Shown here piece after piece: positions 1-64,000 of a stretch of DNA of 64,000 bases. The position numbers and the translations under genes are program-made. The stretch is from the NCBI RefSeq assembly GCF_002973535.1, contig NZ_PVEP01000002.1:496001-560000 (forward strand). Reading direction: 5' to 3'. Positions within the stretch are counted from its first letter, which is position 1. The number at the start of each line of letters is the position of its first letter. The notes under the pieces were generated by a model. The model was not told where the DNA came from, made no database searches, and worked only from the letters and a program-made list of their open reading frames with translations. The stretch comes from Albidovulum denitrificans (GTDB taxonomy: Bacteria; Pseudomonadota; Alphaproteobacteria; Rhodobacterales; Rhodobacteraceae).

Positions 1-1230
1 GGCATTTTCGCGCTGACCGGACAGATCGCCGAACTCGCCGGGCCGCTCTTCCCGCTCTCGTTCGTCGTCGGCGCCATCGTGACCGCGTTCAGCGCCTACA
101 CCTACATCAAGATGTCGAACGCGTATCCGTCAGCGGGCGGCATCGGGATGATCCTGAAGAAGGCGTACGGCCCGACGACGGTCGCGGCGGGTGCTGCACT
201 TCTGATGGCTCTGTCGATGGTGATCAACGAAAGCCTCGTCGCGCGCACCTTCGGCACCTACACTCTGCGGGCGTTCGGCGGCGATCCGGACAGCATCCTG
301 GTGCCGGTGCTCGGCGTCGGGCTGATCGTCTTCGCGTATCTCGTGAACGTATCGGGCAACCGGTCGGTGGGGCTTTTGTCCATCGTCATGGCCGTTCTCA
401 AGGTGGGCGGTATTGCGCTGTTCGGGGCCGCCGGCCTCTGGGCGAGCGGCATCTCGTTCGAGGCGACGGGTGGAGACATGGGCGCCACCGGCTTCGTTGC
501 GTCGGTTGCGCTGTCGATTCTCGCCTTCAAGGGCTTCACGACCATCACCAACAGCGGCGCAGAGGTCACCGACCCGCATCGTAATGTAGGCCGGGCCATC
601 ATCTGGTCGATCGCCATCTGCGTCGTCGTCTATCTGCTGGTGGCCTTCGCGGTCGGCTCGAGCTTGCCACTCGACCGCATCGTGGCGGCGAAGGACTATG
701 CGCTGGCCGAAGCGGCCCAGCCCTCCCTCGGTCAGACCGGCTTCTACCTGACCGTGGCGCTGGCGCTGGTGGCCACGGCGTCAGGTCTGATCGCCAGCGT
801 GTTCGCGGTCTCGCGGATGCTGGCGATGCTGACCGACATGAAGATGATCCCGCACAGCCATTTCGGAATGCCAGGCACGATCAAGGACCACACACTCGTC
901 TACACGGTCGTGATCGCGGGCTTTCTGACGGTCTTCTTCGACCTCAGCCGGATCGCATCGCTCGGGGCCTTCTTCTATCTGGTGATGGACATCATCATCC
1001 ACTGGGGCGTGTTCCGGCACCTGCGCGAGGAGATCGGCGCGCAGGGCTGGGTGCTGCTGACGGCTATCGCCCTCGATGCCGTGGTGCTGACTGCCTTCGC
1101 CGCGATGAAATGGCAGTCCGACCCCCTCATCGTCGTCCTTGGCGCGATCGGCATGGCGCTGGTGTTCCTGTTCATACGGGTTTTCCTGGCGCGCAATCCG
1201 GTCAGGGAAGACGCTCACGACCATCACTAA
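1..1230 (+). CDS. APC-superfamily amino acid/polyamine permease, 3' part
   Basis: The reading frame is open from the first base, so the start lies upstream of the window and the first Met at 79 is internal. The visible 409 residues are almost entirely hydrophobic helices (about ten membrane segments) with the short charged loops of APC-superfamily antiporters and permeases. Segments such as SNAYPSAGG and the helix with ILAFKGFTTITNSGAEVTDP, a typical APC E-x-x-D/N-P loop, support this. It is an inner-membrane solute transporter whose substrate cannot be read from sequence. The C-terminus ends in a His/Asp tail (EDAHDHH), which is suggestive beside a copper pump but not proof of metal binding. 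It precedes the copper ATPase by 67 bp and may belong to the same mobile metal-resistance block. Confidence 0.8.
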   Translation, partial: GIFALTGQIAELAGPLFPLSFVVGAIVTAFSAYTYIKMSNAYPSAGGIGMILKKAYGPTTVAAGAALLMALSMVINESLVARTFGTYTLRAFGGDPDSILVPVLGVGLIVFAYLVNVSGNRSVGLLSIVMAVLKVGGIALFGAAGLWASGISFEATGGDMGATGFVASVALSILAFKGFTTITNSGAEVTDPHRNVGRAIIWSIAICVVVYLLVAFAVGSSLPLDRIVAAKDYALAEAAQPSLGQTGFYLTVALALVATASGLIASVFAVSRMLAMLTDMKMIPHSHFGMPGTIKDHTLVYTVVIAGFLTVFFDLSRIASLGAFFYLVMDIIIHWGVFRHLREEIGAQGWVLLTAIALDAVVLTAFAAMKWQSDPLIVVLGAIGMALVFLFIRVFLARNPVREDAHDHH

Positions 1231-1237
1231 AAAGAGC

Positions 1238-1268
1238 TTGAGCTTCCAACGGCTGGAGGCCGCAAGCT
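1238..1268 (+). promoter_or_regulatory. MerR/CueR-type promoter and operator for the copper ATPase
   Basis: A -35-like TTGAGC (1238-1243) and a -10-like CAAGCT (1263-1268) are separated by 19 bp, the over-long spacer typical of MerR-family promoters. Inside the spacer is the imperfect dyad CTTCCA-N5-TGGAGG (1243-1259), close to the CueR-site pattern (CTTCCA...TGGAAGG). It lies 30 bp before the copA start. No cueR gene is in the window, so the regulator would act from elsewhere. Confidence 0.55.
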
Positions 1269-1297
1269 GAAACGAGAGACCGAAAGGCTGGCAGACC

Positions 1298-3631
1298 ATG
1301 GAGCATGATCATCATCACGCGGCACCCGACATTCCGGCGGGGACAGAGACGGCGAAGGATCCGGTGTGCGGGATGACAGTCACGGTCAAGCCGGACGGGA
1401 GGCACGCGGAGTTCCAGGACAAAACCTTCCATTTCTGCTCGGAGAAGTGCCAGACGAAGTTCAAGGCGGATCCGTGGTTCTATGCCTCGGGTCGCGCCGC
1501 CGGGCAGAAGAAGGCCGCTCCGGCCAACGTCCAGTACACCTGTCCGATGCATCCCGAGATCGTGCGTGACGCGCCGGGGGCCTGCCCGATCTGCGGCATG
1601 GCGCTGGAGCCGATGGTGCCTTCGGATGAGCCTAGCGAGGAGCTAACCGACTTCACGCGGCGGATGTGGATCTCGGCGGCTGCGGCTGTGCCGCTCATCA
1701 TACTCACGATGGGCGAGCTGGTCGCCCTGCCGGTGCGCGACTGGATCGGGCACCAGACCGCAAGCTATCTCGAGTTCTTACTGGCCACACCCATTGTGCT
1801 CTGGGCGGCGCTGCCCTTCTTCAAGCGCGGCTGGGAGTCCATCGTGAACCGCAGCCCCAACATGTGGACGCTCATCAGCCTTGGCGTGGGGGCAGCCTAT
1901 CTCTATTCGATCGTCGCCACCTTCCTGCCGGGTGTTTTTCCGGAACAGTACCGGATGGGCCATGGCGTCGGGACCTACTTCGAGGCGTCCGTGGTGATCG
2001 TGGCGCTGGTCTTCGTGGGCCAGGTGCTGGAACTGCGGGCGCGTGAACGCACCGGTGACGCGATCCGCGCGCTTCTCGATCTCGCGCCCAAGACCGCGCG
2101 GCGCATTCTGCCAGATGGCACAGAATACGACGCGCCGCTGGAGAACATCATGGAGGGCGACCGGCTCCGGGTACGACCGGGCGACGCGGTCCCGGTCGAC
2201 GGCACGGTGATCGAGGGCCGCTCGTCTCTGGACGAAAGCATGTTGACCGGCGAGTCGATGCCAGTCGAAAAAGGCCCTGGCGACGCAGTGACCGGGGCCA
2301 CCATCAACAAGAACGGCTCTTTGGTCATGGAGGCGGGCAAGGTCGGGGCCGATACGGTGCTGGCACAGATCGTGACCATGGTGTCGAACGCGCGCCGCTC
2401 GCGCGCACCGATCCAGGGACTGGCGGACCGGGTCTCAGCCATATTCGTGCCGACGGTGGTGGGCACCGCGATCTTTGCCTTCATCGTCTGGATGATCTTC
2501 GGTCCGGAACCGGCGCTGGTCTTCGCCATCGCCTCGGCGGTTTCGGTGCTGATTATCGCCTGCCCCTGCGCACTGGGTCTCGCGACACCGATCTCGATCA
2601 CCACGGCGGCGGGACGCGGAGCGCAGGCGGGCGTGCTGATAAAGGACGCCGAGGCGCTGGAACGTATGGCGTCTGTCGATACGCTGATCGTGGACAAGAC
2701 CGGCACGCTGACGATGGGCAAGCCGAAGCTGACGGATACGGTGACGCTGGGGGATGTGGCAGAGGCGGACCTGCTGTCGTTGGCCGCTGCGCTGGAACGC
2801 GGGTCCGAGCATCCTCTGGCCGAAGCGATCGTGGAGGGGGCCGAAGCGGCGGGCGCCGCCCGGCAGGAGGCCACCGAGTTCGAGGCGGTCACTGGCAAGG
2901 GTGTGCGCGGACAGATTGGCGGGCGCGCCGTCGCGCTCGGCAACACGGCGATGATGCAGGAGCTGGGCCTGGACGCGACGGAGGCCGAAGCAAGGGCGGA
3001 TACCCTGCGCGCCGAGGGCAAGACGGCGATGTTCATCGCGGTTGATGGGGCGCTGGCGGGCATCGTGGCGGTTGCCGACCCGATCAAGGACAGCACCGCG
3101 CAGGCAATCAAGGAACTGCATGCCCAAGGGCTGCGAGTGATCATGGCGACAGGCGACAACGAGCGTACGGCGCAGGCGGTCGCGGGCAAGCTCGGTATCG
3201 ACGAGGTGCGCGCGGGCATCCTGCCCGAGGCCAAGAAGGACCTGATCGACCAGTTGCGCCGTGACGGCCACAAGATCGCCATGGCAGGTGATGGCGTGAA
3301 CGACGCCCCCGCGCTGGCCGCCGCCGATGTCGGCATCGCCATGGGCACCGGGGCCGACGTCGCGATGGAAAGCGCCGGGATCACCCTCTTGGGCGGCGAC
3401 CTGATGGGCATCGTGCGGGCGCGCAAACTGGCCCGCGCCACGCTGCGCAACATCAAGCAGAACCTGTTTTTCGCCTTCGCCTACAATTCCCTCGGCGTGC
3501 CGATCGCAGCGGGGCTACTCTACCCTGTCACCGGACTTCTGCTCTCGCCGATGATCGCGGCGGCGGCGATGAGCCTGTCATCTGTGTCGGTAATCACGAA
3601 CGCGCTGCGGCTAAGGCGCTTGGATCTCTGA
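1298..3631 (+). CDS. copA: Cu(I)-exporting P1B-type ATPase with YHS and heavy-metal-binding N-terminal domains
   Basis: ATP-driven export of monovalent copper across the inner membrane. The 777 residues contain, in order: a His-rich start; a YHS/TRASH-like motif DPVCGM (about 21) with a second Cys pair in CSEKC; a heavy-metal-binding domain with YTCPMHPEI and CPICGM (about 79-105); transmembrane helices; the actuator motif TGES; the intramembrane metal motif CPC (residues 422-424); the phosphorylated Asp in DKTGTLT (about 466); the SEHPLAEA motif; and the hinge GDGVNDAP. The final helices carry YN and MSLSS signatures of the Cu(I) subgroup P1B-1. The usual N-terminal CxxC ferredoxin-like HMA domain is replaced by the YHS and HMBD modules. 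It is followed at 37 bp by a DUF411 protein, a common copper-resistance partner. Confidence 0.93.
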
Positions 3632-3668
3632 CCTGCCTTCCACAATGCAAACTCGAAAGGATAAATAG

Positions 3669-4148
3669 ATGAACCAAGACACTTTTTCCCGCCGCACGCT
3701 TCTGGTCGGCGCAGCTGCGCTGGTGGCTGCGTCGCCCCTGAGGGCTCTGGCGCAAGGCGCCGGACCGGCGATCCACGTGATGAAGGACCCCAACTGCGGC
3801 TGCTGCTCGGCCTGGATCGAAATCCTCGAGAACGACGGTTTCTCCGTCACGACCGAGGCGAGCGCCGGGACGCTTCTGATGCGCTACAAGCTGGACAACG
3901 AAATCCCGCAGGAGATGGCCTCCTGCCATACAGGCCGCATCGAAGGCTACATGATCGAGGGCCACGTCCCCGCTGCCGATATCCGGCGTCTTCTGGAAGA
4001 GCGTGCGGACGCGGTCGGCCTCGCAGTGCCCGGCATGCCCTACGGCTCGCCCGGAATGGGACCGGAAAGCGAGCGAGAGGCCTTTAACGTGTTTCTGATC
4101 CGAGGCGACGGATCGACCGAGGTCTTCACCAGCTATGCTTCTGCGTGA
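3669..4148 (+). CDS. DUF411 periplasmic metal-binding protein
   Basis: The 159-residue protein begins with a Tat-like signal (SRRTLLVGAAALVAASPLRALAQ region), so export is expected. The mature part has the DUF411 hallmarks: MKDPNCGCCSAW with a CxCC cluster (about 42-45), then MASCHTG, IEGHVPA, and PGMPYGSPGM near the end. DUF411 proteins occur next to copper exporters and are proposed to bind or hand over copper. Here it follows copA closely, probably in the same transcript. Its exact biochemical role is not established. Confidence 0.88.
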   Translation: MNQDTFSRRTLLVGAAALVAASPLRALAQGAGPAIHVMKDPNCGCCSAWIEILENDGFSVTTEASAGTLLMRYKLDNEIPQEMASCHTGRIEGYMIEGHVPAADIRRLLEERADAVGLAVPGMPYGSPGMGPESEREAFNVFLIRGDGSTEVFTSYASA

Positions 4149-4174
4149 CGTTGAGGCTGCAATTCGGTTCTTGA

Positions 4175-4432
4175 TCAGTGGCGAGAAGATATACGCGCCT
4201 GATCCCGCATTACAGCGTAGTCCGCCAGCATCTCCGCGACCGCCGACCCCTCCGGCAGCAGTGCCAGTTCCTCAGCCGCTCGCGCCTGGAACTCCCGGCT
4301 GTACTCGACGACGGGCGGACACGCCCCGAGGCTGCCGACGTCAGAAGCGCCCGTCGCGCAGCCGCTCAGCCAGATCGTTGCGAGAACGAGGGCGACGCGT
4401 CGCGGCCTCGAGCATCTTGCGTTGGACATCAT
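4175..4432 (-). CDS. Rz1-like outer-membrane spanin lipoprotein (phage remnant)
   Basis: An 85-residue frame starting at 4432 (a Met lies also at 4429) gives a signal peptide with a lipobox-like LSGC, so a lipoprotein is predicted. A short polar body (CPPVVEYSREFQARAAEELALLP) follows. This is the shape of Rz1-type outer spanins, which join with Rz to fuse the membranes in the last step of phage lysis. It overlaps the Rz-like gene in another frame by about 90 bp, the nested or overlapped layout that is diagnostic for Rz/Rz1 pairs. The assignment rests on architecture and context rather than strong sequence identity. Confidence 0.65.
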   Translation of the reverse strand: MMSNARCSRPRRVALVLATIWLSGCATGASDVGSLGACPPVVEYSREFQARAAEELALLPEGSAVAEMLADYAVMRDQARISSRH

Positions 4433-4598
4433 TGGCCTTCTCCGTAGTCTCAAGGCGTTCGGCGAGGCGTCCCACTCGCTCACCGGACCCCCGGAGCGAA
4501 AGCAGGAACAGGAGCACGGCGAGCGCGATGGCGCCGTAGCGCAGCGCCACCCGCATCCACGGGCTGGCGGCAATTCCGCCGAGCAAGACGGCTATCAT
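4341..4598 (-). CDS. Rz-like inner-membrane spanin (phage remnant)
   Basis: The 85-residue protein has one N-terminal membrane helix (VALRYGAIALAVLLFLLSL) followed by a charged helical stretch likely to form a coiled coil (ERVGRLAERLETTEKANDVQRKMLEAA) and a basic tail. That is the i-spanin layout: anchored in the inner membrane with a periplasmic coiled coil contacting Rz1. Its start overlaps the end of the endolysin gene upstream by 4 bp, and its 3' part overlaps the Rz1-like gene, forming a lysis cassette. Confidence 0.65.
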   Translation of the reverse strand: MIAVLLGGIAASPWMRVALRYGAIALAVLLFLLSLRGSGERVGRLAERLETTEKANDVQRKMLEAATRRPRSRNDLAERLRDGRF

Positions 4599-5144
4599 CG
4601 CTGGCCCCGGCGCCAGTCATCGAGGCGGGCGTAGATCGTGACCGCGATGCCGCCGAGCGCGACGGCGATGAAGACCCAGCGAAGCGTGTCGAGATACGGC
4701 ACCAGCGGCAGGATGGCGGATTGGGTCTCGGCCAGGACGCCCTGCGCGACCTCCACCCCGGCCGCACCCAGCGTCGCCACGCCTGCCGCGCCGCCGCCCT
4801 TCATCGTGCGGCTGTTGGCCAGCACTTCGCGCGCGGGCGGCGTCTCGGGTGCAAATGCCGTCGCCCGGACCGGGAACCGCTGGCCCCACTGACGCGCGGG
4901 GCCGATGTCGACATGGATGAACCCCGAGCGCGGGTAGAACCCGAAGCCGAGGAACCCGACCTCTCGCGCCGCCGCCTCGAAGGCCACGGGGTCTTGGTTC
5001 GCCATGCCGATGTCGAAGGCGGCGCCGTCGAGATGCTTCGACCGCGTGGCACCGCCGACGGCGCGGTTGTGCTCGGGGCTGCGATAGGCCGAGCGGACGA
5101 TCAGCGGCTTTTCTCCGTGAGATGAGGTGATCGAGGAGGCGCAT
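4595..5144 (-). pseudogene. Peptidase M15 (D-Ala-D-Ala carboxypeptidase-type) endolysin with C-terminal membrane segment, frameshifted or N-truncated
   Basis: One frame encodes SAYRSPEHNRAVGG, SKHLDGAAFDI and SGFIHVDIGPAR, the His/Asp zinc-site regions of M15A peptidoglycan peptidases, then a linker and a C-terminal membrane helix (WVFIAVALGGIAVTIYARL). The only good start codon (ATG at 5144-5142, overlapping the upstream stop as TGATG) lies in a different frame: it reads MRLLDHLIS and then leaves the M15 frame. The domain frame itself has no usable start before an internal Met at 5005, which would cut the catalytic domain. A +1 shift near 5115-5125 would join the two. So the gene is either frameshifted or a truncated relic. 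The fused membrane tail could serve as anchor or pinholin-like element. Confidence 0.6.
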
Positions 5145-5338
5145 CACGCGGCCTCGCGGACGTCGGGCGCGGGCTCGGCGACGTAGATCGCCAGCAGTGG
5201 CGTCCCGTCGGCGTGGGCGCCGGCGTCCTCGATCTGATAGTTGCGGTTGGGCTCGCAGACCTCGGTCAGCTCCCAGCGGCGATAGAGCCCCGGAAGACGC
5301 CTGAAATCCTCGAGCGACAGATCGGCAGTGCGGTTCAT
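5144..5338 (-). CDS. Small phage-associated protein of unknown function
   Basis: A 64-residue frame from the Met at 5338 (an earlier Met at 5398 is possible but gives an Arg-rich, non-typical leader). It reads MNRTADLSLEDFRRLPGLYR, then acidic and proline-rich sequence ending in VREAA. No family is recognised. Its stop overlaps the endolysin ATG, placing it in the same minus-strand phage-derived transcript. Confidence 0.4.
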   Translation of the reverse strand: MNRTADLSLEDFRRLPGLYRRWELTEVCEPNRNYQIEDAGAHADGTPLLAIYVAEPAPDVREAA

Positions 5339-5422
5339 GCGTGTCTGCTTTCGGTTGGAGGGAAGGCGCTCTGGGCGCTCGATTGGGAAAAGCCACAAGC
5401 GGCACAGGATCGGGACATCGGT

Positions 5423-6145
5423 TCAGGGGATTTCATCGAGGGCGTCGTTCAGCCGGCGGATGGCGCGCTGGTAACGCTTGCGGGCGGCGGCCTCGGTCAG
5501 ACCCAGTTCGACCGCGACCTCGGCCTGCGAGAAGCCCTCGATCGCCACGCGGATCACCAGCAGGGCGTCATCGCCGAGAAGCTTCCGCACCGCGCCGTTC
5601 AGCCGTGCGTACCCGGTCTCGCCGATCCCGCTGTCGCTGCTGTCCGCAACCTCGTCGGGATCGGCGCCGCTGGCGAGATGTTCGCGTGCCTGGTCGCGCT
5701 GGCGCACGCGGATCATGTCGCGCTCGACATTCCGCAGCACCGTGGCCGCGATCCAGTTGACGCGCCCGAGGTCGAGGCCGCGGACAGCCTCGGTGGTGCG
5801 CGCCAGAACGTCGGACGCGACCTCGTCGGCGGTGCCGAGCCTGCGCCAGATCGACCGGCGCCGGATCGCGTCGAGGCCGGGCCAGAGCGCCAGCAACAGC
5901 AGCGTCAGGGCGCAGTCGGACGCGGGCCCGCCGCCCTGCGCCGCCCTGACCAGCGCGGCGAGGATCACGTTCTTCCGGGCCGGATCGCCGGTCGTGCGAT
6001 GCAGCCCGTCCAGCAGGGCCGCCGGATCCCGGAACGGCGCGAGGGGGGCCTGCGCCCGCCGGACGGCGTCGAAACTGCGCTGGAAGTGAAGGTTCGTGGA
6101 TGAATGCATGAGGTGATCACGGATCTCGTGCCACGCGAAGGACAT
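5423..6145 (-). CDS. Sigma-70-like protein (region 2/region 4 architecture), phage or island associated
   Basis: A 240-residue protein. The middle part (ATVLRNVERDMIRVRQRDQAREHL) resembles the tail of sigma region 2. The C-terminus (GFSQAEVAVELGLTEAAARKRYQRAIRRLNDALDEI) is a clear sigma region-4-type helix-turn-helix (SQAEVA...LGLTEAAARKR.RA). It lacks a clean core-binding region 2.2 signature, so it may be an island-borne sigma-like regulator rather than a functional ECF factor. It lies upstream of the lysis genes on the same strand and could drive late transcription; that is inference. Confidence 0.6.
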   Translation of the reverse strand: MSFAWHEIRDHLMHSSTNLHFQRSFDAVRRAQAPLAPFRDPAALLDGLHRTTGDPARKNVILAALVRAAQGGGPASDCALTLLLLALWPGLDAIRRRSIWRRLGTADEVASDVLARTTEAVRGLDLGRVNWIAATVLRNVERDMIRVRQRDQAREHLASGADPDEVADSSDSGIGETGYARLNGAVRKLLGDDALLVIRVAIEGFSQAEVAVELGLTEAAARKRYQRAIRRLNDALDEIP

Positions 6146-6244
6146 CGGACGCCTGCCTTGCGGCCAGGCGTCCGGCGCCTTCTCGTGGCCAGGTCAGGAC
6201 GTCGCGCGTCTCTGCGATTTCAGGGGGTTGGGTGAATGCGCGCG

Positions 6245-6490
6245 TCAGCGCGCGGGCGCGGTCGCGTGGTTCAGCGTGCCGCAGCCGCGGCAGGTGGCCT
6301 GGACCGGGAAGCCCACGAGATACTCGTGCCCCCGCGCGAAGCGCAGGTGCATGCGGCCGTCCCGGCAGACGCCGAGCAGCTTGTCACAGCGCGTGCAGCG
6401 CCATTCCGAGTTGAGGGTGGTGGGCTTGGTCTTCGCGGCGCCGGACCAGCTCGTCTGGGCTGCCTGGCGCGAGGGGAAGGGAGTCGGCAT
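6245..6490 (-). CDS. Com-like zinc-finger protein
   Basis: An 81-residue basic protein with CTRCDKLLG, a central His-containing stretch, and CRGCGTLNH: two CxxC pairs about 34 residues apart. This matches the small zinc-ribbon proteins related to Mu Com, a translational activator, which have a C-x2-C-x-x-L-L...C-x2-C-x-x-L/N pattern. Mu-like phages use Com to switch on mom. No mom gene is recognisable here, so only the fold assignment is supported. Confidence 0.5.
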   Translation of the reverse strand: MPTPFPSRQAAQTSWSGAAKTKPTTLNSEWRCTRCDKLLGVCRDGRMHLRFARGHEYLVGFPVQATCRGCGTLNHATAPAR

Positions 6491-6581
6491 CGAAGTGCTC
6501 CTCTGATGTGGAGCACTCCCATTGGCCCGGAGAATCGGAGCTAGTCAGACCCCCCAATCGGAGCCGGATCGGAGCCAGCCG

Positions 6582-8786
6582 TCAGATGGCGATCTCCCAT
6601 TGCCCTTTTCCGGGGCTTCGCAGGAAGTCGGCCGTCAGCTTTTTCCAGAGAGGCTGCTTGAAAATGTTCGCCAACGACTGGTCCTCCGCGATCCCGCTGA
6701 TCAGGTCTGCTGTCGCCATTCGCATCGGGCCGGCGTTGTGCGCATCGACCAGCCGCTGGATGACATCAATGCGGTTCTCGCCCTTGATGTCGATGCTGCC
6801 TTTCCCCGGAACAAACAGAGTTGCCATGTTGTCCCCGACCCGGGTGAGTTCGACAGCCTGGCCGCCGCGGGCCAGTATCCGATGGCGTCGAAGCACGGAC
6901 CGGAGCTTGTCTCCGACCAAAGCGATTTCGGCTTGCTGCGTGTCGATCTGATCAACAAGCGGCGTCAGAACATTGGCCGCCAGGCACGGTCCGGGAGCGC
7001 TGCCGGCCTGCAGGACAAGACCTATTCCGAGGTTGTGGCGCGCCCGAAGCTCAGTATCGACGGCCGAGCGGACCTTCTCCCGGTCGAGACCGCGCGCGAG
7101 ATAAATCGGGACGTCCCCGCCATCGACATTGAGCGTTCCAAGGTAGAGAAGGTGGTCGGTCAGCTTCTCGATTGCAGGCGCATCGAGCACTTGTTCGAGA
7201 CGTTCCTTCAGGTGTTGCACGACCCAGCCGTCGCGCACCCGATATATCCTGTAGCGATCCGGGTTGCCCGCAGACGTCACCTGTCCCTCGGCGACCTTGA
7301 GGTCGGCCACCTTTCGGTGACTTTCCTCCGCATCTCCCTCATCGACCCGAACGACCACTTCGGCTGCGACCGGTCCGACCTCGTCTTCATCGTCGATCAG
7401 GTCGTCCCCCTCCCAGCCGGCGGGCACGAGGAAACCCAGATCGGTCAGGAGGCCAGGATCGACACCACGAGCTTGGAGCCATGCACCGGTCACCCTCTCA
7501 GCTCCGATGTCCCAGATGGCCAGCAAGGCGGGCATGACCGCCATGCTCTCCTCATCGCCCGGTGCGCGACCATCACGAAGGATGTTCCAGTGTCTGAGCA
7601 AGCGATGCCCCAGAACGCGCTCGAACGGGTCGTCGATGCTGAGAAGGCTGCTCGTGTTGCGGTCGGTGAGCGTGAAGTTGAGGGTTTGCGCCTCATCCCG
7701 TCCCGCGCGGGAGTACCGGACCGCAATCTCGACAAAACGGATTGCGAGCGCTCGCTCGAAAATCCTTGGAAGGCCCGGCTGGTTGTCGATGATCTCTGAG
7801 ATGTCCTGGTCGATCGTGGTGGAAAGCGAGAGACGGTTGGCCAGATTACCGATGCTGATGTCAGCGCGGATCACCTGTGCGCGGTCGATCACGACGTCGT
7901 CGAGTTCCGGCGGTTCAAGATCGAGTCCTTGCAGGAACTGCGAAATGTCGTAGGCCTGAAAGTCTACGGGCTGGTTGGAGTAGGTCTGCTCGAGAGCAGT
8001 CTCGATGAAGCGTTCGGCGACCGTGTGCCTGAGCTTTCGGTTGCCAGCGCGGACATGGACCCGCCCGGTCGATGGCGTGTAGACGATCATCGCCTCTCCG
8101 GGCGGCCGAAAATAGATGCTCGACCGATTGCCATCGTCATCGATCTCCCGAACGCTCGTGGGGGGATCGGGATGGAACAGCAGGTACATCTCCGCCGCCG
8201 GTTCATCTCCGTCCTTGGGGATGTCGAACTTGTCGATGCTGTAGCCGTCGCCGCGATCGAGACGCTTGTTGAGGTCGACCAGAAGCTCGTCGAGCAATGC
8301 ACTGCCGGCGTCGGGGCCCCCGTCGACCGAAGGCTCGGCCATGAAGGTCTGGTAGTGCTTGTCGTAGCGCCGGTAGAGACGCAGGTGCAGGCTGTTCTCC
8401 GCCGCTTCAAATAAGCCGTGTTCGTTGGCGTAAGCCCACAGGCTTCGCGCGAGCTTGTCCCGCCGGTTCAGAAGTTCCTTGGCGCGGTCCGGTTCAAGCG
8501 TAGTCGTGGCGAGACCTTGGAGGACATATTCGCCGCGGTCGCTCGCAATTGTGACGATCCGGGCTGCTTCAGCTTCGAGCGGGCCCAGCCGGTCCTTCTT
8601 TTCCTTCGGCAGCATATTCCTCGCTGCTGTCGGACCGTCCGGATCGTCGGGGTCGAACTTGTAGGTCGCAAGCCAGGCCAACCTCTCGAAAGCCTTGCTG
8701 TTGAGAAATCCGGACAGCAATTCGGGCTCTGCATCATCGAAAAGCCGAGAAAGATTGGGGCAGGTTTTAGCCGGGACGCGTACCAT
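6582..8786 (-). CDS. Large protein of unknown function (734 residues)
   Basis: I do not recognise a family. The protein is acidic, soluble (no signal peptide or membrane segment), and shows mixed alpha/beta character. The N-terminal 150 residues are helical and charged (PNLSRLFDDAEPELLSGFLN, PKEKKDRLGPLEAEAARI). Next comes a segment with FDIPKDGD, MYLLFHPDPP and YFRPPGEAMIVYTPSTGRVHV that looks like beta strands. An acidic linker at about 465-500 (DDLIDDEDE) is followed by a C-terminal region with RYRIYRVRDGWVVQHLKERL. No Walker, nuclease or helicase motif is visible. It stands alone between phage remnants and a recombinase module, with a small frame (8841-8990) 54 bp upstream on the same strand. 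Codon usage is coding-like throughout. Confidence 0.7.
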   Translation of the reverse strand: MVRVPAKTCPNLSRLFDDAEPELLSGFLNSKAFERLAWLATYKFDPDDPDGPTAARNMLPKEKKDRLGPLEAEAARIVTIASDRGEYVLQGLATTTLEPDRAKELLNRRDKLARSLWAYANEHGLFEAAENSLHLRLYRRYDKHYQTFMAEPSVDGGPDAGSALLDELLVDLNKRLDRGDGYSIDKFDIPKDGDEPAAEMYLLFHPDPPTSVREIDDDGNRSSIYFRPPGEAMIVYTPSTGRVHVRAGNRKLRHTVAERFIETALEQTYSNQPVDFQAYDISQFLQGLDLEPPELDDVVIDRAQVIRADISIGNLANRLSLSTTIDQDISEIIDNQPGLPRIFERALAIRFVEIAVRYSRAGRDEAQTLNFTLTDRNTSSLLSIDDPFERVLGHRLLRHWNILRDGRAPGDEESMAVMPALLAIWDIGAERVTGAWLQARGVDPGLLTDLGFLVPAGWEGDDLIDDEDEVGPVAAEVVVRVDEGDAEESHRKVADLKVAEGQVTSAGNPDRYRIYRVRDGWVVQHLKERLEQVLDAPAIEKLTDHLLYLGTLNVDGGDVPIYLARGLDREKVRSAVDTELRARHNLGIGLVLQAGSAPGPCLAANVLTPLVDQIDTQQAEIALVGDKLRSVLRRHRILARGGQAVELTRVGDNMATLFVPGKGSIDIKGENRIDVIQRLVDAHNAGPMRMATADLISGIAEDQSLANIFKQPLWKKLTADFLRSPGKGQWEIAI

Positions 8787-8840
8787 TGAAGTCTCCGAGA
8801 GTTTTGACTTGCGCTACTGAAGGCGATCGTGGCGCCGTGC

Positions 8841-8990
8841 TCAGAGCTTGATACCGCGATGTCGCCTCTGGAGACCGAGGGCGACGCCGCCATTTCGCCG
8901 GAAAGTTACGTCCACAGAGGCGAGAACCACGCGCGCGTCCTCGATCTGCTCCAGGAGATTGGGACCGATCGGAGTTGCTTTGCGCGTCAT
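8841..8990 (-). CDS. Small open frame upstream of the 734-residue gene
   Basis: A 49-residue frame beginning MTRKATPIGPNLLEQIEDAR with a good ribosome-binding site (GAGG about 7 nt before ATG). It ends 54 bp before the large gene on the same strand. No family is recognised. It may be a leader peptide, a truncated regulator or spurious. Confidence 0.3.
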   Translation of the reverse strand: MTRKATPIGPNLLEQIEDARVVLASVDVTFRRNGGVALGLQRRHRGIKL

Positions 8991-9178
8991 GAACTTACCT
9001 CAATGAACTACTGCTCTCGACTGATTCAACTGGCGATTGTCGCGGACAAATCGGTGATCGGCAAGTCCCGATGTTCTCCACCTGTTCGCAACCCTGAATC
9101 CTGTAGGGAGTGATGTCCCGTCACGGCCAGTGGGGTGGCTTTTGATCGGTAAGTACCACCGATCACGGCTACCGAAAC

Positions 9179-9382
9179 ATGAAGCGCCCGAATCCGCTGC
9201 CGCCCGACCAGATGACGCCCGCAGAGCGCCGCACTGAGCTGTGCGGCCTGCTGGCGCTCGGGCTGGTTCGGTTGCGGATGCGAAAGACGGACGAAGTATC
9301 TGACGATACTGGAGAACGTTGCCTACACTATCCGCCCGACCAATGCCGTCATGCAACTCCAACTCACCGGAGAAATGCATGA
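9179..9382 (+). CDS. Small recombinase-associated protein
   Basis: A 67-residue protein (MKRPNPLPPDQMTPAERRTELCGLL...). The MTPAERRxELC...LALGLVRLR opening is typical of small proteins that sit directly before DUF2924 and large serine recombinase genes in alphaproteobacterial islands. Its stop overlaps the DUF2924 start (ATGA), so the three genes are translationally coupled. Its function is unknown; a role assisting recombination is only suggested by this constant association. Confidence 0.6.
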   Translation: MKRPNPLPPDQMTPAERRTELCGLLALGLVRLRMRKTDEVSDDTGERCLHYPPDQCRHATPTHRRNA

Positions 9383-9834
9383 ACAAGCCCGATCCCATCC
9401 CCGCGCGCCTGGCCGCGCTGAAGACCACGCCAACGCCGGACCTGAAGAAACAGTGGCGCGACCTGTTCGACAGCGAGCCGCCCCCGTTCAACCGACGCTA
9501 CCTCGAATCCCGGCTGGCGTACCGCATCCAGGAACTCGCCTATGGCGGGCTGAAACCGGAGACAATCCGGCGGCTGGAACGGCTGGGCGAGGAACTGGAC
9601 GGCGGCGACACGACGAAACGCAGGATCCGCGCCGACCGCGACCGCCCGATCAACGGCACGCGGCTGCTGCGCGAGTGGCAGGGCGTCGAACAGGTCGTCA
9701 CCGTCACCGCCGATGGCTTCGAGTGGCAGGGTCGGCCGTACAAGTCGTTGTCCGCCATCGCGCGGGCCATCACCGGCACGCGCTGGAACGGCTGGGTGTT
9801 CTTCGGGCTCAAGAACCACAGGGGGCGGAGATGA
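9379..9834 (+). CDS. DUF2924 protein (serine recombinase partner)
   Basis: A 151-residue protein starting at 9379 (MNKPDPIPARLAALK); the earlier in-frame Met at 9319 lies inside the preceding gene. It has the DUF2924 features: DLKKQWRDLF near the start, RRYLESRLAYRIQELAYGG, then GTRLLREWQGVEQVVTV and the C-terminal YKSLSAIARAITGTRWNGWVFFGL. DUF2924 genes almost always precede large serine recombinases. The stop overlaps the recombinase start (ATGA at 9831-9834). Confidence 0.85.
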   Translation: MNKPDPIPARLAALKTTPTPDLKKQWRDLFDSEPPPFNRRYLESRLAYRIQELAYGGLKPETIRRLERLGEELDGGDTTKRRIRADRDRPINGTRLLREWQGVEQVVTVTADGFEWQGRPYKSLSAIARAITGTRWNGWVFFGLKNHRGRR

Positions 9835-11582
9835 TGAAGCCGCCGGATAAAACGAAGCTCGTCCGCAAGCTGCGCTGCGCGGTCTACACCCGGAAATCCT
9901 CCGAGGAAGGGCTGGAGCAGGAGTTCAACAGCCTCCACGCTCAGCGCGAGGCCTGCGAGGCGTACATCGCCAGCCAGCGTTCCGAGGGCTGGGTGCTGGT
10001 CCGCGATCAGTATGACGACGGCGGCATCTCCGGCGGCACGCTGGAACGGCCCGGACTGAAGCGGCTGCTTGAAGACATCGAGGACGGGCTGGTCGACGTG
10101 GTGGTGGTCTACAAGATCGACCGCCTGTCGCGCTCGCTCGCCGACTTCGCCAAGCTGGTCGAGGTGTTCGACCGGAACGGCGTGACGTTCGTCTCGGTCA
10201 CGCAGTCGTTCAACACCACCACGTCCATGGGGCGGCTGACGCTGAACATCCTTCTCAGCTTCGCCCAGTTCGAGCGGGAGGTGACAGCCGAACGCATCCG
10301 CGACAAGGTCGCCGCCAGTCGGAAGAAGGGCATGTGGATGGGCGGGGTGCCGCCCTACGGCTATAGGGTCGAGAAACGGAAGCTGGTGGTCGACGAAGAA
10401 ACCGCTGCGCATGTGCGCTGGATCTTCGCCCGCTTCCTCGAGATCGGGTCCTGCACGGAACTGGCGCGGGAGGTTGACAACGCTTCGATCAATACCAAGT
10501 ACAACAAGGAGGAGGTCACAACCACAAATAGGTTGATCCGGGAGCTTCTGAACATTTTTCACCGGAGTTGCTATGTCGGCTACACCGCAACTCCTTTCGC
10601 GAATATCTTCATCGACCCTGATCAAGACGATGAAATGCTGGCGGAAGACTTGTTTCCGAAGGACTTCATCATCGGCCTCGATGCGCCATCCAATTATTTC
10701 GGCGGCAAAAAGGTCTTTGTCGAAGGCTTGCCCGATGATGAGGAGCCAACTTGGTTGAGGTATGTCGACGACAATGAAGATGTGCTTCCCGTTAAACATC
10801 CACAAGACTTTGTCGTGGAAGCACTCCCGGACTCGTTGGTGAAAGCTGTTCGCGCCTTCGTGCTGACTGCGGCTACCCTCATGCAGATGGGGCGTTGGTT
10901 CGGGTATCGGACCGGATACGAAGATCTTTGCCGTATCTGGATGCCAACCGAAGCTATTGGATGGTACGCATACATTGCGAACGCGACAGAGGAATTGCAC
11001 TCAGAAATTCACGAAATGGCGGCTGTTCCGACAGCCACTCCCAGGGATTTCGGTCTGGCGGTGCGAAGTCATCCAGCTTCGTTGCTCATCACAGCACGCA
11101 ACAAGATGGGATCGGGAACAAAGGTCACGACGCTGATCGGACTCTCCAACAAATTTGTCGAGACATCGAGAGTAAGCATTAGATCAGGCGATCTTTCTGC
11201 AAATATTGATGCGGCCAAGTCTTTGTTTTTAAAGCTCAAGGGCGCGGGCTTGGAGGAGGAGCGCTCGTCTTGGGGAGCGTTGTATCGCGGCGTACCGGTC
11301 CAGTTCATAGACGAATTTCTTGCCGTGTGGCGAAACGCCGAGCAGAGCGTAACGACTGACCCGGACCCGGTCAGAAAATACATAAATGCGCGAAGTGCAG
11401 ACGAGTTGCAAACTTGGGACGTATTAGTGCCCAGCCTAACCAAAGGCGAGTCCGACAGAACGCTACCCGGACGGCACGAAGTTCGTAGTGATGGGCGTGA
11501 CCCGTGCCGAGCGAGGACAGATCCTCCATCAGCATCTCGAAGACCAGTCGGCTCTCGACTGTGGACGAAAGCATGCCCTTGA
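9831..11582 (+). pseudogene. Chimera: N-terminal large serine recombinase fused in frame to a deleted Z1-domain restriction protein
   Basis: Residues 1 to about 215 form a resolvase catalytic domain: CAVYTRKSSEEGLEQEFNSL with the nucleophilic Ser, DDGGISGGTLERP, VYKIDRLSRSL, TLNILLSFAQFEREVTAERIRDK, and the start of the recombinase domain (ETAAHVRWIFARF). At about 10480-10490 the sequence switches to a Z1 (PF10593-type) protein: NTKYNKEEVTTTNRLIRELL, YVGYTATPFANIFIDPDQDD and QMGRWFGYRTGYEDLCRIW. Within the Z1 part, VLTAA is joined directly to TLMQMGRWFGYR, although these are normally far apart, implying a large in-frame internal deletion. After about 11440 the frame reads antisense to a methyltransferase fragment, so the true Z1 C-terminus is missing too. 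The zinc and DNA-binding C-terminal half of the recombinase is lost, so neither parent is likely functional. Confidence 0.75.
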
Positions 11583-12255
11583 CGTTTTCCATGACGAAGG
11601 CGGCCGGGCGAAGCTTGTCAAGGACCCGGATGTATTCGCGAAAGAGGTAGTGCCGCGCATCCTCCTCCGGGACATAGCCGACCTTGCCTCTGGAGCGGAC
11701 GCGCCCCACGAGGGAATAGGCCTGACAAGGCGGACCGCCGATCAGTATCGTGTCGTCGTACTTTTGTTTCAGCGTCGCGATGGCGCCATCAATGGCGGTT
11801 GCCGCAGCCTCGGTGCCGAGCTCCAGCGCGCGAGCTTCGTCGATGGCATGCTGCCACGCTTCGGCGTCGACGGCTGACCAGTCCGGTTCGGATACCAGCC
11901 CGGCATGGAAATCGACGAACTCTTTCGGCAAGACGCAATGACGCGCAACGTAGTCGCGGAGGAACGCGCGCAACGTCAGGGTCCGATGGGCCGACGCCTC
12001 CTTCTCGACCGAAATGCCGATCCGGAACGGCGCACGACCGTCCTCGACGAGGGAAGCGAACCCCTCGCCAAGTCCGCCCGGGCCGGCAAACAGATCGACA
12101 ATGCCGAAAGTGGAAGGCAAATCAGGCTCCTGACGAATTTCATTCAGCCGGTGTATACTAGGTTCAAGGACGAAAACCAGGGCGGATGTGACCGATATCG
12201 TGGACCAACAGACCCGTTCCCGGATGATGTCGGGAATAAGGGGAAAGAACACCAA
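11371..12255 (-). pseudogene. C5 cytosine-specific DNA methyltransferase, 3'-truncated
   Basis: The frame contains C5-methylase motif I (DLFAGPGGLGEGF), motif IV with the catalytic Cys (GGPPCQAYSLVGR) and motif VI (FVMENVKGML). It continues to HHYELRAVR and then diverges into unrelated sequence at about 11440-11460, exactly where it meets the Z1 remnant on the other strand. Target-recognition sequence and motifs IX-X are absent, so it should be inactive. The 5' end is uncertain: the first Met (12255) lies inside the divergent vsr gene, and no ATG or GTG is well placed between there and motif I. It belonged to a methylase/Vsr/Z1 restriction locus. Confidence 0.8.
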
Positions 12256-12670
12256 GCCCGAGCTGGCTCTCAGGCGGGCATTGCACGCGCGCGGTTTCCG
12301 CTTCCGGCTTCATTCCAGCAAGGTTCACGGTCGACCGGACCTTGTTCTTCCGAAGCACTGCGCTGTTGTCTTCGTACATGGCTGCTTCTGGCATCGACAC
12401 GAAGGGTGCCGCTACACGACCGTCCCGGCAACCCGGCCGGAGTTCTGGCGGGCGAAGTTCGATGCGAACGTCGCTCGAGACAGCGCCGTTCGCAAAAAAC
12501 TCCTCGAAGACGGGTGGCGCGTGGCGACGGTATGGGAGTGCGCCCTGCGGAAAACGGGTCAGGTTAGCGCCACGACTGATCGTCTCGCGGCCTGGCTGTT
12601 CTTGGGTTCGGTCAGCATGGAGATCGGTGAAAGCGATATACTGCAAAGCGGGATCGTCGCTACCCACTAG
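12188..12670 (+). CDS. vsr: Vsr-type very short patch repair endonuclease
   Basis: A 160-residue protein with a GTG start. The hallmarks are: TRSRMMSGIRGKNTKPELALRRALHARGFRFRLH, GRPDLVLPKHCAVVFVHGCFWHRHEGC (catalytic Asp and the HGCFWH zinc/active-site region), and FWRAKFDANVARD followed by LLEDGWRVATVWEC. Vsr nicks beside T:G mismatches produced by deamination of 5-methylcytosine and accompanies C5 methylases. Here the partner methylase, which is divergent and overlapping at the 5' ends, is truncated, so this intact gene is now an orphan. Confidence 0.93.
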   Translation: MTDIVDQQTRSRMMSGIRGKNTKPELALRRALHARGFRFRLHSSKVHGRPDLVLPKHCAVVFVHGCFWHRHEGCRYTTVPATRPEFWRAKFDANVARDSAVRKKLLEDGWRVATVWECALRKTGQVSATTDRLAAWLFLGSVSMEIGESDILQSGIVATH

Positions 12671-12933
12671 AACGCGGCGGCTGAACCGTAACCCCACCGC
12701 TTTACCGACATGGACATTGTTCGATTTCAGTCCCTTCTCGAAGCGCGTCCCTGAAATCGAAGTGTTCAGCGGAGCAAGCAATAAGTTTATTTGGTTTCAG
12801 ATGCTTGGCAAGACTTCACCAAATCCGCGCAGTCCTCAGGTCCGGAGAATATCGGCCCTCAGAGACCACTTCTGGGCCGCCTGGCGCCGCCGCCGGTGCT
12901 CAGTCCCTCCCGCATAACCCTCGAAAACAACGG
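12671..12933. other. Intergenic stretch without a recognisable gene
   Basis: Short frames here show no family resemblance and no ribosome-binding sites. The stretch probably contains the old chromosomal flank of tRNA-Ser(CGA) or island scar sequence. Confidence 0.5.
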
Positions 12934-12955
12934 AAAAATCCGGCCGCAGCCGGAT
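12934..12955 (-). terminator. Displaced Rho-independent terminator of tRNA-Ser(CGA)
   Basis: On the minus strand a perfect 7-bp stem ATCCGGC/GCCGGAT with a 4-nt loop is followed by TTTTT (the A-run 12934-12938 on the plus strand). It lies 20 bp beyond the left direct repeat of the island, in the position and orientation expected for the terminator of the minus-strand tRNA-Ser gene before the island entered. Confidence 0.65.
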
Positions 12956-12975
12956 GGGGAGAACGCTTTCGCAGG

Positions 12976-12995
12976 GGCAAGTGGCGGAGAGACAG
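12976..12995 (+). repeat. Left attachment repeat (att) of the tRNA-Ser(CGA) island
   Basis: The 20-bp sequence ggcaagtggcggagagacag is identical to 21810-21829. Read on the minus strand it is the last 14 nt of tRNA-Ser (including CCA) plus 6 nt beyond. Bases flanking the two copies differ immediately on both sides. Confidence 0.9.
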
Positions 12996-13154
12996 CCCGC
13001 CATGATAGACGCTTTTCCGTTTACAATCATATGCATGCGATATCATGTCGCCTTGGAAATAAGGCGCCTACCCCACATCATACACATGCAACCTTGTACA
13101 ATCCGATGCGCCCAGATACTCTTTTGATGTGGGGTAGTATGTTGGATCGTCGTC

Positions 13155-14444
13155 ATGCCCAAGATCGCCGAAGAACTTAGCGCGCTCGACGTGAAGCGCC
13201 TGGCGCATCCGGGCGGCAAGCGGAATGTGCTGTTCTCGGTCGGGGGCGTTCCGGGGCTACACATGCAGATCACGCCCAACGGCGGGCGGTCATGGGTCTT
13301 GCGTGCTAAGGTCGGCACACTGCGCCGCGATATCGGGCTGGGGGGCTTTCCGGGGGTGACGTTATCTCAGGCCCGCGACAAGGCCCGTGAAGCCCGCGCC
13401 AAGATTGAAAGCGGCGTCGACCCCGTAGAGGAACGCAAGGCCGCCAAGGCAGCACTGGTGGCCGCACAGCGTCGGGGCCTAACCTTCGCCAAGGCGGTGG
13501 AGAAATGCCTTGCGGCCAAGCTTGATGCCTTCAAGAACGCTAAGCACCGCCAGCAATGGGAAAACACCCTTGCCGCCTATGCCACCCCCGAATTGGGCAA
13601 GATGCTGGTGCAGGATATCACGACGCAGGACGTCTTGCGGGTTCTGCAACCCCTCTGGGCCGACCGGACAGAAACGGCCAATCGGTTGCGCGGGCGCATC
13701 GAGGCGGTTCTGAGCTGGGCCACGGTCGCGGGGCATCGGCACGGCGACAACCCGGCGCGCTGGGCGGGGAACTTGAAAGAGCTTCTGCCCGCGCCGTCAA
13801 AAGTCGCCTCCGGAGACAATCACCCCGCCTTGGCCTTGGATGATGCGCCCCGGTGGTTTGCAGCCTTGCAGTCGCGGGAAGGGTCCGGCGCGCGGGCGCT
13901 GGAGCTTCTGGCCCTGACCGCCACCCGGTCGCAAGAGGTTCGGGGCGCACTCTGGGAAGAAATCGACTTGGACAATGCGCTATGGGTCATTCCAGGCGCG
14001 CGCATGAAGATGGGCAAGGAACATCGCGTGCCGCTGTCCAACAGGGCTATGGCGCTGTTGCAGGCGCTTCCCCGGCTGGAGGGCAACCCGCTGGTGTTTC
14101 CGGCTGCACGTGGCGGGATGCTTTCCGACATGACGCTTTCCGCCGCCATGAAGCGGATGCACGAGGCCGAGGCTGCGCAAGGCCGCTCCGGGTTCATTGA
14201 CCGCACATCCAAGCGCCCTGCCGTGCCGCACGGTCTGCGCTCGACCTTCCGCGATTGGGTAGCCGAGCGGACTGCCTATCCCGGCGACATGGCAGAGGTC
14301 GCGCTGGCTCATAAAATCAGCAATGCGGTGGAGGCAAGCTATCGGCGCGGCGATATGATTGAAAAACGGCGGCGGATGATGGCGGATTGGTCCAATTTTA
14401 TGGATGGCAAGGTTTGGGGCGGTCAGGTTGTGAGGATTGGATAA
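13155..14444 (+). CDS. int: P4-family tyrosine integrase (DUF4102 N-terminus)
   Basis: A 429-residue site-specific recombinase for integration and excision at the tRNA-Ser site. The N-terminus has the DUF4102 arm-binding fold (GGKRNVLFSVGGVPGLHMQITPNGGRSWVLRAKV...RRDIGLGGFPGVTLSQARDKAREARAKI). The C-terminal catalytic domain shows the first Arg in ALTATRSQEVRGALWEEID, the HGLRSTFRDW box with His and Arg, and LAHKISNAVEASYRRGD with the presumed catalytic Tyr. It lies 159 bp inside the left att repeat. Its stop overlaps the next start (TAATG), so the following protein is probably co-translated. Confidence 0.93.
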   Translation: MPKIAEELSALDVKRLAHPGGKRNVLFSVGGVPGLHMQITPNGGRSWVLRAKVGTLRRDIGLGGFPGVTLSQARDKAREARAKIESGVDPVEERKAAKAALVAAQRRGLTFAKAVEKCLAAKLDAFKNAKHRQQWENTLAAYATPELGKMLVQDITTQDVLRVLQPLWADRTETANRLRGRIEAVLSWATVAGHRHGDNPARWAGNLKELLPAPSKVASGDNHPALALDDAPRWFAALQSREGSGARALELLALTATRSQEVRGALWEEIDLDNALWVIPGARMKMGKEHRVPLSNRAMALLQALPRLEGNPLVFPAARGGMLSDMTLSAAMKRMHEAEAAQGRSGFIDRTSKRPAVPHGLRSTFRDWVAERTAYPGDMAEVALAHKISNAVEASYRRGDMIEKRRRMMADWSNFMDGKVWGGQVVRIG

Positions 14445-15355
14445 TGGAGTTTGAAGACGATGACTTTTGGCGACTCTATGAACACAATGCTGATCACTGG
14501 CGTCTGAGCGAAAGTCTATCGGTAACAAACGCGGCGATGCTGGCCGCAGGGATTGATCCCGGTTCAACGGAATCGACCGACCCAGATGCGCCGCACCACG
14601 GGCACTTTCATCGCCGAGGAGCCTCCAATGGAGTCAAAAACTACACTCAGTCGGGTTCGTTCATCGCGGTCTTCTCGGCGATCCGAAACGCTATTCTTGA
14701 AGACCGGATTCGGGCCAATATAACGCACCTCGCCAGGAATGCATCGTATGTTTGGTATGGCAGTGACGCGGTTCCGGAGGCGCCAAGAGACGACGAAACT
14801 GAAGTTCCATACACCGCACTTTTTAGAACTGAGGGTATGAGCATTAAGACAAATGCTGGAAATAGATTTTGGGAGCAATATAGCAAAATCTATATCATCA
14901 AGGAGCCTGCTTGGAGCCAGACCACGGTAATGGTTGAAGACCTTAGGGAGTGGATGGCGAGTAGGAACTTTCTACCCCCTTTCTTTTTTCCTGAGGTGAA
15001 GCCGCAAGAGTTCATGGACAAAGAGCATAAACGGTATTCTGCTAAACTTGCGGCTGCCGTCTCGGCTTGGGAGGCAATTCAGGAGGCAGCCCCTAACCGG
15101 ACAGTAAAACAAACGCTGGAAAGATGGTTGAACGCCAATGCCGCAGCTTTCGGTCTGATTGACGATGACGGTCGCCCGCGTTCAACTGTGGTGGAGTCCC
15201 TTTCTGAAGTTGCCAACTGGGAGACACGCGGCGGAGCGCCAAAGACTAGCGCGCCAAAAGACGAGATTCAGCAGGTCGAACGCAAGCCGATTAGTAACTT
15301 TCACGCGCTGATCGCTCCGTCGATGCCCCCTGATGATTCAGAAATTCCGTTCTAG
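14444..15355 (+). CDS. Island protein of unknown function coupled to int
   Basis: A 303-residue protein; the ATG at 14444 overlaps the integrase stop, which decides the start. It begins with MEFEDDDFWRLYEHNADHWRLSESLSVTNAAMLAAGIDP, a segment that recurs in alphaproteobacterial integrase-linked proteins. The C-terminal half contains NRTVKQTLERWLNANAAAFGLI and a low-complexity end. The region AAPNRTVKQTLERWL...GLI resembles small helical DNA-binding repeats. Its base composition is less GC-rich than its neighbours. No catalytic motif is seen. Confidence 0.7.
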   Translation: MEFEDDDFWRLYEHNADHWRLSESLSVTNAAMLAAGIDPGSTESTDPDAPHHGHFHRRGASNGVKNYTQSGSFIAVFSAIRNAILEDRIRANITHLARNASYVWYGSDAVPEAPRDDETEVPYTALFRTEGMSIKTNAGNRFWEQYSKIYIIKEPAWSQTTVMVEDLREWMASRNFLPPFFFPEVKPQEFMDKEHKRYSAKLAAAVSAWEAIQEAAPNRTVKQTLERWLNANAAAFGLIDDDGRPRSTVVESLSEVANWETRGGAPKTSAPKDEIQQVERKPISNFHALIAPSMPPDDSEIPF

Positions 15356-15565
15356 GGGGTAGATTCAAAGAATCTGCGGGGAGGTTTAAGGCATTGTTAT
15401 ATAATAGCTTTCTTTCTAATTTCTTCCTGTATGCGGTTATCGTCTGTGAACTGACAGTGGTCAGATGAACTACTCGGGCGGGAGTTTTTCCAACCTGGTT
15501 GAGTTTTCTTGCTCTACGGCAGAGGTCCAAAATGCACTCAATCGTAACCCGATGGAGTTCACTCG

Positions 15566-15769
15566 ATGGCCCTGCATTTATCCGAAACCTACCTGACTGA
15601 TCGCCAAATTGGCGAACGCTTTGGTGTTCATCATCTGACCCCGCGTCGCTGGGTGCGTGAAGATCCGTCATTTCCGCGCCCGGTAAAACTCTCGCCGGGC
15701 TGTACGCGCTGGAAACTCTCTGAGATCGAAGCTTGGGAAGCCCTCAAGTCCCAAGGCAAGGGCGAGTGA
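15566..15769 (+). CDS. AlpA-family HTH regulator / excisionase-like protein
   Basis: A 67-residue single-domain MerR-like winged helix: LTDRQIGERFGVHHLTPRRWVREDPSFPRPVKLSPGCTRWKLSEIEAWEA. This pattern (sensor helix, RW.R....FP.P..L......W...EI..W) is typical of AlpA proteins, which activate integrase expression or act as excision factors. It is preceded by 210 bp without a gene that probably holds its promoter. Confidence 0.88.
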   Translation: MALHLSETYLTDRQIGERFGVHHLTPRRWVREDPSFPRPVKLSPGCTRWKLSEIEAWEALKSQGKGE

Positions 15770-15808
15770 TCGTGCCCCATTGCTGCCCTTTTTTAGCGGG
15801 GCTTGGCC

Positions 15809-16234
15809 ATGGCTAAACGGCCCAGCGCCCGTCGAATCCGCGCCGCACGGACTTACACGATAGAGGAAGCCGCGCAGGCGCTGGGCGTATCTACAGGGAC
15901 GATCCGCGCTTGGGTCAGGGACGGCCTGCCCCTGATGAAGGCGCGGCGGCCATTTCTGATACTTGGCGATGCGTTGCGCCAATTCCTCACTGCACGGGCC
16001 ACGGGAGCGAAGGTCGCGCTGCAACCGGGGCAGCTCTATTGCTTCAGCTGCAAAGTCGGGCGGGAACCGATGGGGCGTATGGTCGATTGCATCCCGCAAA
16101 CGGCCAGAACCGCCCGCCTAGTGGGCCTGTGCGCCCACTGCGGAGGCACCTGCAACCGGATGGTGAGCCGCACGAAAATCGACCAATTGGCGGGAATCTT
16201 CGACCTCGCCTTGAAGGACGGAAGCGAACCCTAA
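15809..16234 (+). CDS. HTH protein with C-terminal zinc-ribbon
   Basis: About 141 residues. The N-terminal half has a MerR/excisionase-type helix-turn-helix (TYTIEEAAQALGVSTGTIRAWVRDGLPLMKARRPFLILGDALRQFL). The C-terminal half has CFSCK ... LCAHCGGTCNRMVS, two Cys pairs that could bind zinc. The ATG at 15809 is preferred over an in-frame TTG at 15803. It sits 50 bp before the second tyrosine recombinase and is likely a dedicated recombination directionality or regulatory factor for it. Confidence 0.75.
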   Translation: MAKRPSARRIRAARTYTIEEAAQALGVSTGTIRAWVRDGLPLMKARRPFLILGDALRQFLTARATGAKVALQPGQLYCFSCKVGREPMGRMVDCIPQTARTARLVGLCAHCGGTCNRMVSRTKIDQLAGIFDLALKDGSEP

Positions 16235-16283
16235 GGGATACCTGCAACCCCCTCTGAAATCATCACTTCGAAAGGGCATCCTG

Positions 16284-17303
16284 ATGGTGCGGAAACACAA
16301 CGAAGAAAACGAGCGGATAAAGAGGCGCTACCTGCTATTTCTGCGGGAAGCTAAGCGCAGCGATCCGGCGACGGTGGACAAGGTCGCAGAGGCGATTCTG
16401 CGGTTCGAGAGCGGCACCGGATTCAGGCCGTTTAAGCGGTTCCACATTGAACAGGCGGTGAAGTTCAAGGCTCAACTCGCGGCGGCGAAAAACGAGCGGA
16501 CGGGCGCGCCACTGTCGAAGGCCACGATTGACGGTACGCTGCGCGCGGTGAAGGCGTTTGTCCTCTGGCTGGCGGGGCAGCCCGGCTATCGCTCGCGCAT
16601 CGCCTATGCCGACGCCGAGTATTTCAACCTTAATGCGAAGGACGTGCGCATTGCTCATGCTCAGCGCGATATGCCGTTCCCAAGCATGGAACAATGCCGC
16701 CACGCCTTCAGCCTGATGCCCGAAGCCACGCCGCTGGAACGTCGCGACCGGGCGCTCTTTGCCTTCCTGATGCTGACCGGGGCACGGGACGGGGCGATAG
16801 CGTCCTTGAGACTGCGGCACATCGACCTTTTTCAGGGCTGCGTCTATCAAGACGCCCGCGATGTGAAGACGAAATTTGCCAAGACCTTCACCACCTGGTT
16901 CTTCCCCGTCGATGCCGTCTACTTGCAATGCTTCCACGACTGGGTGGAGTATCTGCGCACCGATCAGCTTTTCGGCGCGGCGGACGCCCTTTTCCCCAAG
17001 CCCCTGATGGGCCTGAAGGACGGCGGGTTTGCCTGTCTCGGGCTATCGCGCGACACTTACGGCAACGCGGGACGCATCCGTGCGGTAATCAAAGACGCCT
17101 TCACTTCTGCGGGCCTGCCGCCCTTCGGCCCCCATAGTTTCCGCAAGACGCTGGGCATTCTGGCGAACGAACATTGCCGCACGCCCGAGGCGTTCAAGGC
17201 TTGGTCGATGAACCTTGGCCACGAGAACATTGCCACCACGCTCAGCGCCTATTGCCCGGTTTCGACCACCCGGCAGGGCGAACTGATCCGGGGCATGGCC
17301 TGA
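16284..17303 (+). CDS. Tyrosine recombinase, second of the island
   Basis: A 339-residue protein with a SAM-like core-binding N-terminus (KRRYLLFLREAKRSDPATVDKVAEAI; KATIDGTLRAVKAFVLWLAGQPGY). The catalytic domain shows the conserved Arg in LMLTGARDGAIASLRLRHID, the HSFRKTLGILAN box, and LGHENIATTLSAYCPV with the nucleophilic Tyr. It is unlike the P4-type integrase at 13155: it has no DUF4102 and differs in spacing. It ends 76 bp before mod, so it may mobilise the restriction cargo itself, or the cargo may have come with it. Confidence 0.88.
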   Translation: MVRKHNEENERIKRRYLLFLREAKRSDPATVDKVAEAILRFESGTGFRPFKRFHIEQAVKFKAQLAAAKNERTGAPLSKATIDGTLRAVKAFVLWLAGQPGYRSRIAYADAEYFNLNAKDVRIAHAQRDMPFPSMEQCRHAFSLMPEATPLERRDRALFAFLMLTGARDGAIASLRLRHIDLFQGCVYQDARDVKTKFAKTFTTWFFPVDAVYLQCFHDWVEYLRTDQLFGAADALFPKPLMGLKDGGFACLGLSRDTYGNAGRIRAVIKDAFTSAGLPPFGPHSFRKTLGILANEHCRTPEAFKAWSMNLGHENIATTLSAYCPVSTTRQGELIRGMA

Positions 17304-17379
17304 CGCCTACCATGCCGTAATGCCTGCTTGCCCTTCCGGCCCGCAGACTGTCTTATCGCGGCAAAACTGGAGGGTGACC

Positions 17380-19095
17380 GTGACTGAACTGGTGTTCAAG
17401 GGCAAGGAATTCGTCTGGAACCACCACCTTGCGGTGCCGTTCCGGCCTTTGGAGGTGCACGCAGACAAAGGCATTGGCCCAGCGCGGCTGGACGGCAACC
17501 TGATCGTGCAGGGCGACAACCTGCACGCGCTGAAGGCACTGTTGCCGATGTATGCGGGCCGCGTGGACTGCATCTTCATCGACCCGCCCTACAATACCGG
17601 GAACGAGGGCTGGGCCTACAACGACAACGTGAACGCGCCGATGATCCGGGAATGGCTGGACGCCAACCCCATCGGGATCGAGGACGGGCTGCGCCACGAC
17701 AAATGGTGCGCGATGATGTGGCCCCGGCTGCGGTTGCTTTTTGACTTGTTGTCAGAAGATGGAATCATTTTTATCTGCATCGATGACAACGAGTTGTATA
17801 ATCTTCGTCTGATGCTTGACGAGATTTCAGGCGATCCATCCCATTGGATTGGAACAATTATTTGGAAGAATGTCACGGACAACAACCCGACGCGGATTGC
17901 CGTGGAACACGAATACATTCTTTGTTTCTCCAAGAACAAGAATTCAGTTGAGAAAATTTGGAAGTCTCAATTTTCGGATGTAAAAGACCTTCTTGTGCGC
18001 GTTGGCCAAGAGTTTGCGCGGGATTTTCCCGATCCACACGCGATGCAATCCGCTTACACTCAGTGGTTTCGAGAGCACAAAAGCGAACTATGGCCGCTCG
18101 ACCGATACAAGTACATCGACAAGGACGGTATCTACACAGGAAGTCAGAGCGTCCACAACCCAGGTCGGGAAGGCTATCGATACGATGTGATACACCCGGA
18201 AACCGGCAAGCCCTGCAAACAACCGTTGATGGGATACCGCTTCCCTGAAGAAACGATGCGGGGCCTTCTCGAACAGGACAAAATTTTATTCGGTGATGAC
18301 CATGACAAGATTATTGAACTGAAGGTCTACGCCAAAGACTTCTTGGATAAACTTCCAAGTGTAATCGAACTTGACGGGCGAACAGCCGCATACGAATTGC
18401 GTGATCTTTTTCCTGACAGGAAGAAGGCATTTGATACGCCGAAGCCGACGCAATTGGTCGAAAAGATCCTTTCTTACGCGACACGCCGAGACTCACTCGT
18501 TCTCGACAGTTTCGCCGGGTCAGGAACTACGGCACACGCGGTCATGAACCTCAATGCCAAGGACGAAGGTCAGCGACGCTTCATTCTTGTTGAGGGTGAG
18601 AGCTACGCGGACGAACTGACGCGCGAGCGAGTGGCGCGGGTCCAAGTAGGTGTTCCGGGGGCAAAAAACGAACCGCTTAAATCTGGACTTGGCGGCGATT
18701 TCACCTATTGCACGCTGGGCCAGCCTGTGGAGCTGGACCACATCCTGACCGGCGAAGACCTGCCCGCCTTTGACGCGCTGGCTGGCGTGCTCTTCCACAT
18801 GGCGACATCGCAACCGTTGAACCCCGCCAAGCTGGACGAGAGCAAGGCTTATGTGGGCGAGGCGAACGGCACCCATGTCTGGCTGATCTACCGCCCCGAC
18901 CTCGACTGGCTGAAATCGCCCGACGCGGCGCTGACCCTCAGCTTTGCGCGCAAGCTGGCCGAGGCGCAGCCCGACGCGCGCCACCTTGTCTTTGCCCCCG
19001 CCCGCTATGTCAGCCAGCGGATGCTGGACGCCGAAGGGTTGCCGGTGGAATTCGTGCCGCTTCCCTTCGCGCTTTACCGGGTGGAACGGACCTGA
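17380..19095 (+). CDS. mod: Type III restriction-modification methyltransferase (Mod)
   Basis: Sequence-recognising N6-adenine or N4-cytosine methyltransferase of a Type III system. The GTG at 17380, 6 nt after GGAGG (17369-17373), is the likely start, giving 571 residues. The catalytic motif DPPYNTGNEGW lies near residue 50-60 of this frame, and the AdoMet-binding motif FAGSGTTAHAVMNLN lies far downstream, which is the beta-class order of Type III Mod enzymes. The region between (about 17740-18640), holding the target-recognition domain, is visibly more AT-rich than the ends, as expected for swapped recognition modules. The stop overlaps the res start by one base (TGATG). Confidence 0.93.
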   Translation: MTELVFKGKEFVWNHHLAVPFRPLEVHADKGIGPARLDGNLIVQGDNLHALKALLPMYAGRVDCIFIDPPYNTGNEGWAYNDNVNAPMIREWLDANPIGIEDGLRHDKWCAMMWPRLRLLFDLLSEDGIIFICIDDNELYNLRLMLDEISGDPSHWIGTIIWKNVTDNNPTRIAVEHEYILCFSKNKNSVEKIWKSQFSDVKDLLVRVGQEFARDFPDPHAMQSAYTQWFREHKSELWPLDRYKYIDKDGIYTGSQSVHNPGREGYRYDVIHPETGKPCKQPLMGYRFPEETMRGLLEQDKILFGDDHDKIIELKVYAKDFLDKLPSVIELDGRTAAYELRDLFPDRKKAFDTPKPTQLVEKILSYATRRDSLVLDSFAGSGTTAHAVMNLNAKDEGQRRFILVEGESYADELTRERVARVQVGVPGAKNEPLKSGLGGDFTYCTLGQPVELDHILTGEDLPAFDALAGVLFHMATSQPLNPAKLDESKAYVGEANGTHVWLIYRPDLDWLKSPDAALTLSFARKLAEAQPDARHLVFAPARYVSQRMLDAEGLPVEFVPLPFALYRVERT

Positions 19096-21701
19096 TGCGC
19101 ACGCTCGATTATCAGGCGCGAGTGCTGGACACGCTGGATGCATATCTGGACGAGTTGAAGGCGCGCAAGGCCGAGGCCGATCAGATCGACGCGCTGCGCG
19201 CCTCGAACCCTAACCTGCCCATCCCGGCGATGGACTTCTCCGAAACCGCTTGGGCGAACCTGAAAGGCGCTGGGCGCTTGCCCTCGTCGCGCGCGACCGT
19301 GCCCTTTTCCCCGCGCAAGGATGGCGTGGGCCGCGCGGTGCCCAACGTCACGCTGAAGGTGCCCACGGGCGGCGGCAAGACATGGCTGGCGGTCAACGGG
19401 GTCAGCCGGATCATGGGGCGGTATCTGGCCAAGAACACCGGCTTTGTCCTGTGGATCGTGCCGAACGAGGCGATCTATTCCCAGACGCTGAAGGCGCTGA
19501 AGAACCGCCAGCACCCTTATCGGCAGGCGCTCGACCGGGCGGCGGCGGGGCGCGTGAAGGTGATGGAGAAATCCGACCGGCTGGACGCTCGGGATGTGGA
19601 CGCGAACCTTTGCGTGATGATTCTGATGCTGCAATCCGCGAACCGGCAGACGCAGGACGCGCTGCGCATGTTCAAGGACCGGGGCGACGTGCACGGGTTC
19701 TTTGCCCCCGAAGGCGATCAGGCGGCGCACGCGCGGGAATTCGCGGCGGTGCCGAACCTCGACGGATATGCCGACTTGTTCCCGATGGTGAAGGACTCGC
19801 TTGGCAACGCGCTGCGCAAGATCAGGCCGGTTGTGGTGATGGACGAGGGGCAGAAGGCCACGTCCGAGTTGGCGCATGACACGCTTTACGGTTTCAATCC
19901 GATCTTCGTTCTGGAACTGACCGCCACGCCCAAGGATGTGGCCGCGAGGGGGGCCAACCCCGGCCGCGCTGCCAACCTGTTGGTGGAGGTGACGGGGCGC
20001 GAGTTGCACGCCGAAGACATGATCAAGATGCCGCTGAACCTCGACCCCCGGCAGGGCACAGACTGGCGCGGGACGCTGACGGCGGCGCTGGGCAGGTTGA
20101 ACACCCTGGACGCCGAGGCACGCGCCTACGGGGCAGACAGGGGGGCGCTGGGCTATATCCGGCCCATCATGCTGGTGCAGGTGGAGCGGACGGGCAAGGA
20201 TCAGCGCGACGGGCAGCACATTCACGCAGACGATGTGAAGGAATGGCTGCTGGCGGCGGGGCTGGACGACGCCGAAGTGGCGATCAAGACCGCCGAACAG
20301 AACGACCTCAATCAACCCGAGAACCAGGACCTGTTGTCGCCCCAGAACCGGGTGCGGGTGATCGTGACCAAGGCGGCGCTGCAAGAGGGCTGGGATTGCC
20401 CATTCGCCTATGTGCTGTGTTCGCTGGCGGCGGCGTCCAACCGTTCCGCCATGACGCAGCTTGTGGGGCGCATCCTGCGCCAACCCTATGCGCTGAAGAC
20501 AGGCGTGGCGGCGCTGGACGAATGCTATGTGGTCACGCATCACGCGGCGACGCGCGACGTGGTGGAGGCGATCAAGACCGGGCTGGAACGCGATGGCCTT
20601 GCCGATCTGGTGATCGAGGTGCCGCAAGAGGGCGGGACCACTGGTGGCGGTGAGGCGCGCAAGGTGGAGCGGCGCGCGGCGTTCAAGAGCCTGCAAATCT
20701 ACCTGCCCAAGGTGCTAAAGGTGGAAGCGGGCGAGGTGCGCGACCTCGATTACGAGACGGACATTTTGGCGGCAATCGACTGGCGGGACTTTTCCCCGGC
20801 TGGCGTGGTGGCCGACATACCGGACAACCCGGCCCAGGTGGCGGCACAGTTGCAGCGCATCGCTCTGACCGACGCCGGGGAGGACGAGTATTTCCGGGGC
20901 GAGGTTGTCGCGGCTGCGGCGGAAACGCTGCGGTTTGACGCGACCTACGCGGTGCGCGTGATCTCCGATCTGGTACCCAATCCTTTCGTGGCGCGCGGGA
21001 TCGTGGCCGATCTAGTGAAGGGGCTGGAAGTGCGAGGCTTCGACGCGGCCAAGTTAGGCGCTGCATCGGGCGTCATCATCGACCGGCTGCGGGTGGCGTT
21101 GACCAAGGAACGCGATGCTCGAACAGAAGCCCTTTTCCGCGCGGCGGTGAAGGCCGGTGACATTCAGTTCCGGCTGCGGCTGGACGGGAACAACTGGCAG
21201 ATGCCCGACCACATGCTGACCACGGAACTGGCGAACTCGCCCCACTTGACCGGGGCAGACGGCGGCGCTTTGGAGCGAAGCCTGTTTTCCCCTGTCTTCC
21301 GAAACGAGTTGAACGGCGAGGAACAGAACGTCGCCGTGCACCTGGACGGGGATGGAACGGTGAAGTGGTGGCACCGCAACGTGGCCAAGGCCAGCTACGG
21401 CATGGGTCTGCAAGGTTGGAAGCGCGGGCGCATTTATCCTGACTTCATCTTCGCCACAGGCGGCAAGGTGGGCGCTGGGCGGATCGTGGTGCTGGAAACC
21501 AAGGGGGACCACCTGCAAAACCCCGACACCGACTACAAGCGTGAAGTGCTGGACTTCCTGACTCAGAACTTCTCTTGGGATCAGGCTGTGCCTGCCGGGC
21601 AGCTACAGATCGGTATGACCGGCGAGACCGTAGAGTGCGCTTTGGTGCTGATGGAGGACATGCCGATGGAACTACCGAAGCTGATCGCAAGAGCGGTCTA
21701 A
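19095..21701 (+). CDS. res: Type III restriction enzyme subunit (Res), SF2 helicase-nuclease
   Basis: ATP-dependent translocase/nuclease subunit that acts with Mod. The 868 residues show: a Q-motif-like DYQARVLDTLDAYL; Walker A PTGGGKT (about 90-96); Walker B as VVMDEGQK (DEGQ in place of DEAH); motif III-like LELTATP; the late helicase motif RSAMTQLVGRILRQP; and a C-terminal nuclease-like part with YPDFIFATGGK...RIVVLETKGDHL (a PD-(D/E)XK-type ...ETKG). The length is typical of Res. The gene ends 109 bp before the right att repeat. Confidence 0.93.
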   Translation: MRTLDYQARVLDTLDAYLDELKARKAEADQIDALRASNPNLPIPAMDFSETAWANLKGAGRLPSSRATVPFSPRKDGVGRAVPNVTLKVPTGGGKTWLAVNGVSRIMGRYLAKNTGFVLWIVPNEAIYSQTLKALKNRQHPYRQALDRAAAGRVKVMEKSDRLDARDVDANLCVMILMLQSANRQTQDALRMFKDRGDVHGFFAPEGDQAAHAREFAAVPNLDGYADLFPMVKDSLGNALRKIRPVVVMDEGQKATSELAHDTLYGFNPIFVLELTATPKDVAARGANPGRAANLLVEVTGRELHAEDMIKMPLNLDPRQGTDWRGTLTAALGRLNTLDAEARAYGADRGALGYIRPIMLVQVERTGKDQRDGQHIHADDVKEWLLAAGLDDAEVAIKTAEQNDLNQPENQDLLSPQNRVRVIVTKAALQEGWDCPFAYVLCSLAAASNRSAMTQLVGRILRQPYALKTGVAALDECYVVTHHAATRDVVEAIKTGLERDGLADLVIEVPQEGGTTGGGEARKVERRAAFKSLQIYLPKVLKVEAGEVRDLDYETDILAAIDWRDFSPAGVVADIPDNPAQVAAQLQRIALTDAGEDEYFRGEVVAAAAETLRFDATYAVRVISDLVPNPFVARGIVADLVKGLEVRGFDAAKLGAASGVIIDRLRVALTKERDARTEALFRAAVKAGDIQFRLRLDGNNWQMPDHMLTTELANSPHLTGADGGALERSLFSPVFRNELNGEEQNVAVHLDGDGTVKWWHRNVAKASYGMGLQGWKRGRIYPDFIFATGGKVGAGRIVVLETKGDHLQNPDTDYKREVLDFLTQNFSWDQAVPAGQLQIGMTGETVECALVLMEDMPMELPKLIARAV

Positions 21702-21809
21702 TCGTGCTCCCCGTATGAGCAACGATTCTCAAGCACCAAGCGTTTTTTCTATGTTGGGCTGTTTGTGGGGTGGCGAGCGGCTATTACCATAAAATGGAAT
21801 AAAATCAAA

Positions 21810-21829
21810 GGCAAGTGGCGGAGAGACAG
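21810..21829 (+). repeat. Right attachment repeat (att) at the 3' end of tRNA-Ser(CGA)
   Basis: Identical 20-bp copy of 12976-12995, overlapping the acceptor 3' strand and CCA of the tRNA gene. Confidence 0.9.
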
Positions 21830-21905
21830 GGATTCGAACCCTGGGTGGGCTCACACCCACAACGGTTTTCGAGACCGCCCCGTTCGACCGCTCCGGCACC
21901 TCTCC
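21816..21905 (-). tRNA. tRNA-Ser(CGA)
   Basis: A 90-nt gene on the minus strand. The acceptor strand GGAGAGG (21905-21899) pairs with TCTCTCC, followed by G discriminator and encoded CCA. The anticodon loop is TCTCGAAAA with anticodon CGA, and there is a long class II variable arm typical of serine tRNAs. The T-loop is TTCGAAT in a CAGGG/CCCTG stem. Its 3' end is the integration site of the adjoining island, which preserved the full gene. Confidence 0.95.
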
Positions 21906-22086
21906 GCATCGGGGGTCGTCGTAGGGCGGGGATTTAGCCTTAGGCGATGGGCAGCGCAACCCCGATTTTCGGCGGGCGGTTTCGGTCGGCAGTGTCGGCG
22001 GGCGGGCGCCGTGGGCGCGCGGGGCGACGCTCGGTGCTTGGCAGGGCCGGGCGGGGCGGGTAGGACTGGGGCAGCCGAATTCGGGG

Positions 22087-22923
22087 ATGCCCATGCGCCT
22101 GTCTTTTCTTGCCCCCGCCCTTGCCGCCGTGAGCGTGGCCTTCGCCGCGCCGGTCGTCGCCAGCCAGACCGATGAGATCATGTCGGTCCTGCGCCTGCCC
22201 GAGGTCTTCAGCGTCCTGAGCGCCGAGGGCGAAAGCTATGGCGAGGAACTGGACGCCAACATGCTCGACGGGGCGGGGGGCGCGGCCTGGACCGAAGCGG
22301 TGCGCCAGATCTATCAGCCTGACCGCCTTCTGCCGCAGTTCGAAACCGCGTTGCGCAAGGCTGTCGATGCCTCTGGCACCGATTTCACGCCGGTGCTGGA
22401 TCGGTTTCGCTCTGACCTTGGCGTGCAGGCGACCTCGCTGGAAATCTCGGCCCGGCGCGCGATGCTTGACCCCGATGTGGAGGATGCAAGCCGCCTGACG
22501 CTTGAGGACCTGCGCGCCGAAGAAGCCCCGCGCCTTGCGCTGATCGAGGAGTTTGTCAGCGTCAACAACCTGGTCGAGGATAACGTGACCAGCGGCCTCA
22601 ACGCCAATCTTGCCTTCTATCAGGGGCTGCGCGACGCGGGCGCCATCGGGCCTGAGATGGGCGAGGGCGACATGCTGGCCGAGGTCTGGTCGCAGGAGGA
22701 TGCGATCCGGGCCGAGACCGACACCTGGGTCAACGCCTATCTGGCCATGGCCTACGCGCCCTTGTCGGATGATGAGTTGCGCCGCTATACCGACATAACA
22801 CGCGGGGCAGAGGCGCAGGCGCTGAACCGCGTGATTACAGAGGCTTACAATGCGGTCTTCATGGATGTCTCACGCCAGCTGGGCCGCGCCGCGGGGGCGG
22901 TGCTGGCGGGGCAGGACCTGTGA
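22087..22923 (+). CDS. DUF2059 exported protein
   Basis: A 278-residue protein with a signal peptide (MRLSFLAPALAAVSVAFAAPVVAS; a second Met at 22093 fits the signal better). The body is helical with YQPDRLLPQFETALRKAV in the middle and LSDDELRRYTDITRGAEAQALNRVITEAYNAVFMDVSRQLGRA at the end, the typical DUF2059 C-terminal pattern (L...EL..y..f..s..G......). DUF2059 proteins are periplasmic and of unknown role. It is the first core gene after the tRNA island, with a 181-bp upstream gap for a promoter. Confidence 0.75.
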   Translation: MPMRLSFLAPALAAVSVAFAAPVVASQTDEIMSVLRLPEVFSVLSAEGESYGEELDANMLDGAGGAAWTEAVRQIYQPDRLLPQFETALRKAVDASGTDFTPVLDRFRSDLGVQATSLEISARRAMLDPDVEDASRLTLEDLRAEEAPRLALIEEFVSVNNLVEDNVTSGLNANLAFYQGLRDAGAIGPEMGEGDMLAEVWSQEDAIRAETDTWVNAYLAMAYAPLSDDELRRYTDITRGAEAQALNRVITEAYNAVFMDVSRQLGRAAGAVLAGQDL

Positions 22924-22965
22924 CGCGGAAGCGGGCGGCCCTGTTGCGCGGTTGGATGGTGAGGC

Positions 22966-24192
22966 ATGAGGGGTGAGGTGGGCGTGACGGTGCGGCGGCG
23001 GGTCTTCTACATTCCCGGCTACGACCCCTTTCCGCCCCGCCGCTACCGTGAGCTTTACCGCAGCGAGGCCGCCGCGCAGGCCGAAATCAGCGGCTACCGG
23101 ATCGCGGTCACGGCCCGGCCCGGCGGCGATGGTTTTGGCTGGCGCGCGGAGGGCGTGATGGAGGGCGCGCGGGCCGCGGCCGAGATCGAGGTGCTGCTTT
23201 GGTCCGACATCGTTCAGCGCTCGATGCGGCAGGGGATCTTCGACACCTACCGGCAACTGGCGCGGACGGCGTGGCACTATGTCGGTTCGGGTGCGATCTT
23301 CCGGCTGGTGCGGCTGCGCAAGGGGCCGGCGATCGCGGCGCTTTACCCGATCGCGATGCTTCTCGCGCAGCTTTGTGCCGCGTTGCTGGCGGGCGGGGCG
23401 GTCGCGGTGGCACTGGGGATGCTCCTGCCGTCGGGCTGGGCCTTTCGCGGGCTGGCCATCGCGGCGGGGATCGGGGTGCTGTGGGCCGTTCTCTGGCAGT
23501 TCCGGCGCTGGGACAACCGGCTTTACGCCTATTACCTGATGCATGACTACGCCTTCTCGGCGCTGGAAAACGGCGCCTATCCGGCGGTGCTTGAGACGCG
23601 GATGGACGACTTCGCCGCCCGGATCGCCGGGGCTTTGGCCGAGGATTGGGATGAGGTGCTGGTCGTTGGCCATTCCTCGGGCGCGCATATCGGCGTTTCG
23701 GTCCTGTCGGATCTGATACGCGCGGGGCAGGGGCCGCGGCCGGGCGGGCCGGTCCTGTCGCTTCTGACGCTGGGCCATGTCGTGCCGATGGTCAGCTTCC
23801 TGCCCCGCGCGCAGCGCTTGCGCGGCGATCTGGCCTATCTCTCGGCGCGCGGCGACCTGACCTGGGTCGACGTGACCGCGCCGGGGGATGGCTGCACCTA
23901 TGCGCTTTGCGACCCGGTCAAGGTCACGGGCGTCGCGCCGGAGGATCAGCGCTGGCCGCTGATCCTGTCGGCAGCGTTCACGCAAACGCTGAGCGCCGAC
24001 AGGTGGAAGGCGCTGCGCTGGCGCTTTTTCCGGCTGCATTTCCAATATCTTTGCGCCTTCGACCGGCCGGGGGATTACGACTATTTCCGCATCACCGCCG
24101 GGCCGATGACGCTGCCCCGGCGCTTCGCCGGGCGCCAACCCTCGCGCGCCATCATCACCCGCGCGCTCAACGCCTACAGGGATGTTGCATGA
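22966..24192 (+). CDS. Membrane-spanning alpha/beta-hydrolase-like protein
   Basis: 408 residues. The N-terminal part opens with VFYIPGYDPFPPRRYRELYRSE, a lipase-like first strand with oxyanion-type loop. Two membrane helices follow in the middle (PIAMLLAQLCAALLAGGAVAVALGML and GLAIAAGIGVLWAVLW). The C-terminal half has a nucleophile elbow VVGHSSGAHIGVSVL (GxSxG as GHSSG). A catalytic Asp/His pair cannot be placed with confidence. Its stop overlaps the start of the P450 gene by 4 bp, so the two are co-translated and possibly act on the same lipid or hydrophobic substrate. No named family is recognised. Confidence 0.65.
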   Translation: MRGEVGVTVRRRVFYIPGYDPFPPRRYRELYRSEAAAQAEISGYRIAVTARPGGDGFGWRAEGVMEGARAAAEIEVLLWSDIVQRSMRQGIFDTYRQLARTAWHYVGSGAIFRLVRLRKGPAIAALYPIAMLLAQLCAALLAGGAVAVALGMLLPSGWAFRGLAIAAGIGVLWAVLWQFRRWDNRLYAYYLMHDYAFSALENGAYPAVLETRMDDFAARIAGALAEDWDEVLVVGHSSGAHIGVSVLSDLIRAGQGPRPGGPVLSLLTLGHVVPMVSFLPRAQRLRGDLAYLSARGDLTWVDVTAPGDGCTYALCDPVKVTGVAPEDQRWPLILSAAFTQTLSADRWKALRWRFFRLHFQYLCAFDRPGDYDYFRITAGPMTLPRRFAGRQPSRAIITRALNAYRDVA

Positions 24193-25598
24193 TCCCGCCA
24201 AAGCCGCAGCCCCGGCCCGACAAGGTTTCGCTCTGGCAGTATTTTCGGCTGTTCCGGCGTGACATCCTGTCGGCCCAGCCCGCGCGGCTTTACCGCGCCT
24301 GGATGGCCGAATTCCGCACGCCCTTCTTCCGCTCCTACCTTTGCAACGATCCCGACCTGATCGCGAAGGTCCTGACGGAACGCCCCGGCGACTTCCCCAA
24401 AAGCGACCGGGTGCGGGAGGGGCTGGCGCCGCTTCTGGGCCGGTCGGTCTTTGTCACCAACGGCGCGGAATGGGCGGCGCAGCGGCGTATCATCGACCCG
24501 GCCTTCGCGCGCGGGCGCCTGCATGACGCCTATCCCGCGATGCTGGCGGCCTCGCTCGCCGCGCGCGACCGGCTGCTGGCCTGCACCGGGCAGGAGGTTG
24601 AGGTTGAGGCCTTCGCATCCCACGCTGCCGCCGACGTGATCTTTCGCACGCTCTTTTCGATCCCGATCGAGCATGACATCGCCCATCAGGTCTTTGCCGA
24701 GTTCCGCGCGTTCCAGCGCGCCCAGCCGCTTTTGAACCTTGCCGCCCTGCTGCCGCTGCCGCGCTGGATGCCGCGTTTCGTGCCGCGCCGGGCGCGCAAA
24801 TCCGCCGCCGTGATCCGGGGCCTGATCGCCCGGCTGGTCGAAGACCGGCGGGCGGCGATCCAGGGTGGCACCGCGCCCGACGATCTGGCGACCAAGATCA
24901 TGACGACGCCGGACCCCGAAACCGGCCGCCCCTTCACGCCGGCCGAGATGGTCGATCAGGTGGCGATCTTCTTCCTTGCGGGGCATGAGACTTCGGCTTC
25001 CGCGCTTGGTTGGGCGCTTTACCTTCTCGCCCGCGACCCGGACGTTCAGGCGCGCGTAGCGGAGGAGGGCAGGGGCTTTGCCCCGGAAGCGGGGCTTTCC
25101 GCGCTTTCCGCCCTGACCCTGACCCGTGATGTCTTCCGCGAGGCGCTGCGGCTTTACCCGCCGGTGCCGATGATGGTGCGCGAGACGACGCAAGCCGAAC
25201 ATTTCCGCGACCGCGACGTCCCCAGGGGCGCGCAGATCGTGCTGTCGCCCTGGCATGTCCAGCGCCACGAACGGCTTTGGCAGGACCCCGACGTCTTCGA
25301 TCCCGACCGCTGGCGCAGCGAGGCGGGGCGGCAGTCGGCGCGCGGCGCTTACCTGCCATTCTCCGCCGGTCCGCGCGTCTGCCCCGGCGCCGGTTTCGCG
25401 ATGATCGAGGGGCCGCTGATGCTGGCCGTGCTGCTGCAATCGGTGCGGATCTCGGTGCCGGACGGCGCCGATCCGGTGCCCGTGGCGCAGCTTACGGTGC
25501 GCTCAGAGGCCGGCATCCGCCTGAAAATCTGGCAGCGTGACGTGACGTCATTGCCGCAAAAGCAGAGAAATAGCGGGACTCCTGCAACCGGGAATTGA
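24189..25598 (+). CDS. Cytochrome P450
   Basis: A heme-thiolate monooxygenase of 469 residues. Diagnostic features are the I-helix oxygen-activation motif AGHETSA, the K-helix ExxR in FREALRLYPPVP, the PERF-like region DPDVFDPDRWRSE, and the heme-binding loop FSAGPRVCPGAGFA with the axial Cys. There is no N-terminal membrane anchor, consistent with a soluble bacterial P450 needing external redox partners, none of which is adjacent. The start is set by the ATGA overlap with the hydrolase-like gene. The substrate is unknown; the fatty-acid or alkane-oxidising CYP groups are the closest in feel. Confidence 0.93.
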   Translation: MIPPKPQPRPDKVSLWQYFRLFRRDILSAQPARLYRAWMAEFRTPFFRSYLCNDPDLIAKVLTERPGDFPKSDRVREGLAPLLGRSVFVTNGAEWAAQRRIIDPAFARGRLHDAYPAMLAASLAARDRLLACTGQEVEVEAFASHAAADVIFRTLFSIPIEHDIAHQVFAEFRAFQRAQPLLNLAALLPLPRWMPRFVPRRARKSAAVIRGLIARLVEDRRAAIQGGTAPDDLATKIMTTPDPETGRPFTPAEMVDQVAIFFLAGHETSASALGWALYLLARDPDVQARVAEEGRGFAPEAGLSALSALTLTRDVFREALRLYPPVPMMVRETTQAEHFRDRDVPRGAQIVLSPWHVQRHERLWQDPDVFDPDRWRSEAGRQSARGAYLPFSAGPRVCPGAGFAMIEGPLMLAVLLQSVRISVPDGADPVPVAQLTVRSEAGIRLKIWQRDVTSLPQKQRNSGTPATGN

Positions 25599-25750
25599 TC
25601 GCGGATCGGAAACAAGCCAGTTTTGCAAGATGGGAAAAACGATTCGAATTTCCCGTGGCGAGTTTCGGCCATTATCCGCTCATATGGCCATAGTCTGAAG
25701 GGGCCGAAGCTGCTCTTGGCCCGTAAGGTTCCTTGGGGGGTGCCTGACCG

Positions 25751-26038
25751 ATGAAAGCACTGGCTGTTTCCCAGTCGTCACTTGGCGCGTCGATCTTTTC
25801 GGCGCCCAGCTTCCTGCGCATCGCGATCCCGTCCTGGCGCGCGATCGGCATAGGGTACCGCCCCGATGGGGACGCGACGGAATCCCTGTCGCGTGAGGAA
25901 ATCCAGCGCCTGTTTCATGGCGATCTTGATCCCTGGGCGCGCAAGCGGCCGCCGCTGACCGATCGCGAAAAGCAGGAAAAGTCGCTGGCCGACAAGATGC
26001 GGGCGGCGCTTTACCCCGATCCGGCGTCCCGTCACTGA
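25751..26038 (+). CDS. Small hypothetical protein
   Basis: 95 residues, unrecognised. The N-terminal half is hydrophobic and Ser-rich (SQSSLGASIFSAPSFLRIAIPSW). The C-terminal half is charged (SLSREEIQRLFHGDLDPWARKRPPLTDREKQEKSLADKMRAALYP). It is convergent with the minus-strand fumC block, separated by 4 bp from the ribbon-helix-helix gene. Confidence 0.5.
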   Translation: MKALAVSQSSLGASIFSAPSFLRIAIPSWRAIGIGYRPDGDATESLSREEIQRLFHGDLDPWARKRPPLTDREKQEKSLADKMRAALYPDPASRH

Positions 26039-26042
26039 CCCG

Positions 26043-26294
26043 TCACTGATCGGCGCGCGCCCGGCCCTCGGCCGCGTCAAGCCGCGCTTGCAACCTGTCC
26101 AGAACGAACAGGCGTATCGCCGTGGCAAGGCCCGTGTCGGGGTCGCGCGCCGCGTCGATCTCGGCCGCAAGGGCGTTGATCGGGCGGCCCTGATCCTCGG
26201 CGATCTGCCGGAACGCGCGCCAGAACGGCGCTTCCAGCGACACGCTGGTGCGGTGGCCGTTCAGCGTCAGCGAGTGTTTGGCCGGGCGGCTCAC
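26043..26294 (-). CDS. Ribbon-helix-helix domain protein
   Basis: An 83-residue protein matching the alphaproteobacterial ribbon-helix-helix family linked to fumC. A short beta strand (TSVSLEAPFWRAFRQIAEDQGRPINALAAEID) is followed by the second helix (DTGLATAIRLFVLDRLQARL). It is probably a small DNA-binding regulator. Its start overlaps the stop of the DUF4169 gene (ATGA), making a short operon fumC-DUF4169-RHH. Confidence 0.82.
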   Translation of the reverse strand: MSRPAKHSLTLNGHRTSVSLEAPFWRAFRQIAEDQGRPINALAAEIDAARDPDTGLATAIRLFVLDRLQARLDAAEGRARADQ

Positions 26295-26476
26295 TCCGCG
26301 CCGCCATCGCGGCGATGGGCGTCCAGCCGCGCCGCCTCGCGCGTGTTGCGCGTCTCTTCCAGCGCCTTCAACGCCTTGGACCGCCCGTGACGCGCCGCGT
26401 TTTCTTCCCCGGCCGCGCGCTTTTCGGCGCGCGACCGTGTCTTGCGGACCTGCCTGAGATTGATGATCTCGGCCAT
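26291..26476 (-). CDS. DUF4169 protein
   Basis: A 61-residue very basic protein (MAEIINLRQVRKTRSRAEKRAAGEENAARHG...), the standard DUF4169 pattern with invariant NLR...K...R. Its function is unknown. It lies 8 bp after fumC and overlaps the ribbon-helix-helix gene, an arrangement seen widely in Rhodobacterales. Confidence 0.85.
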   Translation of the reverse strand: MAEIINLRQVRKTRSRAEKRAAGEENAARHGRSKALKALEETRNTREAARLDAHRRDGGAE

Positions 26477-26484
26477 CGCGCCGC

Positions 26485-27879
26485 TCAGCCCTTCGGCCCG
26501 ATCATGTCCTCGGGCCGGACGATCCGGTCGAAGGTTTCGGCATCGACAAGGCCAAGGGCGATCGCCTCTTCCTTCAGCGTGGTGCCGTTCTTGTGCGCGG
26601 TCTTGGCGACCTTGGTGGCGTTGTCGTAACCGATGGTGGGCGCCAGCGCCGTGACCAGCATCAGGCTTTCCTTCATCAGCTTGTCGATCCGCGCGGTGTT
26701 GGCTTTCGTCCCCACCACCATGTTGTCGGTGAAGCTGCCCGCCGCGTCGCCCAGAAGCTGCATGGATTGCAGGACGTTATAGCTCATCATCGGGTTGTAG
26801 ACGTTCAATTCGAAATGCCCCTGGCTGCCCGCGAACCCGATGGCGGCGTCATTGCCCATCACATGCGCGCAGACCATGGTCAGCGCCTCGGCCTGGGTCG
26901 GGTTGACCTTGCCCGGCATGATCGAGGAACCGGGTTCGTTTTCCGGCAGGATCAGCTCCCCCAACCCCGAACGCGGGCCGGAGCCCAGAAGCCGCAGGTC
27001 GTTGGCGATCTTGAAAAGGCTCGCCGCCACGGTCTTCAGCGCGCCCGAGAACATGACCATCGCGTCATGCGCCGCCAGCGCCTCGAACTTGTTCGGCGCG
27101 GTGACGAAGGGCAGGCCGGTGATCTTCGCGATCTCCGCCGCGACGCGGGCATCCCAGCCGACGCGGGTGTTCAGCCCCGTGCCGACGGCGGTGCCGCCTT
27201 GCGCCAGTTCATAGATGTCGGGCAGGCACATCTTCACCCGCGCGATACCCTTGTCGACCTGGGTCGCGTAGCCGGAAAACTCCTGCCCCAGGGTCAGGGG
27301 TGTCGCGTCCTGCGTATGGGTCCGGCCGATCTTGATGATGTCCCTGAACTCCTCCGCCTTGGCCCAGAGCGCTTTCGACAGCTTCTCAAGCCCCGGCAGC
27401 AGCACGTCGCGCGCCTGCATCCCGATGGCGACATGCATCGCGGTCGGGAAGGTGTCGTTCGAGGACTGGCCCATGTTGCAATGGTCGTTCGGGTGGACGG
27501 GCTTTTTCGTCCCCATCGTCCCGCCCAGCATCTCGATCGCGCGGTTCGAAATCACCTCATTCGCGTTCATGTTCGACTGTGTGCCAGATCCGGTCTGCCA
27601 GACCACGAGCGGGAAATTGTCGTCGAACTTGCCCTCGATCACCTCCTGCGCCGCCGCGGCAATGGTCTCGCCCAGCTTCGGGTCGATGTCGCCCTGGGCG
27701 ATGTTGACCAGCGCGCAGGCCTTCTTGATGACGCCAAGCGCGCGGATGATCGCCACCGGCTGGCGTTCCCAGCCGATCGGGAAATTCATGATCGACCGCT
27801 GGGTCTGCGCGCCCCAGTACTTGTCGGCGGGTACGTCTAGCGGGCCGAAGCTGTCGGTCTCGGTGCGGGTCTCGGTCAT
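26485..27879 (-). CDS. fumC: Fumarate hydratase class II
   Basis: TCA-cycle enzyme interconverting fumarate and malate as a cytosolic homotetramer. The 464 residues include [19 protein letters not shown] (substrate B-site region), [33 protein letters not shown], and the fumarase/aspartase signature [15 protein letters not shown] with the catalytic Ser loop. Its length is normal for FumC (iron-independent class). Confidence 0.97.
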
Positions 27880-27957
27880 GGAAAGGGCCTGTCAGTAGCG
27901 TGTCTGCGACCCTTCCCTAAGCGATTCCGACCCCTGTCACAAACGCGAAATCGCGGC

Positions 27958-28533
27958 TTAGTGGCTGGTTGCGCAAACGTCGCCGTCGCGGCGGTAATGG
28001 TAGACGCGCGCGGGGGGCAGGTTCTGCCAGACCACCGGCCCGGCTCCGACCGTCAGCTTGAGGCGCCGGGCCAGCGTTTCGGGGACCGGCGGGCGCGGGC
28101 CATAGGTGAACTGGACATAGACGCCGCCGGGGCGCAGCACCGCGAAGGCCGCCCTGAGGATCGCGATCTGGATCGCGGGCGGCATCGACAAAAGCGGCAG
28201 GCCGCTGATGACGGCGCCCACGCCCGGCGCCTCGGTCGCGGCCTCCTGCGCGGGCGCGTTGACGACGCGGACCCCGTGGAATGTGTCCTTCAGCAACCGG
28301 CTGAATTCGGGGTTCATCTCGAACAGCGTCAGGTCCCGCGGCGCCACGCCCCGGTCGAGGATCGCGCGGGTGATCTTGCCGGTGCCGGGGCCGAATTCGA
28401 TTACCCGGCCGGTCTCCGGCCCGACCTCTTCGGCCATCGCCGCCGCCAGCACGCGCGACGACGGGAACACCGCCGAGATCTCGCGCGGGTTGCGCAAAAG
28501 CTGGCTCACGAAGACGGTGAGGTCATTGGCCAT
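27958..28533 (-). CDS. SAM-dependent methyltransferase, phospholipid N-methyltransferase (PmtA)-like
   Basis: About 191 residues from the Met at 28533; a GTG at 28611 would overlap sspB and adds a basic leader. The N-terminus FVSQLLRNPREISAVFPSSRVLAAAMAEEV and motif I VIEFGPGTGKITRAIL are typical of the class I methyltransferases that include Rhodobacter-type phosphatidylethanolamine N-methyltransferase and related rRNA-like enzymes. Also seen are LFEMNPEFSRLL (acidic ribose-binding residue) and ISGLPLLSMP. The likely substrate is a phospholipid headgroup, but the specificity is inferred. Confidence 0.75.
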   Translation of the reverse strand: MANDLTVFVSQLLRNPREISAVFPSSRVLAAAMAEEVGPETGRVIEFGPGTGKITRAILDRGVAPRDLTLFEMNPEFSRLLKDTFHGVRVVNAPAQEAATEAPGVGAVISGLPLLSMPPAIQIAILRAAFAVLRPGGVYVQFTYGPRPPVPETLARRLKLTVGAGPVVWQNLPPARVYHYRRDGDVCATSH

Positions 28534-28598
28534 GGCATCGGTCCATCCGGGCTTGCGGGCCGGCGACCGGCCACGGGGCTGTGCGTCTGGCGCGGCGC

Positions 28599-29060
28599 TT
28601 ACTTGCGCCACTTGTCGAGGCTGACGACCTCGGCCTCGGTACGGGGTTCGGCCGCGTCGATCTCCATCGCGGCGTCTTCGTCCTCATCCTCCTCATCATC
28701 GTCGTCGCCTTGCGATTCGAAGCGCAGGCCGAATTCGACCGAAGGATCGACGAAGGTGACGATGGCGGCGAAGGGGATGTAAAGCGGTTCCGGCTGATCG
28801 CCGAAGTTCAGCGTCACGGCAAAGCCCTGTTCGTTCACCGACAGGTTGTCGAACCAGTGCTGCATGACCACCGTCATCTCTTCGGGATAGCGTTCTTGCA
28901 GCCAGTCGGCCATCTCGACGCCGGGATGGCGGGTGTCGAAGGTGATGAAGAAGTGGTGATCGCCCGGCAGCCCCTCTCTCTCGACGCCGCGCAGGACCTC
29001 CATGATAAGGGTCCGCATGGCCTGATGCATCAGCGTGCCGTAGTCGATGGATTTCGTCAT
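28599..29060 (-). CDS. sspB: SspB-family ClpXP adaptor
   Basis: A 153-residue protein from MTKSIDYGTLMHQAMRTL (start at 29060; upstream in-frame Met codons give a non-conserved leader). It has the alpha-proteobacterial SspB pattern: HHFFITFDTRHPGVEMADWLQERYPEEMTVVMQHWFDNL, FGDQPEPLYIPFAAIVTFVDPSVEFGLRF, then a highly acidic linker (DDDDEEDEDED) and a short C-terminal ClpX-binding tail (VVSLDKWRK). SspB delivers ssrA-tagged proteins to ClpXP; the ssrA gene itself lies 2.7 kb away in this window. Confidence 0.92.
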   Translation of the reverse strand: MTKSIDYGTLMHQAMRTLIMEVLRGVEREGLPGDHHFFITFDTRHPGVEMADWLQERYPEEMTVVMQHWFDNLSVNEQGFAVTLNFGDQPEPLYIPFAAIVTFVDPSVEFGLRFESQGDDDDEEDEDEDAAMEIDAAEPRTEAEVVSLDKWRK

Positions 29061-29151
29061 TCTGTCGCACTTTCGGGGGCTGTCCGGGGGTGCAGCATAA
29101 GCCATTTGCCGGGGATTGAAAGGGGCGTTGGGGCGCTGTTGGCGCAACCCT

Positions 29152-30411
29152 TCAGCCGGTCGCGACGGCGCGCGCCAGAAGGCCGAAGGCGGCGCTTGCG
29201 GCGATCACCGCCACAACCGGCAGGCGCAGGCGGAACAGAAGAAGCGCCGCGAAAGCGGTGGCCGCCAGCGCAAGGGGCGACAGGCTGCCGGGATCGGGCA
29301 GCGGAAAGTCGAACGGCCCCCGGATCACGCGGCGCGTTGCGGTGAAGGCGAAATGCAGCGTGAACCAGAGGCCGAGATTGGCGATCACGCCGACCACCGC
29401 CGCCGTGATCCCCGCCAGCGCCGAGGACAGCCTTGGCCGCGCGGTCAGCGTTTCGACAAACGGGCCGAAGGCGAAGATCCAGAGGAAACACGGCACGAAA
29501 CTGACCCAGAGGCAAAGAAGCGCTGCCGCAAGGGCCAGTGGCAACCCGCCTTCGCCTGCCCCCGCGAGGAAGGCGGTGAACTCGGTCACAAGGATCAGCG
29601 GGCCGGGTGTCGTTTCCGCCAGCCCCAGCGCGTCCATCATCTGGCCCGAGGTCAGCCAGCCATGGCCCACGACCATCGTCTGCGTCATGTCGCCCAGCAC
29701 CGCATAGGCGCCGCCGAAGGTCACCACCGCGAGGCGGGAGAAATAAAGCCCGATCGACAGAAGAAAGCCTTGCCCCGTGGCCCAGAGCGCCAGAAGCGGC
29801 GCGAGCCAGAGCGTAAGGCCCGTGGCGAAGGTCGCGGCGAGGCTGCCGGGCGTGGCGGCGGGTCTCGCGGGGGCGGGGGCCGCATCCTTGCGGATCAGCC
29901 CGACCCCGGCAAGCGCGGCGGCGGCAAGGATCAGCGGGAAGGGCAGGGAAAGGAAGAAGATCGCGACGAAAGCGGCCAGCGCGATCCCCCGCTGCGGCCA
30001 GCCGGGCAGGGCGCGGGCGGCCAGCCGGATCAGCGCCTGAAACAGGATCGCGACGACGGCGGCCTTCAGGCCAAGAAGCAACCCCGCCATCAGCGGCAAC
30101 TGCCCCAGCGTGACATAAAGAAACGCCAGCAGCAGGATCAGCGCGGCGCCGGGCAGGACGAACAGCCCGCCCGCGATCAGCCCGCCGGGAATGCCCCGCA
30201 GCCGCCAGCCCGCATAGGTCGCAAGCTGCATCGCCTCCGGCCCCGGCAGAAGCATGCAAAGGCTGAGCGCGCGCAGGAACTCCGCCTCGGTCAGCCAGCG
30301 GCGGTCGTCCACCAGCACCCGGTGCATCAGCGCGATCTGCCCGGCCGGCCCGCCGAAGGAGATAAGCCCGATCCGCCCGAAGCTGCGCGTGATGTCGCCA
30401 AGATCCGTCAT
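29152..30411 (-). CDS. chrA: Chromate transporter, long-chain ChrA type
   Basis: A 419-residue membrane protein with two homologous CHR halves. The first half has FGRIGLISFGGPAGQIALMHR...LCMLLPGPEAMQLATYAGWRLRGIPGGLIAGGLFVLPG, and the second has SIGLYFSRLAVVTFGGAYAVLGDMTQTMV...ALGLAETTPGPLILVTEFTAFLAG. Both carry the GGP/GGA and PGP motifs of ChrA. It exports chromate from the cytoplasm. No chrB regulator is adjacent. It is preceded by the DUF1194 gene on the same strand with a 25-bp gap. Confidence 0.93.
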   Translation of the reverse strand: MTDLGDITRSFGRIGLISFGGPAGQIALMHRVLVDDRRWLTEAEFLRALSLCMLLPGPEAMQLATYAGWRLRGIPGGLIAGGLFVLPGAALILLLAFLYVTLGQLPLMAGLLLGLKAAVVAILFQALIRLAARALPGWPQRGIALAAFVAIFFLSLPFPLILAAAALAGVGLIRKDAAPAPARPAATPGSLAATFATGLTLWLAPLLALWATGQGFLLSIGLYFSRLAVVTFGGAYAVLGDMTQTMVVGHGWLTSGQMMDALGLAETTPGPLILVTEFTAFLAGAGEGGLPLALAAALLCLWVSFVPCFLWIFAFGPFVETLTARPRLSSALAGITAAVVGVIANLGLWFTLHFAFTATRRVIRGPFDFPLPDPGSLSPLALAATAFAALLLFRLRLPVVAVIAASAAFGLLARAVATG

Positions 30412-30436
30412 GTCCCGCCCCTGTTTCGCGCCGATC

Positions 30437-31105
30437 CTAGCCCAGCGGCCTGGCCGTTTCGCGAAGCAGCTTTTCGCGGATCGCGCGGGGGTAGTCCATC
30501 AGGCCGCGCGCGGTGACGACAAAGCCCTTGGGCGTGATGACGGCGCGGCGGTAGAATTCGGTGATCGGGATCGACCGGCCGACATCCTCGATCGCGATGG
30601 CGTTGATGGTGATGCCCGCCGCCAGCGCGCGCGCGCGTTCGGGGCCAAGCGGGCGGCCTGCGTTCAGCGGCCCGTCGCCGGAAATGTCGATCACGCGGCG
30701 GCGGCAGTCAGGGACGGCGGCGAACTGGTCGGTGGCAAAGCCGATCGCCTCACCCACGGCCGTGTCGGAACCGTCGAAGGCGCGGTCCTGATCGCCGGCG
30801 GCACGGGCAAAGGCCGCCACCGCGCGCGGGCTGAGCATCCGCTGCCAGCCCAGCGTCACCCGCTGCTGCCCGGCGCCCGACCATTGCACCACGGCCAGCG
30901 CGACCTGCCCGCGCACCAGCGCCTCGGCCACGTCCGGGTCGGCCAGCGCATCGGCCAGCCCCTGCACCTGAAGCCGGTATTCCCCCCGGTCGATGGAGCC
31001 TGAGGTGTCGATGGACAGCAAAAGCGCGGTCTCGCAGCCAAGCGCCGCGACCGGCGCAAGGCCCAGCGACAGAAGCGCAAGCAGGGGGCGAAGGACGGCT
31101 GTCAT
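30437..31105 (-). CDS. DUF1194 von Willebrand factor A-like exported protein
   Basis: 222 residues with a signal peptide (VLRPLLALLSLGLAPVAALG) followed by a VWA-like fold: LLLSIDTSGSID (MIDAS DxSGS motif), AVVQWSGAG, and RVIDISGDGPLNAGRP (a second metal-site Asp region). The C-terminus has VVTARGLMDYPRAIREKLLRE, the conserved DUF1194 end. It is a periplasmic protein of unknown function. Confidence 0.88.
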   Translation of the reverse strand: MTAVLRPLLALLSLGLAPVAALGCETALLLSIDTSGSIDRGEYRLQVQGLADALADPDVAEALVRGQVALAVVQWSGAGQQRVTLGWQRMLSPRAVAAFARAAGDQDRAFDGSDTAVGEAIGFATDQFAAVPDCRRRVIDISGDGPLNAGRPLGPERARALAAGITINAIAIEDVGRSIPITEFYRRAVITPKGFVVTARGLMDYPRAIREKLLRETARPLG

Positions 31106-31171
31106 GCGCCATCATCGCCGCCCGGTCCCGCCCCGGCAAGCCCCGTCAGCCGATCCCGTCCGCCGATCCCG

Positions 31172-31597
31172 TCAGCCGATTCGTTCACCCGAGAGAAGCA
31201 GCAGGAACGCATCCTCGGGCAGAAGCCCCGCCTGTTCGAAGAAGGTGATGAAATCGAAGGCGTTATAGGCCTCGACGATCTTGTCGCCCTCGATCCGCAT
31301 CATGATCTGTCCGCTGGCGCGGATGTCCTGCACGCCCTGCGCATGGGTCGCATGGACGGTGATCTGCGCCCAGAGCCAGTCGTCGGTCTCGATGCTGCGG
31401 TCGACCTCGATGCGCAGGTTGCGCACCAGCGACAGAAGCGCCGGTACCAGCGCGCGAAAATCCTCGGCCGAGACCTGACCGTCGGGCATCAGCCCGTCGG
31501 CGCCCGCGCGGGGCGCGAAATAGTCGTCAATCGCGTCAGGGTCGGCCTCGACCCAGACACGGCGGTACCAGTTGCCGAGCAATTCAAGCTTCGTCAC
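31172..31597 (-). CDS. SnoaL/NTF2-like family protein
   Basis: About 141 residues starting at a GTG (31597) with GGAG 8 nt upstream. The small alpha+beta barrel pattern is clear: LLGNWYRRVWVEADPDAIDDYFAPRA at the start, then VSAEDFRALVPALLSLV, and the final strands IMMRIEGDKIVEAYNAFDFITFFEQAGLLPEDAF. These are typical of SnoaL-like polyketide-cyclase or ester-isomerase folds, whose functions vary too much to assign. It is convergent with nothing and lies downstream of ssrA on the same strand. Confidence 0.7.
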   Translation of the reverse strand: MTKLELLGNWYRRVWVEADPDAIDDYFAPRAGADGLMPDGQVSAEDFRALVPALLSLVRNLRIEVDRSIETDDWLWAQITVHATHAQGVQDIRASGQIMMRIEGDKIVEAYNAFDFITFFEQAGLLPEDAFLLLLSGERIG

Positions 31598-31704
31598 CGG
31601 AAGTCTCCCATGCCGTCCGTCACGGAGAAGGCTAGGGCGCGATGCTTGATAAAGCGTGAATGGCAAAGGGGAAGTGCAGGCTTCTGTTGCCAGGTGCCTG
31701 CGAA

Positions 31705-31990
31705 CCCCGCCTTGCGCGGCTAAGCGCAAGGACTTAGTTTCGGCGACCCGAACTGCTTACGCAGCCAGAGCCATTGCCGGAGCACGGTTGTTATTGGCAA
31801 CTGTACTTTGCGGACCGATAACGGTGGTACCTCACCGGGACAAAGCAAACCCCTTTAGACGTTCGTCGATCCTGTTTCGGCCCCATGTCCCGCCAATAAC
31901 GGGTGTTTGGTGGAGCCGCCGGGTACCGCCCCCGGGTCCGATCCGCTTATTACGAGCGCGTTTATGTCCATAGTCCGGGCGAACCCGAAC
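31705..31990 (-). ncRNA. ssrA: Transfer-messenger RNA, circularly permuted two-piece form
   Basis: On the minus strand the acceptor half comes first and ends in CGGCTCC-A-CCA (3' end near 31908). After a spacer of about 23 nt the coding half begins with GGGGCCGAAACAGGATCGAC (31884 onward). GGGGCCG pairs with CGGCTCC to form the acceptor stem. The tag frame reads ANNNRAPAMALAA-stop (31798 to 31757) and ends with the ALAA that ClpXP recognises. A perfect hairpin (CCTTGCGC/GCGCAAGG, 31710-31731) closes the coding half. This order is the hallmark of alphaproteobacterial two-piece tmRNA. The exact mature ends are estimated. Confidence 0.92.
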
Positions 31991-31996
31991 GGGGTG

Positions 31997-32025
31997 AATA
32001 TAGGGCCTGGCCGGGGGCGCTGCAA
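31997..32025 (-). promoter_or_regulatory. ssrA promoter
   Basis: On the minus strand a -35-like TTGCAG (32025-32020) and -10-like TATATT (32002-31997) are separated by 17 bp, immediately before the acceptor half of ssrA. Confidence 0.6.
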
Positions 32026-32105
32026 GTTCGGCACGGGCTTTGGCCATGGGTTGTTGAACACCGCCCCGCAGAGTAGCGTAACGGCAGGCAAAAACAGGTT
32101 TCCCC

Positions 32106-33473
32106 ATGTCCCGCTCCATCCCGCTTTGGTTCTTTCTTCTGTGCCTGATCCTGTGGCTGGTGGTGATGGTGGGGTTCGGCTGGACCGTCAAATCGGTGAT
32201 GGCGGGCAGCGACCGGACAGGGGCGGCGGGAACGGTGGCGCTGCGCATCGCGTCCTTCCCGTCGCTGGCCAAGGACGTGTTCAAGACGCTGGGCGCGCAG
32301 GCCACCGGCGATGCCGACGATCAGGACGTGCGCACCGCCCGCGACCCCGGCGCGGATTATTCCGCCTATACCCCCATCGCCACGGCGCCCGGCATCGCGC
32401 TGGACGGGCTGTTGATCCGGGCCGACGCTGAGGCCATCGCGCCCGGCTGGCGGCTGCTGACCGGCGCCTTCGGGACGCCGGAAGGGATGGAGAACATGGC
32501 GCTTCTCCTGTCGCCGGACCTGACTGTCGTGAACCAATGGGTGCTGGATGAGGTCCGGCTGGGCGACACCGAACCCCAGGCGGCGGGGCGAAAGCTGGTC
32601 CATGGGGTCGATATCTTGCCCGACGGGTCTATCATCTTCGTCTTCGACGGCGGCGCCTCGATCCAGCGGTTCGACGCTTGCGGCAAGCGCATCTGGGCCA
32701 CGGCGGGCGATTTCAACCATACCGTCAACCTCGACGATGACCGGGCCTATGCCTGGACCGTGCGGGGCGGAGAGAAGGTGGTGAAGGTCGCCGTCGCCGA
32801 TGGCACCGTGGCGCGGGAAATCACCATGCAGCAGGTCATCGACGCCAATCCCGAGATCGACATCCTTGAACTCAGGCGCGAACATTCCAACGATCTGGGC
32901 GCCAACAGCCGCAATACGCAAGGCAAATGGGGCTTTGACGCCTTCCACCTGAACGACGCGCAACCCTTGCCCGCGGCGATGGCGGCGGCTTTCCCGCAAT
33001 TCGCGCCGGGCGATCTTCTCATCAGCGCGCGTTCGCTGAACCTGATCTTCGTGATGGACGCCGAGACGCTGAAGGTGAAGTGGTGGCGCATGGGCGTGAC
33101 CCAGCGCCAGCATGACCCCGACTGGCTGCCCTCGGGCCGGATCATGGCCTTCGACAACCGGATGAGCCGGGACTACAGCCAGATCGTCACCATCGACCCG
33201 AAAACCATGGCGGCTGACGTGATCTATGACGGGCGCGCGGACGGGTTCTATTCGCGCATCCGGGGCAAGGTGCAAGAGCTGGACGGCGGCACGCTGGAAA
33301 TCACCAGCCCGCAACAGGGCGAGGCGTTCGAGGTCGCCCCGGACGGATCGCGGCCCTTGCGGTTGGCCGATACCAAGCCGGGAAGTGCCACGCAGAACTA
33401 CACCATCTCTGAAATGCGCTGGCTGCCGGTGGATTTCTTCGCCCCCGGCACGGCCTGCATCCCGGCGCCCTAG
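32106..33473 (+). CDS. Arylsulfotransferase (ASST)-family protein
   Basis: 455 residues with an N-terminal membrane anchor or signal (IPLWFFLLCLILWLVVMVGFGW). The body has a beta-propeller character with repeated W/D strands: HGVDILPDGSIIFVFDGGASIQRFDACGKRIWATAGDFNHTVNLDDDRAYAWTV, WGFDAFHLNDAQPL, DLLISARSLNLIFVMDAETLKVKWW and QRQHDPDWLPSGRIMAFDNR. The HGV, FNHT and QHD histidine positions correspond to the conserved catalytic or structural His positions of bacterial aryl-sulfate sulfotransferase-like proteins. A periplasmic location is likely. Actual sulfotransferase activity is not certain, since many family members are uncharacterised. Confidence 0.8.
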   Translation: MSRSIPLWFFLLCLILWLVVMVGFGWTVKSVMAGSDRTGAAGTVALRIASFPSLAKDVFKTLGAQATGDADDQDVRTARDPGADYSAYTPIATAPGIALDGLLIRADAEAIAPGWRLLTGAFGTPEGMENMALLLSPDLTVVNQWVLDEVRLGDTEPQAAGRKLVHGVDILPDGSIIFVFDGGASIQRFDACGKRIWATAGDFNHTVNLDDDRAYAWTVRGGEKVVKVAVADGTVAREITMQQVIDANPEIDILELRREHSNDLGANSRNTQGKWGFDAFHLNDAQPLPAAMAAAFPQFAPGDLLISARSLNLIFVMDAETLKVKWWRMGVTQRQHDPDWLPSGRIMAFDNRMSRDYSQIVTIDPKTMAADVIYDGRADGFYSRIRGKVQELDGGTLEITSPQQGEAFEVAPDGSRPLRLADTKPGSATQNYTISEMRWLPVDFFAPGTACIPAP

Positions 33474-33627
33474 GCGCGGGGGTCGATCTGCCAAGGCGGG
33501 ATCGCGCCACCTGACGCCCTTTCGCGGACCCTGTCCGGGCGTGGAAATGGGGTATTCACCTGATATGCCCCCGACGCGGCGGGGGGTAGCATCAGGGCGC
33601 GAAACACCTCTTCTCAAGGATTGAACG

Positions 33628-34056
33628 ATGAAAAATTCCTTTAAGGTTCTGGCGCTTGCCGCGATCCCCCTGTCTCTTGCCGGTTGCGTCGATGTCGGCG
33701 ATCTGATGGATCAGCCGCAATCGCAGGAAAAACCGATCTACGTCCAGAATTCCCTCTCCCTCGGCGGGCAGTCGCAGGCGGTCTCGGTCCAGCGTTCCGG
33801 CGGCGCCTATCCCGACCAGGTCGAGGTCTGTCTGTTCAACAGCCGGGGCTGGGACAAGCAGTTCTCGGTCGAAAACTACCCGGCCAAGCGCGCCGCCGCG
33901 GGCAGCACTGCCTGCACCAACGTGAACGCCGCCGCCTATACCTTCCACTTCCAGGCGGCCGGTTTCCTTGGCGCGATGGAACACAAGGGCAGCCATGTCA
34001 TCAACCTGACCAACCTCGAAGGCGGCAAGGTCACGGTAAGCTGGGGAACCGACTGA
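33628..34056 (+). CDS. Small lipoprotein of unknown function
   Basis: A 142-residue protein with a lipoprotein signal peptide (MKNSFKVLALAAIPLSLAGC, lipobox LAGC). The mature part has an acidic or polar start and beta-rich sequence (YPDQVEVCLFNSRGWDKQFSVENYPAKRAA; GSTACTNVNAAAYTFHFQAAGFLGAMEHKGSHVINLTNLEGGKVTVSW). One Cys pair could form a disulfide. No family is recognised. Confidence 0.7.
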   Translation: MKNSFKVLALAAIPLSLAGCVDVGDLMDQPQSQEKPIYVQNSLSLGGQSQAVSVQRSGGAYPDQVEVCLFNSRGWDKQFSVENYPAKRAAAGSTACTNVNAAAYTFHFQAAGFLGAMEHKGSHVINLTNLEGGKVTVSWGTD

Positions 34057-34300
34057 GGCGGCCGATCTGCCCCGATTCGTGCCGGAAAGCGCGCCTGAAG
34101 AGTCGCGGATGGTTGGACAACCTTTCCGTGCAATGTTCTAGTGGCGCCATCGGGCGTCGCAAACGGCGCGTCCGATCGGTGGTCGTTGCGTGTCGGGGGC
34201 CCGTTGCCCCGTCCATCCGCGGCCTTGGCCCGGCGGTGCCGCAGGCCGGACCGTCCGCCGGTTCGCCCCTGCGCCCCCGCCGACAGAACAGGAGGGGCAA

Positions 34301-34717
34301 GTGTTCACGAAAATCATGGTGCCGATAGACCTCAGGCATCTGGAACGGCTTGGCAATGCGCTGGGCGTCGCGGCCGATCTGGCCGGTCATTACAAGGCCG
34401 AGGTGGTCTATGTCGCGGTCTCCGGCCGCGAGCCGAGCGATCTCGGCCACAGCGCCGAAGAGGTCGCCGCCCGGCTTGCGGCCTTTGGCAAGGATCAGGC
34501 GGCGCGCCACGGCCACGCCGCCACAACCCACCTGTTCGTCAGCCACGACCCTGCCGTCGATCTCGACAAGCAGCTGCTTGCCGCCGAGGGCGACATCGGG
34601 GCCGATCTTGTCGTCATGCAAAGCCATGTTCCCAATGTCGCGGATTACATCTGGGCCTCGCATGGCGGGACTCTGGCACAGCATTCCAGGGTCTCGGTGA
34701 TGCTCGTGCGCGGCTGA
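34301..34717 (+). CDS. Universal stress protein (UspA family)
   Basis: 138 residues starting at a GTG (34301) with AGGAGG 7 nt upstream. It has the Usp fold: FTKIMVPIDLRHLERLGNALGVAADLAGHYKAEVVYVAVSG, then the C-terminal DIGADLVVMQSHVPNVADYIWASHGGTLAQHSRVSVMLVR. The usual ATP-loop G-2x-G-9x-G(S/T) is degenerate, as in UspA itself. It precedes a BCCT transporter by 50 bp; small Usp genes are often placed beside osmolyte transporters. Confidence 0.88.
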   Translation: MFTKIMVPIDLRHLERLGNALGVAADLAGHYKAEVVYVAVSGREPSDLGHSAEEVAARLAAFGKDQAARHGHAATTHLFVSHDPAVDLDKQLLAAEGDIGADLVVMQSHVPNVADYIWASHGGTLAQHSRVSVMLVRG

Positions 34718-34767
34718 AACGCCCGCGCCCGACACAAAATTCCAACAACGCGACAGGAGGTGGCCAG

Positions 34768-36408
34768 ATGGCCGATACCGACGACACCCAGGGCATTCCC
34801 TTGCCGGAAGGGGCCGCAGACATCATCGACACCGATTACACGATCGGTCAGGACAACCTTGAAGGCAATCTGGGGCCTTTCGGCTTCGACGTTCACAACC
34901 CGGTCTTCCTGATCTCGGCGCTGACCATCGTGGCCTTCGTCTTTTACGCGCTGGCGCTGCCGGAACAGGCGACGGCCTTCTTCGGCTGGCTCAGGCCATG
35001 GCTGACCTCGACCTTCGACTGGTTCTTCCTTGGTGCCGCGAACATCTTCGTCCTTTTCTGCCTGTTCCTGATCGTCAGCCCGCTGGGTTCGGTCCGGCTG
35101 GGCGGGAAAGAGGCGACACCCGATTACACCTATGTCGGCTGGTTCTCGATGCTCTTCGCGGCCGGGATGGGGATCGGGCTGATGTTCTTCGGGGTGCTTG
35201 AGCCGGTCTATCACATGGCAATCTCCCAGCCGCTTGGCGTGCCGTCGCCGATTGCCGAGGATGGCAGCATCATCGCCGCGAATGTGGAGGCGGCAAAGCG
35301 GATGGGCCTGGCCGCCACGATCTATCACTGGGCGCTGCACCCCTGGGCGATCTATGCCGTCGTCGCGCTGGCGCTGGCGCTTTTTTCGTTCAACAAGGGG
35401 CTTCCGCTGACCATCCGCTCGGCCTTCTACCCGATCTTCGGGGAACGGATCTGGGGCTGGAGCGGGCATGTCATCGACATCCTCGCCGTCTTCGCCACGC
35501 TCTTCGGGCTTGCGACATCGCTCGGGTTCGGGGCGCAGCAGGCCAATGCGGGCCTGACCTATGTCTTCGGGGTGCCGACCTCCACCACGGTGCAGATCGT
35601 GCTTATCACGGTCATCACCGGCATTGCGCTGGTCTCGGTCCTGCGCGGGCTGGACGGTGGCGTGAAGGTGCTGTCCGAGATCAACATGGGCATCGCGGCG
35701 CTGCTTCTGCTGTTCGTGCTGTTCGTCGGGCCGACGATGACGATCTTCAGCGACTTCATCGCCGGTCTTGGCACCTATGTGGCCGAGCTGATCCCGCTGT
35801 CGAACCCGTTCGGACGCGCGGATACCGACTACATGCACGGCTGGACCGCCTTCTACTGGGCCTGGTGGATCAGCTGGTCGCCCTTCGTCGGCATGTTCAT
35901 CGCCCGCGTCTCGCGCGGCCGTTCGGTGCGGGAGTTCATCATCTGCGTGCTGATCATCCCCTCCATCGTCTGCGTGTTGTGGATGGCGGTCTTCGGCGGG
36001 ACGGCGATTGACCAGGTGCTGTCCGACCCGGCGGCAAGCGCGGTCAAGGCCGAGGTGATCGACAGCTACAACCCGCCCTTGTCGCTGTTCGCGATGCTGG
36101 AGGGGCTGCCGCTGGCCTCCATCACCTCTGTCATCGGCGTCGTGCTGGTGATCGTGTTCTTCGTGACCTCGTCGGATTCCGGTTCGCTGGTGATCGACAC
36201 GATCACGGCGGGCGGCAAGGTCGACGCGCCGGTGCCGCAGCGGGTGTTCTGGTGTACCTTCGAAGGCGCGGTGGCGATCGTCCTTCTGGTCGGCGGGGGC
36301 CTTAGCGCCTTGCAGGCGATGGTGATCTCCACCGGCTTGCCCTTCACGGCGGTGCTGCTCTTGATGTGTTGGGCGATCTTCCAGGGGCTGCGGTCCGAGG
36401 CGCGCTGA
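34768..36408 (+). CDS. BCCT-family betaine/carnitine/choline transporter
   Basis: A 546-residue inner-membrane secondary transporter for quaternary-ammonium osmolytes. The start at 34768 follows an AGGAGG site (34754-34760 region). Predicted helices number about twelve. Family signatures are YVGWFSMLFAAGMGIGLMFFGVLEPV (Gly-rich TM3-like segment), YHWALHPWAIYAVVALALALF, and the TM8 betaine-site stretch GWTAFYWAWWISWSPFVGMFIARVSRGRSVREF. FVTSSDSGSLVIDT is the conserved TM10 motif. The substrate (glycine betaine, choline, ectoine or DMSP) is not set by sequence alone. Confidence 0.95.
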   Translation: MADTDDTQGIPLPEGAADIIDTDYTIGQDNLEGNLGPFGFDVHNPVFLISALTIVAFVFYALALPEQATAFFGWLRPWLTSTFDWFFLGAANIFVLFCLFLIVSPLGSVRLGGKEATPDYTYVGWFSMLFAAGMGIGLMFFGVLEPVYHMAISQPLGVPSPIAEDGSIIAANVEAAKRMGLAATIYHWALHPWAIYAVVALALALFSFNKGLPLTIRSAFYPIFGERIWGWSGHVIDILAVFATLFGLATSLGFGAQQANAGLTYVFGVPTSTTVQIVLITVITGIALVSVLRGLDGGVKVLSEINMGIAALLLLFVLFVGPTMTIFSDFIAGLGTYVAELIPLSNPFGRADTDYMHGWTAFYWAWWISWSPFVGMFIARVSRGRSVREFIICVLIIPSIVCVLWMAVFGGTAIDQVLSDPAASAVKAEVIDSYNPPLSLFAMLEGLPLASITSVIGVVLVIVFFVTSSDSGSLVIDTITAGGKVDAPVPQRVFWCTFEGAVAIVLLVGGGLSALQAMVISTGLPFTAVLLLMCWAIFQGLRSEAR

Positions 36409-36428
36409 CACCTCGGGCGGCGAACGAC

Positions 36429-36459
36429 AAAGGCCCCGGTAGTCCAACCGGGGCCTTTT
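36429..36459. terminator. Bidirectional Rho-independent terminator
   Basis: The stem AAGGCCCCGGT / ACCGGGGCCTT with a short loop, followed by TT-rich sequence on both strands (TTTT after, AAA before), lies between the convergent BCCT transporter and aminotransferase genes. Confidence 0.8.
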
Positions 36460-36463
36460 CGCG

Positions 36464-37678
36464 TCAGGCGGCCTCGTGCGCGATCAGGCGGCCCAGCCGC
36501 GCGATGCCTTCGTCGATCGTCGCCGCATCGGCGCAGGAAAAGCTCAGGCGCAGCGTGTTGCCGTTCGATCCGTCGGCATAGAAGGCGCGGCCCGGCACGA
36601 AGGCCACCCGCTCGGCCTCGATGGCGCGGGCCAGAAGCGTGGCGCCGTCCATCCCCCTGGGCAGCGTCACCCAGATGAACATGCCGCCCTCGGGCCGGGT
36701 CCATGTCACGCCGCCCGGCATGTGGCGCGCCAGCGCCGCCAGCATCGCATCGCGCCGCGCCTTGTAGGCGGCGCGGATCGTGGCGACATGGGCGTCGAAA
36801 CAGGCCCGCGCGACGCGGTCGGTGACGATCTGGTTGAAGGTGGCGGAATGCAGGTCGGCGGCCTGTTTCATCAGCACGAGACGCCCGATCACCTCGCGCG
36901 CGCCGCAGACCCAGCCGACCCGCAGGCCCGGCGCGAGTGTCTTCGAAAACGACCCGCAGTAAAGCGTGCGCGTATGCTCGATCCCGCCGGACCGCGCGAT
37001 GTCGAGCGCGAGGATCGGCGGCACCTCCGCGCCGTCATAGCGCAGCGCCTGATAGGCGGCATCCTCGATGATCGCGATGTCGAGGTCGCGGGCGAGGTCC
37101 AGAAGCGCCTCGCGCCCCTGAAGGTCCACCGTCTCCCCCGTCGGGTTGGCGAAATCGGCGGAGAGATAGGCGAACTTCACCCGCCCGCCATGCCCTTCGG
37201 CGCGGGCGCGGTAGTCCGCGGCGCCCTGATTGCCGTTGACGACAAGCTGGTCATAGACCGGCTCATAGGCGTTGAAGGCGCCAAGCGCGCCCAGATAGGT
37301 CGGCCAGCCGACCAGCGCCGTGTCGCCCGGTGACAGGAAGAGCTTGCCGAGATAGTCGAGCGCCTGTTGCGAGCCCGAGGTGATGAGGATGTTGTCGGCG
37401 TCGCAGTCGATGCCGTTCCTGCCCATCTCTGCCGCGATCCAGTCGCGCAGTGGCCGGTAACCTTCAGAGATGGAATATTGCAGCGCGGCGGCGGCGGACC
37501 CGGCCGAAAGCGCCTCGGCCGCCGCAGTACGAAACGCCTCATCCGGGAAAAGCCGCGCGTCGGGGATGCCACCGGCGAAAGAGATGATATCCGGCCGGTC
37601 GAGAAGCTTCAGAAGCTCCCGGATCTCCGATGCCTTCAGCCGCGCGGTGCGATCCGCCAGAACGTCCTGCCACTGCAT
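36464..37678 (-). CDS. PLP-dependent aminotransferase, class I/II (2-aminoadipate aminotransferase-like)
   Basis: 404 residues with the fold-type I aminotransferase pattern: ISFAGGIPDARLFPDEAF (substrate loop), LQYSISEGYRPLRDWIA, ITSGSQQALDYLGKLFLSPGD (PLP phosphate loop), and DFANPTGETVDLQGREALLDLARDLDIAIIEDAAYQALRYDG with the PLP-binding Asn and Asp. The Schiff-base Lys is in GSFSKTLAPGLRVGW, and the carboxylate-binding Arg is in LRLSFSCA. This pattern is closest to 2-aminoadipate or multi-substrate MocR-related aminotransferases without the GntR domain. The promoter faces the divergent class V enzyme. Confidence 0.88.
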   Translation of the reverse strand: MQWQDVLADRTARLKASEIRELLKLLDRPDIISFAGGIPDARLFPDEAFRTAAAEALSAGSAAAALQYSISEGYRPLRDWIAAEMGRNGIDCDADNILITSGSQQALDYLGKLFLSPGDTALVGWPTYLGALGAFNAYEPVYDQLVVNGNQGAADYRARAEGHGGRVKFAYLSADFANPTGETVDLQGREALLDLARDLDIAIIEDAAYQALRYDGAEVPPILALDIARSGGIEHTRTLYCGSFSKTLAPGLRVGWVCGAREVIGRLVLMKQAADLHSATFNQIVTDRVARACFDAHVATIRAAYKARRDAMLAALARHMPGGVTWTRPEGGMFIWVTLPRGMDGATLLARAIEAERVAFVPGRAFYADGSNGNTLRLSFSCADAATIDEGIARLGRLIAHEAA

Positions 37679-37752
37679 GCCTGCCTCCTCCGCCTCGATG
37701 CGCGGCGGAGGAGGTCATGGGCGTGCAATTAAGTCAATAGTCCTGACCTTGC

Positions 37753-37772
37753 TGCAATCAACTGTGATTGCA
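37753..37772. promoter_or_regulatory. Palindromic operator between two divergent PLP-enzyme genes
   Basis: A perfect inverted repeat TGCAATCA-ACTG-TGATTGCA (8-bp arms, 4-bp spacer) in the 144-bp intergenic region. It is placed to control one or both divergent genes. No regulator gene is adjacent. Confidence 0.6.
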
Positions 37773-37822
37773 CCCGCCTTTCGCCCGTGCCTAACTGGCC
37801 CGACCCGTAACCAGAGGTTTCC

Positions 37823-39052
37823 ATGACTGCGCTCGACCTGTCCTTTGTCCGCTCCATGTTCCCCGCCTTTTCCACCCCCGGCCTGGCCGACAAGGCGTTC
37901 TTCGAAAACGCCGGCGGCTCTTATGCCTGCGCGCCGGTGATCGACCGGCTGACGCGGTTCTACCGCGAGCGCAAGGTGCAGCCCTACGCGCCCTATGAGG
38001 CGGCGACCCTCGGCGGGGCGGAGATGGATGAGGCACGCGCGCGGCTGGCGGCGATGATGGGGGTCAGGACAGAGGAGATCAGCTTTGGCCCCTCGACCAC
38101 CGCGAACACCTATGTGCTGGCCCAGGCCCTGCGCCGCTGGCTGAAACCGGGTGAGGCGATCGTCGTCACCGATCAGGACCATGAGGCGAATTCCGGCCCC
38201 TGGCGGCGGCTGGCCGAGGACGGCGTCGAGGTCCGGGAGTGGAAGATCGACCCGTCGACCGGGCATCTGGACCCCGCGCGGCTTGAGGGCCTGCTGGCCG
38301 ATGGCAAGGTGCGGCTGGTCTCATTCCCGCATTGTTCCAACGTCGTGGCCGAGATCAACCCGGTGGCAGAGATCGTGGCGCTGGCCCACAAGGCGGGGGC
38401 GGCGGCCTGCGTGGACGGCGTCAGCTATGCGCCGCATGGAATACCCGACGTGGGCGCGCTGGGCGCGGATATCTACCTGTTTTCCGCCTACAAGGTCTAT
38501 GGCCCGCACCAGGGGATCATGGCGATCCGCGAGGAGCTTGGGATGAAACTGCCGAACCAGGGGCATTGGTTCAACGGCGACACGCTTTACAAGCGCTTCA
38601 CCCCCGCCGGGCCGGATCACGCACAGGTCGCGGCCTCGGCCGGGATCGCCGATTACTTCGACGCCTTGCATGCCCATCATTTCGGCGCGGGGGCAGAGGC
38701 CCGTCAGCGCGGGAGGGAGCTGCATGACCTGATCCGCGCGCATGAGGTGGCGATCTGCCAGCCGCTGCTCGATTACCTCGCCGACCGCAACGACCTGCGC
38801 CTGATCGGCCCGAAGCAGGCCGCGGCTCGCGCGCCCACCGTGGCGGTCGCGCTGAACCGCGCGGCAGAGCCGGTGTCCGAGGCGCTGGCGGCCGAGGGGA
38901 TCAACTGCTGGGCGGGGGATTTCTACGCCCTCCGCCCGCTTGAGGCGATGGGCGTGGATCTTTCCGAGGGCGTGCTGCGTTTGTCGATGGTGCATTACAC
39001 CAGCGCCGAGGATGTGGCGCGGCTGATCGCGGCGCTGGAGGTGGTGCTTTAG
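37823..39052 (+). CDS. Class V aminotransferase (cysteine-desulfurase/selenocysteine-lyase-like)
   Basis: 409 residues of the NifS/SufS/CsdA-like fold. It has FFENAGGSYACAPVIDRLTRFY (conserved NAGG start), SFGPSTTANTYVLAQALR (PLP phosphate loop), ITDQDHEANSGPWRRLA-type DHEAN, and LVSFPHCSNVVAEINPVAEIVALAHKAGAAACVDGVSYAPHG with the PLP Asp. The lysine is in YLFSAYKVYGPHQGIM. The catalytic Cys of true cysteine desulfurases is not evident, so the substrate is uncertain. It is divergent from the aminotransferase at 36464. Confidence 0.88.
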   Translation: MTALDLSFVRSMFPAFSTPGLADKAFFENAGGSYACAPVIDRLTRFYRERKVQPYAPYEAATLGGAEMDEARARLAAMMGVRTEEISFGPSTTANTYVLAQALRRWLKPGEAIVVTDQDHEANSGPWRRLAEDGVEVREWKIDPSTGHLDPARLEGLLADGKVRLVSFPHCSNVVAEINPVAEIVALAHKAGAAACVDGVSYAPHGIPDVGALGADIYLFSAYKVYGPHQGIMAIREELGMKLPNQGHWFNGDTLYKRFTPAGPDHAQVAASAGIADYFDALHAHHFGAGAEARQRGRELHDLIRAHEVAICQPLLDYLADRNDLRLIGPKQAAARAPTVAVALNRAAEPVSEALAAEGINCWAGDFYALRPLEAMGVDLSEGVLRLSMVHYTSAEDVARLIAALEVVL

Positions 39053-39059
39053 CGGCGGG

Positions 39060-39102
39060 GTGCCGGGGGGCCAGCCCCCCGGACCCCCCGGAGTATTTGG
39101 GC
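39060..39102. repeat. GC-rich intergenic hairpin repeat followed by GAGTATTT
   Basis: A stem made of GGGGGGCC / GGCCCCCC-like runs, then CCCCCCGGAGTATTTGGGCC. This hairpin plus GAGTATTT element is a familiar intergenic repeat in Rhodobacterales genomes and may act as a transcription terminator or RNA-stabilising element between the class V aminotransferase and the photolyase. Confidence 0.5.
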
Positions 39103-39120
39103 CACAATGAAAGGGATGGG

Positions 39121-40533
39121 ATGAGCGCTGCGCCGGTGATCGTGTGGTTTCGCCGGGATTTGCGGCTGGCCGATCATGCCGCGCTGGCTGCGGCGGTGGC
39201 GACCGGGCGGCCGGTGCTGCCGGTCTTCATCCATGACGAGACGGTCGCGACGCTGGGTGCTGCGGCGACGTGGCGTCTGGGGGTGGGGCTGGAGGCCTTC
39301 GCTGCGGCCCTGTCGGCGGCGGGATCGCGGCTGGTCTTGCGGCGCGGGCAGGCGCTTGAGGTGTTGCGGGCGCTGATTGCCGAAAGCGGGGCCGGGGCTG
39401 TCCTCTGGCAACGGGTCTATGATCCGGCGGGCATCGCGCGGGACAGGGCGGTCAAGGCGGCGCTGAAGGCCGACGGGATCGCGGCGGAGAGCCACCCCGG
39501 CGCGGTGCTGTTCGAACCCTGGACGGTAAAGACCGGGCAGGGCGGCCCTTACAGCGTTTATTCCCCGTTCTGGAAGGCGGTGCGCGGGCGCGATCCGGGC
39601 GGGGTGCTCCCACCGCCCGCGCGGCTGGCGGCGCCTGCGGACTGGCCGGAAAGCGACCGGCTTGGGGACTGGCGGATGGGGGCGGCGATGAACCGGGGCG
39701 CGGAGATTGTCGCGCATTACGCGGTGGTGGGCGAGGGGGCGGCGCGGGAGAGGTTGGCGCGCTTTGTCGCCGAAGACCTTCCCCGCTACCGCGAGGGGCG
39801 CGATTATCCCTCGCGCGATGTCACCTCGGGCCTCTCCGAAAACCTCGCCTGGGGCGAGATTTCGCCGCGCGGGGTCTGGTGGGCCGGGCGGCAGGCGCTG
39901 GAGGCGGGCGTTCCGGGGGCGGAGAAGTTCCTGTCGGAACTCGTCTGGCGCGACTTCGCCTGGCATCTGATGTACCACCACCCGAAGCTGGCGGAGGCGA
40001 ACTGGCGCGACGGCTGGGACGGTTTCCCCTGGCGCGGCGATAGTGCGGATGCCGCGTGCTGGCGGCGGGGCCGGACCGGGGAGCCGTTCGTCGATGCCGC
40101 GATGCGGGAGATGTTCGTGACCGGGCGGATGCACAACCGGGCGCGGATGATCGTGGCCTCCTACCTGACCAAGCATCTGATGACGGACTGGCGCGTCGGG
40201 CTGGCGTGGTTTCAGGACTGCCTGACCGACTGGGACCCGGCCTCGAACGCGATGGGCTGGCAATGGGTGGCGGGGTCGGGGCCGGATGCCGCCCCCTATT
40301 TCCGCATCTTCAACCCCGCCACGCAGGCCGAAAAGTTCGATCCCGACGGCGCCTATCGCGCCCGCTGGATCGCCGAGGGGCAGGCGGAGCCGCCGGACAC
40401 CGCGCGCGACTATTTCCGCGCCGTGCCGGTGTCGTGGGGCCTGTCGCAGGACACACCCTATCCCGAGCCGATGATCGCGCTGTCTACAGGCCGGGCGCGG
40501 GCGCTGGAGGCCTATGCCGCCCGAAAAACCTGA
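39121..40533 (+). CDS. phrB: Deoxyribodipyrimidine photolyase (CPD photolyase class I)
   Basis: 470 residues starting at MSAAPVIVWFRRDLRLADHAALAAA (39121; an upstream Met at 39097 precedes the likely Shine-Dalgarno GGGATGGG). The N-terminal antenna-binding alpha/beta domain is followed by the FAD-binding helical domain: SRDVTSGLSENLAWGEISPRGVWW, FLSELVWRDFAWHLMYHHP, and the signature TGEPFVDAAMREMFVTGRMHNRARMIVASYLTKHLMTDWRVGLAWFQDCLTDWDPASNAMGWQWVAGSGPDA. It repairs UV-induced cyclobutane dimers using blue light. Confidence 0.95.
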   Translation: MSAAPVIVWFRRDLRLADHAALAAAVATGRPVLPVFIHDETVATLGAAATWRLGVGLEAFAAALSAAGSRLVLRRGQALEVLRALIAESGAGAVLWQRVYDPAGIARDRAVKAALKADGIAAESHPGAVLFEPWTVKTGQGGPYSVYSPFWKAVRGRDPGGVLPPPARLAAPADWPESDRLGDWRMGAAMNRGAEIVAHYAVVGEGAARERLARFVAEDLPRYREGRDYPSRDVTSGLSENLAWGEISPRGVWWAGRQALEAGVPGAEKFLSELVWRDFAWHLMYHHPKLAEANWRDGWDGFPWRGDSADAACWRRGRTGEPFVDAAMREMFVTGRMHNRARMIVASYLTKHLMTDWRVGLAWFQDCLTDWDPASNAMGWQWVAGSGPDAAPYFRIFNPATQAEKFDPDGAYRARWIAEGQAEPPDTARDYFRAVPVSWGLSQDTPYPEPMIALSTGRARALEAYAARKT

Positions 40534-40582
40534 ATTCTTGCCGGATCGGCCGGAGTCGCGTTAACCTTCCCTTTCGGGAGGG

Positions 40583-41797
40583 ATGGCCATGCTGACATCG
40601 ACCGAGGGGCAGCAGAACCTGCCACGCTACTTTGCCCAGGTGTTCCGGGTCGCCGGAACGCTTGCAAACGGGCAGCTCGACTTCGTCCTGCGCGACGGGC
40701 GGCGGTTCCGGGTTCAGGGCGCTGGCCCCGGCCCGGTGGCCGAGATCCGGGTCGAGGATGACGACATCTTCGCCCGCCTGATCCGCGAGGGCGATCTGGG
40801 GTTCTGCGAGGCCTATCTGGAAGGCGGATGGACCACGCCCGATCTTCAGGCGCTGATGGATCTGGTCCATCAGGACAATGAGGGGATCTATGACGGCTTT
40901 CCGGGCCTGGGGCTGGTGCGCGCCTATGAACGGCTGCGCCACTGCCTGCGCGCCAACAGCAAGGCGCAGGCGAAGAAGAACATCGCCCATCACTACGATC
41001 TGGGGAATGCCTTCTACGAGATCTGGCTTGACCCCAGCATGACCTATTCCTCGGCCCTGTTTCAGACCGGGCAGGAAAGCCTCGTCTCTGCGCAGCGGGC
41101 CAAATATGCCTCTCTGGTCGACCGGATGGACGTCGCGCCCGGCGATCATGTGCTGGAAATCGGCTGCGGCTGGGGCGGGTTTGCCGAATATGCGGCGGCA
41201 GAGCGTGGCCTGAAGGTCACGGGGCTGACAATATCGCGCGCGCAATACGCGTATGCGCAGGAGAGGATCAACCGCGCGGGGTTGTCCGACCGCGTGACCT
41301 TCAAGCTTCAGGACTACCGGGATGAGCGCGGGATCTATGACGGCATCGCCTCGATCGAGATGTTCGAGGCGGTCGGCGAACGCTACTGGCCGGTCTATTT
41401 CGACACCGTGCGTGAGCGGTTGAAGCCGGGCCGCAACGCCACGCTCCAGATCATCACGCTGCAAGACAAGCGCTTTGAGATATACCGGAAAGGTGTTGAT
41501 TTCATTCAGAAATACATCTTTCCGGGCGGTATGCTTCCGTCGCCCACCGTGCTGCGGCAGGAAATCGAAAAGGCGCGGCTGTCGCTGGTGGGGTCCTTCG
41601 AGTTCGGCGAAAGCTACAGCCAGACCCTGCGGCGCTGGCATGAGATCTTCAACGCGCGCTGGGACGAGATCGCGCATCTTGGCTTTGATGCCCGTTTTCA
41701 ACGCATGTGGAATTTCTATCTGACCTCTTGCGCGGGGGCGTTCCGGGGCGGAAACTGCGACGTAACGCAGATCACCGTATCGAGGCCAGCCGTCTGA
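40583..41797 (+). CDS. cfa: Cyclopropane-fatty-acyl-phospholipid synthase
   Basis: 404 residues (an alternative start 6 bp later, MLTSTEGQ). It adds a methylene from AdoMet across double bonds of membrane phospholipid acyl chains. Features are an N-terminal lipid-binding region, KKNIAHHYDLGNAFYEIWLDPSMTYSSALF (family signature before the AdoMet domain), motif I VLEIGCGWGGFAEYAA, the active-site loop SIEMFEAVGERYWPVYF, and QIITLQDKRFEIYRKGVDFIQKYIFPGGMLPS, the conserved bicarbonate/substrate region. It immediately precedes trgA (1-bp gap), so these genes probably share a transcript. Confidence 0.94.
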   Translation: MAMLTSTEGQQNLPRYFAQVFRVAGTLANGQLDFVLRDGRRFRVQGAGPGPVAEIRVEDDDIFARLIREGDLGFCEAYLEGGWTTPDLQALMDLVHQDNEGIYDGFPGLGLVRAYERLRHCLRANSKAQAKKNIAHHYDLGNAFYEIWLDPSMTYSSALFQTGQESLVSAQRAKYASLVDRMDVAPGDHVLEIGCGWGGFAEYAAAERGLKVTGLTISRAQYAYAQERINRAGLSDRVTFKLQDYRDERGIYDGIASIEMFEAVGERYWPVYFDTVRERLKPGRNATLQIITLQDKRFEIYRKGVDFIQKYIFPGGMLPSPTVLRQEIEKARLSLVGSFEFGESYSQTLRRWHEIFNARWDEIAHLGFDARFQRMWNFYLTSCAGAFRGGNCDVTQITVSRPAV

Positions 41798-41798
41798 C

Positions 41799-42239
41799 AT
41801 GCCCACAGCCGCAAAGCTATTCGCCGCCGTCGCTTTCGCGCTGCTGGCCTTTTTCGTTGCCGAGATCCTCAAGCCGCATATGCAGCAGGGGACGCAGTTC
41901 GGCTATTTCTCCTTCTACTGCATGCTGATCGGGCTGGCGGTCGGCTGGCGCGTGATGGGGCCTGCGGCCGGGCGCGGCTGGTGGGAAGCGGTCAATGCCG
42001 GGGTCAGGACGGCGGCGGTGATGCTGGCGGTCGCGCTGCTGATCTTCTCGATCTACAAGATGCTGGAACTGGCCTTCCTGAAACGGTTCGACGGGCCGAT
42101 GGATGCGGTCGTGGGCATCTTCGGCGTTGGCGTCGATTACCTGATGCAGATCCTCGCCTGGGACGTGATCGCGGTGCTGGTCGTCGGCGGCGCGCTGGCC
42201 GGGATCCTGGCCGAATGGGCCGCGCGACGCTGGAAGTAG
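41799..42239 (+). CDS. trgA: TrgA-family tellurite-resistance membrane protein
   Basis: A 146-residue protein with four predicted membrane helices (LFAAVAFALLAFFVAEIL; FGYFSFYCMLIGLAVGWRVMG; AGVRTAAVMLAVALLIFSIYKML; ILAWDVIAVLVVGGALAGILA). The PTAAKL..A..FA......A......G....GYF.....LIG...GWR.MG opening matches TrgA of Rhodobacter. In R. sphaeroides trgA and trgB lie next to cysK and together affect tellurite resistance; the same order is found here, which strengthens the call. Confidence 0.88.
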   Translation: MPTAAKLFAAVAFALLAFFVAEILKPHMQQGTQFGYFSFYCMLIGLAVGWRVMGPAAGRGWWEAVNAGVRTAAVMLAVALLIFSIYKMLELAFLKRFDGPMDAVVGIFGVGVDYLMQILAWDVIAVLVVGGALAGILAEWAARRWK

Positions 42240-42244
42240 CGGAT

Positions 42245-43357
42245 TTGGCCGAGTTTTTCTTTTACGGGACGCTGTGTCACCCGCCGCTTCTGGCCGTGGT
42301 GCTGGGGCGTAAGGTCGCGATGGAACCCGCCCGGCTGGCGGGGTTTTCCGCCTTCCGGGTTCAGGGGCGGGCCTTTCCGGTGCTGGTCGCCGATGGTGGC
42401 GGCGCCGAGGGCGTCGTCGTGCGCGGGCTGGGGGATGAGGACATCCGGCGGCTGAATTTCTATGAGGGCGATTTCCGCGCCGAGGCGCATCGGGTGACAC
42501 TTGCGGACGGCAGCTTGACCGCGCAGGTCTACCTGCCGCCTGAAGGCCACTGGCAACCGGCAGAGCCGTGGTCGCTGGCGGACTGGCAGGCGCGTTGGGG
42601 CGCGACGGTGACGGCGGCGGCGGATGAGGCGATGCGGCTTTATGCCGAAGGGGTGGACCCGGCCCGGATGCACGGGCGCTATCCGATGATGCTGGCCCGC
42701 GCCGGGGCGCGGCTGCGCGCGGGGCAGGGCGGGCCGGTCACGGTGCGGCGGCGGTCGGGCCCCGGTGACGTGGCGATCGACCGGCATTGGCAGCCCTATG
42801 GCAATTTCTTCGCGGTCGAGGAGTTCGACCTGCGCTTTCGCCGCTTCGACGGTACGATGAGCGGCCCGGTCAACCGCGCGGTCTTCATTTCCGGCGATGC
42901 CTCGGTCGTGCTGCCCTATGATCCGGTGCGCGACCGGGTGCTGTTGATCGAGCAGTTCCGCATGGGGCCGGTCGGGCGCGGCGATGGGGAGCCGTGGATG
43001 CTTGAGGCGATCGCCGGGCGCATCGACGGAGGCGAAAGCCCCGAAGAGGCTGCCCATCGTGAGGCCTTTGAGGAAGCCGGGCTGCGGCTCTCCCGGCTGT
43101 TGCCCGCCAATCACTATTACCCCTCGCCCTCGGCCAAAAGCGAGTTTCTCTATACCTTCGTGGGCCTCGCCGACCTGCCCGACGGCATCGCGGGCCTGGG
43201 CGGCGTTCCGGGTGAGGCGGAGGATATCTGCGCCCATCTTCTGCCCTTCGACGACCTCGTCGCGCTGGTCGAAAGCGGTGAGGTGACGGCGGGGCCGCTG
43301 GTCATGCTTTGCTGGTGGCTGGCGGCGCGGCGCGACGGGCTGCGGCGCGGGGCTTGA
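42245..43357 (+). CDS. trgB: TrgB-like protein: gamma-glutamylcyclotransferase-like domain fused to NUDIX hydrolase
   Basis: About 370 residues. A TTG at 42245 gives the family-like start LAEFFFYGTLCHPPLLAVVLGR; an ATG at 42215 inside trgA is the alternative. The N-terminal half is AIG2/GGACT-like (FFYGTL...GFSAFRVQGRAFPVLVADGGGAEGVVVRGLGDEDIRRLNFYEGDFR). The C-terminal half is an ADP-ribose/ADP-sugar pyrophosphatase-type NUDIX domain with the box GRIDGGESPEEAAHREAFEEAGL (G-x5-E-x7-REUxEExGU) and PSPSAKSEFLYTFVG. It is coupled to trgA and followed by cysK. Confidence 0.9.
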   Translation: MAEFFFYGTLCHPPLLAVVLGRKVAMEPARLAGFSAFRVQGRAFPVLVADGGGAEGVVVRGLGDEDIRRLNFYEGDFRAEAHRVTLADGSLTAQVYLPPEGHWQPAEPWSLADWQARWGATVTAAADEAMRLYAEGVDPARMHGRYPMMLARAGARLRAGQGGPVTVRRRSGPGDVAIDRHWQPYGNFFAVEEFDLRFRRFDGTMSGPVNRAVFISGDASVVLPYDPVRDRVLLIEQFRMGPVGRGDGEPWMLEAIAGRIDGGESPEEAAHREAFEEAGLRLSRLLPANHYYPSPSAKSEFLYTFVGLADLPDGIAGLGGVPGEAEDICAHLLPFDDLVALVESGEVTAGPLVMLCWWLAARRDGLRRGA

Positions 43358-43408
43358 GGTCTGCCCCGGCGCGCCCTAGGAATGGGCAACGCACCAGGAG
43401 GACCGCGC

Positions 43409-44440
43409 ATGACCATCCACCGCGATCTGGCCGATACGGTCGGAAACACGCCCCTGATCCGGCTGAACAAAGCCAGCGAGATGACAGGGTGCGAGATCCT
43501 CGGCAAGGCCGAGTTCCTGAACCCCGGCCAGTCGATCAAGGACCGGGCGGCGCTTTACATCATCCGCGATGCCGAGGCGAAGGGTCTCTTGCGTCCGGGC
43601 GGGACCATCGTCGAGGGGACGGCGGGCAATACCGGCATCGGCCTTGCGCTGGTCGGCGCCTCGCTGGGCTACAAGACGGTGATCGTCATCCCCGAGACGC
43701 AGAGCCAGGAAAAGAAGGACATGCTGCGCCTCGCCGGGGCTGAGCTGGTCCAGGTGCCTGCTGCGCCCTATTCAAATCCGAACAATTACGTCCGCTATTC
43801 CGGCCGTCTGGCCGAGAAACTTGCACAAACCGAACCAAACGGTGCGATCTGGGCCAATCAGTTCGACAACGTCGCCAACCGTCAGGCGCATCTTGAGACG
43901 ACCGGGCCGGAGATCTGGGACCAGACCGGCGGCAAGGTCGACGGCTTCGTCTGTGCGGTCGGCTCGGGCGGCACTTTGGCGGGTATCGCCATGGCGTTGC
44001 AGCCGAAGGGCGTGAAGATCGGTCTGGCCGATCCCGAGGGCGCGGCGCTTTACAGCTTTTACACCACCGGAGAGCTGAAATCCGAAGGCTCCTCCATCAC
44101 CGAAGGGATCGGGCAGGGGCGCATCACCGCCAATCTGGAGGGCATCCGCCCCGACATGGCCTGGCGCATCCCTGACAGTGAGGCGCTTCCGGTGGTCTTC
44201 GACCTGCTGACCGAAGAGGGGCTGTGCCTTGGCGGTTCCTCCGGCATCAATGTCGCGGGCGCGATCCGCATGGCGCGCGAGATGGGGCCGGGCCACACCA
44301 TCGTCACGGTGCTGTGCGACTATGGCAACCGCTATCAGTCGAAGCTGTTCAACCCCGATTTCCTGCGGGCCAAGGGCCTGCCGGTACCGGAATGGCTGGA
44401 CCGCGCCCCGCGCGCCATCCCCACGGCGTTCGTCGACTGA
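43409..44440 (+). CDS. cysK: Cysteine synthase A (O-acetylserine sulfhydrylase)
   Basis: 343 residues starting at MTIHRDLADTVGNTPLIRLNKAS with AGGAGG 9 nt upstream. It forms L-cysteine from O-acetylserine and sulfide. Visible motifs are the PLP Lys in NPGQSIKDRAALYII, the substrate loop EGTAGNTGIGLALVG, the phosphate-binding GSGGTLAGIA, and the PLP-N1 contact region GGSSGINVAGAIRMA. The C-terminal ten residues are longer than in E. coli CysK. Its placement after trgAB matches Rhodobacter and fits the link between cysteine metabolism and tellurite tolerance. Confidence 0.95.
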   Translation: MTIHRDLADTVGNTPLIRLNKASEMTGCEILGKAEFLNPGQSIKDRAALYIIRDAEAKGLLRPGGTIVEGTAGNTGIGLALVGASLGYKTVIVIPETQSQEKKDMLRLAGAELVQVPAAPYSNPNNYVRYSGRLAEKLAQTEPNGAIWANQFDNVANRQAHLETTGPEIWDQTGGKVDGFVCAVGSGGTLAGIAMALQPKGVKIGLADPEGAALYSFYTTGELKSEGSSITEGIGQGRITANLEGIRPDMAWRIPDSEALPVVFDLLTEEGLCLGGSSGINVAGAIRMAREMGPGHTIVTVLCDYGNRYQSKLFNPDFLRAKGLPVPEWLDRAPRAIPTAFVD

Positions 44441-46896
44441 TGCGGCGCCGCGCCCTTCCGCTTCTCATCCTTGCCGCCTGGCTTGTGGCGGCGCTGGCGG
44501 GGTTTGGCCCGGCCCCTGCCGCATGGGCGCAGACGGCCGCGACGGAGACGGCGGCGCAGACCGCGCCCGATTACGCGACCTGGGAAAAGGACGCCAGCGA
44601 CGCCGAGAAGGTGCTGGCGGACGACCGCGCCTCGAACACCGCGCTCGACGAGATGCGCGCGCGGATCGTGACCTGGCGGGCGAAATTCCTTGCCGCGCAA
44701 AGCGCCAATGCCGCACAGATCGAGACGGTGAAAAGCCAGATCACCGCGCATGGCCCCGCGCCCGCCGAGGGCCAGAGCGAGGCCGAAGACATCGCCACCC
44801 GCCGCGCGGCCCTGAACGAACAGCTGTCAAAGCTTCAGGCCCCCGGCATCAAGGCGGTTGAGGCCTATAGCCGCGCCGACGGTATCATCCGCCAGATCGA
44901 CGGGCGCATTCGCGCGCGCCAGGCCAATGAGCTTCTGAAGATCTGGCCCTCGCCCATAAACCCGATCAACTGGCCAGCGGGCTGGGCGGTCCTGCAACAG
45001 GGCGTCAAGACGCTCTGGCGCGAGACGTCGGGCGCCTGGGACAACCCGGCCCGGCGCGACCAGTTGCGCAACAACCTGCCCGCCATCGCGCTCTACCTCG
45101 TTTTCGCGGGACTGCTGCTCGCCAAGGGGCCGTCGGTGATGGAGCGGCTGACGACGCGGCTGCAACGGCGCCTGTCGGTGCGCGGGCGGACCTTGGTCGC
45201 GGCCATCGTGTCGCTGGGGCAGGTGCTGGTGCCGGTCTTCGGCATGATGCTTCTGGTCGCGGCGGTCCATAGCAGCGGGTTGGCCGGGCAACGCGCGACG
45301 GCGCTGATCGAGGCGCTGCCCGCGGTCGCCCTCATCTTCTTCTTCGCGCGCTGGCTGTCGGGCTGGATTTTCGGCCCCGCCGCGGTTCATGCCGGGGTCT
45401 CGAAAGGCAACGCCGAGGCGCGATTCCATATCACCATCATCGGCCTGATCTTCGCGCTCGAGATTTTCCGCCGCGCCTTCACGGTGGAGGTGCGCCCGCC
45501 CCTGTCGATGGCCGCGCAATCGGTCTGGGGCGCGCCCTTGGTCTGCCTTGTCGCGGTCTTCCTCTTCCGGCTGGGCCAGATCCTGCGCCGGTCGGTCGAG
45601 GCCCGCAGCGAAAAGGAGGCCGCCGCCTTCCGCGACAGTCTTGTCAAGCTGATCGGCACGGCGCTGATGGGGGTGGCGGTGGTCGGCCCGGCGATGGCCG
45701 TGATCGGCTATGTCAACGCCGCCAACGCGCTGGTCTGGCCGACGGTGGTGTCGCTGGCGCTGCTGGGCTTCACGATCCTGATCCAGCGTTTCGCGACGGA
45801 CATCTACCTGATGATCACCCGCGCGGGCGAGGAAGGGCGCGAGGCGCTGGTGCCGGTCCTGATCGGCGCGGTGCTGACGCTGGCCGCGCTGCCGCCGCTG
45901 GCGCTGATCTGGGGCGCGCGGACGGCGGACCTGTCCGAGATATGGACCCGCTTTTCCGAAGGCTTCGCCATCGGCGAGACGCGGATTTCGCCGTCGATCC
46001 TGTTCACCTTCGTGCTGGTCTTCATCTTCGGCTACATGCTGACCCGGCTGGTGCAGGGGGCGCTGAAATCCTCGGTCCTGCCGCGCACGCGGCTTGACAA
46101 GGGGGCGCAGAACGCCGTCGCGGCGGGGGTCGGCTATATCGGGCTGTTCCTCGCCGGTCTGGGCGCCATCACCGCCGCCGGGATCGACCTGTCGGCGCTG
46201 GCCTATGTCGCGGGCGCGCTGTCGGTCGGTATCGGTTTCGGCCTGCAAAACATCGTGCAGAACTTCGTCTCCGGCATCATCCTCTTGATCGAACGCCCGA
46301 TTTCCGAAGGCGACATGATCGAGGTCAACGGCCAGTTCGGCACCGTCAAGGGCATCTCCGTCCGCTCCACCTGGATCGAGACCTTCGACAAGACCGATGT
46401 GATCGTCCCCAACGCCGACCTGATTTCCGGCGTGGTGACGAACCTGACGCGTGGCAACCTGACCGGGCGGCTTATCATTCCGGTGGGCGTCGCCTATGGC
46501 AGCGATACCCGCAAGGTTGAGGCGATCCTGCGCGAGATCGCCGAGGCGCAGCCTCTGGTTCTGGTCAACCCCGCGCCGGGGGTGGTCTTTTCCGGCTTCG
46601 GCGCCGACAGCCTGAATTTCGAGATCCGCGCGATCCTGTCGGATGTGAACTTCAAGCTGGTCGTGCAGACGGAGATCCTGCACCAGATCGCCGAACGCTT
46701 CGCCGCCGAGGGGATCGAGATCCCCTTCGCGCAGCGCGACATCTGGCTGCGCAACCCCGAGGCGCTGGCCGATGCCGCCGCCGGGCGCAGGCCCGCCGCC
46801 GCGCCGCCCGTGCCGCCCAAGCCCGAGGCCGCGCCCGCCGAGGTGCGCCCCGGCGACATCCACAACGATCCCTATGACGAGGATGACCCGCGATGA
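44440..46896 (+). CDS. MscS-family mechanosensitive channel with DUF3772 domain
   Basis: An 818-residue inner-membrane protein; the ATG overlaps the cysK stop (TGATG), so translation is coupled. It has a signal peptide and periplasmic helical DUF3772 region (ATWEKDASDAEKVLADDRASNTALDEMRARIVTWRAKFLAAQSANAAQIETVKSQI...). Multiple membrane helices follow. The MscS core has VAAGVGYIGLFLAGLGAITAAGIDLSALAYVAGALSVGIGFGLQNIVQNFVSGIILLIERPISEGDMIEVNGQFGTVKGISVRSTWIETFDKTDVIVPNADLISGVVTNLT, the pore-lining TM3 and beta domain. The Pro/Ala-rich C-terminal tail is unusual in length. It releases solutes on hypo-osmotic shock. Confidence 0.93.
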   Translation: MRRRALPLLILAAWLVAALAGFGPAPAAWAQTAATETAAQTAPDYATWEKDASDAEKVLADDRASNTALDEMRARIVTWRAKFLAAQSANAAQIETVKSQITAHGPAPAEGQSEAEDIATRRAALNEQLSKLQAPGIKAVEAYSRADGIIRQIDGRIRARQANELLKIWPSPINPINWPAGWAVLQQGVKTLWRETSGAWDNPARRDQLRNNLPAIALYLVFAGLLLAKGPSVMERLTTRLQRRLSVRGRTLVAAIVSLGQVLVPVFGMMLLVAAVHSSGLAGQRATALIEALPAVALIFFFARWLSGWIFGPAAVHAGVSKGNAEARFHITIIGLIFALEIFRRAFTVEVRPPLSMAAQSVWGAPLVCLVAVFLFRLGQILRRSVEARSEKEAAAFRDSLVKLIGTALMGVAVVGPAMAVIGYVNAANALVWPTVVSLALLGFTILIQRFATDIYLMITRAGEEGREALVPVLIGAVLTLAALPPLALIWGARTADLSEIWTRFSEGFAIGETRISPSILFTFVLVFIFGYMLTRLVQGALKSSVLPRTRLDKGAQNAVAAGVGYIGLFLAGLGAITAAGIDLSALAYVAGALSVGIGFGLQNIVQNFVSGIILLIERPISEGDMIEVNGQFGTVKGISVRSTWIETFDKTDVIVPNADLISGVVTNLTRGNLTGRLIIPVGVAYGSDTRKVEAILREIAEAQPLVLVNPAPGVVFSGFGADSLNFEIRAILSDVNFKLVVQTEILHQIAERFAAEGIEIPFAQRDIWLRNPEALADAAAGRRPAAAPPVPPKPEAAPAEVRPGDIHNDPYDEDDPR

Positions 46897-47612
46897 CGAC
46901 CCGGCCGCTGTTCCGCGACGCCTATCTGCGCGAAGCCACGGGGCTTGTCCGCGCCCATACCGATGAAGGCGGCATCGTGCTGGAGGAAAGCCTCTTCTAT
47001 CCCACCGGCGGCGGCCAGCCCGGCGACAGCGGCCGGATCGCGTGGGAGGGCGGCGCGGCCGGCATCGCGACGGCGGTGAAGGGGGAGGGCGGGGCAATCG
47101 TCCTGGTCCCCGACGCCCCGGTCAGCCTGCCCGCACCGGGAACCGTCCTGCGCCAGACGCTCGACTGGGACCGGCGCTATCGCCACATGCGGATGCACAC
47201 GGCGCTGCACCTTCTTTCCGTCGTGGTCCCGCTGCCGGTGACGGGCGGGCAGGTCGGCGCCGAACGCGGGCGGCTTGATTTCGACATGCCGGAGCCGCCG
47301 GGGGACGCCGCCGCGCTGGAAGAGGCGCTGAACGCCCTGATCGCGCGCGACCTTGCCGTCACCGACGACTGGATCACGGATGAGGAGCTTGCGGCCAATC
47401 CCGGCCTCGTGAAAACCATGTCGGTCCGCCCGCCCACGGGGCAGGGGCGGGTGCGGCTGGTCAGGATCGGCGCCGGGGCGGATCAGGTGGACCTGCAACC
47501 CTGCGGCGGCACCCATGTGGCCCGCACCGCCGAGATCGGCCGCGTCCGCATCGCCAAGATCGAGAAGAAGGGCCGGCAGAACCGGCGCGTCTCGATCGAG
47601 CTTGTCGACTGA
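46893..47612 (+). CDS. Alanyl-tRNA editing protein AlaX
   Basis: A 239-residue free-standing editing domain homologous to the C-terminal part of AlaRS. It has LFYPTGGGQPGDSGRI, the zinc-binding HxxxH in MRMHTALHLLSV, and CGGTHVARTAEIGRVRI, the Cys-x-x-x-His second zinc site. It hydrolyses Ser- or Gly-mischarged tRNA-Ala in trans. The start overlaps the stop of the MscS-like gene by 4 bp. Confidence 0.92.
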   Translation: MTTRPLFRDAYLREATGLVRAHTDEGGIVLEESLFYPTGGGQPGDSGRIAWEGGAAGIATAVKGEGGAIVLVPDAPVSLPAPGTVLRQTLDWDRRYRHMRMHTALHLLSVVVPLPVTGGQVGAERGRLDFDMPEPPGDAAALEEALNALIARDLAVTDDWITDEELAANPGLVKTMSVRPPTGQGRVRLVRIGAGADQVDLQPCGGTHVARTAEIGRVRIAKIEKKGRQNRRVSIELVD

Positions 47613-47675
47613 CCGCTACCCGCGCGGCCCGATCCGTGCTATCCTGACCGCAGTTATTTCAGTCAGGTATTTGTC

Positions 47676-49382
47676 ATGCGCGTTCACAGTGGGGCGTTTT
47701 CCGTCCGTGCCGTGGCGGGAACCCATGCCATCATTTTCGGCTTTGACTGCCCGCCGGACGCCGCGCGGGGGCTTCTGGGCTTTGCCCTTGGCCGCAGGCG
47801 CGCCAATGGTCGCATCGACTGGCTGCGCGGGTTCAAGTTCTTTGCCGAAACCGTCCCCGACCCGCAGCCCGGCGAACGCCGGTCCACCCGCGACCACCCG
47901 ATTCAGGACTTTCAGTGGGGCGATTACGCGGTCACGCCGGGGGCGGCCTATGACTATGTCATCCAGCCTTTGTTCGGCACCCCTTCCGCCATCGACGGCG
48001 GGCCGGAGATCGACATCCGCGTGACGGCGCGGTCGGGGCAGGGCGATCATGAGGTCTTCTATAATCGCGGCGCGATCCCCAGTCAGGCCTTCGCCGACCG
48101 TTTCGGCAATGTCGGCCCGACGGAAGACGAACAGAACGACCCCGGCAATGACAAGACCCGCTGGCTGTCGCGCGGGCTGCTTGAGGCGATGCTGGACTTC
48201 ATCGGTCAGGCGCGCGGGCCGGGGCAGGCGCTGCATGTCGCGGCCTATGAATTCACCTATCCCCCGGTGGCGCGGGCGCTGGCCGAGGCTGCGGGGCGCG
48301 GGGCGGAGGTGCATCTGCTCTATGACGCGGGCGAGCGAAAGCGCGACGGCACGCTGGTCCCGACCCATACGAGCGGCCCGAATGCCGAGCTGATCGCCGA
48401 GGTGGGCCTTGACCGGCTGGCCCATGCCCATCTCTATCCCCGCACGCGCTATGGCAACATCACCCACAACAAGTTCATGATCCTGTCGGATGCGGGCCAG
48501 CCGCTTGCCCTCTGGACCGGGTCGACCAACTTCACCCCGTCGGGGTTCCTTGGCCAGTCGAACCTCGCCCATCGCATCGTCTCCCCCGATCTTGCCACGG
48601 CCTACCGCGCCTATTGGGACCTTCTGGCGGGCGACCCCACGACCCGCACCCTGAAACGCGCCATCGCGCTGACCTCACCCGACCCCGACCGGCCCTTGTC
48701 GGAAAACCTGATCGTCCCGGTCTTTTCACCACGCGCCGTGGGGATGCTCGACTGGTATGCGGGCGCGATGGGGGCCGCGCAATCCTCGGTCATGTTCACC
48801 GCCGCCTTCGGCGTGACCGAGGCGCTGGCCGAGGTCTTCGGCCGTGACGCCGATTACCTGAAACTGATCCTCGCGGAACGGGATGAGCCGAACGCCGAAC
48901 GCCGCGCGCTTCTGCGGCGCGACCGCGACACCCGCATCGCCCTTGGCGCGCGGCTGAACAGCGACACGATCCGCGCGGGCCTGCCGGGCCATCGCCTTGA
49001 CCGCTGGTTCCGCGCCGAGGAACATTTCCGCAGCCGGGGCCATATCTACTATATCCACACCAAGCTTCTGGCGCTCGACCTCCTGGGCGAAATGCCGCAG
49101 ATCTTCACCGGATCGGCCAATTTCTCCGCCGGGTCGGTCGGCTCGAACGATGAAAACATGATCCTGATGCGCGGCCCGGCCTTCACCGCGCAGGCCGAAA
49201 CCCACGCGACCGAATACCTGCGGCTTTGGAACCACCTCTATTTCCGCACCGTGGCGCTGCGCCGCGCGGGCCGTCCGCCCACCGGCACCCACCCCGCCAT
49301 GCTCGACCCCGACGACCGCTGGGTCGCCCGCCACTTCCGCCCCGGCACCTATCACGACCGCATGCGCATTCTCTTTCGCTGA
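47676..49382 (+). CDS. Phospholipase D-like domain protein
   Basis: 568 residues with two PLD half-sites: [30 protein letters not shown] (HxK...) and [37 protein letters not shown] (HTK(x4)D...GSAN.S..). The N-terminal third has a beta-rich, uncharacterised domain ([31 protein letters not shown]). No signal peptide is seen, so cytosolic action is likely. The substrate could be phospholipid or nucleic acid; it cannot be fixed. It is followed 44 bp later by tRNA-Ser(GGA). Confidence 0.88.
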
Positions 49383-49426
49383 GGGGGCTTGAACCGGACG
49401 CGGCTTCACCGTATTCACCCCCGCAC

Positions 49427-49516
49427 GGAGAGGTGGCCGAGTGGTCGAAGGCGCACGCCTGGAAAGTGTGTAGGCGGGGAACCGTCTCGAGGGTTCGAAT
49501 CCCTCTCTCTCCGCCA
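49427..49516 (+). tRNA. tRNA-Ser(GGA)
   Basis: 90 nt on the plus strand. The GGAGAGG/TCTCTCC acceptor stem is followed by G and encoded CCA (49514-49516). The anticodon is GGA at 49461-49463, the variable arm is long, and the T-loop is TTCGAAT in a GAGGG/CCCTC stem. Its 3' end and downstream sequence are partly duplicated 2.5 kb away. Confidence 0.95.
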
Positions 49517-49720
49517 CCGCATAACGCATTGATATTAAAAGATTTTATGCCTCACGTATTGTGTCGCGTTTTCCGCGACCTGTGCGGGGCGTTGGCCTCT
49601 AGAGACTTGAAATTGCAGGCGAAATAGCCGCCCAAAACGACCCGAGTCTCTGTTTGGCATTTGGCGCGATACGGTTTTCGGATGGCGCTTCGGGCGCCGG
49701 TCTTGACTTTGGGTCATTTC
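49509..49720 (+). repeat. tRNA-downstream repeat, copy 1
   Basis: About 210 bp starting in the tRNA-Ser 3' end (CTCCGCCACC) and running downstream; clearly related to 52047-52258. A 37-bp core (49600-49636, starting tagagacttgaaattgcag) is identical to 52138-52174, and the stretch around 49650-49685 (ctctgttt..catttggcgc) differs from the other copy at only two bases. No gene is seen up to 49849. Confidence 0.8.
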
Positions 49721-49849
49721 GAAGCTGGTGCGGGGCTGAATTCGTGGCGTTCAGCATAATGTGACGACTAACAGCGGCAGAAGTGCCTGCGAGCGCAGCC
49801 ACCTGAAAGCCCTGATGACAAAGGAACTTCTCGCCTTTAGCCTGGCGAC

Positions 49850-50686
49850 ATGTCGAACGGGACGTGGACGGACATCGAGAACGATCTGATTGTCGCGGAC
49901 TACTTCGCGATGCTCGCCGACGATGTTTCCGGGCGCCCTTATAGCAAAGCTGAGCATCGTCGCGCACTCCTGCCTCTGCTAAACAATCGGTCTGAAGGAT
50001 CGATCGAGTTCAAGCATCAGAACATCAGCGCGGTTCTTGTAGGCCTCGGCGAAGATCGGATCCCAGGTTACAAACCTGCATTCAATTACCAGATGGCTTT
50101 GGAAGATGCGGTGGACCGCTGGCTGGCTGAGAACCCTTCCTGGCTTGCACGTGTGGTAACTGGGCCTCAAGAAAACGAACTTCGTGAAGCGCCGCAAATC
50201 TGGGTTGGACCGCCGCCTACACTCTCAAACCAACCTCCACCTCAGGAACTGGAGCAGGTGCTGCGCGTTGCGCGCAAATTCGACGTCGCGGCTCGGGACG
50301 AGCGAAATCGAGCGCTTGGCCGCGCCGGCGAAGAGCGAGCGCTGAAACATGAGCGGGCACAACTCCGATCGGCCGGCCGTGATGACCTCGCGCGCAAGGT
50401 GATCTGGGTTTCCGAAGAAGAAGGCGACGGTGCGGGCTACGACATTGCGAGCTTCGAACCCGACGGGCGGCCGCGGCTGATCGAGGTGAAGACGACGAAC
50501 GGATGGGAGCGCACGCCCTTCCATATCACTCGTAACGAACTGGCTGTCGCGGAGGAGCGGCGTTCGGAATGGTGCCTGTTCCGGCTCTGGAATTTCTCAC
50601 GCGAACCCAAGGCCTTTGAGCTTCGCCCGCCACTGGATGCTCACGTGTCTCTTACAGCGACAGCGTTTCAGGCAAGTTTTCACTAG
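49850..50686 (+). CDS. DUF3883 domain protein, PD-(D/E)XK nuclease-like
   Basis: 278 residues. The N-terminal part (WTDIENDLIVADYFAMLADDVSGRPYSKAEHRRALLPLLNNRSEGSIEFKHQNISAVL) is a helical region often fused to restriction-like domains. The C-terminal part has RALGRAGEERALKHERAQL, then GAGYDIASFEPDGRPRLIEVKTTNGWERTPFHITRNEL. The D...(x)EVK pattern (YDIASF ... LIEVKTT) is the Mrr/DUF3883 active-site arrangement. DUF3883 proteins are common in defence islands. It is followed by an unknown coiled-coil/repeat gene after a gap of 88 bp. Confidence 0.82.
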   Translation: MSNGTWTDIENDLIVADYFAMLADDVSGRPYSKAEHRRALLPLLNNRSEGSIEFKHQNISAVLVGLGEDRIPGYKPAFNYQMALEDAVDRWLAENPSWLARVVTGPQENELREAPQIWVGPPPTLSNQPPPQELEQVLRVARKFDVAARDERNRALGRAGEERALKHERAQLRSAGRDDLARKVIWVSEEEGDGAGYDIASFEPDGRPRLIEVKTTNGWERTPFHITRNELAVAEERRSEWCLFRLWNFSREPKAFELRPPLDAHVSLTATAFQASFH

Positions 50687-50774
50687 GTTCTGCCGTGCCG
50701 CAGGGCCTGACGATTGCCTCTTTCAGGGATACCTGATTGAACTCAAGAGTATTTTTGATCGCACAGGTTTCATC

Positions 50775-51857
50775 ATGCCGAAGTCCAATCAACCCAGCTT
50801 GGCGGAAAAATATCTCGTCGATGATCTACCCGGCGCCGCGCTTATCGGCGCGCGGCTGAACGGTATCCTGCAGAAAATTGACCAGGGCGACACTCTAACA
50901 CCACTCGCCAGATCATTTCTTTCCGAAAACGGATTGGCGGCTCTGTTGGCCTTCACGATGGATGAATTGGATCTACAGGCCTTTCAACAGGTTGCCGCAC
51001 AAGAACGATCAGAGCGTATTCGAAGGGAAAAAGCCAAGGCAGAAGAAGAGGCTGCAGAAAGTGCCAAGCGGGCTGAGGCCATGGATGCGGCAATCAAGGC
51101 GCGATTTGCAGCCATGGAAAATGATCCGGTCTTGCGCCGAAAGCGGGAGGCCCGGGAATTGCGAAATCGCTTCGACATCGGTTTTGTCGACGAAGAGCAC
51201 TACCCGCGTGTGATGCGCCTGCTCAAACAAGTTGCTGCCGAAAAACGGATTCAGCCGGAGGACGTTGCCTGGTTGTCAACGGAGGCGCCGGATTGCTGGA
51301 CTGAAAAACTGCAGCAGGCTTGGCATCGTGTGGAAGCCTTGGCTCTGTCGGAGGAATGGGAGCGAACCAGTGACGTTTGGGCCGCCGTGAATGCCAGTGG
51401 GCATTGGCGAAAGGCCGATCAGCCTGGAAAGGCTTTGGAATTGACTGATGCTGCACTTGCGATTTCAGGTATCGCCGGAAAACCAAAATCGGCACTGTCG
51501 ACAACTCGTGGAGGCGCGATGCGTGATGTTGGTCGTCTCGCTGAAGCGAAAAAGTTGGGTTTGGATGCACACATGCTGACACCGACAGATTTCAGACCGT
51601 GTACGCTGATCGGCGCTGTGTCGATGGAACTCGGCGATCTGGCTGCCGGTCACGATTGGTACACGAAGGCTGAAGAACTGGGTGCAGAACGCGGCGCAAT
51701 CGACCACGAACTGAGGTCGTTGCTCGTCCGCTCGAACCCAGACGCGCAAGAACGTCTTCGTGCATTTCTGCTTGCTCAGGATCCGGAGCGTTTCCGCTGG
51801 CTGAGGAGTTGGGGCAGAAAAACTACTACGCAGGCGCGTTCGACGCCGACCGGGTAG
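50775..51857 (+). CDS. Coiled-coil and tetratricopeptide-like repeat protein, unknown function
   Basis: About 360 residues from the Met at 50775 (MPKSNQPSLAEKYLVDDLPGAALIGARLN); upstream in-frame sequence overlaps the DUF3883 end and looks non-coding. Residues about 75-125 are a charged coiled coil (AAQERSERIRREKAKAEEEAAESAKRAEAMDAAIKARF). The second half has repeat-like helical pairs (GKALELTDAALAISGIAGKPKSALSTTRGGAMRDVGRLAEAKKLGLDAHMLTPTDFRPCTLIGAVSMELGDLAAGHDWYTKAEELG) in TPR style. It may be the partner of the DUF3883 protein. Base composition is lower in GC than in core genes. Confidence 0.65.
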   Translation: MPKSNQPSLAEKYLVDDLPGAALIGARLNGILQKIDQGDTLTPLARSFLSENGLAALLAFTMDELDLQAFQQVAAQERSERIRREKAKAEEEAAESAKRAEAMDAAIKARFAAMENDPVLRRKREARELRNRFDIGFVDEEHYPRVMRLLKQVAAEKRIQPEDVAWLSTEAPDCWTEKLQQAWHRVEALALSEEWERTSDVWAAVNASGHWRKADQPGKALELTDAALAISGIAGKPKSALSTTRGGAMRDVGRLAEAKKLGLDAHMLTPTDFRPCTLIGAVSMELGDLAAGHDWYTKAEELGAERGAIDHELRSLLVRSNPDAQERLRAFLLAQDPERFRWLRSWGRKTTTQARSTPTG

Positions 51858-52025
51858 ATTGGTACGTGGCTGTTCGACTCGAACTTCGGCTACTTTTGGA
51901 CTACGGAGTTAGCCAAGGGTTTAGCCCGAGCTTTGTGCCTAAAAGTCGTTCAAAATCAACCGTCTACCCCAATTTCTACGCTGGAATTGTGCCGTGTTTT
52001 CCGGGGGTTAGAAAATGGAACATAT

Positions 52026-52054
52026 CTCTGGTTCGAATCCAGAGTGCTCCGCCA
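52026..52054 (+). repeat. tRNA 3'-end fragment (T-arm and acceptor strand with CCA)
   Basis: TCTGG-TTCGAAT-CCAGA forms a perfect T-arm, followed by GTGCTCC, G and CCA. No D-arm, anticodon arm or 5' acceptor strand precedes it. It marks the start of the second repeat copy and is likely the far attachment site of an element that used a serine-type tRNA. Confidence 0.65.
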
Positions 52055-52258
52055 CCACATAATCCATTGATTAAAAACAAGTTTTTACGGCACGCATTGT
52101 GGCGTGATTTGCGTGGCTTGCAGGCCGCATCGCCCCTTAGAGACTTGAAATTGCAGGCGAAATAGCCGCCCAAATTGGCGCAAGTCTCTGTTTGCCATTT
52201 GGCGCGATACGGTTTCCGGCCGTGGCTACGGGCGCTGGACTTGACTTCAGGGCACCAG
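52047..52258 (+). repeat. tRNA-downstream repeat, copy 2
   Basis: Diverged copy of 49509-49720 beginning CTCCGCCACC. The identical 37-bp core lies at 52138-52174. Copies 1 and 2 flank the DUF3883 and coiled-coil genes. The 51858-52046 stretch before it contains no gene I can support. Confidence 0.8.
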
Positions 52259-52304
52259 CAAGCTGGCGTGGACTTTGAGCAGCTACGGTCAGTCTCGGAA
52301 GGTT

Positions 52305-53021
52305 TCAGGCCATCGCCCGTTCCAGCCTCTGCTTCCGACGTTCCCAGTCAGGCATTACTTTGTCGAGGAGTTCGAAGAACGCCGTTCCGTGATGGGGCTC
52401 CGCCACGTGACAGAGCTCGTGGGTGATCACGTAGTCTATGGCATCGACCGGTGCCTGTACTAGGCGGCGATTGAGCAGCAAGCGTCCGGCCGACGACATG
52501 GACCCCCATCGCTTCCTGGTCTGACGCACGATGAGACCTTTCGGCCGAAATGCCTCGGGGTTCGGGAAGTGGCCGAGACAGAGTTTAATGCGCTCTGGAA
52601 ACTTGATGTGGGCCCGGTCCCGGTACCATGCCTCGACAAGTTCGCGCGTGATCTCAGGCCGGTTAGGCCGGTGAGTCTGCACGACGATGTAGCCGCGGAT
52701 CAGCTTCACGCTCTCTTGGACATGCGGGACGACCTTCAGCCGATACTGCCGCCCCAGGTAGAGATGCGTCTCCCCGGCGACGAACCTGCGCTCCGGCGTC
52801 CGCGGCAGGAACTGGGAGAAGTACCGCTGCTGCCTCGTCACCCAAGCCGCCCGCTTCCGCAGCTTGGCTTCGATGGCGTCGAGCGTCGAGTCCTCCGGGG
52901 CCGCGATCACCACCGATGCATCCGGCTCGACGGAGATCTCCAGTGTCTTCCTCGGGCGGCGGACGATCTCGTATTGGATCTCCTGCGTGCCGTACTGCAG
53001 GTAGTGCAACTCCCGTGTCAT
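52305..53021 (-). CDS. YgjP/SprT-like zinc metallopeptidase (M48-type), operon gene 7
   Basis: A 238-residue protein with the DUF45/YgjP pattern: RRPRKTLEISVEPDASVVIAAPEDSTLDAIEAKLRKRAAWVTRQQRYF, GETHLYLGRQYRLKV, then KRWGSMSSAGRLLLNRRLVQAPVDAIDYVITHELCHVAEPHHGTAFFELLDKVMPDWERRKQRL. It has the zinc site HELCH...H. These small metallopeptidases are often the last gene after hsdR in Type I restriction operons, where their role is unknown. The start overlaps the hsdR stop (ATGA). Confidence 0.9.
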   Translation of the reverse strand: MTRELHYLQYGTQEIQYEIVRRPRKTLEISVEPDASVVIAAPEDSTLDAIEAKLRKRAAWVTRQQRYFSQFLPRTPERRFVAGETHLYLGRQYRLKVVPHVQESVKLIRGYIVVQTHRPNRPEITRELVEAWYRDRAHIKFPERIKLCLGHFPNPEAFRPKGLIVRQTRKRWGSMSSAGRLLLNRRLVQAPVDAIDYVITHELCHVAEPHHGTAFFELLDKVMPDWERRKQRLERAMA

Positions 53022-56000
53022 GCCGCGAACCTGGCCCGGGCGAGATCCATGATCTTCAACTCGAGCTCGTCGAGCACCTCCACGGGCAGGTCGACGCTCT
53101 TTTCGTCGCGCAGGACGTCGAAGAAGTAGTCATCGATTGCATTCCGCAGATTGTTTTGGGCGACCTCGTTCGACCAGATGTCCACGATCAGGTGCGACTT
53201 GATGATGTCGATGATCTGTTGAGCGATGTTTGCTGCATCCTCGCCTCCAACCAGCACGTCTCCTGCGGTCTTCAGCTGACCGTCCAGAATCCCGAAGAAC
53301 GCCTGTGCATCCTCATCGCCCCGGATGCTTTCCGGAACATCCCGGCCCCGGTCCTTGCGTCCGACCTTGCTCGCGAGGTTCACGACGCTGTTCAGGTAGT
53401 CGCGCTCGGACAGCCGCTTCTCGCGATAGGCGCGGATGGTTTCTTCGAGCAGCTCGGAGAACTCTTTGTAGAGCGTCGGGTCCTCATCCATCTTCTCGGT
53501 GATTGCCCGCCGGGTTGCGCTGGCGATGCGGTCTGCCCTCGAGGCTTCTGAGACGCCAGTCTCCTCGACGACAGCCTTCAGCGCGTCGGGATCGTTGATG
53601 TTGACCACCTCGATGATGGTTTCCGCCGGCATTGCCACAACGTGGTCATCGAGCAGCTTCTGGATCTTTGGCTCGAACTCGCGAACGTCCACCGTCTCCT
53701 GGTAGCGGAGCTGGACCGAGCGCTTGAGTTCGGAGAACTGCTTCCAGTCCCGCTTCAAGGCATCGACCTTGGCCTCGTCGAAGACATCGAACAGCTTGTC
53801 GGATGAGAGCGAGATATGCAGGCACCGGCTGAATGCCTTGAGGCGCGCGTAGAACTCGTGGCGCAGCGCCTCGTCAGCGAGGTGCTGCTCGAACTGCTCC
53901 ATGTCCTTTTTGTTACGGACAGGCTTGAAGAGGTCCCAGAGCTGGTCGTGCAACTGGGGTAGCTTGCGGATCTCCTCCCGGACATCGTGCACCGTCCCGG
54001 CGAGGTCGGCCGCCTCGTAACCCTCAAAGGCGCTGTACGTCGTCAGGGCGCTGTCCAACTCACCCAGCAGCCCTTCGTAGTCGACGATGAAGCCGAACTG
54101 CTTCTCTATGCCGCCGTCCTCATAGAGCCGGTTCACGCGCGCAATCGCCTGCAGGAGATTGTGTTCCTTCAGGGACTTGCAGACGTAAAGCACCGTGTTC
54201 CGGGGTGCGTCGAAGCCGGTGAGCAGCTTGGAGACGACGATCAGGATCTCCGGATCGCCGGAGCCCTTGAAGGCATCAATGATCTGGCGGTTGTACTCAT
54301 CCTCGGTCTTGTACCGCGCCATCATCTGCGACCAGAAGCGGCGCACGAGGTCCCTGGACTCCTGGTCGACCTCCTCGTTGCCTTCGTTCTCGTCCGGCGG
54401 CGAAATGACGATCGCGCTCGAGACGTGGCCGATCTCGTCGAGAACCTCCTTGAAGCGGACGGCCGCCGCCTTCGACGGGGCGACGAGCTGCGCCTTGAAG
54501 CCGGTCCCCTGCCAGTGCTGGCGATAGTGCTCGGAGATGTCGAACGCCTTGGCTCGGATGGCCTGGTCAGTCTTGGCCAGCGCGTCCATCCGGGAGAACT
54601 TGCGTTTGAGGTCGGCCTTCTGACTGTCAGTCAGCCCCTCGCTGATCTTCTCGAACCAGCGGTCGATGACGGCGCCCGAGACCTGCTGCTCGACAAGCCG
54701 TCCCTCGTAGAGCAGCGGCACGACGGCACCGTCGGCGACCGCCTCATCGATGGCGTAGCGGTGGATCAGCCGCCCGAAGGTCGACAGCGTGTTCTTCTCC
54801 TTCTTGAGCAGGGGCGTGCCGGTGAAGCCGAGGTAACAGGCCTTGGGCAGGAGGCGCCGCATCTTGGCCGCGAACTGGCTGTGGCCGCCGTAGCGCCCGG
54901 TCTGCGTCCTGTGGCTCTCGTCCACCAGAACGAAGATGTTCGGATCGTCGTCCACCAGCTTGCTGTTCTTCAGCGCCGTGTCGAACTTGTTGATGATCGT
55001 GGTGACCAGCGGTGCCTTGTTGTGGACAAGCTCCAGAAGGTGAGCCCCGCTCGTCGCGCGAACCGGCTCGAGGTCGCACGACTTGAAGGTATCCTTGATC
55101 TGCTTGTCGAGATCGTCGCGGTCAGTGACGATGAGGATCCGCGGGTTCTCGATGCTGCGCTCGAGAGCGAGCGAGCGCCCCAGCATCACCATCGTCAACG
55201 ATTTGCCCGATCCCTGCGTGTGCCAGATCACGCCGCCCTTGCGAGCGCCGCTGACATCATGCTGCTTGACCGTCTCGACCGCGCGCCGGATCCCGAAGAA
55301 CTGCTGATGGCGTGCCACCTTGCGGACGCCGCCGTCGAACACGGTGAAGCGGCGGACGAGATCGAGCAGCCGCTCGGGGCGGCACAGCGCGTACACCGTC
55401 CGGTCCTGAGCCGTGACCACGCGCTCGCCCTCGGCGGCCATTGCGTCGAAATAGGCGCGTGCGCCTGCGAAGTCGCCGGAGAAGATGGCGTCCTTCTCCG
55501 CTGCGGTGAGCACGCGGTTCGCGAAGGGCGTGATGGCCTCGTCGGTGTCTTCCTCGTCGCGCCAAGTCTGCCAGAACTTCCGCGGCGTCCCGACCGTCGC
55601 ATAGCGTGCCTCGTTGCGGTTCATGCCGATCAGCAGCTGGGCGAAGTGGAAGAGCTGCGGGATGTTGTCCTCGTTCTGGTAGCCGATCAGCTGGCTGTCC
55701 GCCTTCTTCAGGCTTTCGGTCGGCCGCTTGTTCTCGATCACGAGGATCGGGATGCCGTTCACGAACGCCACGATGTCGCAACGCTTGGTCTGGCTCGACG
55801 CCGTCCTCTCGACCGAGAACTCGACAGTGACGTGAAAGACGTTGTTCTCCGGCCGCTCCCAATCGATGTAGCGGAACGAGTAGCTCTTCGAGTCGCCATC
55901 GATGGACTTCGTGATGGTCGTGCCGAGGACGAGCGTGTCGTAGATGTCCTGGTTCGTTCCCCGCAGGCCCTTCAGACGGTCGGGCGTGGGCTTGAGCCGG

Positions 56001-56233
56001 CGCATCGCCTCGTGTGCGTCCTCGAGGTCGAAGGCATACTCGCGGCCGCGATGCGTGAAGCCGTTGATGCGCATGAGCTGCTCGGCGAGCACATCGTCCA
56101 GCACCACGTTCCGCAGGCGCCCGCCACGCAGGCGAAGGGCCTCCTCCTGCGAGAGCGGGGTGAACCCGAGCGCAACCAGAAACTGCAGTGCTGGCACTTG
56201 GGACTGGTGTTTCTCGGCGGCGTTGAAGGTCAT
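53018..56233 (-). CDS. hsdR: Type I restriction endonuclease subunit R, operon gene 6
   Basis: 1071 residues, a usual HsdR length. The start at 56233 overlaps the kinase stop (ATGA); an upstream in-frame extension reads through the kinase gene and is rejected. The nuclease site near residues 153-169 has DIVAFVNGIPILVIENKR (D...ExK). The SF2 motor follows with HTQGSGKSLTMVML (Walker A), ILIVTDRDDLDKQI, VLVDESHRTQ (DEAD-like DESH), LGFTGTPL and LLTGFDAPRNTVLYVCKSL. The C-terminal helical domain contacts HsdM. It cleaves DNA distant from unmethylated sites after ATP-driven translocation. Confidence 0.95.
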   Translation of the reverse strand: MTFNAAEKHQSQVPALQFLVALGFTPLSQEEALRLRGGRLRNVVLDDVLAEQLMRINGFTHRGREYAFDLEDAHEAMRRLKPTPDRLKGLRGTNQDIYDTLVLGTTITKSIDGDSKSYSFRYIDWERPENNVFHVTVEFSVERTASSQTKRCDIVAFVNGIPILVIENKRPTESLKKADSQLIGYQNEDNIPQLFHFAQLLIGMNRNEARYATVGTPRKFWQTWRDEEDTDEAITPFANRVLTAAEKDAIFSGDFAGARAYFDAMAAEGERVVTAQDRTVYALCRPERLLDLVRRFTVFDGGVRKVARHQQFFGIRRAVETVKQHDVSGARKGGVIWHTQGSGKSLTMVMLGRSLALERSIENPRILIVTDRDDLDKQIKDTFKSCDLEPVRATSGAHLLELVHNKAPLVTTIINKFDTALKNSKLVDDDPNIFVLVDESHRTQTGRYGGHSQFAAKMRRLLPKACYLGFTGTPLLKKEKNTLSTFGRLIHRYAIDEAVADGAVVPLLYEGRLVEQQVSGAVIDRWFEKISEGLTDSQKADLKRKFSRMDALAKTDQAIRAKAFDISEHYRQHWQGTGFKAQLVAPSKAAAVRFKEVLDEIGHVSSAIVISPPDENEGNEEVDQESRDLVRRFWSQMMARYKTEDEYNRQIIDAFKGSGDPEILIVVSKLLTGFDAPRNTVLYVCKSLKEHNLLQAIARVNRLYEDGGIEKQFGFIVDYEGLLGELDSALTTYSAFEGYEAADLAGTVHDVREEIRKLPQLHDQLWDLFKPVRNKKDMEQFEQHLADEALRHEFYARLKAFSRCLHISLSSDKLFDVFDEAKVDALKRDWKQFSELKRSVQLRYQETVDVREFEPKIQKLLDDHVVAMPAETIIEVVNINDPDALKAVVEETGVSEASRADRIASATRRAITEKMDEDPTLYKEFSELLEETIRAYREKRLSERDYLNSVVNLASKVGRKDRGRDVPESIRGDEDAQAFFGILDGQLKTAGDVLVGGEDAANIAQQIIDIIKSHLIVDIWSNEVAQNNLRNAIDDYFFDVLRDEKSVDLPVEVLDELELKIMDLARARFAA

Positions 56234-57306
56234 TTCCCGGTCACCACGAATTGCTTGAAATCCGCGACGACCTTTTCCGCCTGCTTCTGGGTTAGACCCC
56301 GTCTGCAGAACTGGGTGACGCGCTGAGTATTGCCCGAGACCACATTGCGCTTGCTGCAGGTCACGTCGAACATCCCGCCTGCCACAGGCGAGACCGAGTG
56401 AGAGAACTCGCATGTCCCGCATTTGCCGACCTCATTGCCGGCAGCGTCGACGGTCCAGTGCCCGGGATAATCCAGCTTCTCGAGCGCGCGCCGCATCTCG
56501 AGCGCGCTAGTGTACCGTTTGGCCGGATCGGGATGGACGGCCTTCAGGATCACGCGCCGAACTGCCGCCGGGATGTGGCACCCGAAGTCCTTCGCCTGAA
56601 GCAGCTTCCCCGACGCAATGTCCTGATCGTACTGCGCCGAGCCGATGCTGGCGCGGACTGCACGCAGGTGGTCCAGGTGAATCAGCAACCTCGCAAGGGT
56701 CATCCCGACCTGGAAGATGTCCGAACTGACACCGATGTTTCCGGTCGCGAGGACTTCCGGTGCACGGTGGAGAACGTAAGCGTTCGGGGCCGCCACGGGG
56801 GCGCCGTTCGACGAAACGCCCGTTATCCCGTAATCGGACAGCATGGCCTGCTGCTGGGGCCCAAGCAGGATGTTTCCCGGCTTAATGTCGTTGTGATAGA
56901 AGCTGCGGGCATGGAGATACTCTAGCCCCTGTAGGATATCCCGCGCGATCCGCAGGACGGCAGGAAGCGGCAGATAGCCGGCCGGATTCGCCAAGGTCTC
57001 GACCGAACCGTTTGGCTGGTAGTCCATGGCGAGGATGACAGCATGCTCGCCCGACACCGGCACGACATCGGCCTGGTGAACGTACACGAGGTTGTTGTGC
57101 TCGAGCCGGTTGCCGATCTGGGCTTCACGCAGCCGCTCGTCCACTGACACCCCCGGCTGGAGGATCTTGACCGCGTACTCGCGCTGCACGGCAAGATCAT
57201 GCGCCAGCCAGACCTCTCCAAAGCTGCCTGCGCCGATCTTGCTGACCAATCGGTACTTGTAGAGGGTCATGCCGGGCGTGAGGGTGACAAGGACAAGCTG
57301 GTTCAT
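56230..57306 (-). CDS. Ser/Thr protein kinase embedded in the Type I restriction operon, operon gene 5
   Basis: 358 residues from MNQLVLVTLTPG (57306, overlapping the stop of the previous gene; 57327 is less likely). It has a complete Hanks-type kinase domain: Gly-rich loop GAGSFGEV (about 25-32), ATP-anchoring Lys in AVKIL (about 47), catalytic loop HNDIKPGN (Asp about 140), and DYG in place of DFG (158-160). The HRD Arg is replaced by Asn, so it is a non-RD kinase and may not need activation-loop phosphorylation. After the kinase there is a tail with CGTC, TCSK and FCRR cysteines that could bind zinc. No membrane helix is present. Its substrate is unknown; the Hsd subunits are obvious candidates. 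Confidence 0.93.
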   Translation of the reverse strand: MNQLVLVTLTPGMTLYKYRLVSKIGAGSFGEVWLAHDLAVQREYAVKILQPGVSVDERLREAQIGNRLEHNNLVYVHQADVVPVSGEHAVILAMDYQPNGSVETLANPAGYLPLPAVLRIARDILQGLEYLHARSFYHNDIKPGNILLGPQQQAMLSDYGITGVSSNGAPVAAPNAYVLHRAPEVLATGNIGVSSDIFQVGMTLARLLIHLDHLRAVRASIGSAQYDQDIASGKLLQAKDFGCHIPAAVRRVILKAVHPDPAKRYTSALEMRRALEKLDYPGHWTVDAAGNEVGKCGTCEFSHSVSPVAGGMFDVTCSKRNVVSGNTQRVTQFCRRGLTQKQAEKVVADFKQFVVTGK

Positions 57307-57770
57307 GGCCGGCGCAGCCCCCACCATGCCGCATTCACGGCGTCCGCCATCTTGTTGTCCCAGTACTTGTCGGTCTTGCCGACCCGGGTTTCGGCGTGCT
57401 GCTTCGTGTCCCTGCTCGTCGTGGGCATGGACGAGTAGATCTTCAGTTCGACCGGGATGCCGCGATGCGCACAGGCGAGCACGACGGCGGCATCTGCATG
57501 AGCCGACTTCCGCTTCGCCTTGGTATCATTCTGTGTGTATTCGTTCTGCTTGATCATCACCTTGGCGATGCCGGGGTGGGCATCGAAGATCGCGAGGATT
57601 TCGTGGTACAGCCAGTCCAGCCGCTCGGCATCGGCGTCCTCCCCGATAGGAGCAGGGACGGACAGCTTGTTGTCGCTGGCGGCGTTCTCCAACGTGTAGG
57701 CGCCGCCCACCTCCGACACGACGGCGTAGCGAGGCGCCTTCGGGTCGCCGCGAAATCCCAAAACTTTCAT
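57303..57770 (-). CDS. RNase H-fold-like protein (DUF3010/RuvC-like), operon gene 4
   Basis: 155 residues starting at MKVLGFRGDPKAPRYAVVSE (57770), overlapping the hsdS stop (ATGA). The pattern of a short strand pair at the start, an amphipathic helix (ERLDWLYHEILAIFDAHPG), a strand with an acidic residue (IAKVMIKQNEY), helix (AKRKSAHADAAVVLACAHRGIPVEL), and a final helix with D and A (WDNKMADAVNAAWWGL) resembles RuvC-like/DUF3010 RNase H-fold proteins. Catalytic acids are plausible (E in KQNEY; D in SAHAD and MAD) but not certain. It might be a nuclease or a degenerate nucleic-acid-binding subunit. Confidence 0.6.
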   Translation of the reverse strand: MKVLGFRGDPKAPRYAVVSEVGGAYTLENAASDNKLSVPAPIGEDADAERLDWLYHEILAIFDAHPGIAKVMIKQNEYTQNDTKAKRKSAHADAAVVLACAHRGIPVELKIYSSMPTTSRDTKQHAETRVGKTDKYWDNKMADAVNAAWWGLRRP

Positions 57771-59053
57771 GCCAGTTCCTTCTCTGAATTCACCCGCCAT
57801 TCGCCCGTCAGCAGCTTCTGCATGAGGCCACGTTTCTGGCGGGTCAGGGCTTCGATCTCGGTTTCGAAGCCAGCGCATTCGGTGTGCGAGGCGGTCACGA
57901 TGGCGGCGATAGCAGTCTGTTCCGCCGGGTCCATCGGGAGGCAGAGTTTGCCTTCGAGGAACTGGCTATTGGTAACGGCAATCGTGTTCTTGGCGCCCTT
58001 CTGGACGAGGGGATGGAGGTAGTTGCGCGCGGCCAGCGGAGACTCGAAGAGCGCGTCGAGGATCACGCCGAGCGCGTAGGTCTGCGGGGTGAAGACCCCG
58101 TAGAGCGGCGAGACGATGACCTCGCGGTCGATCTTGCTCTGCTTGATGATGCCGAGCGGGAAGTCGCCCGTGGGGCTTTTGGTGTAGACAATGTCGCCGG
58201 GCAGGACGCGGTTGTAGTGGTCGGTGTTTGCGGCCGAGAACGACCGTCCGAGATGTTCGACCTGGTTCACCAGCCCTTTGTGGACCGAGACCGAGTAGAC
58301 CTCCTCCGCGCCGGTCGATTTGGAGCCGTGCTCGTGGAGAACCGCGCTCAGGGGGACTTCGCGCCACTCGCCCGTAAAGCCGGGCAACCTGACCTTGCCG
58401 GTGAACAGATGGGTCCGGAACCAGACGCGGCGACGGATGTTCAGCGCGCGGAGGGCAGTGAGCTTTTCGAGCGCCTCGTCCCACGTCCGCAGGATCTCGG
58501 CGATCTTGCGCTGTTCGGGGAGTGGGGGGATCGGGATTGGGCAGTGCCGGCGGAACTCCGTTGGATTGATGTTCGCTTGGCTCACACCTCGCGTGGAGAG
58601 GCGCTTCAAAGCGCGTTGTGCGATGTCGCTAGTGAGCCAAGCGGCAACATATTCAGCGTCCGCGCGCTGTGGATCGACGTGCAGGCGGACCAGATAGGAT
58701 GCGAATACGGCGTCAAAGTCTTCGCGGACATAGCCGACTTTACCGACCAGATCGGGGCTGTTGGTGCGGTTGAGAAGGATGTCTCCACGGCGAAGACGGA
58801 ACGCCGACCAGTCGGTGCCGCCGCTGTCGACGGTGGCAAGTTCTTCGAACCTTACGACGCCGTCGACAAGGTCCCGCATTCCGACAATGGACGTGTCACC
58901 AGCAGAATCGCCAGGCTCGCTGAGGCCATACTCTGTCCCGCTCAAGACGTCATCCATTACGCCGATTGCCCAGTCGGTCGGGAGATCGCCGTCGAACAGT
59001 GACGCCGCGAAGGCGGTCCTTGCAGTCGGCGTCGGTATTGAAAGATCATCCAT
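57767..59053 (-). CDS. hsdS: Type I specificity subunit S with two target-recognition domains, operon gene 3
   Basis: About 428 residues from MDDLSIPTPTARTAF (a GTG 6 bp upstream is possible). The first recognition domain covers about 15-170, followed by the conserved spacer PLPEQRKIAEILRTWDEALEKLTALRALNIRRRVWFRTHLFTGKVRL. The second domain then runs to CLPMDPAEQTAIAAIVTASHTECAGFETEIEALTRQKRGLMQKLLTGEWRV. The two spacer helices set the spacing of the bipartite target. It overlaps the end of hsdM by about 8 bp and the next gene by 4 bp. Confidence 0.93.
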   Translation of the reverse strand: MDDLSIPTPTARTAFAASLFDGDLPTDWAIGVMDDVLSGTEYGLSEPGDSAGDTSIVGMRDLVDGVVRFEELATVDSGGTDWSAFRLRRGDILLNRTNSPDLVGKVGYVREDFDAVFASYLVRLHVDPQRADAEYVAAWLTSDIAQRALKRLSTRGVSQANINPTEFRRHCPIPIPPLPEQRKIAEILRTWDEALEKLTALRALNIRRRVWFRTHLFTGKVRLPGFTGEWREVPLSAVLHEHGSKSTGAEEVYSVSVHKGLVNQVEHLGRSFSAANTDHYNRVLPGDIVYTKSPTGDFPLGIIKQSKIDREVIVSPLYGVFTPQTYALGVILDALFESPLAARNYLHPLVQKGAKNTIAVTNSQFLEGKLCLPMDPAEQTAIAAIVTASHTECAGFETEIEALTRQKRGLMQKLLTGEWRVNSEKELA

Positions 59054-60563
59054 CGACACCGAGCTCCCTCAGATACCCGGCCATCTTCGCCCGTACCTCG
59101 GCCAGCTCGGCCTCGATCCGCAGGATGTCCATTTGCACCGCGGCGACGTCGATCTCTTCCTCCGGTTCGAAGGTGTCGACGTAGCGGGGGATGTTGAGGT
59201 TGAAGCCGTTCTCGGCGATCTCCTCGGGGCTGGCTCGGTGCGAATACCGCTCGACCTCGGCGCGGGTGCCGTAGGTCTCCAGCACCTTTGCCACATGCGC
59301 ATCGTCCATCACGTTCTGGGTCTTGCCCGGTATGAACTCCTTGCTGGCGTCGATGAACAGCACGTCGCGCCGATCCGCATTTGCGCCGCCTTCCTCGCGC
59401 GAGCGGTCGAAGATCAGGATGGCGACTGGGATCCCCGTGGTGGTGAACAGGTTGGCGGGTAGGCCGACGACGGCGTCGAGCAGGTTTTCCTCGATCAGTT
59501 GCTGGCGGATGCGCCCCTCGGCGCCCCCCCGGAACAGCACGCCGTGCGGCACGATCACCGCCACGCGGCCGGACTGGCGTTTGGCGATCTCGATCATGTG
59601 GGTGATGAAGGCGTAGTCGCCCTTGGACTTCGGCGGCACGCCGCGCCAGAAGCGCTTGTACTGGTCGCTGTCCGCATCCTCCGCGCCCCACTTGTCCAGC
59701 GAGAAGGGCGGATTGGCGAGCACCACGTCGAAGCGCATGAGGTGATCGCCTTCCACCAGCGCGGGGCTGTTGAGCGTGTCGCACCATTCGATGCGGGCGG
59801 CGTCCTTGGCGTGCAGGAACATGTTCATCCGGGCCAGCGCCCAGGTCGCCCCGTTCACCTCCTGCCCGTAGAGGGCGAAATTCTCGGAACCCACCTCCTG
59901 CGAAGCCTGGATGAGCAGCGAGCCGGACCCACAGGCGGGATCGCAGATCGTGTTGCCGGGCTGCGGCGCCGCCAGCTTGGCCAACAGACGCGACACGGCC
60001 GTCGGCGTGTAGAACTCGCCGGCCTTCTTTCCGGCGTCCGAAGCGAAGCGCGAGATCAGGTAGATGTAGCACTCGCCGATGATGTCCTCGGTCACCCGCG
60101 ACGGGCGCAGGTCGAGGGCGGGCTTGGCGAAGTCCTCGAGAAGGTTCTTGAGGCGGCGGTTGCGATCCTTCGGGCGGCCGAGGTTGGCCTCGGAGTTGAA
60201 GTCGATGTTGCGGAAGACGCCCTCGAGCTTCGCGCGGTTCGCGTCCTCGATCTTCTCCAGCGCGATGTTGATCAGCTCGCCGATGTTGGCCTCGTTCCGC
60301 TGGGCGTAGAGGTCGTAGTAGCTGGCGCCCTCGGGCAGGATGAACCGCTCGCGCTCGAGGCGGCGTCGAATGCGGGCCTCGTCGTCTCCGTACTGCTTGC
60401 GGTAGGTTTCGAGGTGGTCGTTCCAGAGGTCCGAAATGTACTTCAGGAACAACATCACGAGGATATAGTCCTTGTACTGGCCGGCATCGACGGCGCCCCG
60501 GAAGGTGTCGCAGGCCGCCCAGGCGGTCTGGTTGATCTGCTGCTGGGTGATCTGGTCGGTCAT
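59046..60563 (-). CDS. hsdM: Type I DNA methyltransferase subunit M, operon gene 2
   Basis: 505 residues. The N-terminal helical domain is ITQQQINQTAWAACDTFRGAVDAGQYKDYILVMLFLKYISDLWNDHLETYRKQYGDDEA. The AdoMet motif is TICDPACGSGSLLIQAS, and the catalytic motif is VLANPPFSLDKWG (NPPF, N6-adenine type). The C-terminal helix (ILRIEAELAEVRAKMAGYLRELGVDG) contacts HsdS. It overlaps the upstream half-HsdS stop (ATGA). Confidence 0.96.
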   Translation of the reverse strand: MTDQITQQQINQTAWAACDTFRGAVDAGQYKDYILVMLFLKYISDLWNDHLETYRKQYGDDEARIRRRLERERFILPEGASYYDLYAQRNEANIGELINIALEKIEDANRAKLEGVFRNIDFNSEANLGRPKDRNRRLKNLLEDFAKPALDLRPSRVTEDIIGECYIYLISRFASDAGKKAGEFYTPTAVSRLLAKLAAPQPGNTICDPACGSGSLLIQASQEVGSENFALYGQEVNGATWALARMNMFLHAKDAARIEWCDTLNSPALVEGDHLMRFDVVLANPPFSLDKWGAEDADSDQYKRFWRGVPPKSKGDYAFITHMIEIAKRQSGRVAVIVPHGVLFRGGAEGRIRQQLIEENLLDAVVGLPANLFTTTGIPVAILIFDRSREEGGANADRRDVLFIDASKEFIPGKTQNVMDDAHVAKVLETYGTRAEVERYSHRASPEEIAENGFNLNIPRYVDTFEPEEEIDVAAVQMDILRIEAELAEVRAKMAGYLRELGVDG

Positions 60564-61153
60564 CGGGCAATTTCCTTTTGGTCGGCGGCCTTAGCGGCAT
60601 CGACGAGAACGGCGCTTACGAGTGTTTCCCTGCGAGCGGCGAGTTGCCGGAGCAATTGCCCCTCCTGCCGGGCGAGAGCAGCGAGGTCGATGATGCGTCT
60701 CTGCGTCAGCAGGTCGGGCACGGCGATCTCGAGGCCTTCGAGGGCCACCATCGGGATCATCCTGAGGCTCGTGCCCTGTGCCTCCGCGCAGAGCCTGCGC
60801 TGCGCGTCGGGCTGGTTGATGGCCCATGCCAAGTATTCGGGGAGAACGCGGTCCCTGTTGGGGCGAATGATTACCAGCGGGACGATGACCACGACGGGTT
60901 CCGGCAGCGGATCGGGAATGGCCGCTGCAGCGTTCGGCTCGCCACGCGAGCGAAAGACGACCTCGCCGCCGCGTACGAGGTATCGGTCGGACAGCTTGTC
61001 CAGGTCGTACCTCTGGAAGTCCGGGCCGGGCGCCTCACCGCTAGCCCCGACGTCACGCAGCTGCAGCGCCGGCACCCCACCCTCCGGCAGCGGATCGAGC
61101 CTGCCGCGCGCCGTGTAGCCGGAGTGAATGTCGGAGAGCTCCGCGAGCCTCAT
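60560..61153 (-). CDS. Half-size HsdS-like subunit with a single recognition domain, operon gene 1
   Basis: 197 residues: one target-recognition domain (LAELSDIHSGYTARGRLDPLPEGGVPALQLRDVGASGEAPGPDFQRYDLDKLSDRYLVRGGEVVFRSRGEPNAAAAI) and one conserved-spacer helix (LLTQRRIIDLAALARQEGQLLRQLAARRETLVSAVLVDAAKAA). It is the promoter-proximal gene, placed before hsdM, and is not an obvious fragment of the full hsdS. Single-domain S proteins can work as homodimers or compete for HsdM, so it could be a second specificity or a modulator. Confidence 0.85.
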   Translation of the reverse strand: MRLAELSDIHSGYTARGRLDPLPEGGVPALQLRDVGASGEAPGPDFQRYDLDKLSDRYLVRGGEVVFRSRGEPNAAAAIPDPLPEPVVVIVPLVIIRPNRDRVLPEYLAWAINQPDAQRRLCAEAQGTSLRMIPMVALEGLEIAVPDLLTQRRIIDLAALARQEGQLLRQLAARRETLVSAVLVDAAKAADQKEIAR

Positions 61154-61162
61154 GGGGAAATC

Positions 61163-61183
61163 CTCTGTAAGTCATTTACAGAG
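61163..61183. promoter_or_regulatory. Inverted-repeat operator before the Type I operon
   Basis: Perfect 8-bp arms CTCTGTAA and TTACAGAG separated by 5 bp, 9 bp before the first start codon of the operon (61153). The position suggests repressor binding or a 5' leader hairpin. No obvious regulator gene lies nearby. Confidence 0.6.
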
Positions 61184-61461
61184 ATTTAGGTTAGTTTGCC
61201 CCGTGAGTCAATCCTATGAAATGCAGTTTTCGCCCTACAGAGAAAAAGTTCCAGTTTGCTGATTTCATGTGACCGGAGATGGACCCGGCGCCGGCCCAGT
61301 GACGCCTCCGGCCGCGGCGCGCTGTCCCGGTTCAGCTAGACACATCTTCTCTGCTCGGGCTCTGACGCCGGACGAGCGATATACATTAGCGAGCAATGAG
61401 AAGAGATCGGCGTTGCAGTCCAAGCTGTTATTATTATGCGATTTTGCAGGGTAATGAAGAG
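61184..61461. other. Intergenic stretch, no gene seen
   Basis: It is AT-richer than its neighbours, without recognisable frames or RNA motifs. It presumably holds the promoter of the minus-strand restriction operon. Confidence 0.5.
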
Positions 61462-63114
61462 TCAGAGATTGCCAAAAACTCGCTGCTGCATATCCCATTC
61501 CAGGGGCAGCTGCCTTCGCTTGAACCATTCCGATGTGAAGGCAACGGGCTGGCTACCCGCAGCCACCTGATCCAGAATATCTGGGGCGAGGAAGGCGAGA
61601 CTGATCATCTGCTGGATGCGGCTCGAGGTGGTTTTCTCTCGAGTAGCAAGGTCGCCGAAGGAGGCACCGGCTTTGATGGCCGCATACCATTTCTGTGCCG
61701 TCAGGATGTTCTTCGCCAGCACCGGATCGACCTGTGGCACGGCGGCACCAAGGATGATGCGGGCTTCGACACCTCGGCGCTGCATCTGGAATGATGCGGG
61801 AATCCGACGGGCCGCACTGTCGATCCGATCCGGCGCGATGCCGAGCCGGTCCGCCATGACTTTCCGGTCGAGCCGCAAGAGGATGCTACCCTGTGCGAGA
61901 TCGGCGCGGCGTAGCAGCGGAGCCCAGAGGTCGGCGGCACCCTCGGCGTCACAATCACATGCGATCTGTCGAAGCTTCGCTTGTAGATCGGGAACCTCGG
62001 AGGCCGTGATGTCCCGGACCAGATCGGTCACCACAGTGGGTTTGCGCAGGTGATCGCGGAGGACTCGGGCAATGCCGGTCTCAAGATCCCGTGCCGGCAA
62101 CCGCCATGCATCGGCGTGTTTCTCACGCCGGTCGGTGACTAGCCTGCGCGAGATGTAGTAGCGCAGACGCTTTCCGTTTTTCCGAGAATGGCTCGGGGTC
62201 AACCGATCTCCGATCTCATCGAAAAGCTTGCCGACCAGCGGCGAGCGTTCTGCCGCGTTCGGCCGTCCGCGGCTGCGGGCCGCTTCGGCGGCCAGGCGCT
62301 CCTGCAAAGTATCCCACGCTGCGGGGTCGATGATCGCCGGATGCTGCCCGTCGTAGGTCTTATCCCGGTGCCGGATGCGGCCGGCGTAGAGCGGGTTGGT
62401 CAGGATCTGATAGATGTGCCCGCGGCTGAATCGTGTTCCGCCGGTCGAGGTGCCCGTAGCGAACGACCGCAGTCGCGTTCTGTAGCCAAGTTCGTCCGCA
62501 TGTTCGGCGACTGCGCGTACCGAGCCGACATCGTGATAGAGGTCATGGATGTGGCGGACAATTGATGCTTCGGTCTCGTCGATCTTCAGGCTGCGGCCGT
62601 CAGGCTGGTAGCCGAAGGGCACTGTGCCGCCCATCCAGAGCCCCTTCTTCTTCGAGGCGGCGATCTTGTCGCGGATCCGTTCCGCCGTCACCTCGCGCTC
62701 GAACTGCGCGAAGCTGAGGAGCATATTCAGCGTTAGCCGTCCCATGCTAGTGGCGGTGTTGAAGGACTGCGTGACCGAGACGAAGGAGGCGCCGGCTGCA
62801 TCAAGCCGATCGACAATTTTCGCGAAGTCGGAGAGCGAACGGGTCAGCCGGTCGATCTTGTAGACGACAATCTGGTCGACGAGGCCCGCCTCGATATCCG
62901 CGAGCAGGCGCTGGAGCGCTGGCCGCTGCAGGGTCCCTCCGGACAACCCTCCGTCATCGTAGCGGGTCGGGATGAGCACCCAACCCTCCGCCTTCTGGCT
63001 CGTCGCATAGGCAGCGCATGCCTCGTGCTGGGCGTCGAGCGAGTTGAAGTCCTGATCAAGTCCTTCTTCGGAGGATTTCCGGGTGTAGATTGCACAGCGT
63101 ATCCGGCGCGCCAT
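61462..63114 (-). CDS. Large serine recombinase
   Basis: 550 residues starting at MARRIRCAIYTRKSSEEGLDQDFNSLDAQHEAC (63114); an earlier Met (63159) lies in the preceding gene. It has a resolvase catalytic domain with Ser in YTRKSSE, DGGLSGGTLQRP, VYKIDRLTRSL and FAQFEREVTAERIRDKIA. A recombinase domain follows (FGYQPDGRSLKIDETEASIVRHIHDLY; ILTNPLYAGRIRH) and then a long C-terminal region with DNA-contacting helices. No clean Cys4 zinc ribbon is visible. It catalyses site-specific integration or excision through a Ser-DNA intermediate. It has the same module as 9179-9831, here intact. Confidence 0.93.
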   Translation of the reverse strand: MARRIRCAIYTRKSSEEGLDQDFNSLDAQHEACAAYATSQKAEGWVLIPTRYDDGGLSGGTLQRPALQRLLADIEAGLVDQIVVYKIDRLTRSLSDFAKIVDRLDAAGASFVSVTQSFNTATSMGRLTLNMLLSFAQFEREVTAERIRDKIAASKKKGLWMGGTVPFGYQPDGRSLKIDETEASIVRHIHDLYHDVGSVRAVAEHADELGYRTRLRSFATGTSTGGTRFSRGHIYQILTNPLYAGRIRHRDKTYDGQHPAIIDPAAWDTLQERLAAEAARSRGRPNAAERSPLVGKLFDEIGDRLTPSHSRKNGKRLRYYISRRLVTDRREKHADAWRLPARDLETGIARVLRDHLRKPTVVTDLVRDITASEVPDLQAKLRQIACDCDAEGAADLWAPLLRRADLAQGSILLRLDRKVMADRLGIAPDRIDSAARRIPASFQMQRRGVEARIILGAAVPQVDPVLAKNILTAQKWYAAIKAGASFGDLATREKTTSSRIQQMISLAFLAPDILDQVAAGSQPVAFTSEWFKRRQLPLEWDMQQRVFGNL

Positions 63115-63115
63115 C

Positions 63116-63610
63116 TTAAGCTGCCTTTCCTCGCTGAGACGGCTTGGTGGGCTGTGCATCCCGTCCGGCGTCGCCCGTCAGCCCGAAAAACCGTGGGCCC
63201 GACCAGCGGGCACCGGTTATCTTCCTAGCAATGGCGGAGAGCGACACATACCGCTCCCCGCCCATCAAGAACCCGCCGTCGATCACCTCGACGGTCCAAG
63301 TGCGGCCCTGCCATTCTCGGACCAGCTTCGCGCCGGGGGGCAGCTTGGTGCCAACGGACGCCCGAGATGCGGAACCCGCGGCGATGCGGCCTAGGTCCTC
63401 GATCGTTCGGGCCTTGGGCCCCCCGAGCGCCTGACACTGCAGTTCAAAGGCGAGCGCGCGGCGCAAGAACGGTAGCGAGAGGTTCTTTGGGGGAGGTGCC
63501 CCGATCACCTCGCGCCAGAGATCGAGCAGGCCGGCGCGATCTGCGGTTTCGACTGCAGCAAGAGCCTCAGGCAGGTCTCTTGGCGCAACTCGCTGGTCGG
63601 CCGAATTCAT
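63116..63610 (-). CDS. DUF2924 protein (serine recombinase partner)
   Basis: 164 residues with the DUF2924 pattern: LLDLWREVIGAPPPKNLSLPFLRRALAFELQCQALGG, then PGAKLVREWQGRTWTVEVIDGGFLMGGERYVSLSAIARKITGARWSGPRFFGL. It ends 1 bp before the recombinase start and overlaps the DUF3489 stop by 4 bp (ATGA). It is homologous in layout to the copy at 9379-9834. Confidence 0.9.
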   Translation of the reverse strand: MNSADQRVAPRDLPEALAAVETADRAGLLDLWREVIGAPPPKNLSLPFLRRALAFELQCQALGGPKARTIEDLGRIAAGSASRASVGTKLPPGAKLVREWQGRTWTVEVIDGGFLMGGERYVSLSAIARKITGARWSGPRFFGLTGDAGRDAQPTKPSQRGKAA

Positions 63611-63933
63611 TGGCGCGCCTCCGCGTCGTTCCCGGTTTTCGCACGGGCATCGGGCTTGAGCGGGATCCGGTAGATCAACCCGGAGCTGCCGTCAGCCGGC
63701 TTCGCCGTTTCGACCTTGTGGCCCGTCTTGCGCAACCCGGTGATGGCCGCGCGCGTCGTATGGGGCTGCCAGCCGAGTGCTGCGCTGATCGTGGTGATCG
63801 TGCTGCCGTCGTCCTTGTGCAACATTTTTATCAGTCGGGTCTTCTTACTCTCGGCGCGGGCCGAAGGTGTGGTCTTGGCCGGCAGCTTCGTCGCTTTGGT
63901 GGTTTCGGGATTGGTGCTAGGCTTCTTCGTCAT
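63607..63933 (-). CDS. DUF3489 protein
   Basis: About 108 residues from MTKKPSTNPETTKATKLPAK (63933). The Thr/Lys/Pro-rich N-terminal tail is followed by a winged-helix-like core SKKTRLIKMLHKDDGSTITTISAALGWQPHTTRAAITGLRKTGHKVETAKPADGSSGLIYRI. DUF3489 genes regularly precede DUF2924 and serine recombinases, where they may bind DNA at the recombination site. It overlaps the DUF2924 start (ATGA). Confidence 0.85.
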   Translation of the reverse strand: MTKKPSTNPETTKATKLPAKTTPSARAESKKTRLIKMLHKDDGSTITTISAALGWQPHTTRAAITGLRKTGHKVETAKPADGSSGLIYRIPLKPDARAKTGNDAEARQ

Positions 63934-64000
63934 TGTCGGTCTCCTGGTTCGGGCAGGATCCATTCCGGCCCTTCTACCAAGCAGAGCCCGGAATTCCGGG

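Follow-up and report, generated by a model that had tools for sequence, protein, structure and literature searches.

What role can be played by two genes, one coding for a small protein and the other for a Ser/Thr kinase, which lie inside a type I restriction operon, between hsdS and hsdR? They were found in the window, i.e. the whole stretch of 64,000 nucleotides of Albidovulum denitrificans DNA that was analysed. We consider it probable that this pair is a portable two-gene cargo module installed in a known type I exchange site, its most likely role being that of a second-line, phage-triggered defence.

Operon layout and core genes

The seven minus-strand open reading frames reported by the initial annotation were all found in the window (Table 1), as were the 4-bp overlaps that it claimed at five of the six junctions, namely half-hsdS/hsdM (60560-60563), hsdS/RuvC-like (57767-57770), RuvC-like/kinase (57303-57306), kinase/hsdR (56230-56233), and hsdR/ygjP (53018-53021). 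The sixth junction, hsdM/hsdS, is indeed longer, with an overlap of 14 bp when hsdS is started at GTG 59059, or of 8 bp when it is started at ATG 59053, the latter being the annotated overlap in the L003 and L040 loci. The same gene order is seen again in other species, and is therefore more than a product of chance.

Table 1. Features of the operon in the window, with the basis of each assignment
Feature	Coordinates	Strand	Basis
Half-HsdS (197 aa) with a single target-recognition domain, opening the operon	60560..61153	-	PADLOC Specificity_I, 62.5 bits
HsdM, type I N6-adenine methyltransferase	59046..60563	-	Family models
HsdS, full specificity subunit (GTG 59059; alternative ATG 59053)	57767..59059	-	Family and PADLOC models
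RuvC-fold small protein, 155 aa, cargo gene 1	57303..57770	-	AlphaFold2 model and alignment
Hanks-type Ser/Thr kinase, 358 aa, cargo gene 2	56230..57306	-	Pkinase match
HsdR, type I restriction/translocase subunit	53018..56233	-	Family models
YgjP-like zinc metallopeptidase, closing the core operon	52305..53021	-	YgjP-like match
Cargo slot, hsdS–hsdR, with unrelated genes in operons of near-identical hsdM/hsdR	56230..57770	-	Operon comparison
Palindrome CTGTA-N7-TACAG, putative operator	61165..61181		12-28 bases upstream of the half-HsdS start

Regarding the core, HsdM matches N6_Mtase at 331 bits and TIGR00497 at 275.8 bits (cut-off 242.75), HsdS matches Methylase_S above the gathering score (46.8 bits), and HsdR matches TIGR00348 at 463.6 bits (cut-off 284.55) as well as HSDR_N above its gathering score; together, the three proteins are predicted to constitute a type I restriction-modification system. 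The product of the last gene matches the YgjP-like model at 180.4 bits. For the half-HsdS, Pfam gave nothing, and recognition came only from the PADLOC specificity models (the best at 62.5 bits) and a weak NCBIfam one. In the surroundings, an Rfam scan of positions 49000-64000 returned tRNA only, and, at the right-hand end of the island, a third copy of the tRNA-Ser repeat was absent from the next 15 kb.

The putative operator is common to the promoters of related operons, whichever cargo they hold. Such a conserved palindrome in the operon promoter could be taken to mean that the kinase and the small protein act together as a sensor of DNA damage by which transcription of the operon is tuned, in the way that CapK, an ssDNA-activated kinase, phosphorylates the repressor CapS in the part of the report available (PMC13373217). 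This expression control is nevertheless very improbable: the palindrome occurs irrespective of the cargo and so does not depend on the pair; besides, the same part of the report likens CapK to anti-sigma factor kinases and places CapK and CapS upstream of their operons (PMC13373217), whereas the window kinase belongs to the Pkinase family and the pair lies inside its operon.

The RuvC-fold protein

The small protein has no match in Pfam, NCBIfam, PADLOC or PHROGs at the limits used, and none among phage records. The Foldseek search with its AlphaFold2 model (mean pLDDT of 88.6) gave 27 PDB matches at E <=0.001, of which the first 13 are bacterial or phage RuvC proteins, with a best E of 1.4e-10 and a TM of 0.79 to 7xhj. 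The RNase H-like fold that was initially attributed to this protein can therefore be retained, RuvC being the best PDB match of the model, and a RuvC fold is what the model predicts; the likeness to DUF3010 proposed along with it was rejected on the scores, the protein having no Pfam match at 0.01 and DUF3010 being absent at E 1 among the 19 members. Another identity, PDC-M62B, was rejected as well, as only two of the 19 members match it (E 0.0005 and 0.04), with some 44 residues aligned to a model of 401 positions; a PDC-M62B search of 190 genomes gave four matches of 31-152 positions, none of them in the window's genome.

The catalytic acids of RuvC are D7, E66, D138, and D141. In all 19 sequences, Arg7 is found where RuvC has Asp7, in agreement with the hhalign alignment, while Lys74 probably stands for Glu66 and Lys140 (18 of 19) for Asp138, two correspondences that come from strand or helix position and motif and not from profile alignment. 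More precisely, the profile comparison with RuvC, which is weak (probability 5%), places Arg7 opposite Asp7, leaves Lys74/Glu66 unsupported, and ends before residue 140. The remaining acid, D141, corresponds to D143 of the small protein; with E77, D82, and D143 invariant, the protein may still possess a metal site in a rearranged form. The likeness to the RuvC Holliday-junction resolvase is one of shared fold, whereas Asp7 is replaced and no RuvC family match is obtained by sequence. Judged on its residues, the protein would not be a RuvC resolvase with four catalytic acids, and it has probably lost the cutting site. The conserved basic residues are Arg7, Lys74, Lys86, Arg87, and Arg129.

The kinase

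The second cargo product matches Pkinase at 121.1 bits (cut-off 31.7), and K47, E61, D140, N145, and D158, which we take to be the catalytic residues of a Hanks-type kinase, are invariant in 18 sequences, pointing to a Hanks-type Ser/Thr kinase with its catalytic residues kept. The structure model of this protein is poor (mean pLDDT of 69.6), and a fold search with the whole kinase gave nothing other than kinase domains among the best 50 matches, which leave the tail unplaced. This C-terminal domain of about 78 aa was seen only in this kinase family: a sequence search against the PDB gave nothing useful (one match at E 0.95), 329 genomes gave the window's own copy and one weak match containing a stop, and plasmids gave three known records and one at E 0.8. 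A zinc finger, suggested by four Cys in the window copy of the tail, was rejected, as these Cys vary among members.

Distribution and exchange of the pair

The pair was found at 20 distinct loci, the window included, in Alphaproteobacteria and two Acidobacteriota-type MAGs. The two genes adjoin each other in all of these loci except the decayed L018, and lie in the hsdS–hsdR slot in 16 of the 20, which bears out the translationally coupled position between hsdS and hsdR described by the initial annotation. No type I operon was detected around three pairs (L014, L015, and L019), the check covering just 660 bases upstream in the case of L015. The pair is rare, being present in one of 385 and one of 329 genomes, each time in the window's own genome only.

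What occupies the slot elsewhere was surveyed in a small set of 18 plasmid records and six genome regions. In related operons, it holds Shedu, Kiwa, a CBASS-type cyclase, AbiD, Fic, DUF3800 or DUF6119; the cyclase comes with a 2TM effector and AbiD, which stands alone in another operon, and catalogued defence candidates are also found. In two distant related operons the slot is empty. It had been proposed at the outset that the pair would be a chance insertion if homologous operons almost never carried it. This holds by half: among the ten plasmid operons with an HsdM at least 80% identical, the pair is present in L003 only, but the other nine all hold different genes and none is empty, which argues for cargo exchange. 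The pair is thus no chance insertion. At the DNA level, the window is about 90-91% identical to L039 and L040 in hsdM and from the start of hsdR to the end of ygjP, while the cargo is unrelated, having been swapped between the 3' end of hsdS and the start of hsdR; in operons with the same cargo, the DNA match runs through the slot. In terms of sequence, the pair belongs to the exchangeable genes inside a host defence operon.

In terms of evolutionary distances over 15 operons, the RuvC-like and kinase genes follow each other (r=0.967), as do hsdM and hsdR (r=0.993), whereas r is 0.708-0.738 for the pair versus hsdM/hsdR (p 0.0002). Since the pair tracks hsdM/hsdR at about 0.7, these distances indicate some co-inheritance with the host operon. 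This remaining correlation, together with the overlapping genes and the recurrent slot, would also suit a kinase that phosphorylates HsdR or HsdM, for alleviation or activation, with the RuvC-like protein as an adaptor and the seven genes as one machine; in the accessible part of one report, phage kinases inactivate defences by phosphorylation (PMC12904381), an indication that enzymes of this sort can be its targets. Such a regulatory role is unlikely, as nearly identical hsdM/hsdR occur beside other cargo, the slot is empty in more distant operons, the three pairs named above have no detectable hsd genes, and the other occupants of the slot include independently acting systems. Shedu and Kiwa, indeed, act on their own. 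The one functional system that the initial annotation saw in the seven genes, and the kinase control of restriction that it envisaged, are accordingly unsupported, hsdM and hsdR evolving together without the pair and an hsdR about 90% identical in DNA lying beside other cargo. A fixed seven-gene machine was rejected, since the core also occurs beside different cargo and the pair occurs where the core is missing, and the pair is no fixed part of the restriction enzyme.

Between close relatives, both cargo genes are under purifying selection, with dN/dS values of 0.09-0.18 for the RuvC-like gene (seven comparisons) and 0.04-0.14 for the kinase gene (six comparisons, the seventh being saturated). 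That the two could be functionless passengers, which merely happened to land in a gap prone to recombination, agrees with the exchange-prone slot and the rarity of the pair, but is scarcely credible given that they recur in Alphaproteobacteria and in two Acidobacteriota-type MAGs, are constantly paired, show dN/dS well below 1, and have conserved catalytic residues.

Comparison with known defence systems

The hsdS–hsdR slot is already known as a site of embedded modules (DarTG2, TgvAB, PrrC). In the RRDM island, as presented in the part of the report available, DarTG2 lies between hsdS and hsdR, and a metallopeptidase gene, of M48 zinc type, follows hsdR (PMC12255303). The window operon resembles it in housing two genes, here a putative defence module, at this position, and in having a zinc metallopeptidase gene after hsdR, but the RRDM cargo is a toxin-antitoxin pair instead of a kinase and a RuvC-like protein, and RRDM begins with the repressor RptR, which is unseen among our seven genes, where half-HsdS comes first. 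TgvAB is likewise embedded in a Vibrio type I locus, but is described in the accessible portion of its report as a modification-dependent nuclease, without a kinase (PMC11411939). PrrC, embedded in the type I operon EcoprrI as a second line coupled to restriction-modification, is in the corresponding excerpt an anticodon nuclease, again without a kinase (PMC12707154).

According to that excerpt, PrrC is activated upon EcoPrrI inhibition (PMC12707154), and the operon position of the pair is of the same kind. The pair could by analogy be a guard, silent with an intact type I complex and set off by a phage inhibitor, which is a variant of the second-line reading with its trigger specified. This variant is quite improbable, in that there would be nothing to guard for those pairs around which no type I genes were detected, and in that the pair co-occurs with HsdM and HsdR as divergent as 64% and 43-46% identity, whereas a specific contact surface would need conserving.

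No convincing PADLOC system match was obtained for the pair. The best PADLOC match of the kinase is MAD6 (137.9 bits), and MADS, by its model names, likewise unites a kinase with a methyltransferase and an HsdS-like protein; however, the window operon has a complete HsdR, its RuvC-like protein has no MADS model match, and MADS was rejected because all its models score far below the NCBIfam cut-offs (MAD6 136.2/460, MAD2 57.7/720, and MAD5 32/400 bits). BREX type 2/Pgl similarly includes a Ser/Thr kinase, PglW, within a methylation-based defence, but was discarded for PglW at 36.6/990 and PglX at 30.4/500 bits versus cut-offs, and no PglZ-type match was found among the seven proteins. As for PD-T4-6, the kinase domain can be aligned to its PADLOC models at up to 133.9 bits, but the likeness is limited to this domain; for the C-terminal domain, none of the three members tested gave a PADLOC match. 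In line with the initial annotation, which knew of no such system, the pairing of a kinase and a RuvC relative that probably does not cut was not met in the literature searched.

A putative second-line defence

We infer a defence function for the pair, along with the sensor and effector roles, the trigger, and the substrate; the defence role would follow from the embedding and from the recognised defences that occupy the slot elsewhere. A separate arm, acting by abortive infection, would fit better than a fixed system or kinase-controlled restriction. In such a second-line defence, the module would be co-expressed with restriction, and the RuvC-fold protein, at least its first catalytic Asp lost and its basic residues conserved, would bind without cutting. 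Its ligand, either a nucleic-acid structure or a phosphorylated molecule, might arise when a phage replicates despite restriction, or during restriction itself. Once bound to it, the RuvC-fold protein would release the kinase, which would then phosphorylate a host or phage protein, thereby halting growth or phage production. A more specific and clearly tentative proposal is a new kind of kinase-based immune switch, in which the RuvC-fold protein, its metal-binding acids exchanged for conserved basic residues, would sense either phage DNA that is branched or recombining or else a phosphorylated ligand, on behalf of a dedicated Hanks kinase. The two would enter and leave type I operons as one seamless cassette with overlapping starts and stops, and would add to restriction a second line based on phosphorylation.

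Restriction operons and the modules they enclose have proved to be a source of new defence systems. Type I cores that are nearly identical and yet carry Shedu, Kiwa, cyclase, AbiD, DUF3800, DUF6119 or kinase cargo moreover form a natural experiment, in which one can ask whether the core merely drives the expression of the cargo, or whether the cargo senses the core. Finally, the kinase gene is followed by a DUF4917 gene in four loci, in one of them merely as a remnant, and its product may be the effector on which the kinase acts in these loci.

Organization of the operon

The seven minus-strand genes of the operon lie where the initial annotation had placed them, and are joined by five 4-bp overlaps and one longer overlap. 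While this observation is confirmed, its interpretation is supported in part only, the kinase and the small protein upstream of it (hereafter the pair) being better described as putative embedded defence cargo. HsdM, HsdS, HsdR, the Ser/Thr kinase, and the YgjP-like peptidase were named by family searches, and specificity models of PADLOC were matched by the half-HsdS. No family was matched by the small protein, for which an AlphaFold2 model (mean pLDDT 88.6, from an alignment of 17 rows) gave RuvC as the best PDB matches.

The half-HsdS is conserved 5' of hsdM in most operons opened, in addition to the full HsdS, and could possibly provide a second specificity or autoregulation. Its recognition domain looks conserved over the operons aligned, whereas that of the full HsdS does not. 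In related operons, the half-HsdS is preceded by a palindrome, CTGTA-N7/8-TACAG, often present twice, around TTGAC. This motif, picked after inspection of these same promoters, is exact in 17 of 21 promoters and within one mismatch in 18, versus 0 and 5, respectively, among 1217 control stretches taken from these loci. Its presence does not depend on the cargo and, with one mismatch allowed, it is absent from all ten more distant operons checked, one of which has a misplaced start. The half-HsdS together with HsdM is a candidate binder of the palindrome.

Coordinates of the features discussed, in the window unless another locus is named
Feature	Locus	Position	Strand
tRNA-Ser(gga)	window	49427-49516	
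242-nt direct repeat, first copy	window	49492-49733	
NOV_C-domain gene	window	49850-50686	
242-nt direct repeat, second copy	window	52030-52271	
Seven-gene operon	window	52305-61153	-
Ser/Thr kinase (358 aa)	window	56230-57306	-
Small protein (155 aa)	window	57303-57770	-
Half-HsdS	window	60560-61153	-
Palindrome	window	61165-61181	
Large serine recombinase	window	61462-63159	
tRNA-Ser(gga)	L007	15717-15806	
Region with split hsdR	L008	422-9177	+ and -

Occupants of the hsdS-hsdR slot

An HsdM match was present in 443 plasmid records, of which all ten at 80% identity or above were opened, and none of these ten operons has an empty slot between hsdS and hsdR: it holds DUF6119/TIGR04141 in four (L039, L040, L045, L047), Shedu and HAD in two (L042, L044), and Shedu with DUF3800 (L043), HAD (L041), DUF3800 (L046), or the pair (L003) in one each. 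Of the six records at 60-80%, five were opened, the sixth being a near-duplicate of L004. The pair occupies the slot in both L004 and this near-duplicate, the others containing a CBASS-type cyclase with a 2TM effector and AbiD (L071), AbiD (L066), Fic/PDC-S24 (L067), or DUF3800 with PDC-M04B (L048), where PDC names denote putative candidates from guilt-by-embedding (PMC12988326). Below 60% (427 records, three opened), the slot is empty in the Zymomonas and Acetobacter operons, with a gap of about 30 bp in each, and is filled by two genes, one of them PDC-S12, in Klebsiella. HsdR was matched at E 1e-100 in 11 of 385 class genomes, including the window's; six of these were examined, revealing Kiwa in L034 (KwaA 260.9 bits, KwaB 398 bits), DUF3800 in L035, L036, and L037, and uninformative content in L027 and L038. 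Cargo names mostly follow the record annotation, ten plus nine cargo or neighbour proteins having been tested directly; the DUF6119 cargo has a Pfam match and no PADLOC match. Besides, a DUF4917 gene (PDC-S21) lies 3' of the kinase in L013 and L017.

A second cargo site is seen in the hsdM-hsdS gap (L034, L041-L044; L004, L011, L013, L017, L048; L067), occupied, according to annotation or sequence reading, by genes of the RhuM or GIY-YIG type or by a PemK/MazF toxin-antitoxin pair, the RhuM of L034 having been tested directly.

Embedding of this kind has precedents: DarTG2 was reported from the hsdS-hsdR gap, termed a potential hotspot of defence systems, in a locus where a metallopeptidase gene lies downstream (PMC12255303), TgvAB is embedded within a type I locus and RloF is cited as lying between hsdR and hsdS (PMC11411939), and PrrC is described in PMC12707154. 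No report of a type I operon carrying a kinase paired with a RuvC-like protein was found in listings of open-licence papers outside preprint libraries. The slot is therefore already known, and its kinase/RuvC-like occupant appears to be new.

Exchange and co-divergence

Over hsdM, L039 and L040 are both 91.4% identical to the window operon, and over the stretch from the hsdR start to the ygjP end 90.7% and 90.2% identical, whereas between hsdM and hsdR only the central and 3' conserved stretches of hsdS can be aligned. The same pattern is found with L045 and L041 at 86-88%, and with L043 at 74-82%. The same-cargo operons L006, L007, and L020, for their part, are 89-94% identical in one unbroken alignment that starts inside hsdS and runs to the end. 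In all but one (L003) of the ten operons with HsdM at 80% or above, a 4-bp overlap with hsdR is annotated for the final cargo gene, which makes the exchange seamless.

Over 15 operons, protein distances correlate closely between the small protein and the kinase (r 0.967) and between HsdM and HsdR (r 0.993), and less between these two blocks (r 0.708-0.738), YgjP giving 0.816-0.831 with the pair and 0.940-0.948 with HsdM/HsdR. As p is 0.0002 for every one of these correlations, the two blocks cannot be called independent.

As for hsdS itself, L002 and L007 differ from the window in the first recognition domain, the second half and everything downstream being near-identical, indicating a domain exchange.

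Distribution of the pair

The small protein is rare: profile searches of evenly drawn genomes detected it in 1 of 385 class genomes and 1 of 329 phylum genomes, the window's own in each case. A plasmid search gave three records from two species (Novosphingobium, Methylocystis), in all of which the kinase adjoins the small protein in the gene order of the window; the Methylocystis operon carries an extra GIY-YIG gene between hsdM and hsdS. One scan each of GTDB species genomes and viral contigs added 15 and 2 loci, the former being a lower bound since that scan finds just loci with a common short peptide pattern. With one near-duplicate Methylocystis record excluded, 20 distinct loci are known, window included; a relatives search (2 of 195) returned the window and L007, both already counted. 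The hosts are for the most part Alphaproteobacteria, two being MAGs named Bryobacteraceae and Acidobacteriaceae.

The pair lies between hsdS and hsdR in 16 of the 20 loci, a count that includes L008, with its split hsdR, and L012, in which the kinase frame is interrupted. L018 is decayed, with a broken small-protein frame 3' of an HsdS fragment and no kinase found when searched for. In L014, L015, and L019, the pair is intact and HsdM, HsdS, and HsdR are undetectable, even with query proteins from the nearest operon relatives, the upstream sequence of L015 comprising 660 bases only. The DUF4917 gene also stands 3' of the stand-alone pair in L014, and a remnant of it 3' of the pair in L019. Measured from the start nearest the stop, the two genes abut in all 19 kinase-bearing loci, the overlap being 1 bp in L009 and 4 bp in the 18 others.

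Read by eye, except for the tRNAs, the three pairs without type I genes apparently sit on islands, with a tRNA-His gene in L014, flanking recombinase-like frames and a nearby tRNA-Ser in L015, and an integrase-like fragment and a GuaA-like frame upstream in L019. The hsdR of L008 is split, residues 1-446 being encoded on the plus strand and 430-1064, together with ygjP, on the minus strand, a rearrangement due to either an inversion or an assembly fault.

Predicted function of the pair

Both proteins are under constraint, with dN/dS against the window of 0.09-0.18 for the small protein (seven comparisons) and 0.04-0.14 for the kinase (six, the seventh being saturated). Kinase residues Lys47, Glu61, Asp140, Asn145, and Asp158 are kept in 18 of 18 sequences. 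In the structure model of this protein, the kinase domain is of poor quality and the C-terminal ~68 residues are well modelled (blocks of 88-96); the latter form a beta-rich domain with a terminal helix, which could not be placed by sequence, PADLOC, genome and plasmid profile, or fold searches.

The small protein has probably lost RuvC-type cleavage. Located at the first-strand end, Arg7 (19/19) takes the position of RuvC Asp7, as also in a profile alignment whose probability is just 5%. Matched by position and motif, and not supported by the profile alignment, Lys74 (19/19, fourth-strand end) and Lys140 (18/19, last-helix start) stand where RuvC has Glu66 and Asp138. Asp143 is the counterpart of RuvC Asp141, and since the acids Glu77 and Asp82 are invariant, the small protein may have a changed metal site.

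Taken together, the pairs without hsd genes, the cargo exchange, and the defence systems in the same slot favour a putative autonomous second arm. In its most likely version, a sensor with a basic surface would bind branched DNA or a phosphorylated ligand, upon which the kinase would be released.

Genomic surroundings

The 242-nt direct repeat (75% identical) starts inside the 3' end of tRNA-Ser(gga), suggesting tandem islands at this tRNA, which the L007 operon also adjoins. Between the two copies, the NOV_C-domain gene matches PDC-S36 (431 bits) and is a candidate further defence gene. Immediately upstream of the operon lies a large serine recombinase with Resolvase and Recombinase domains.
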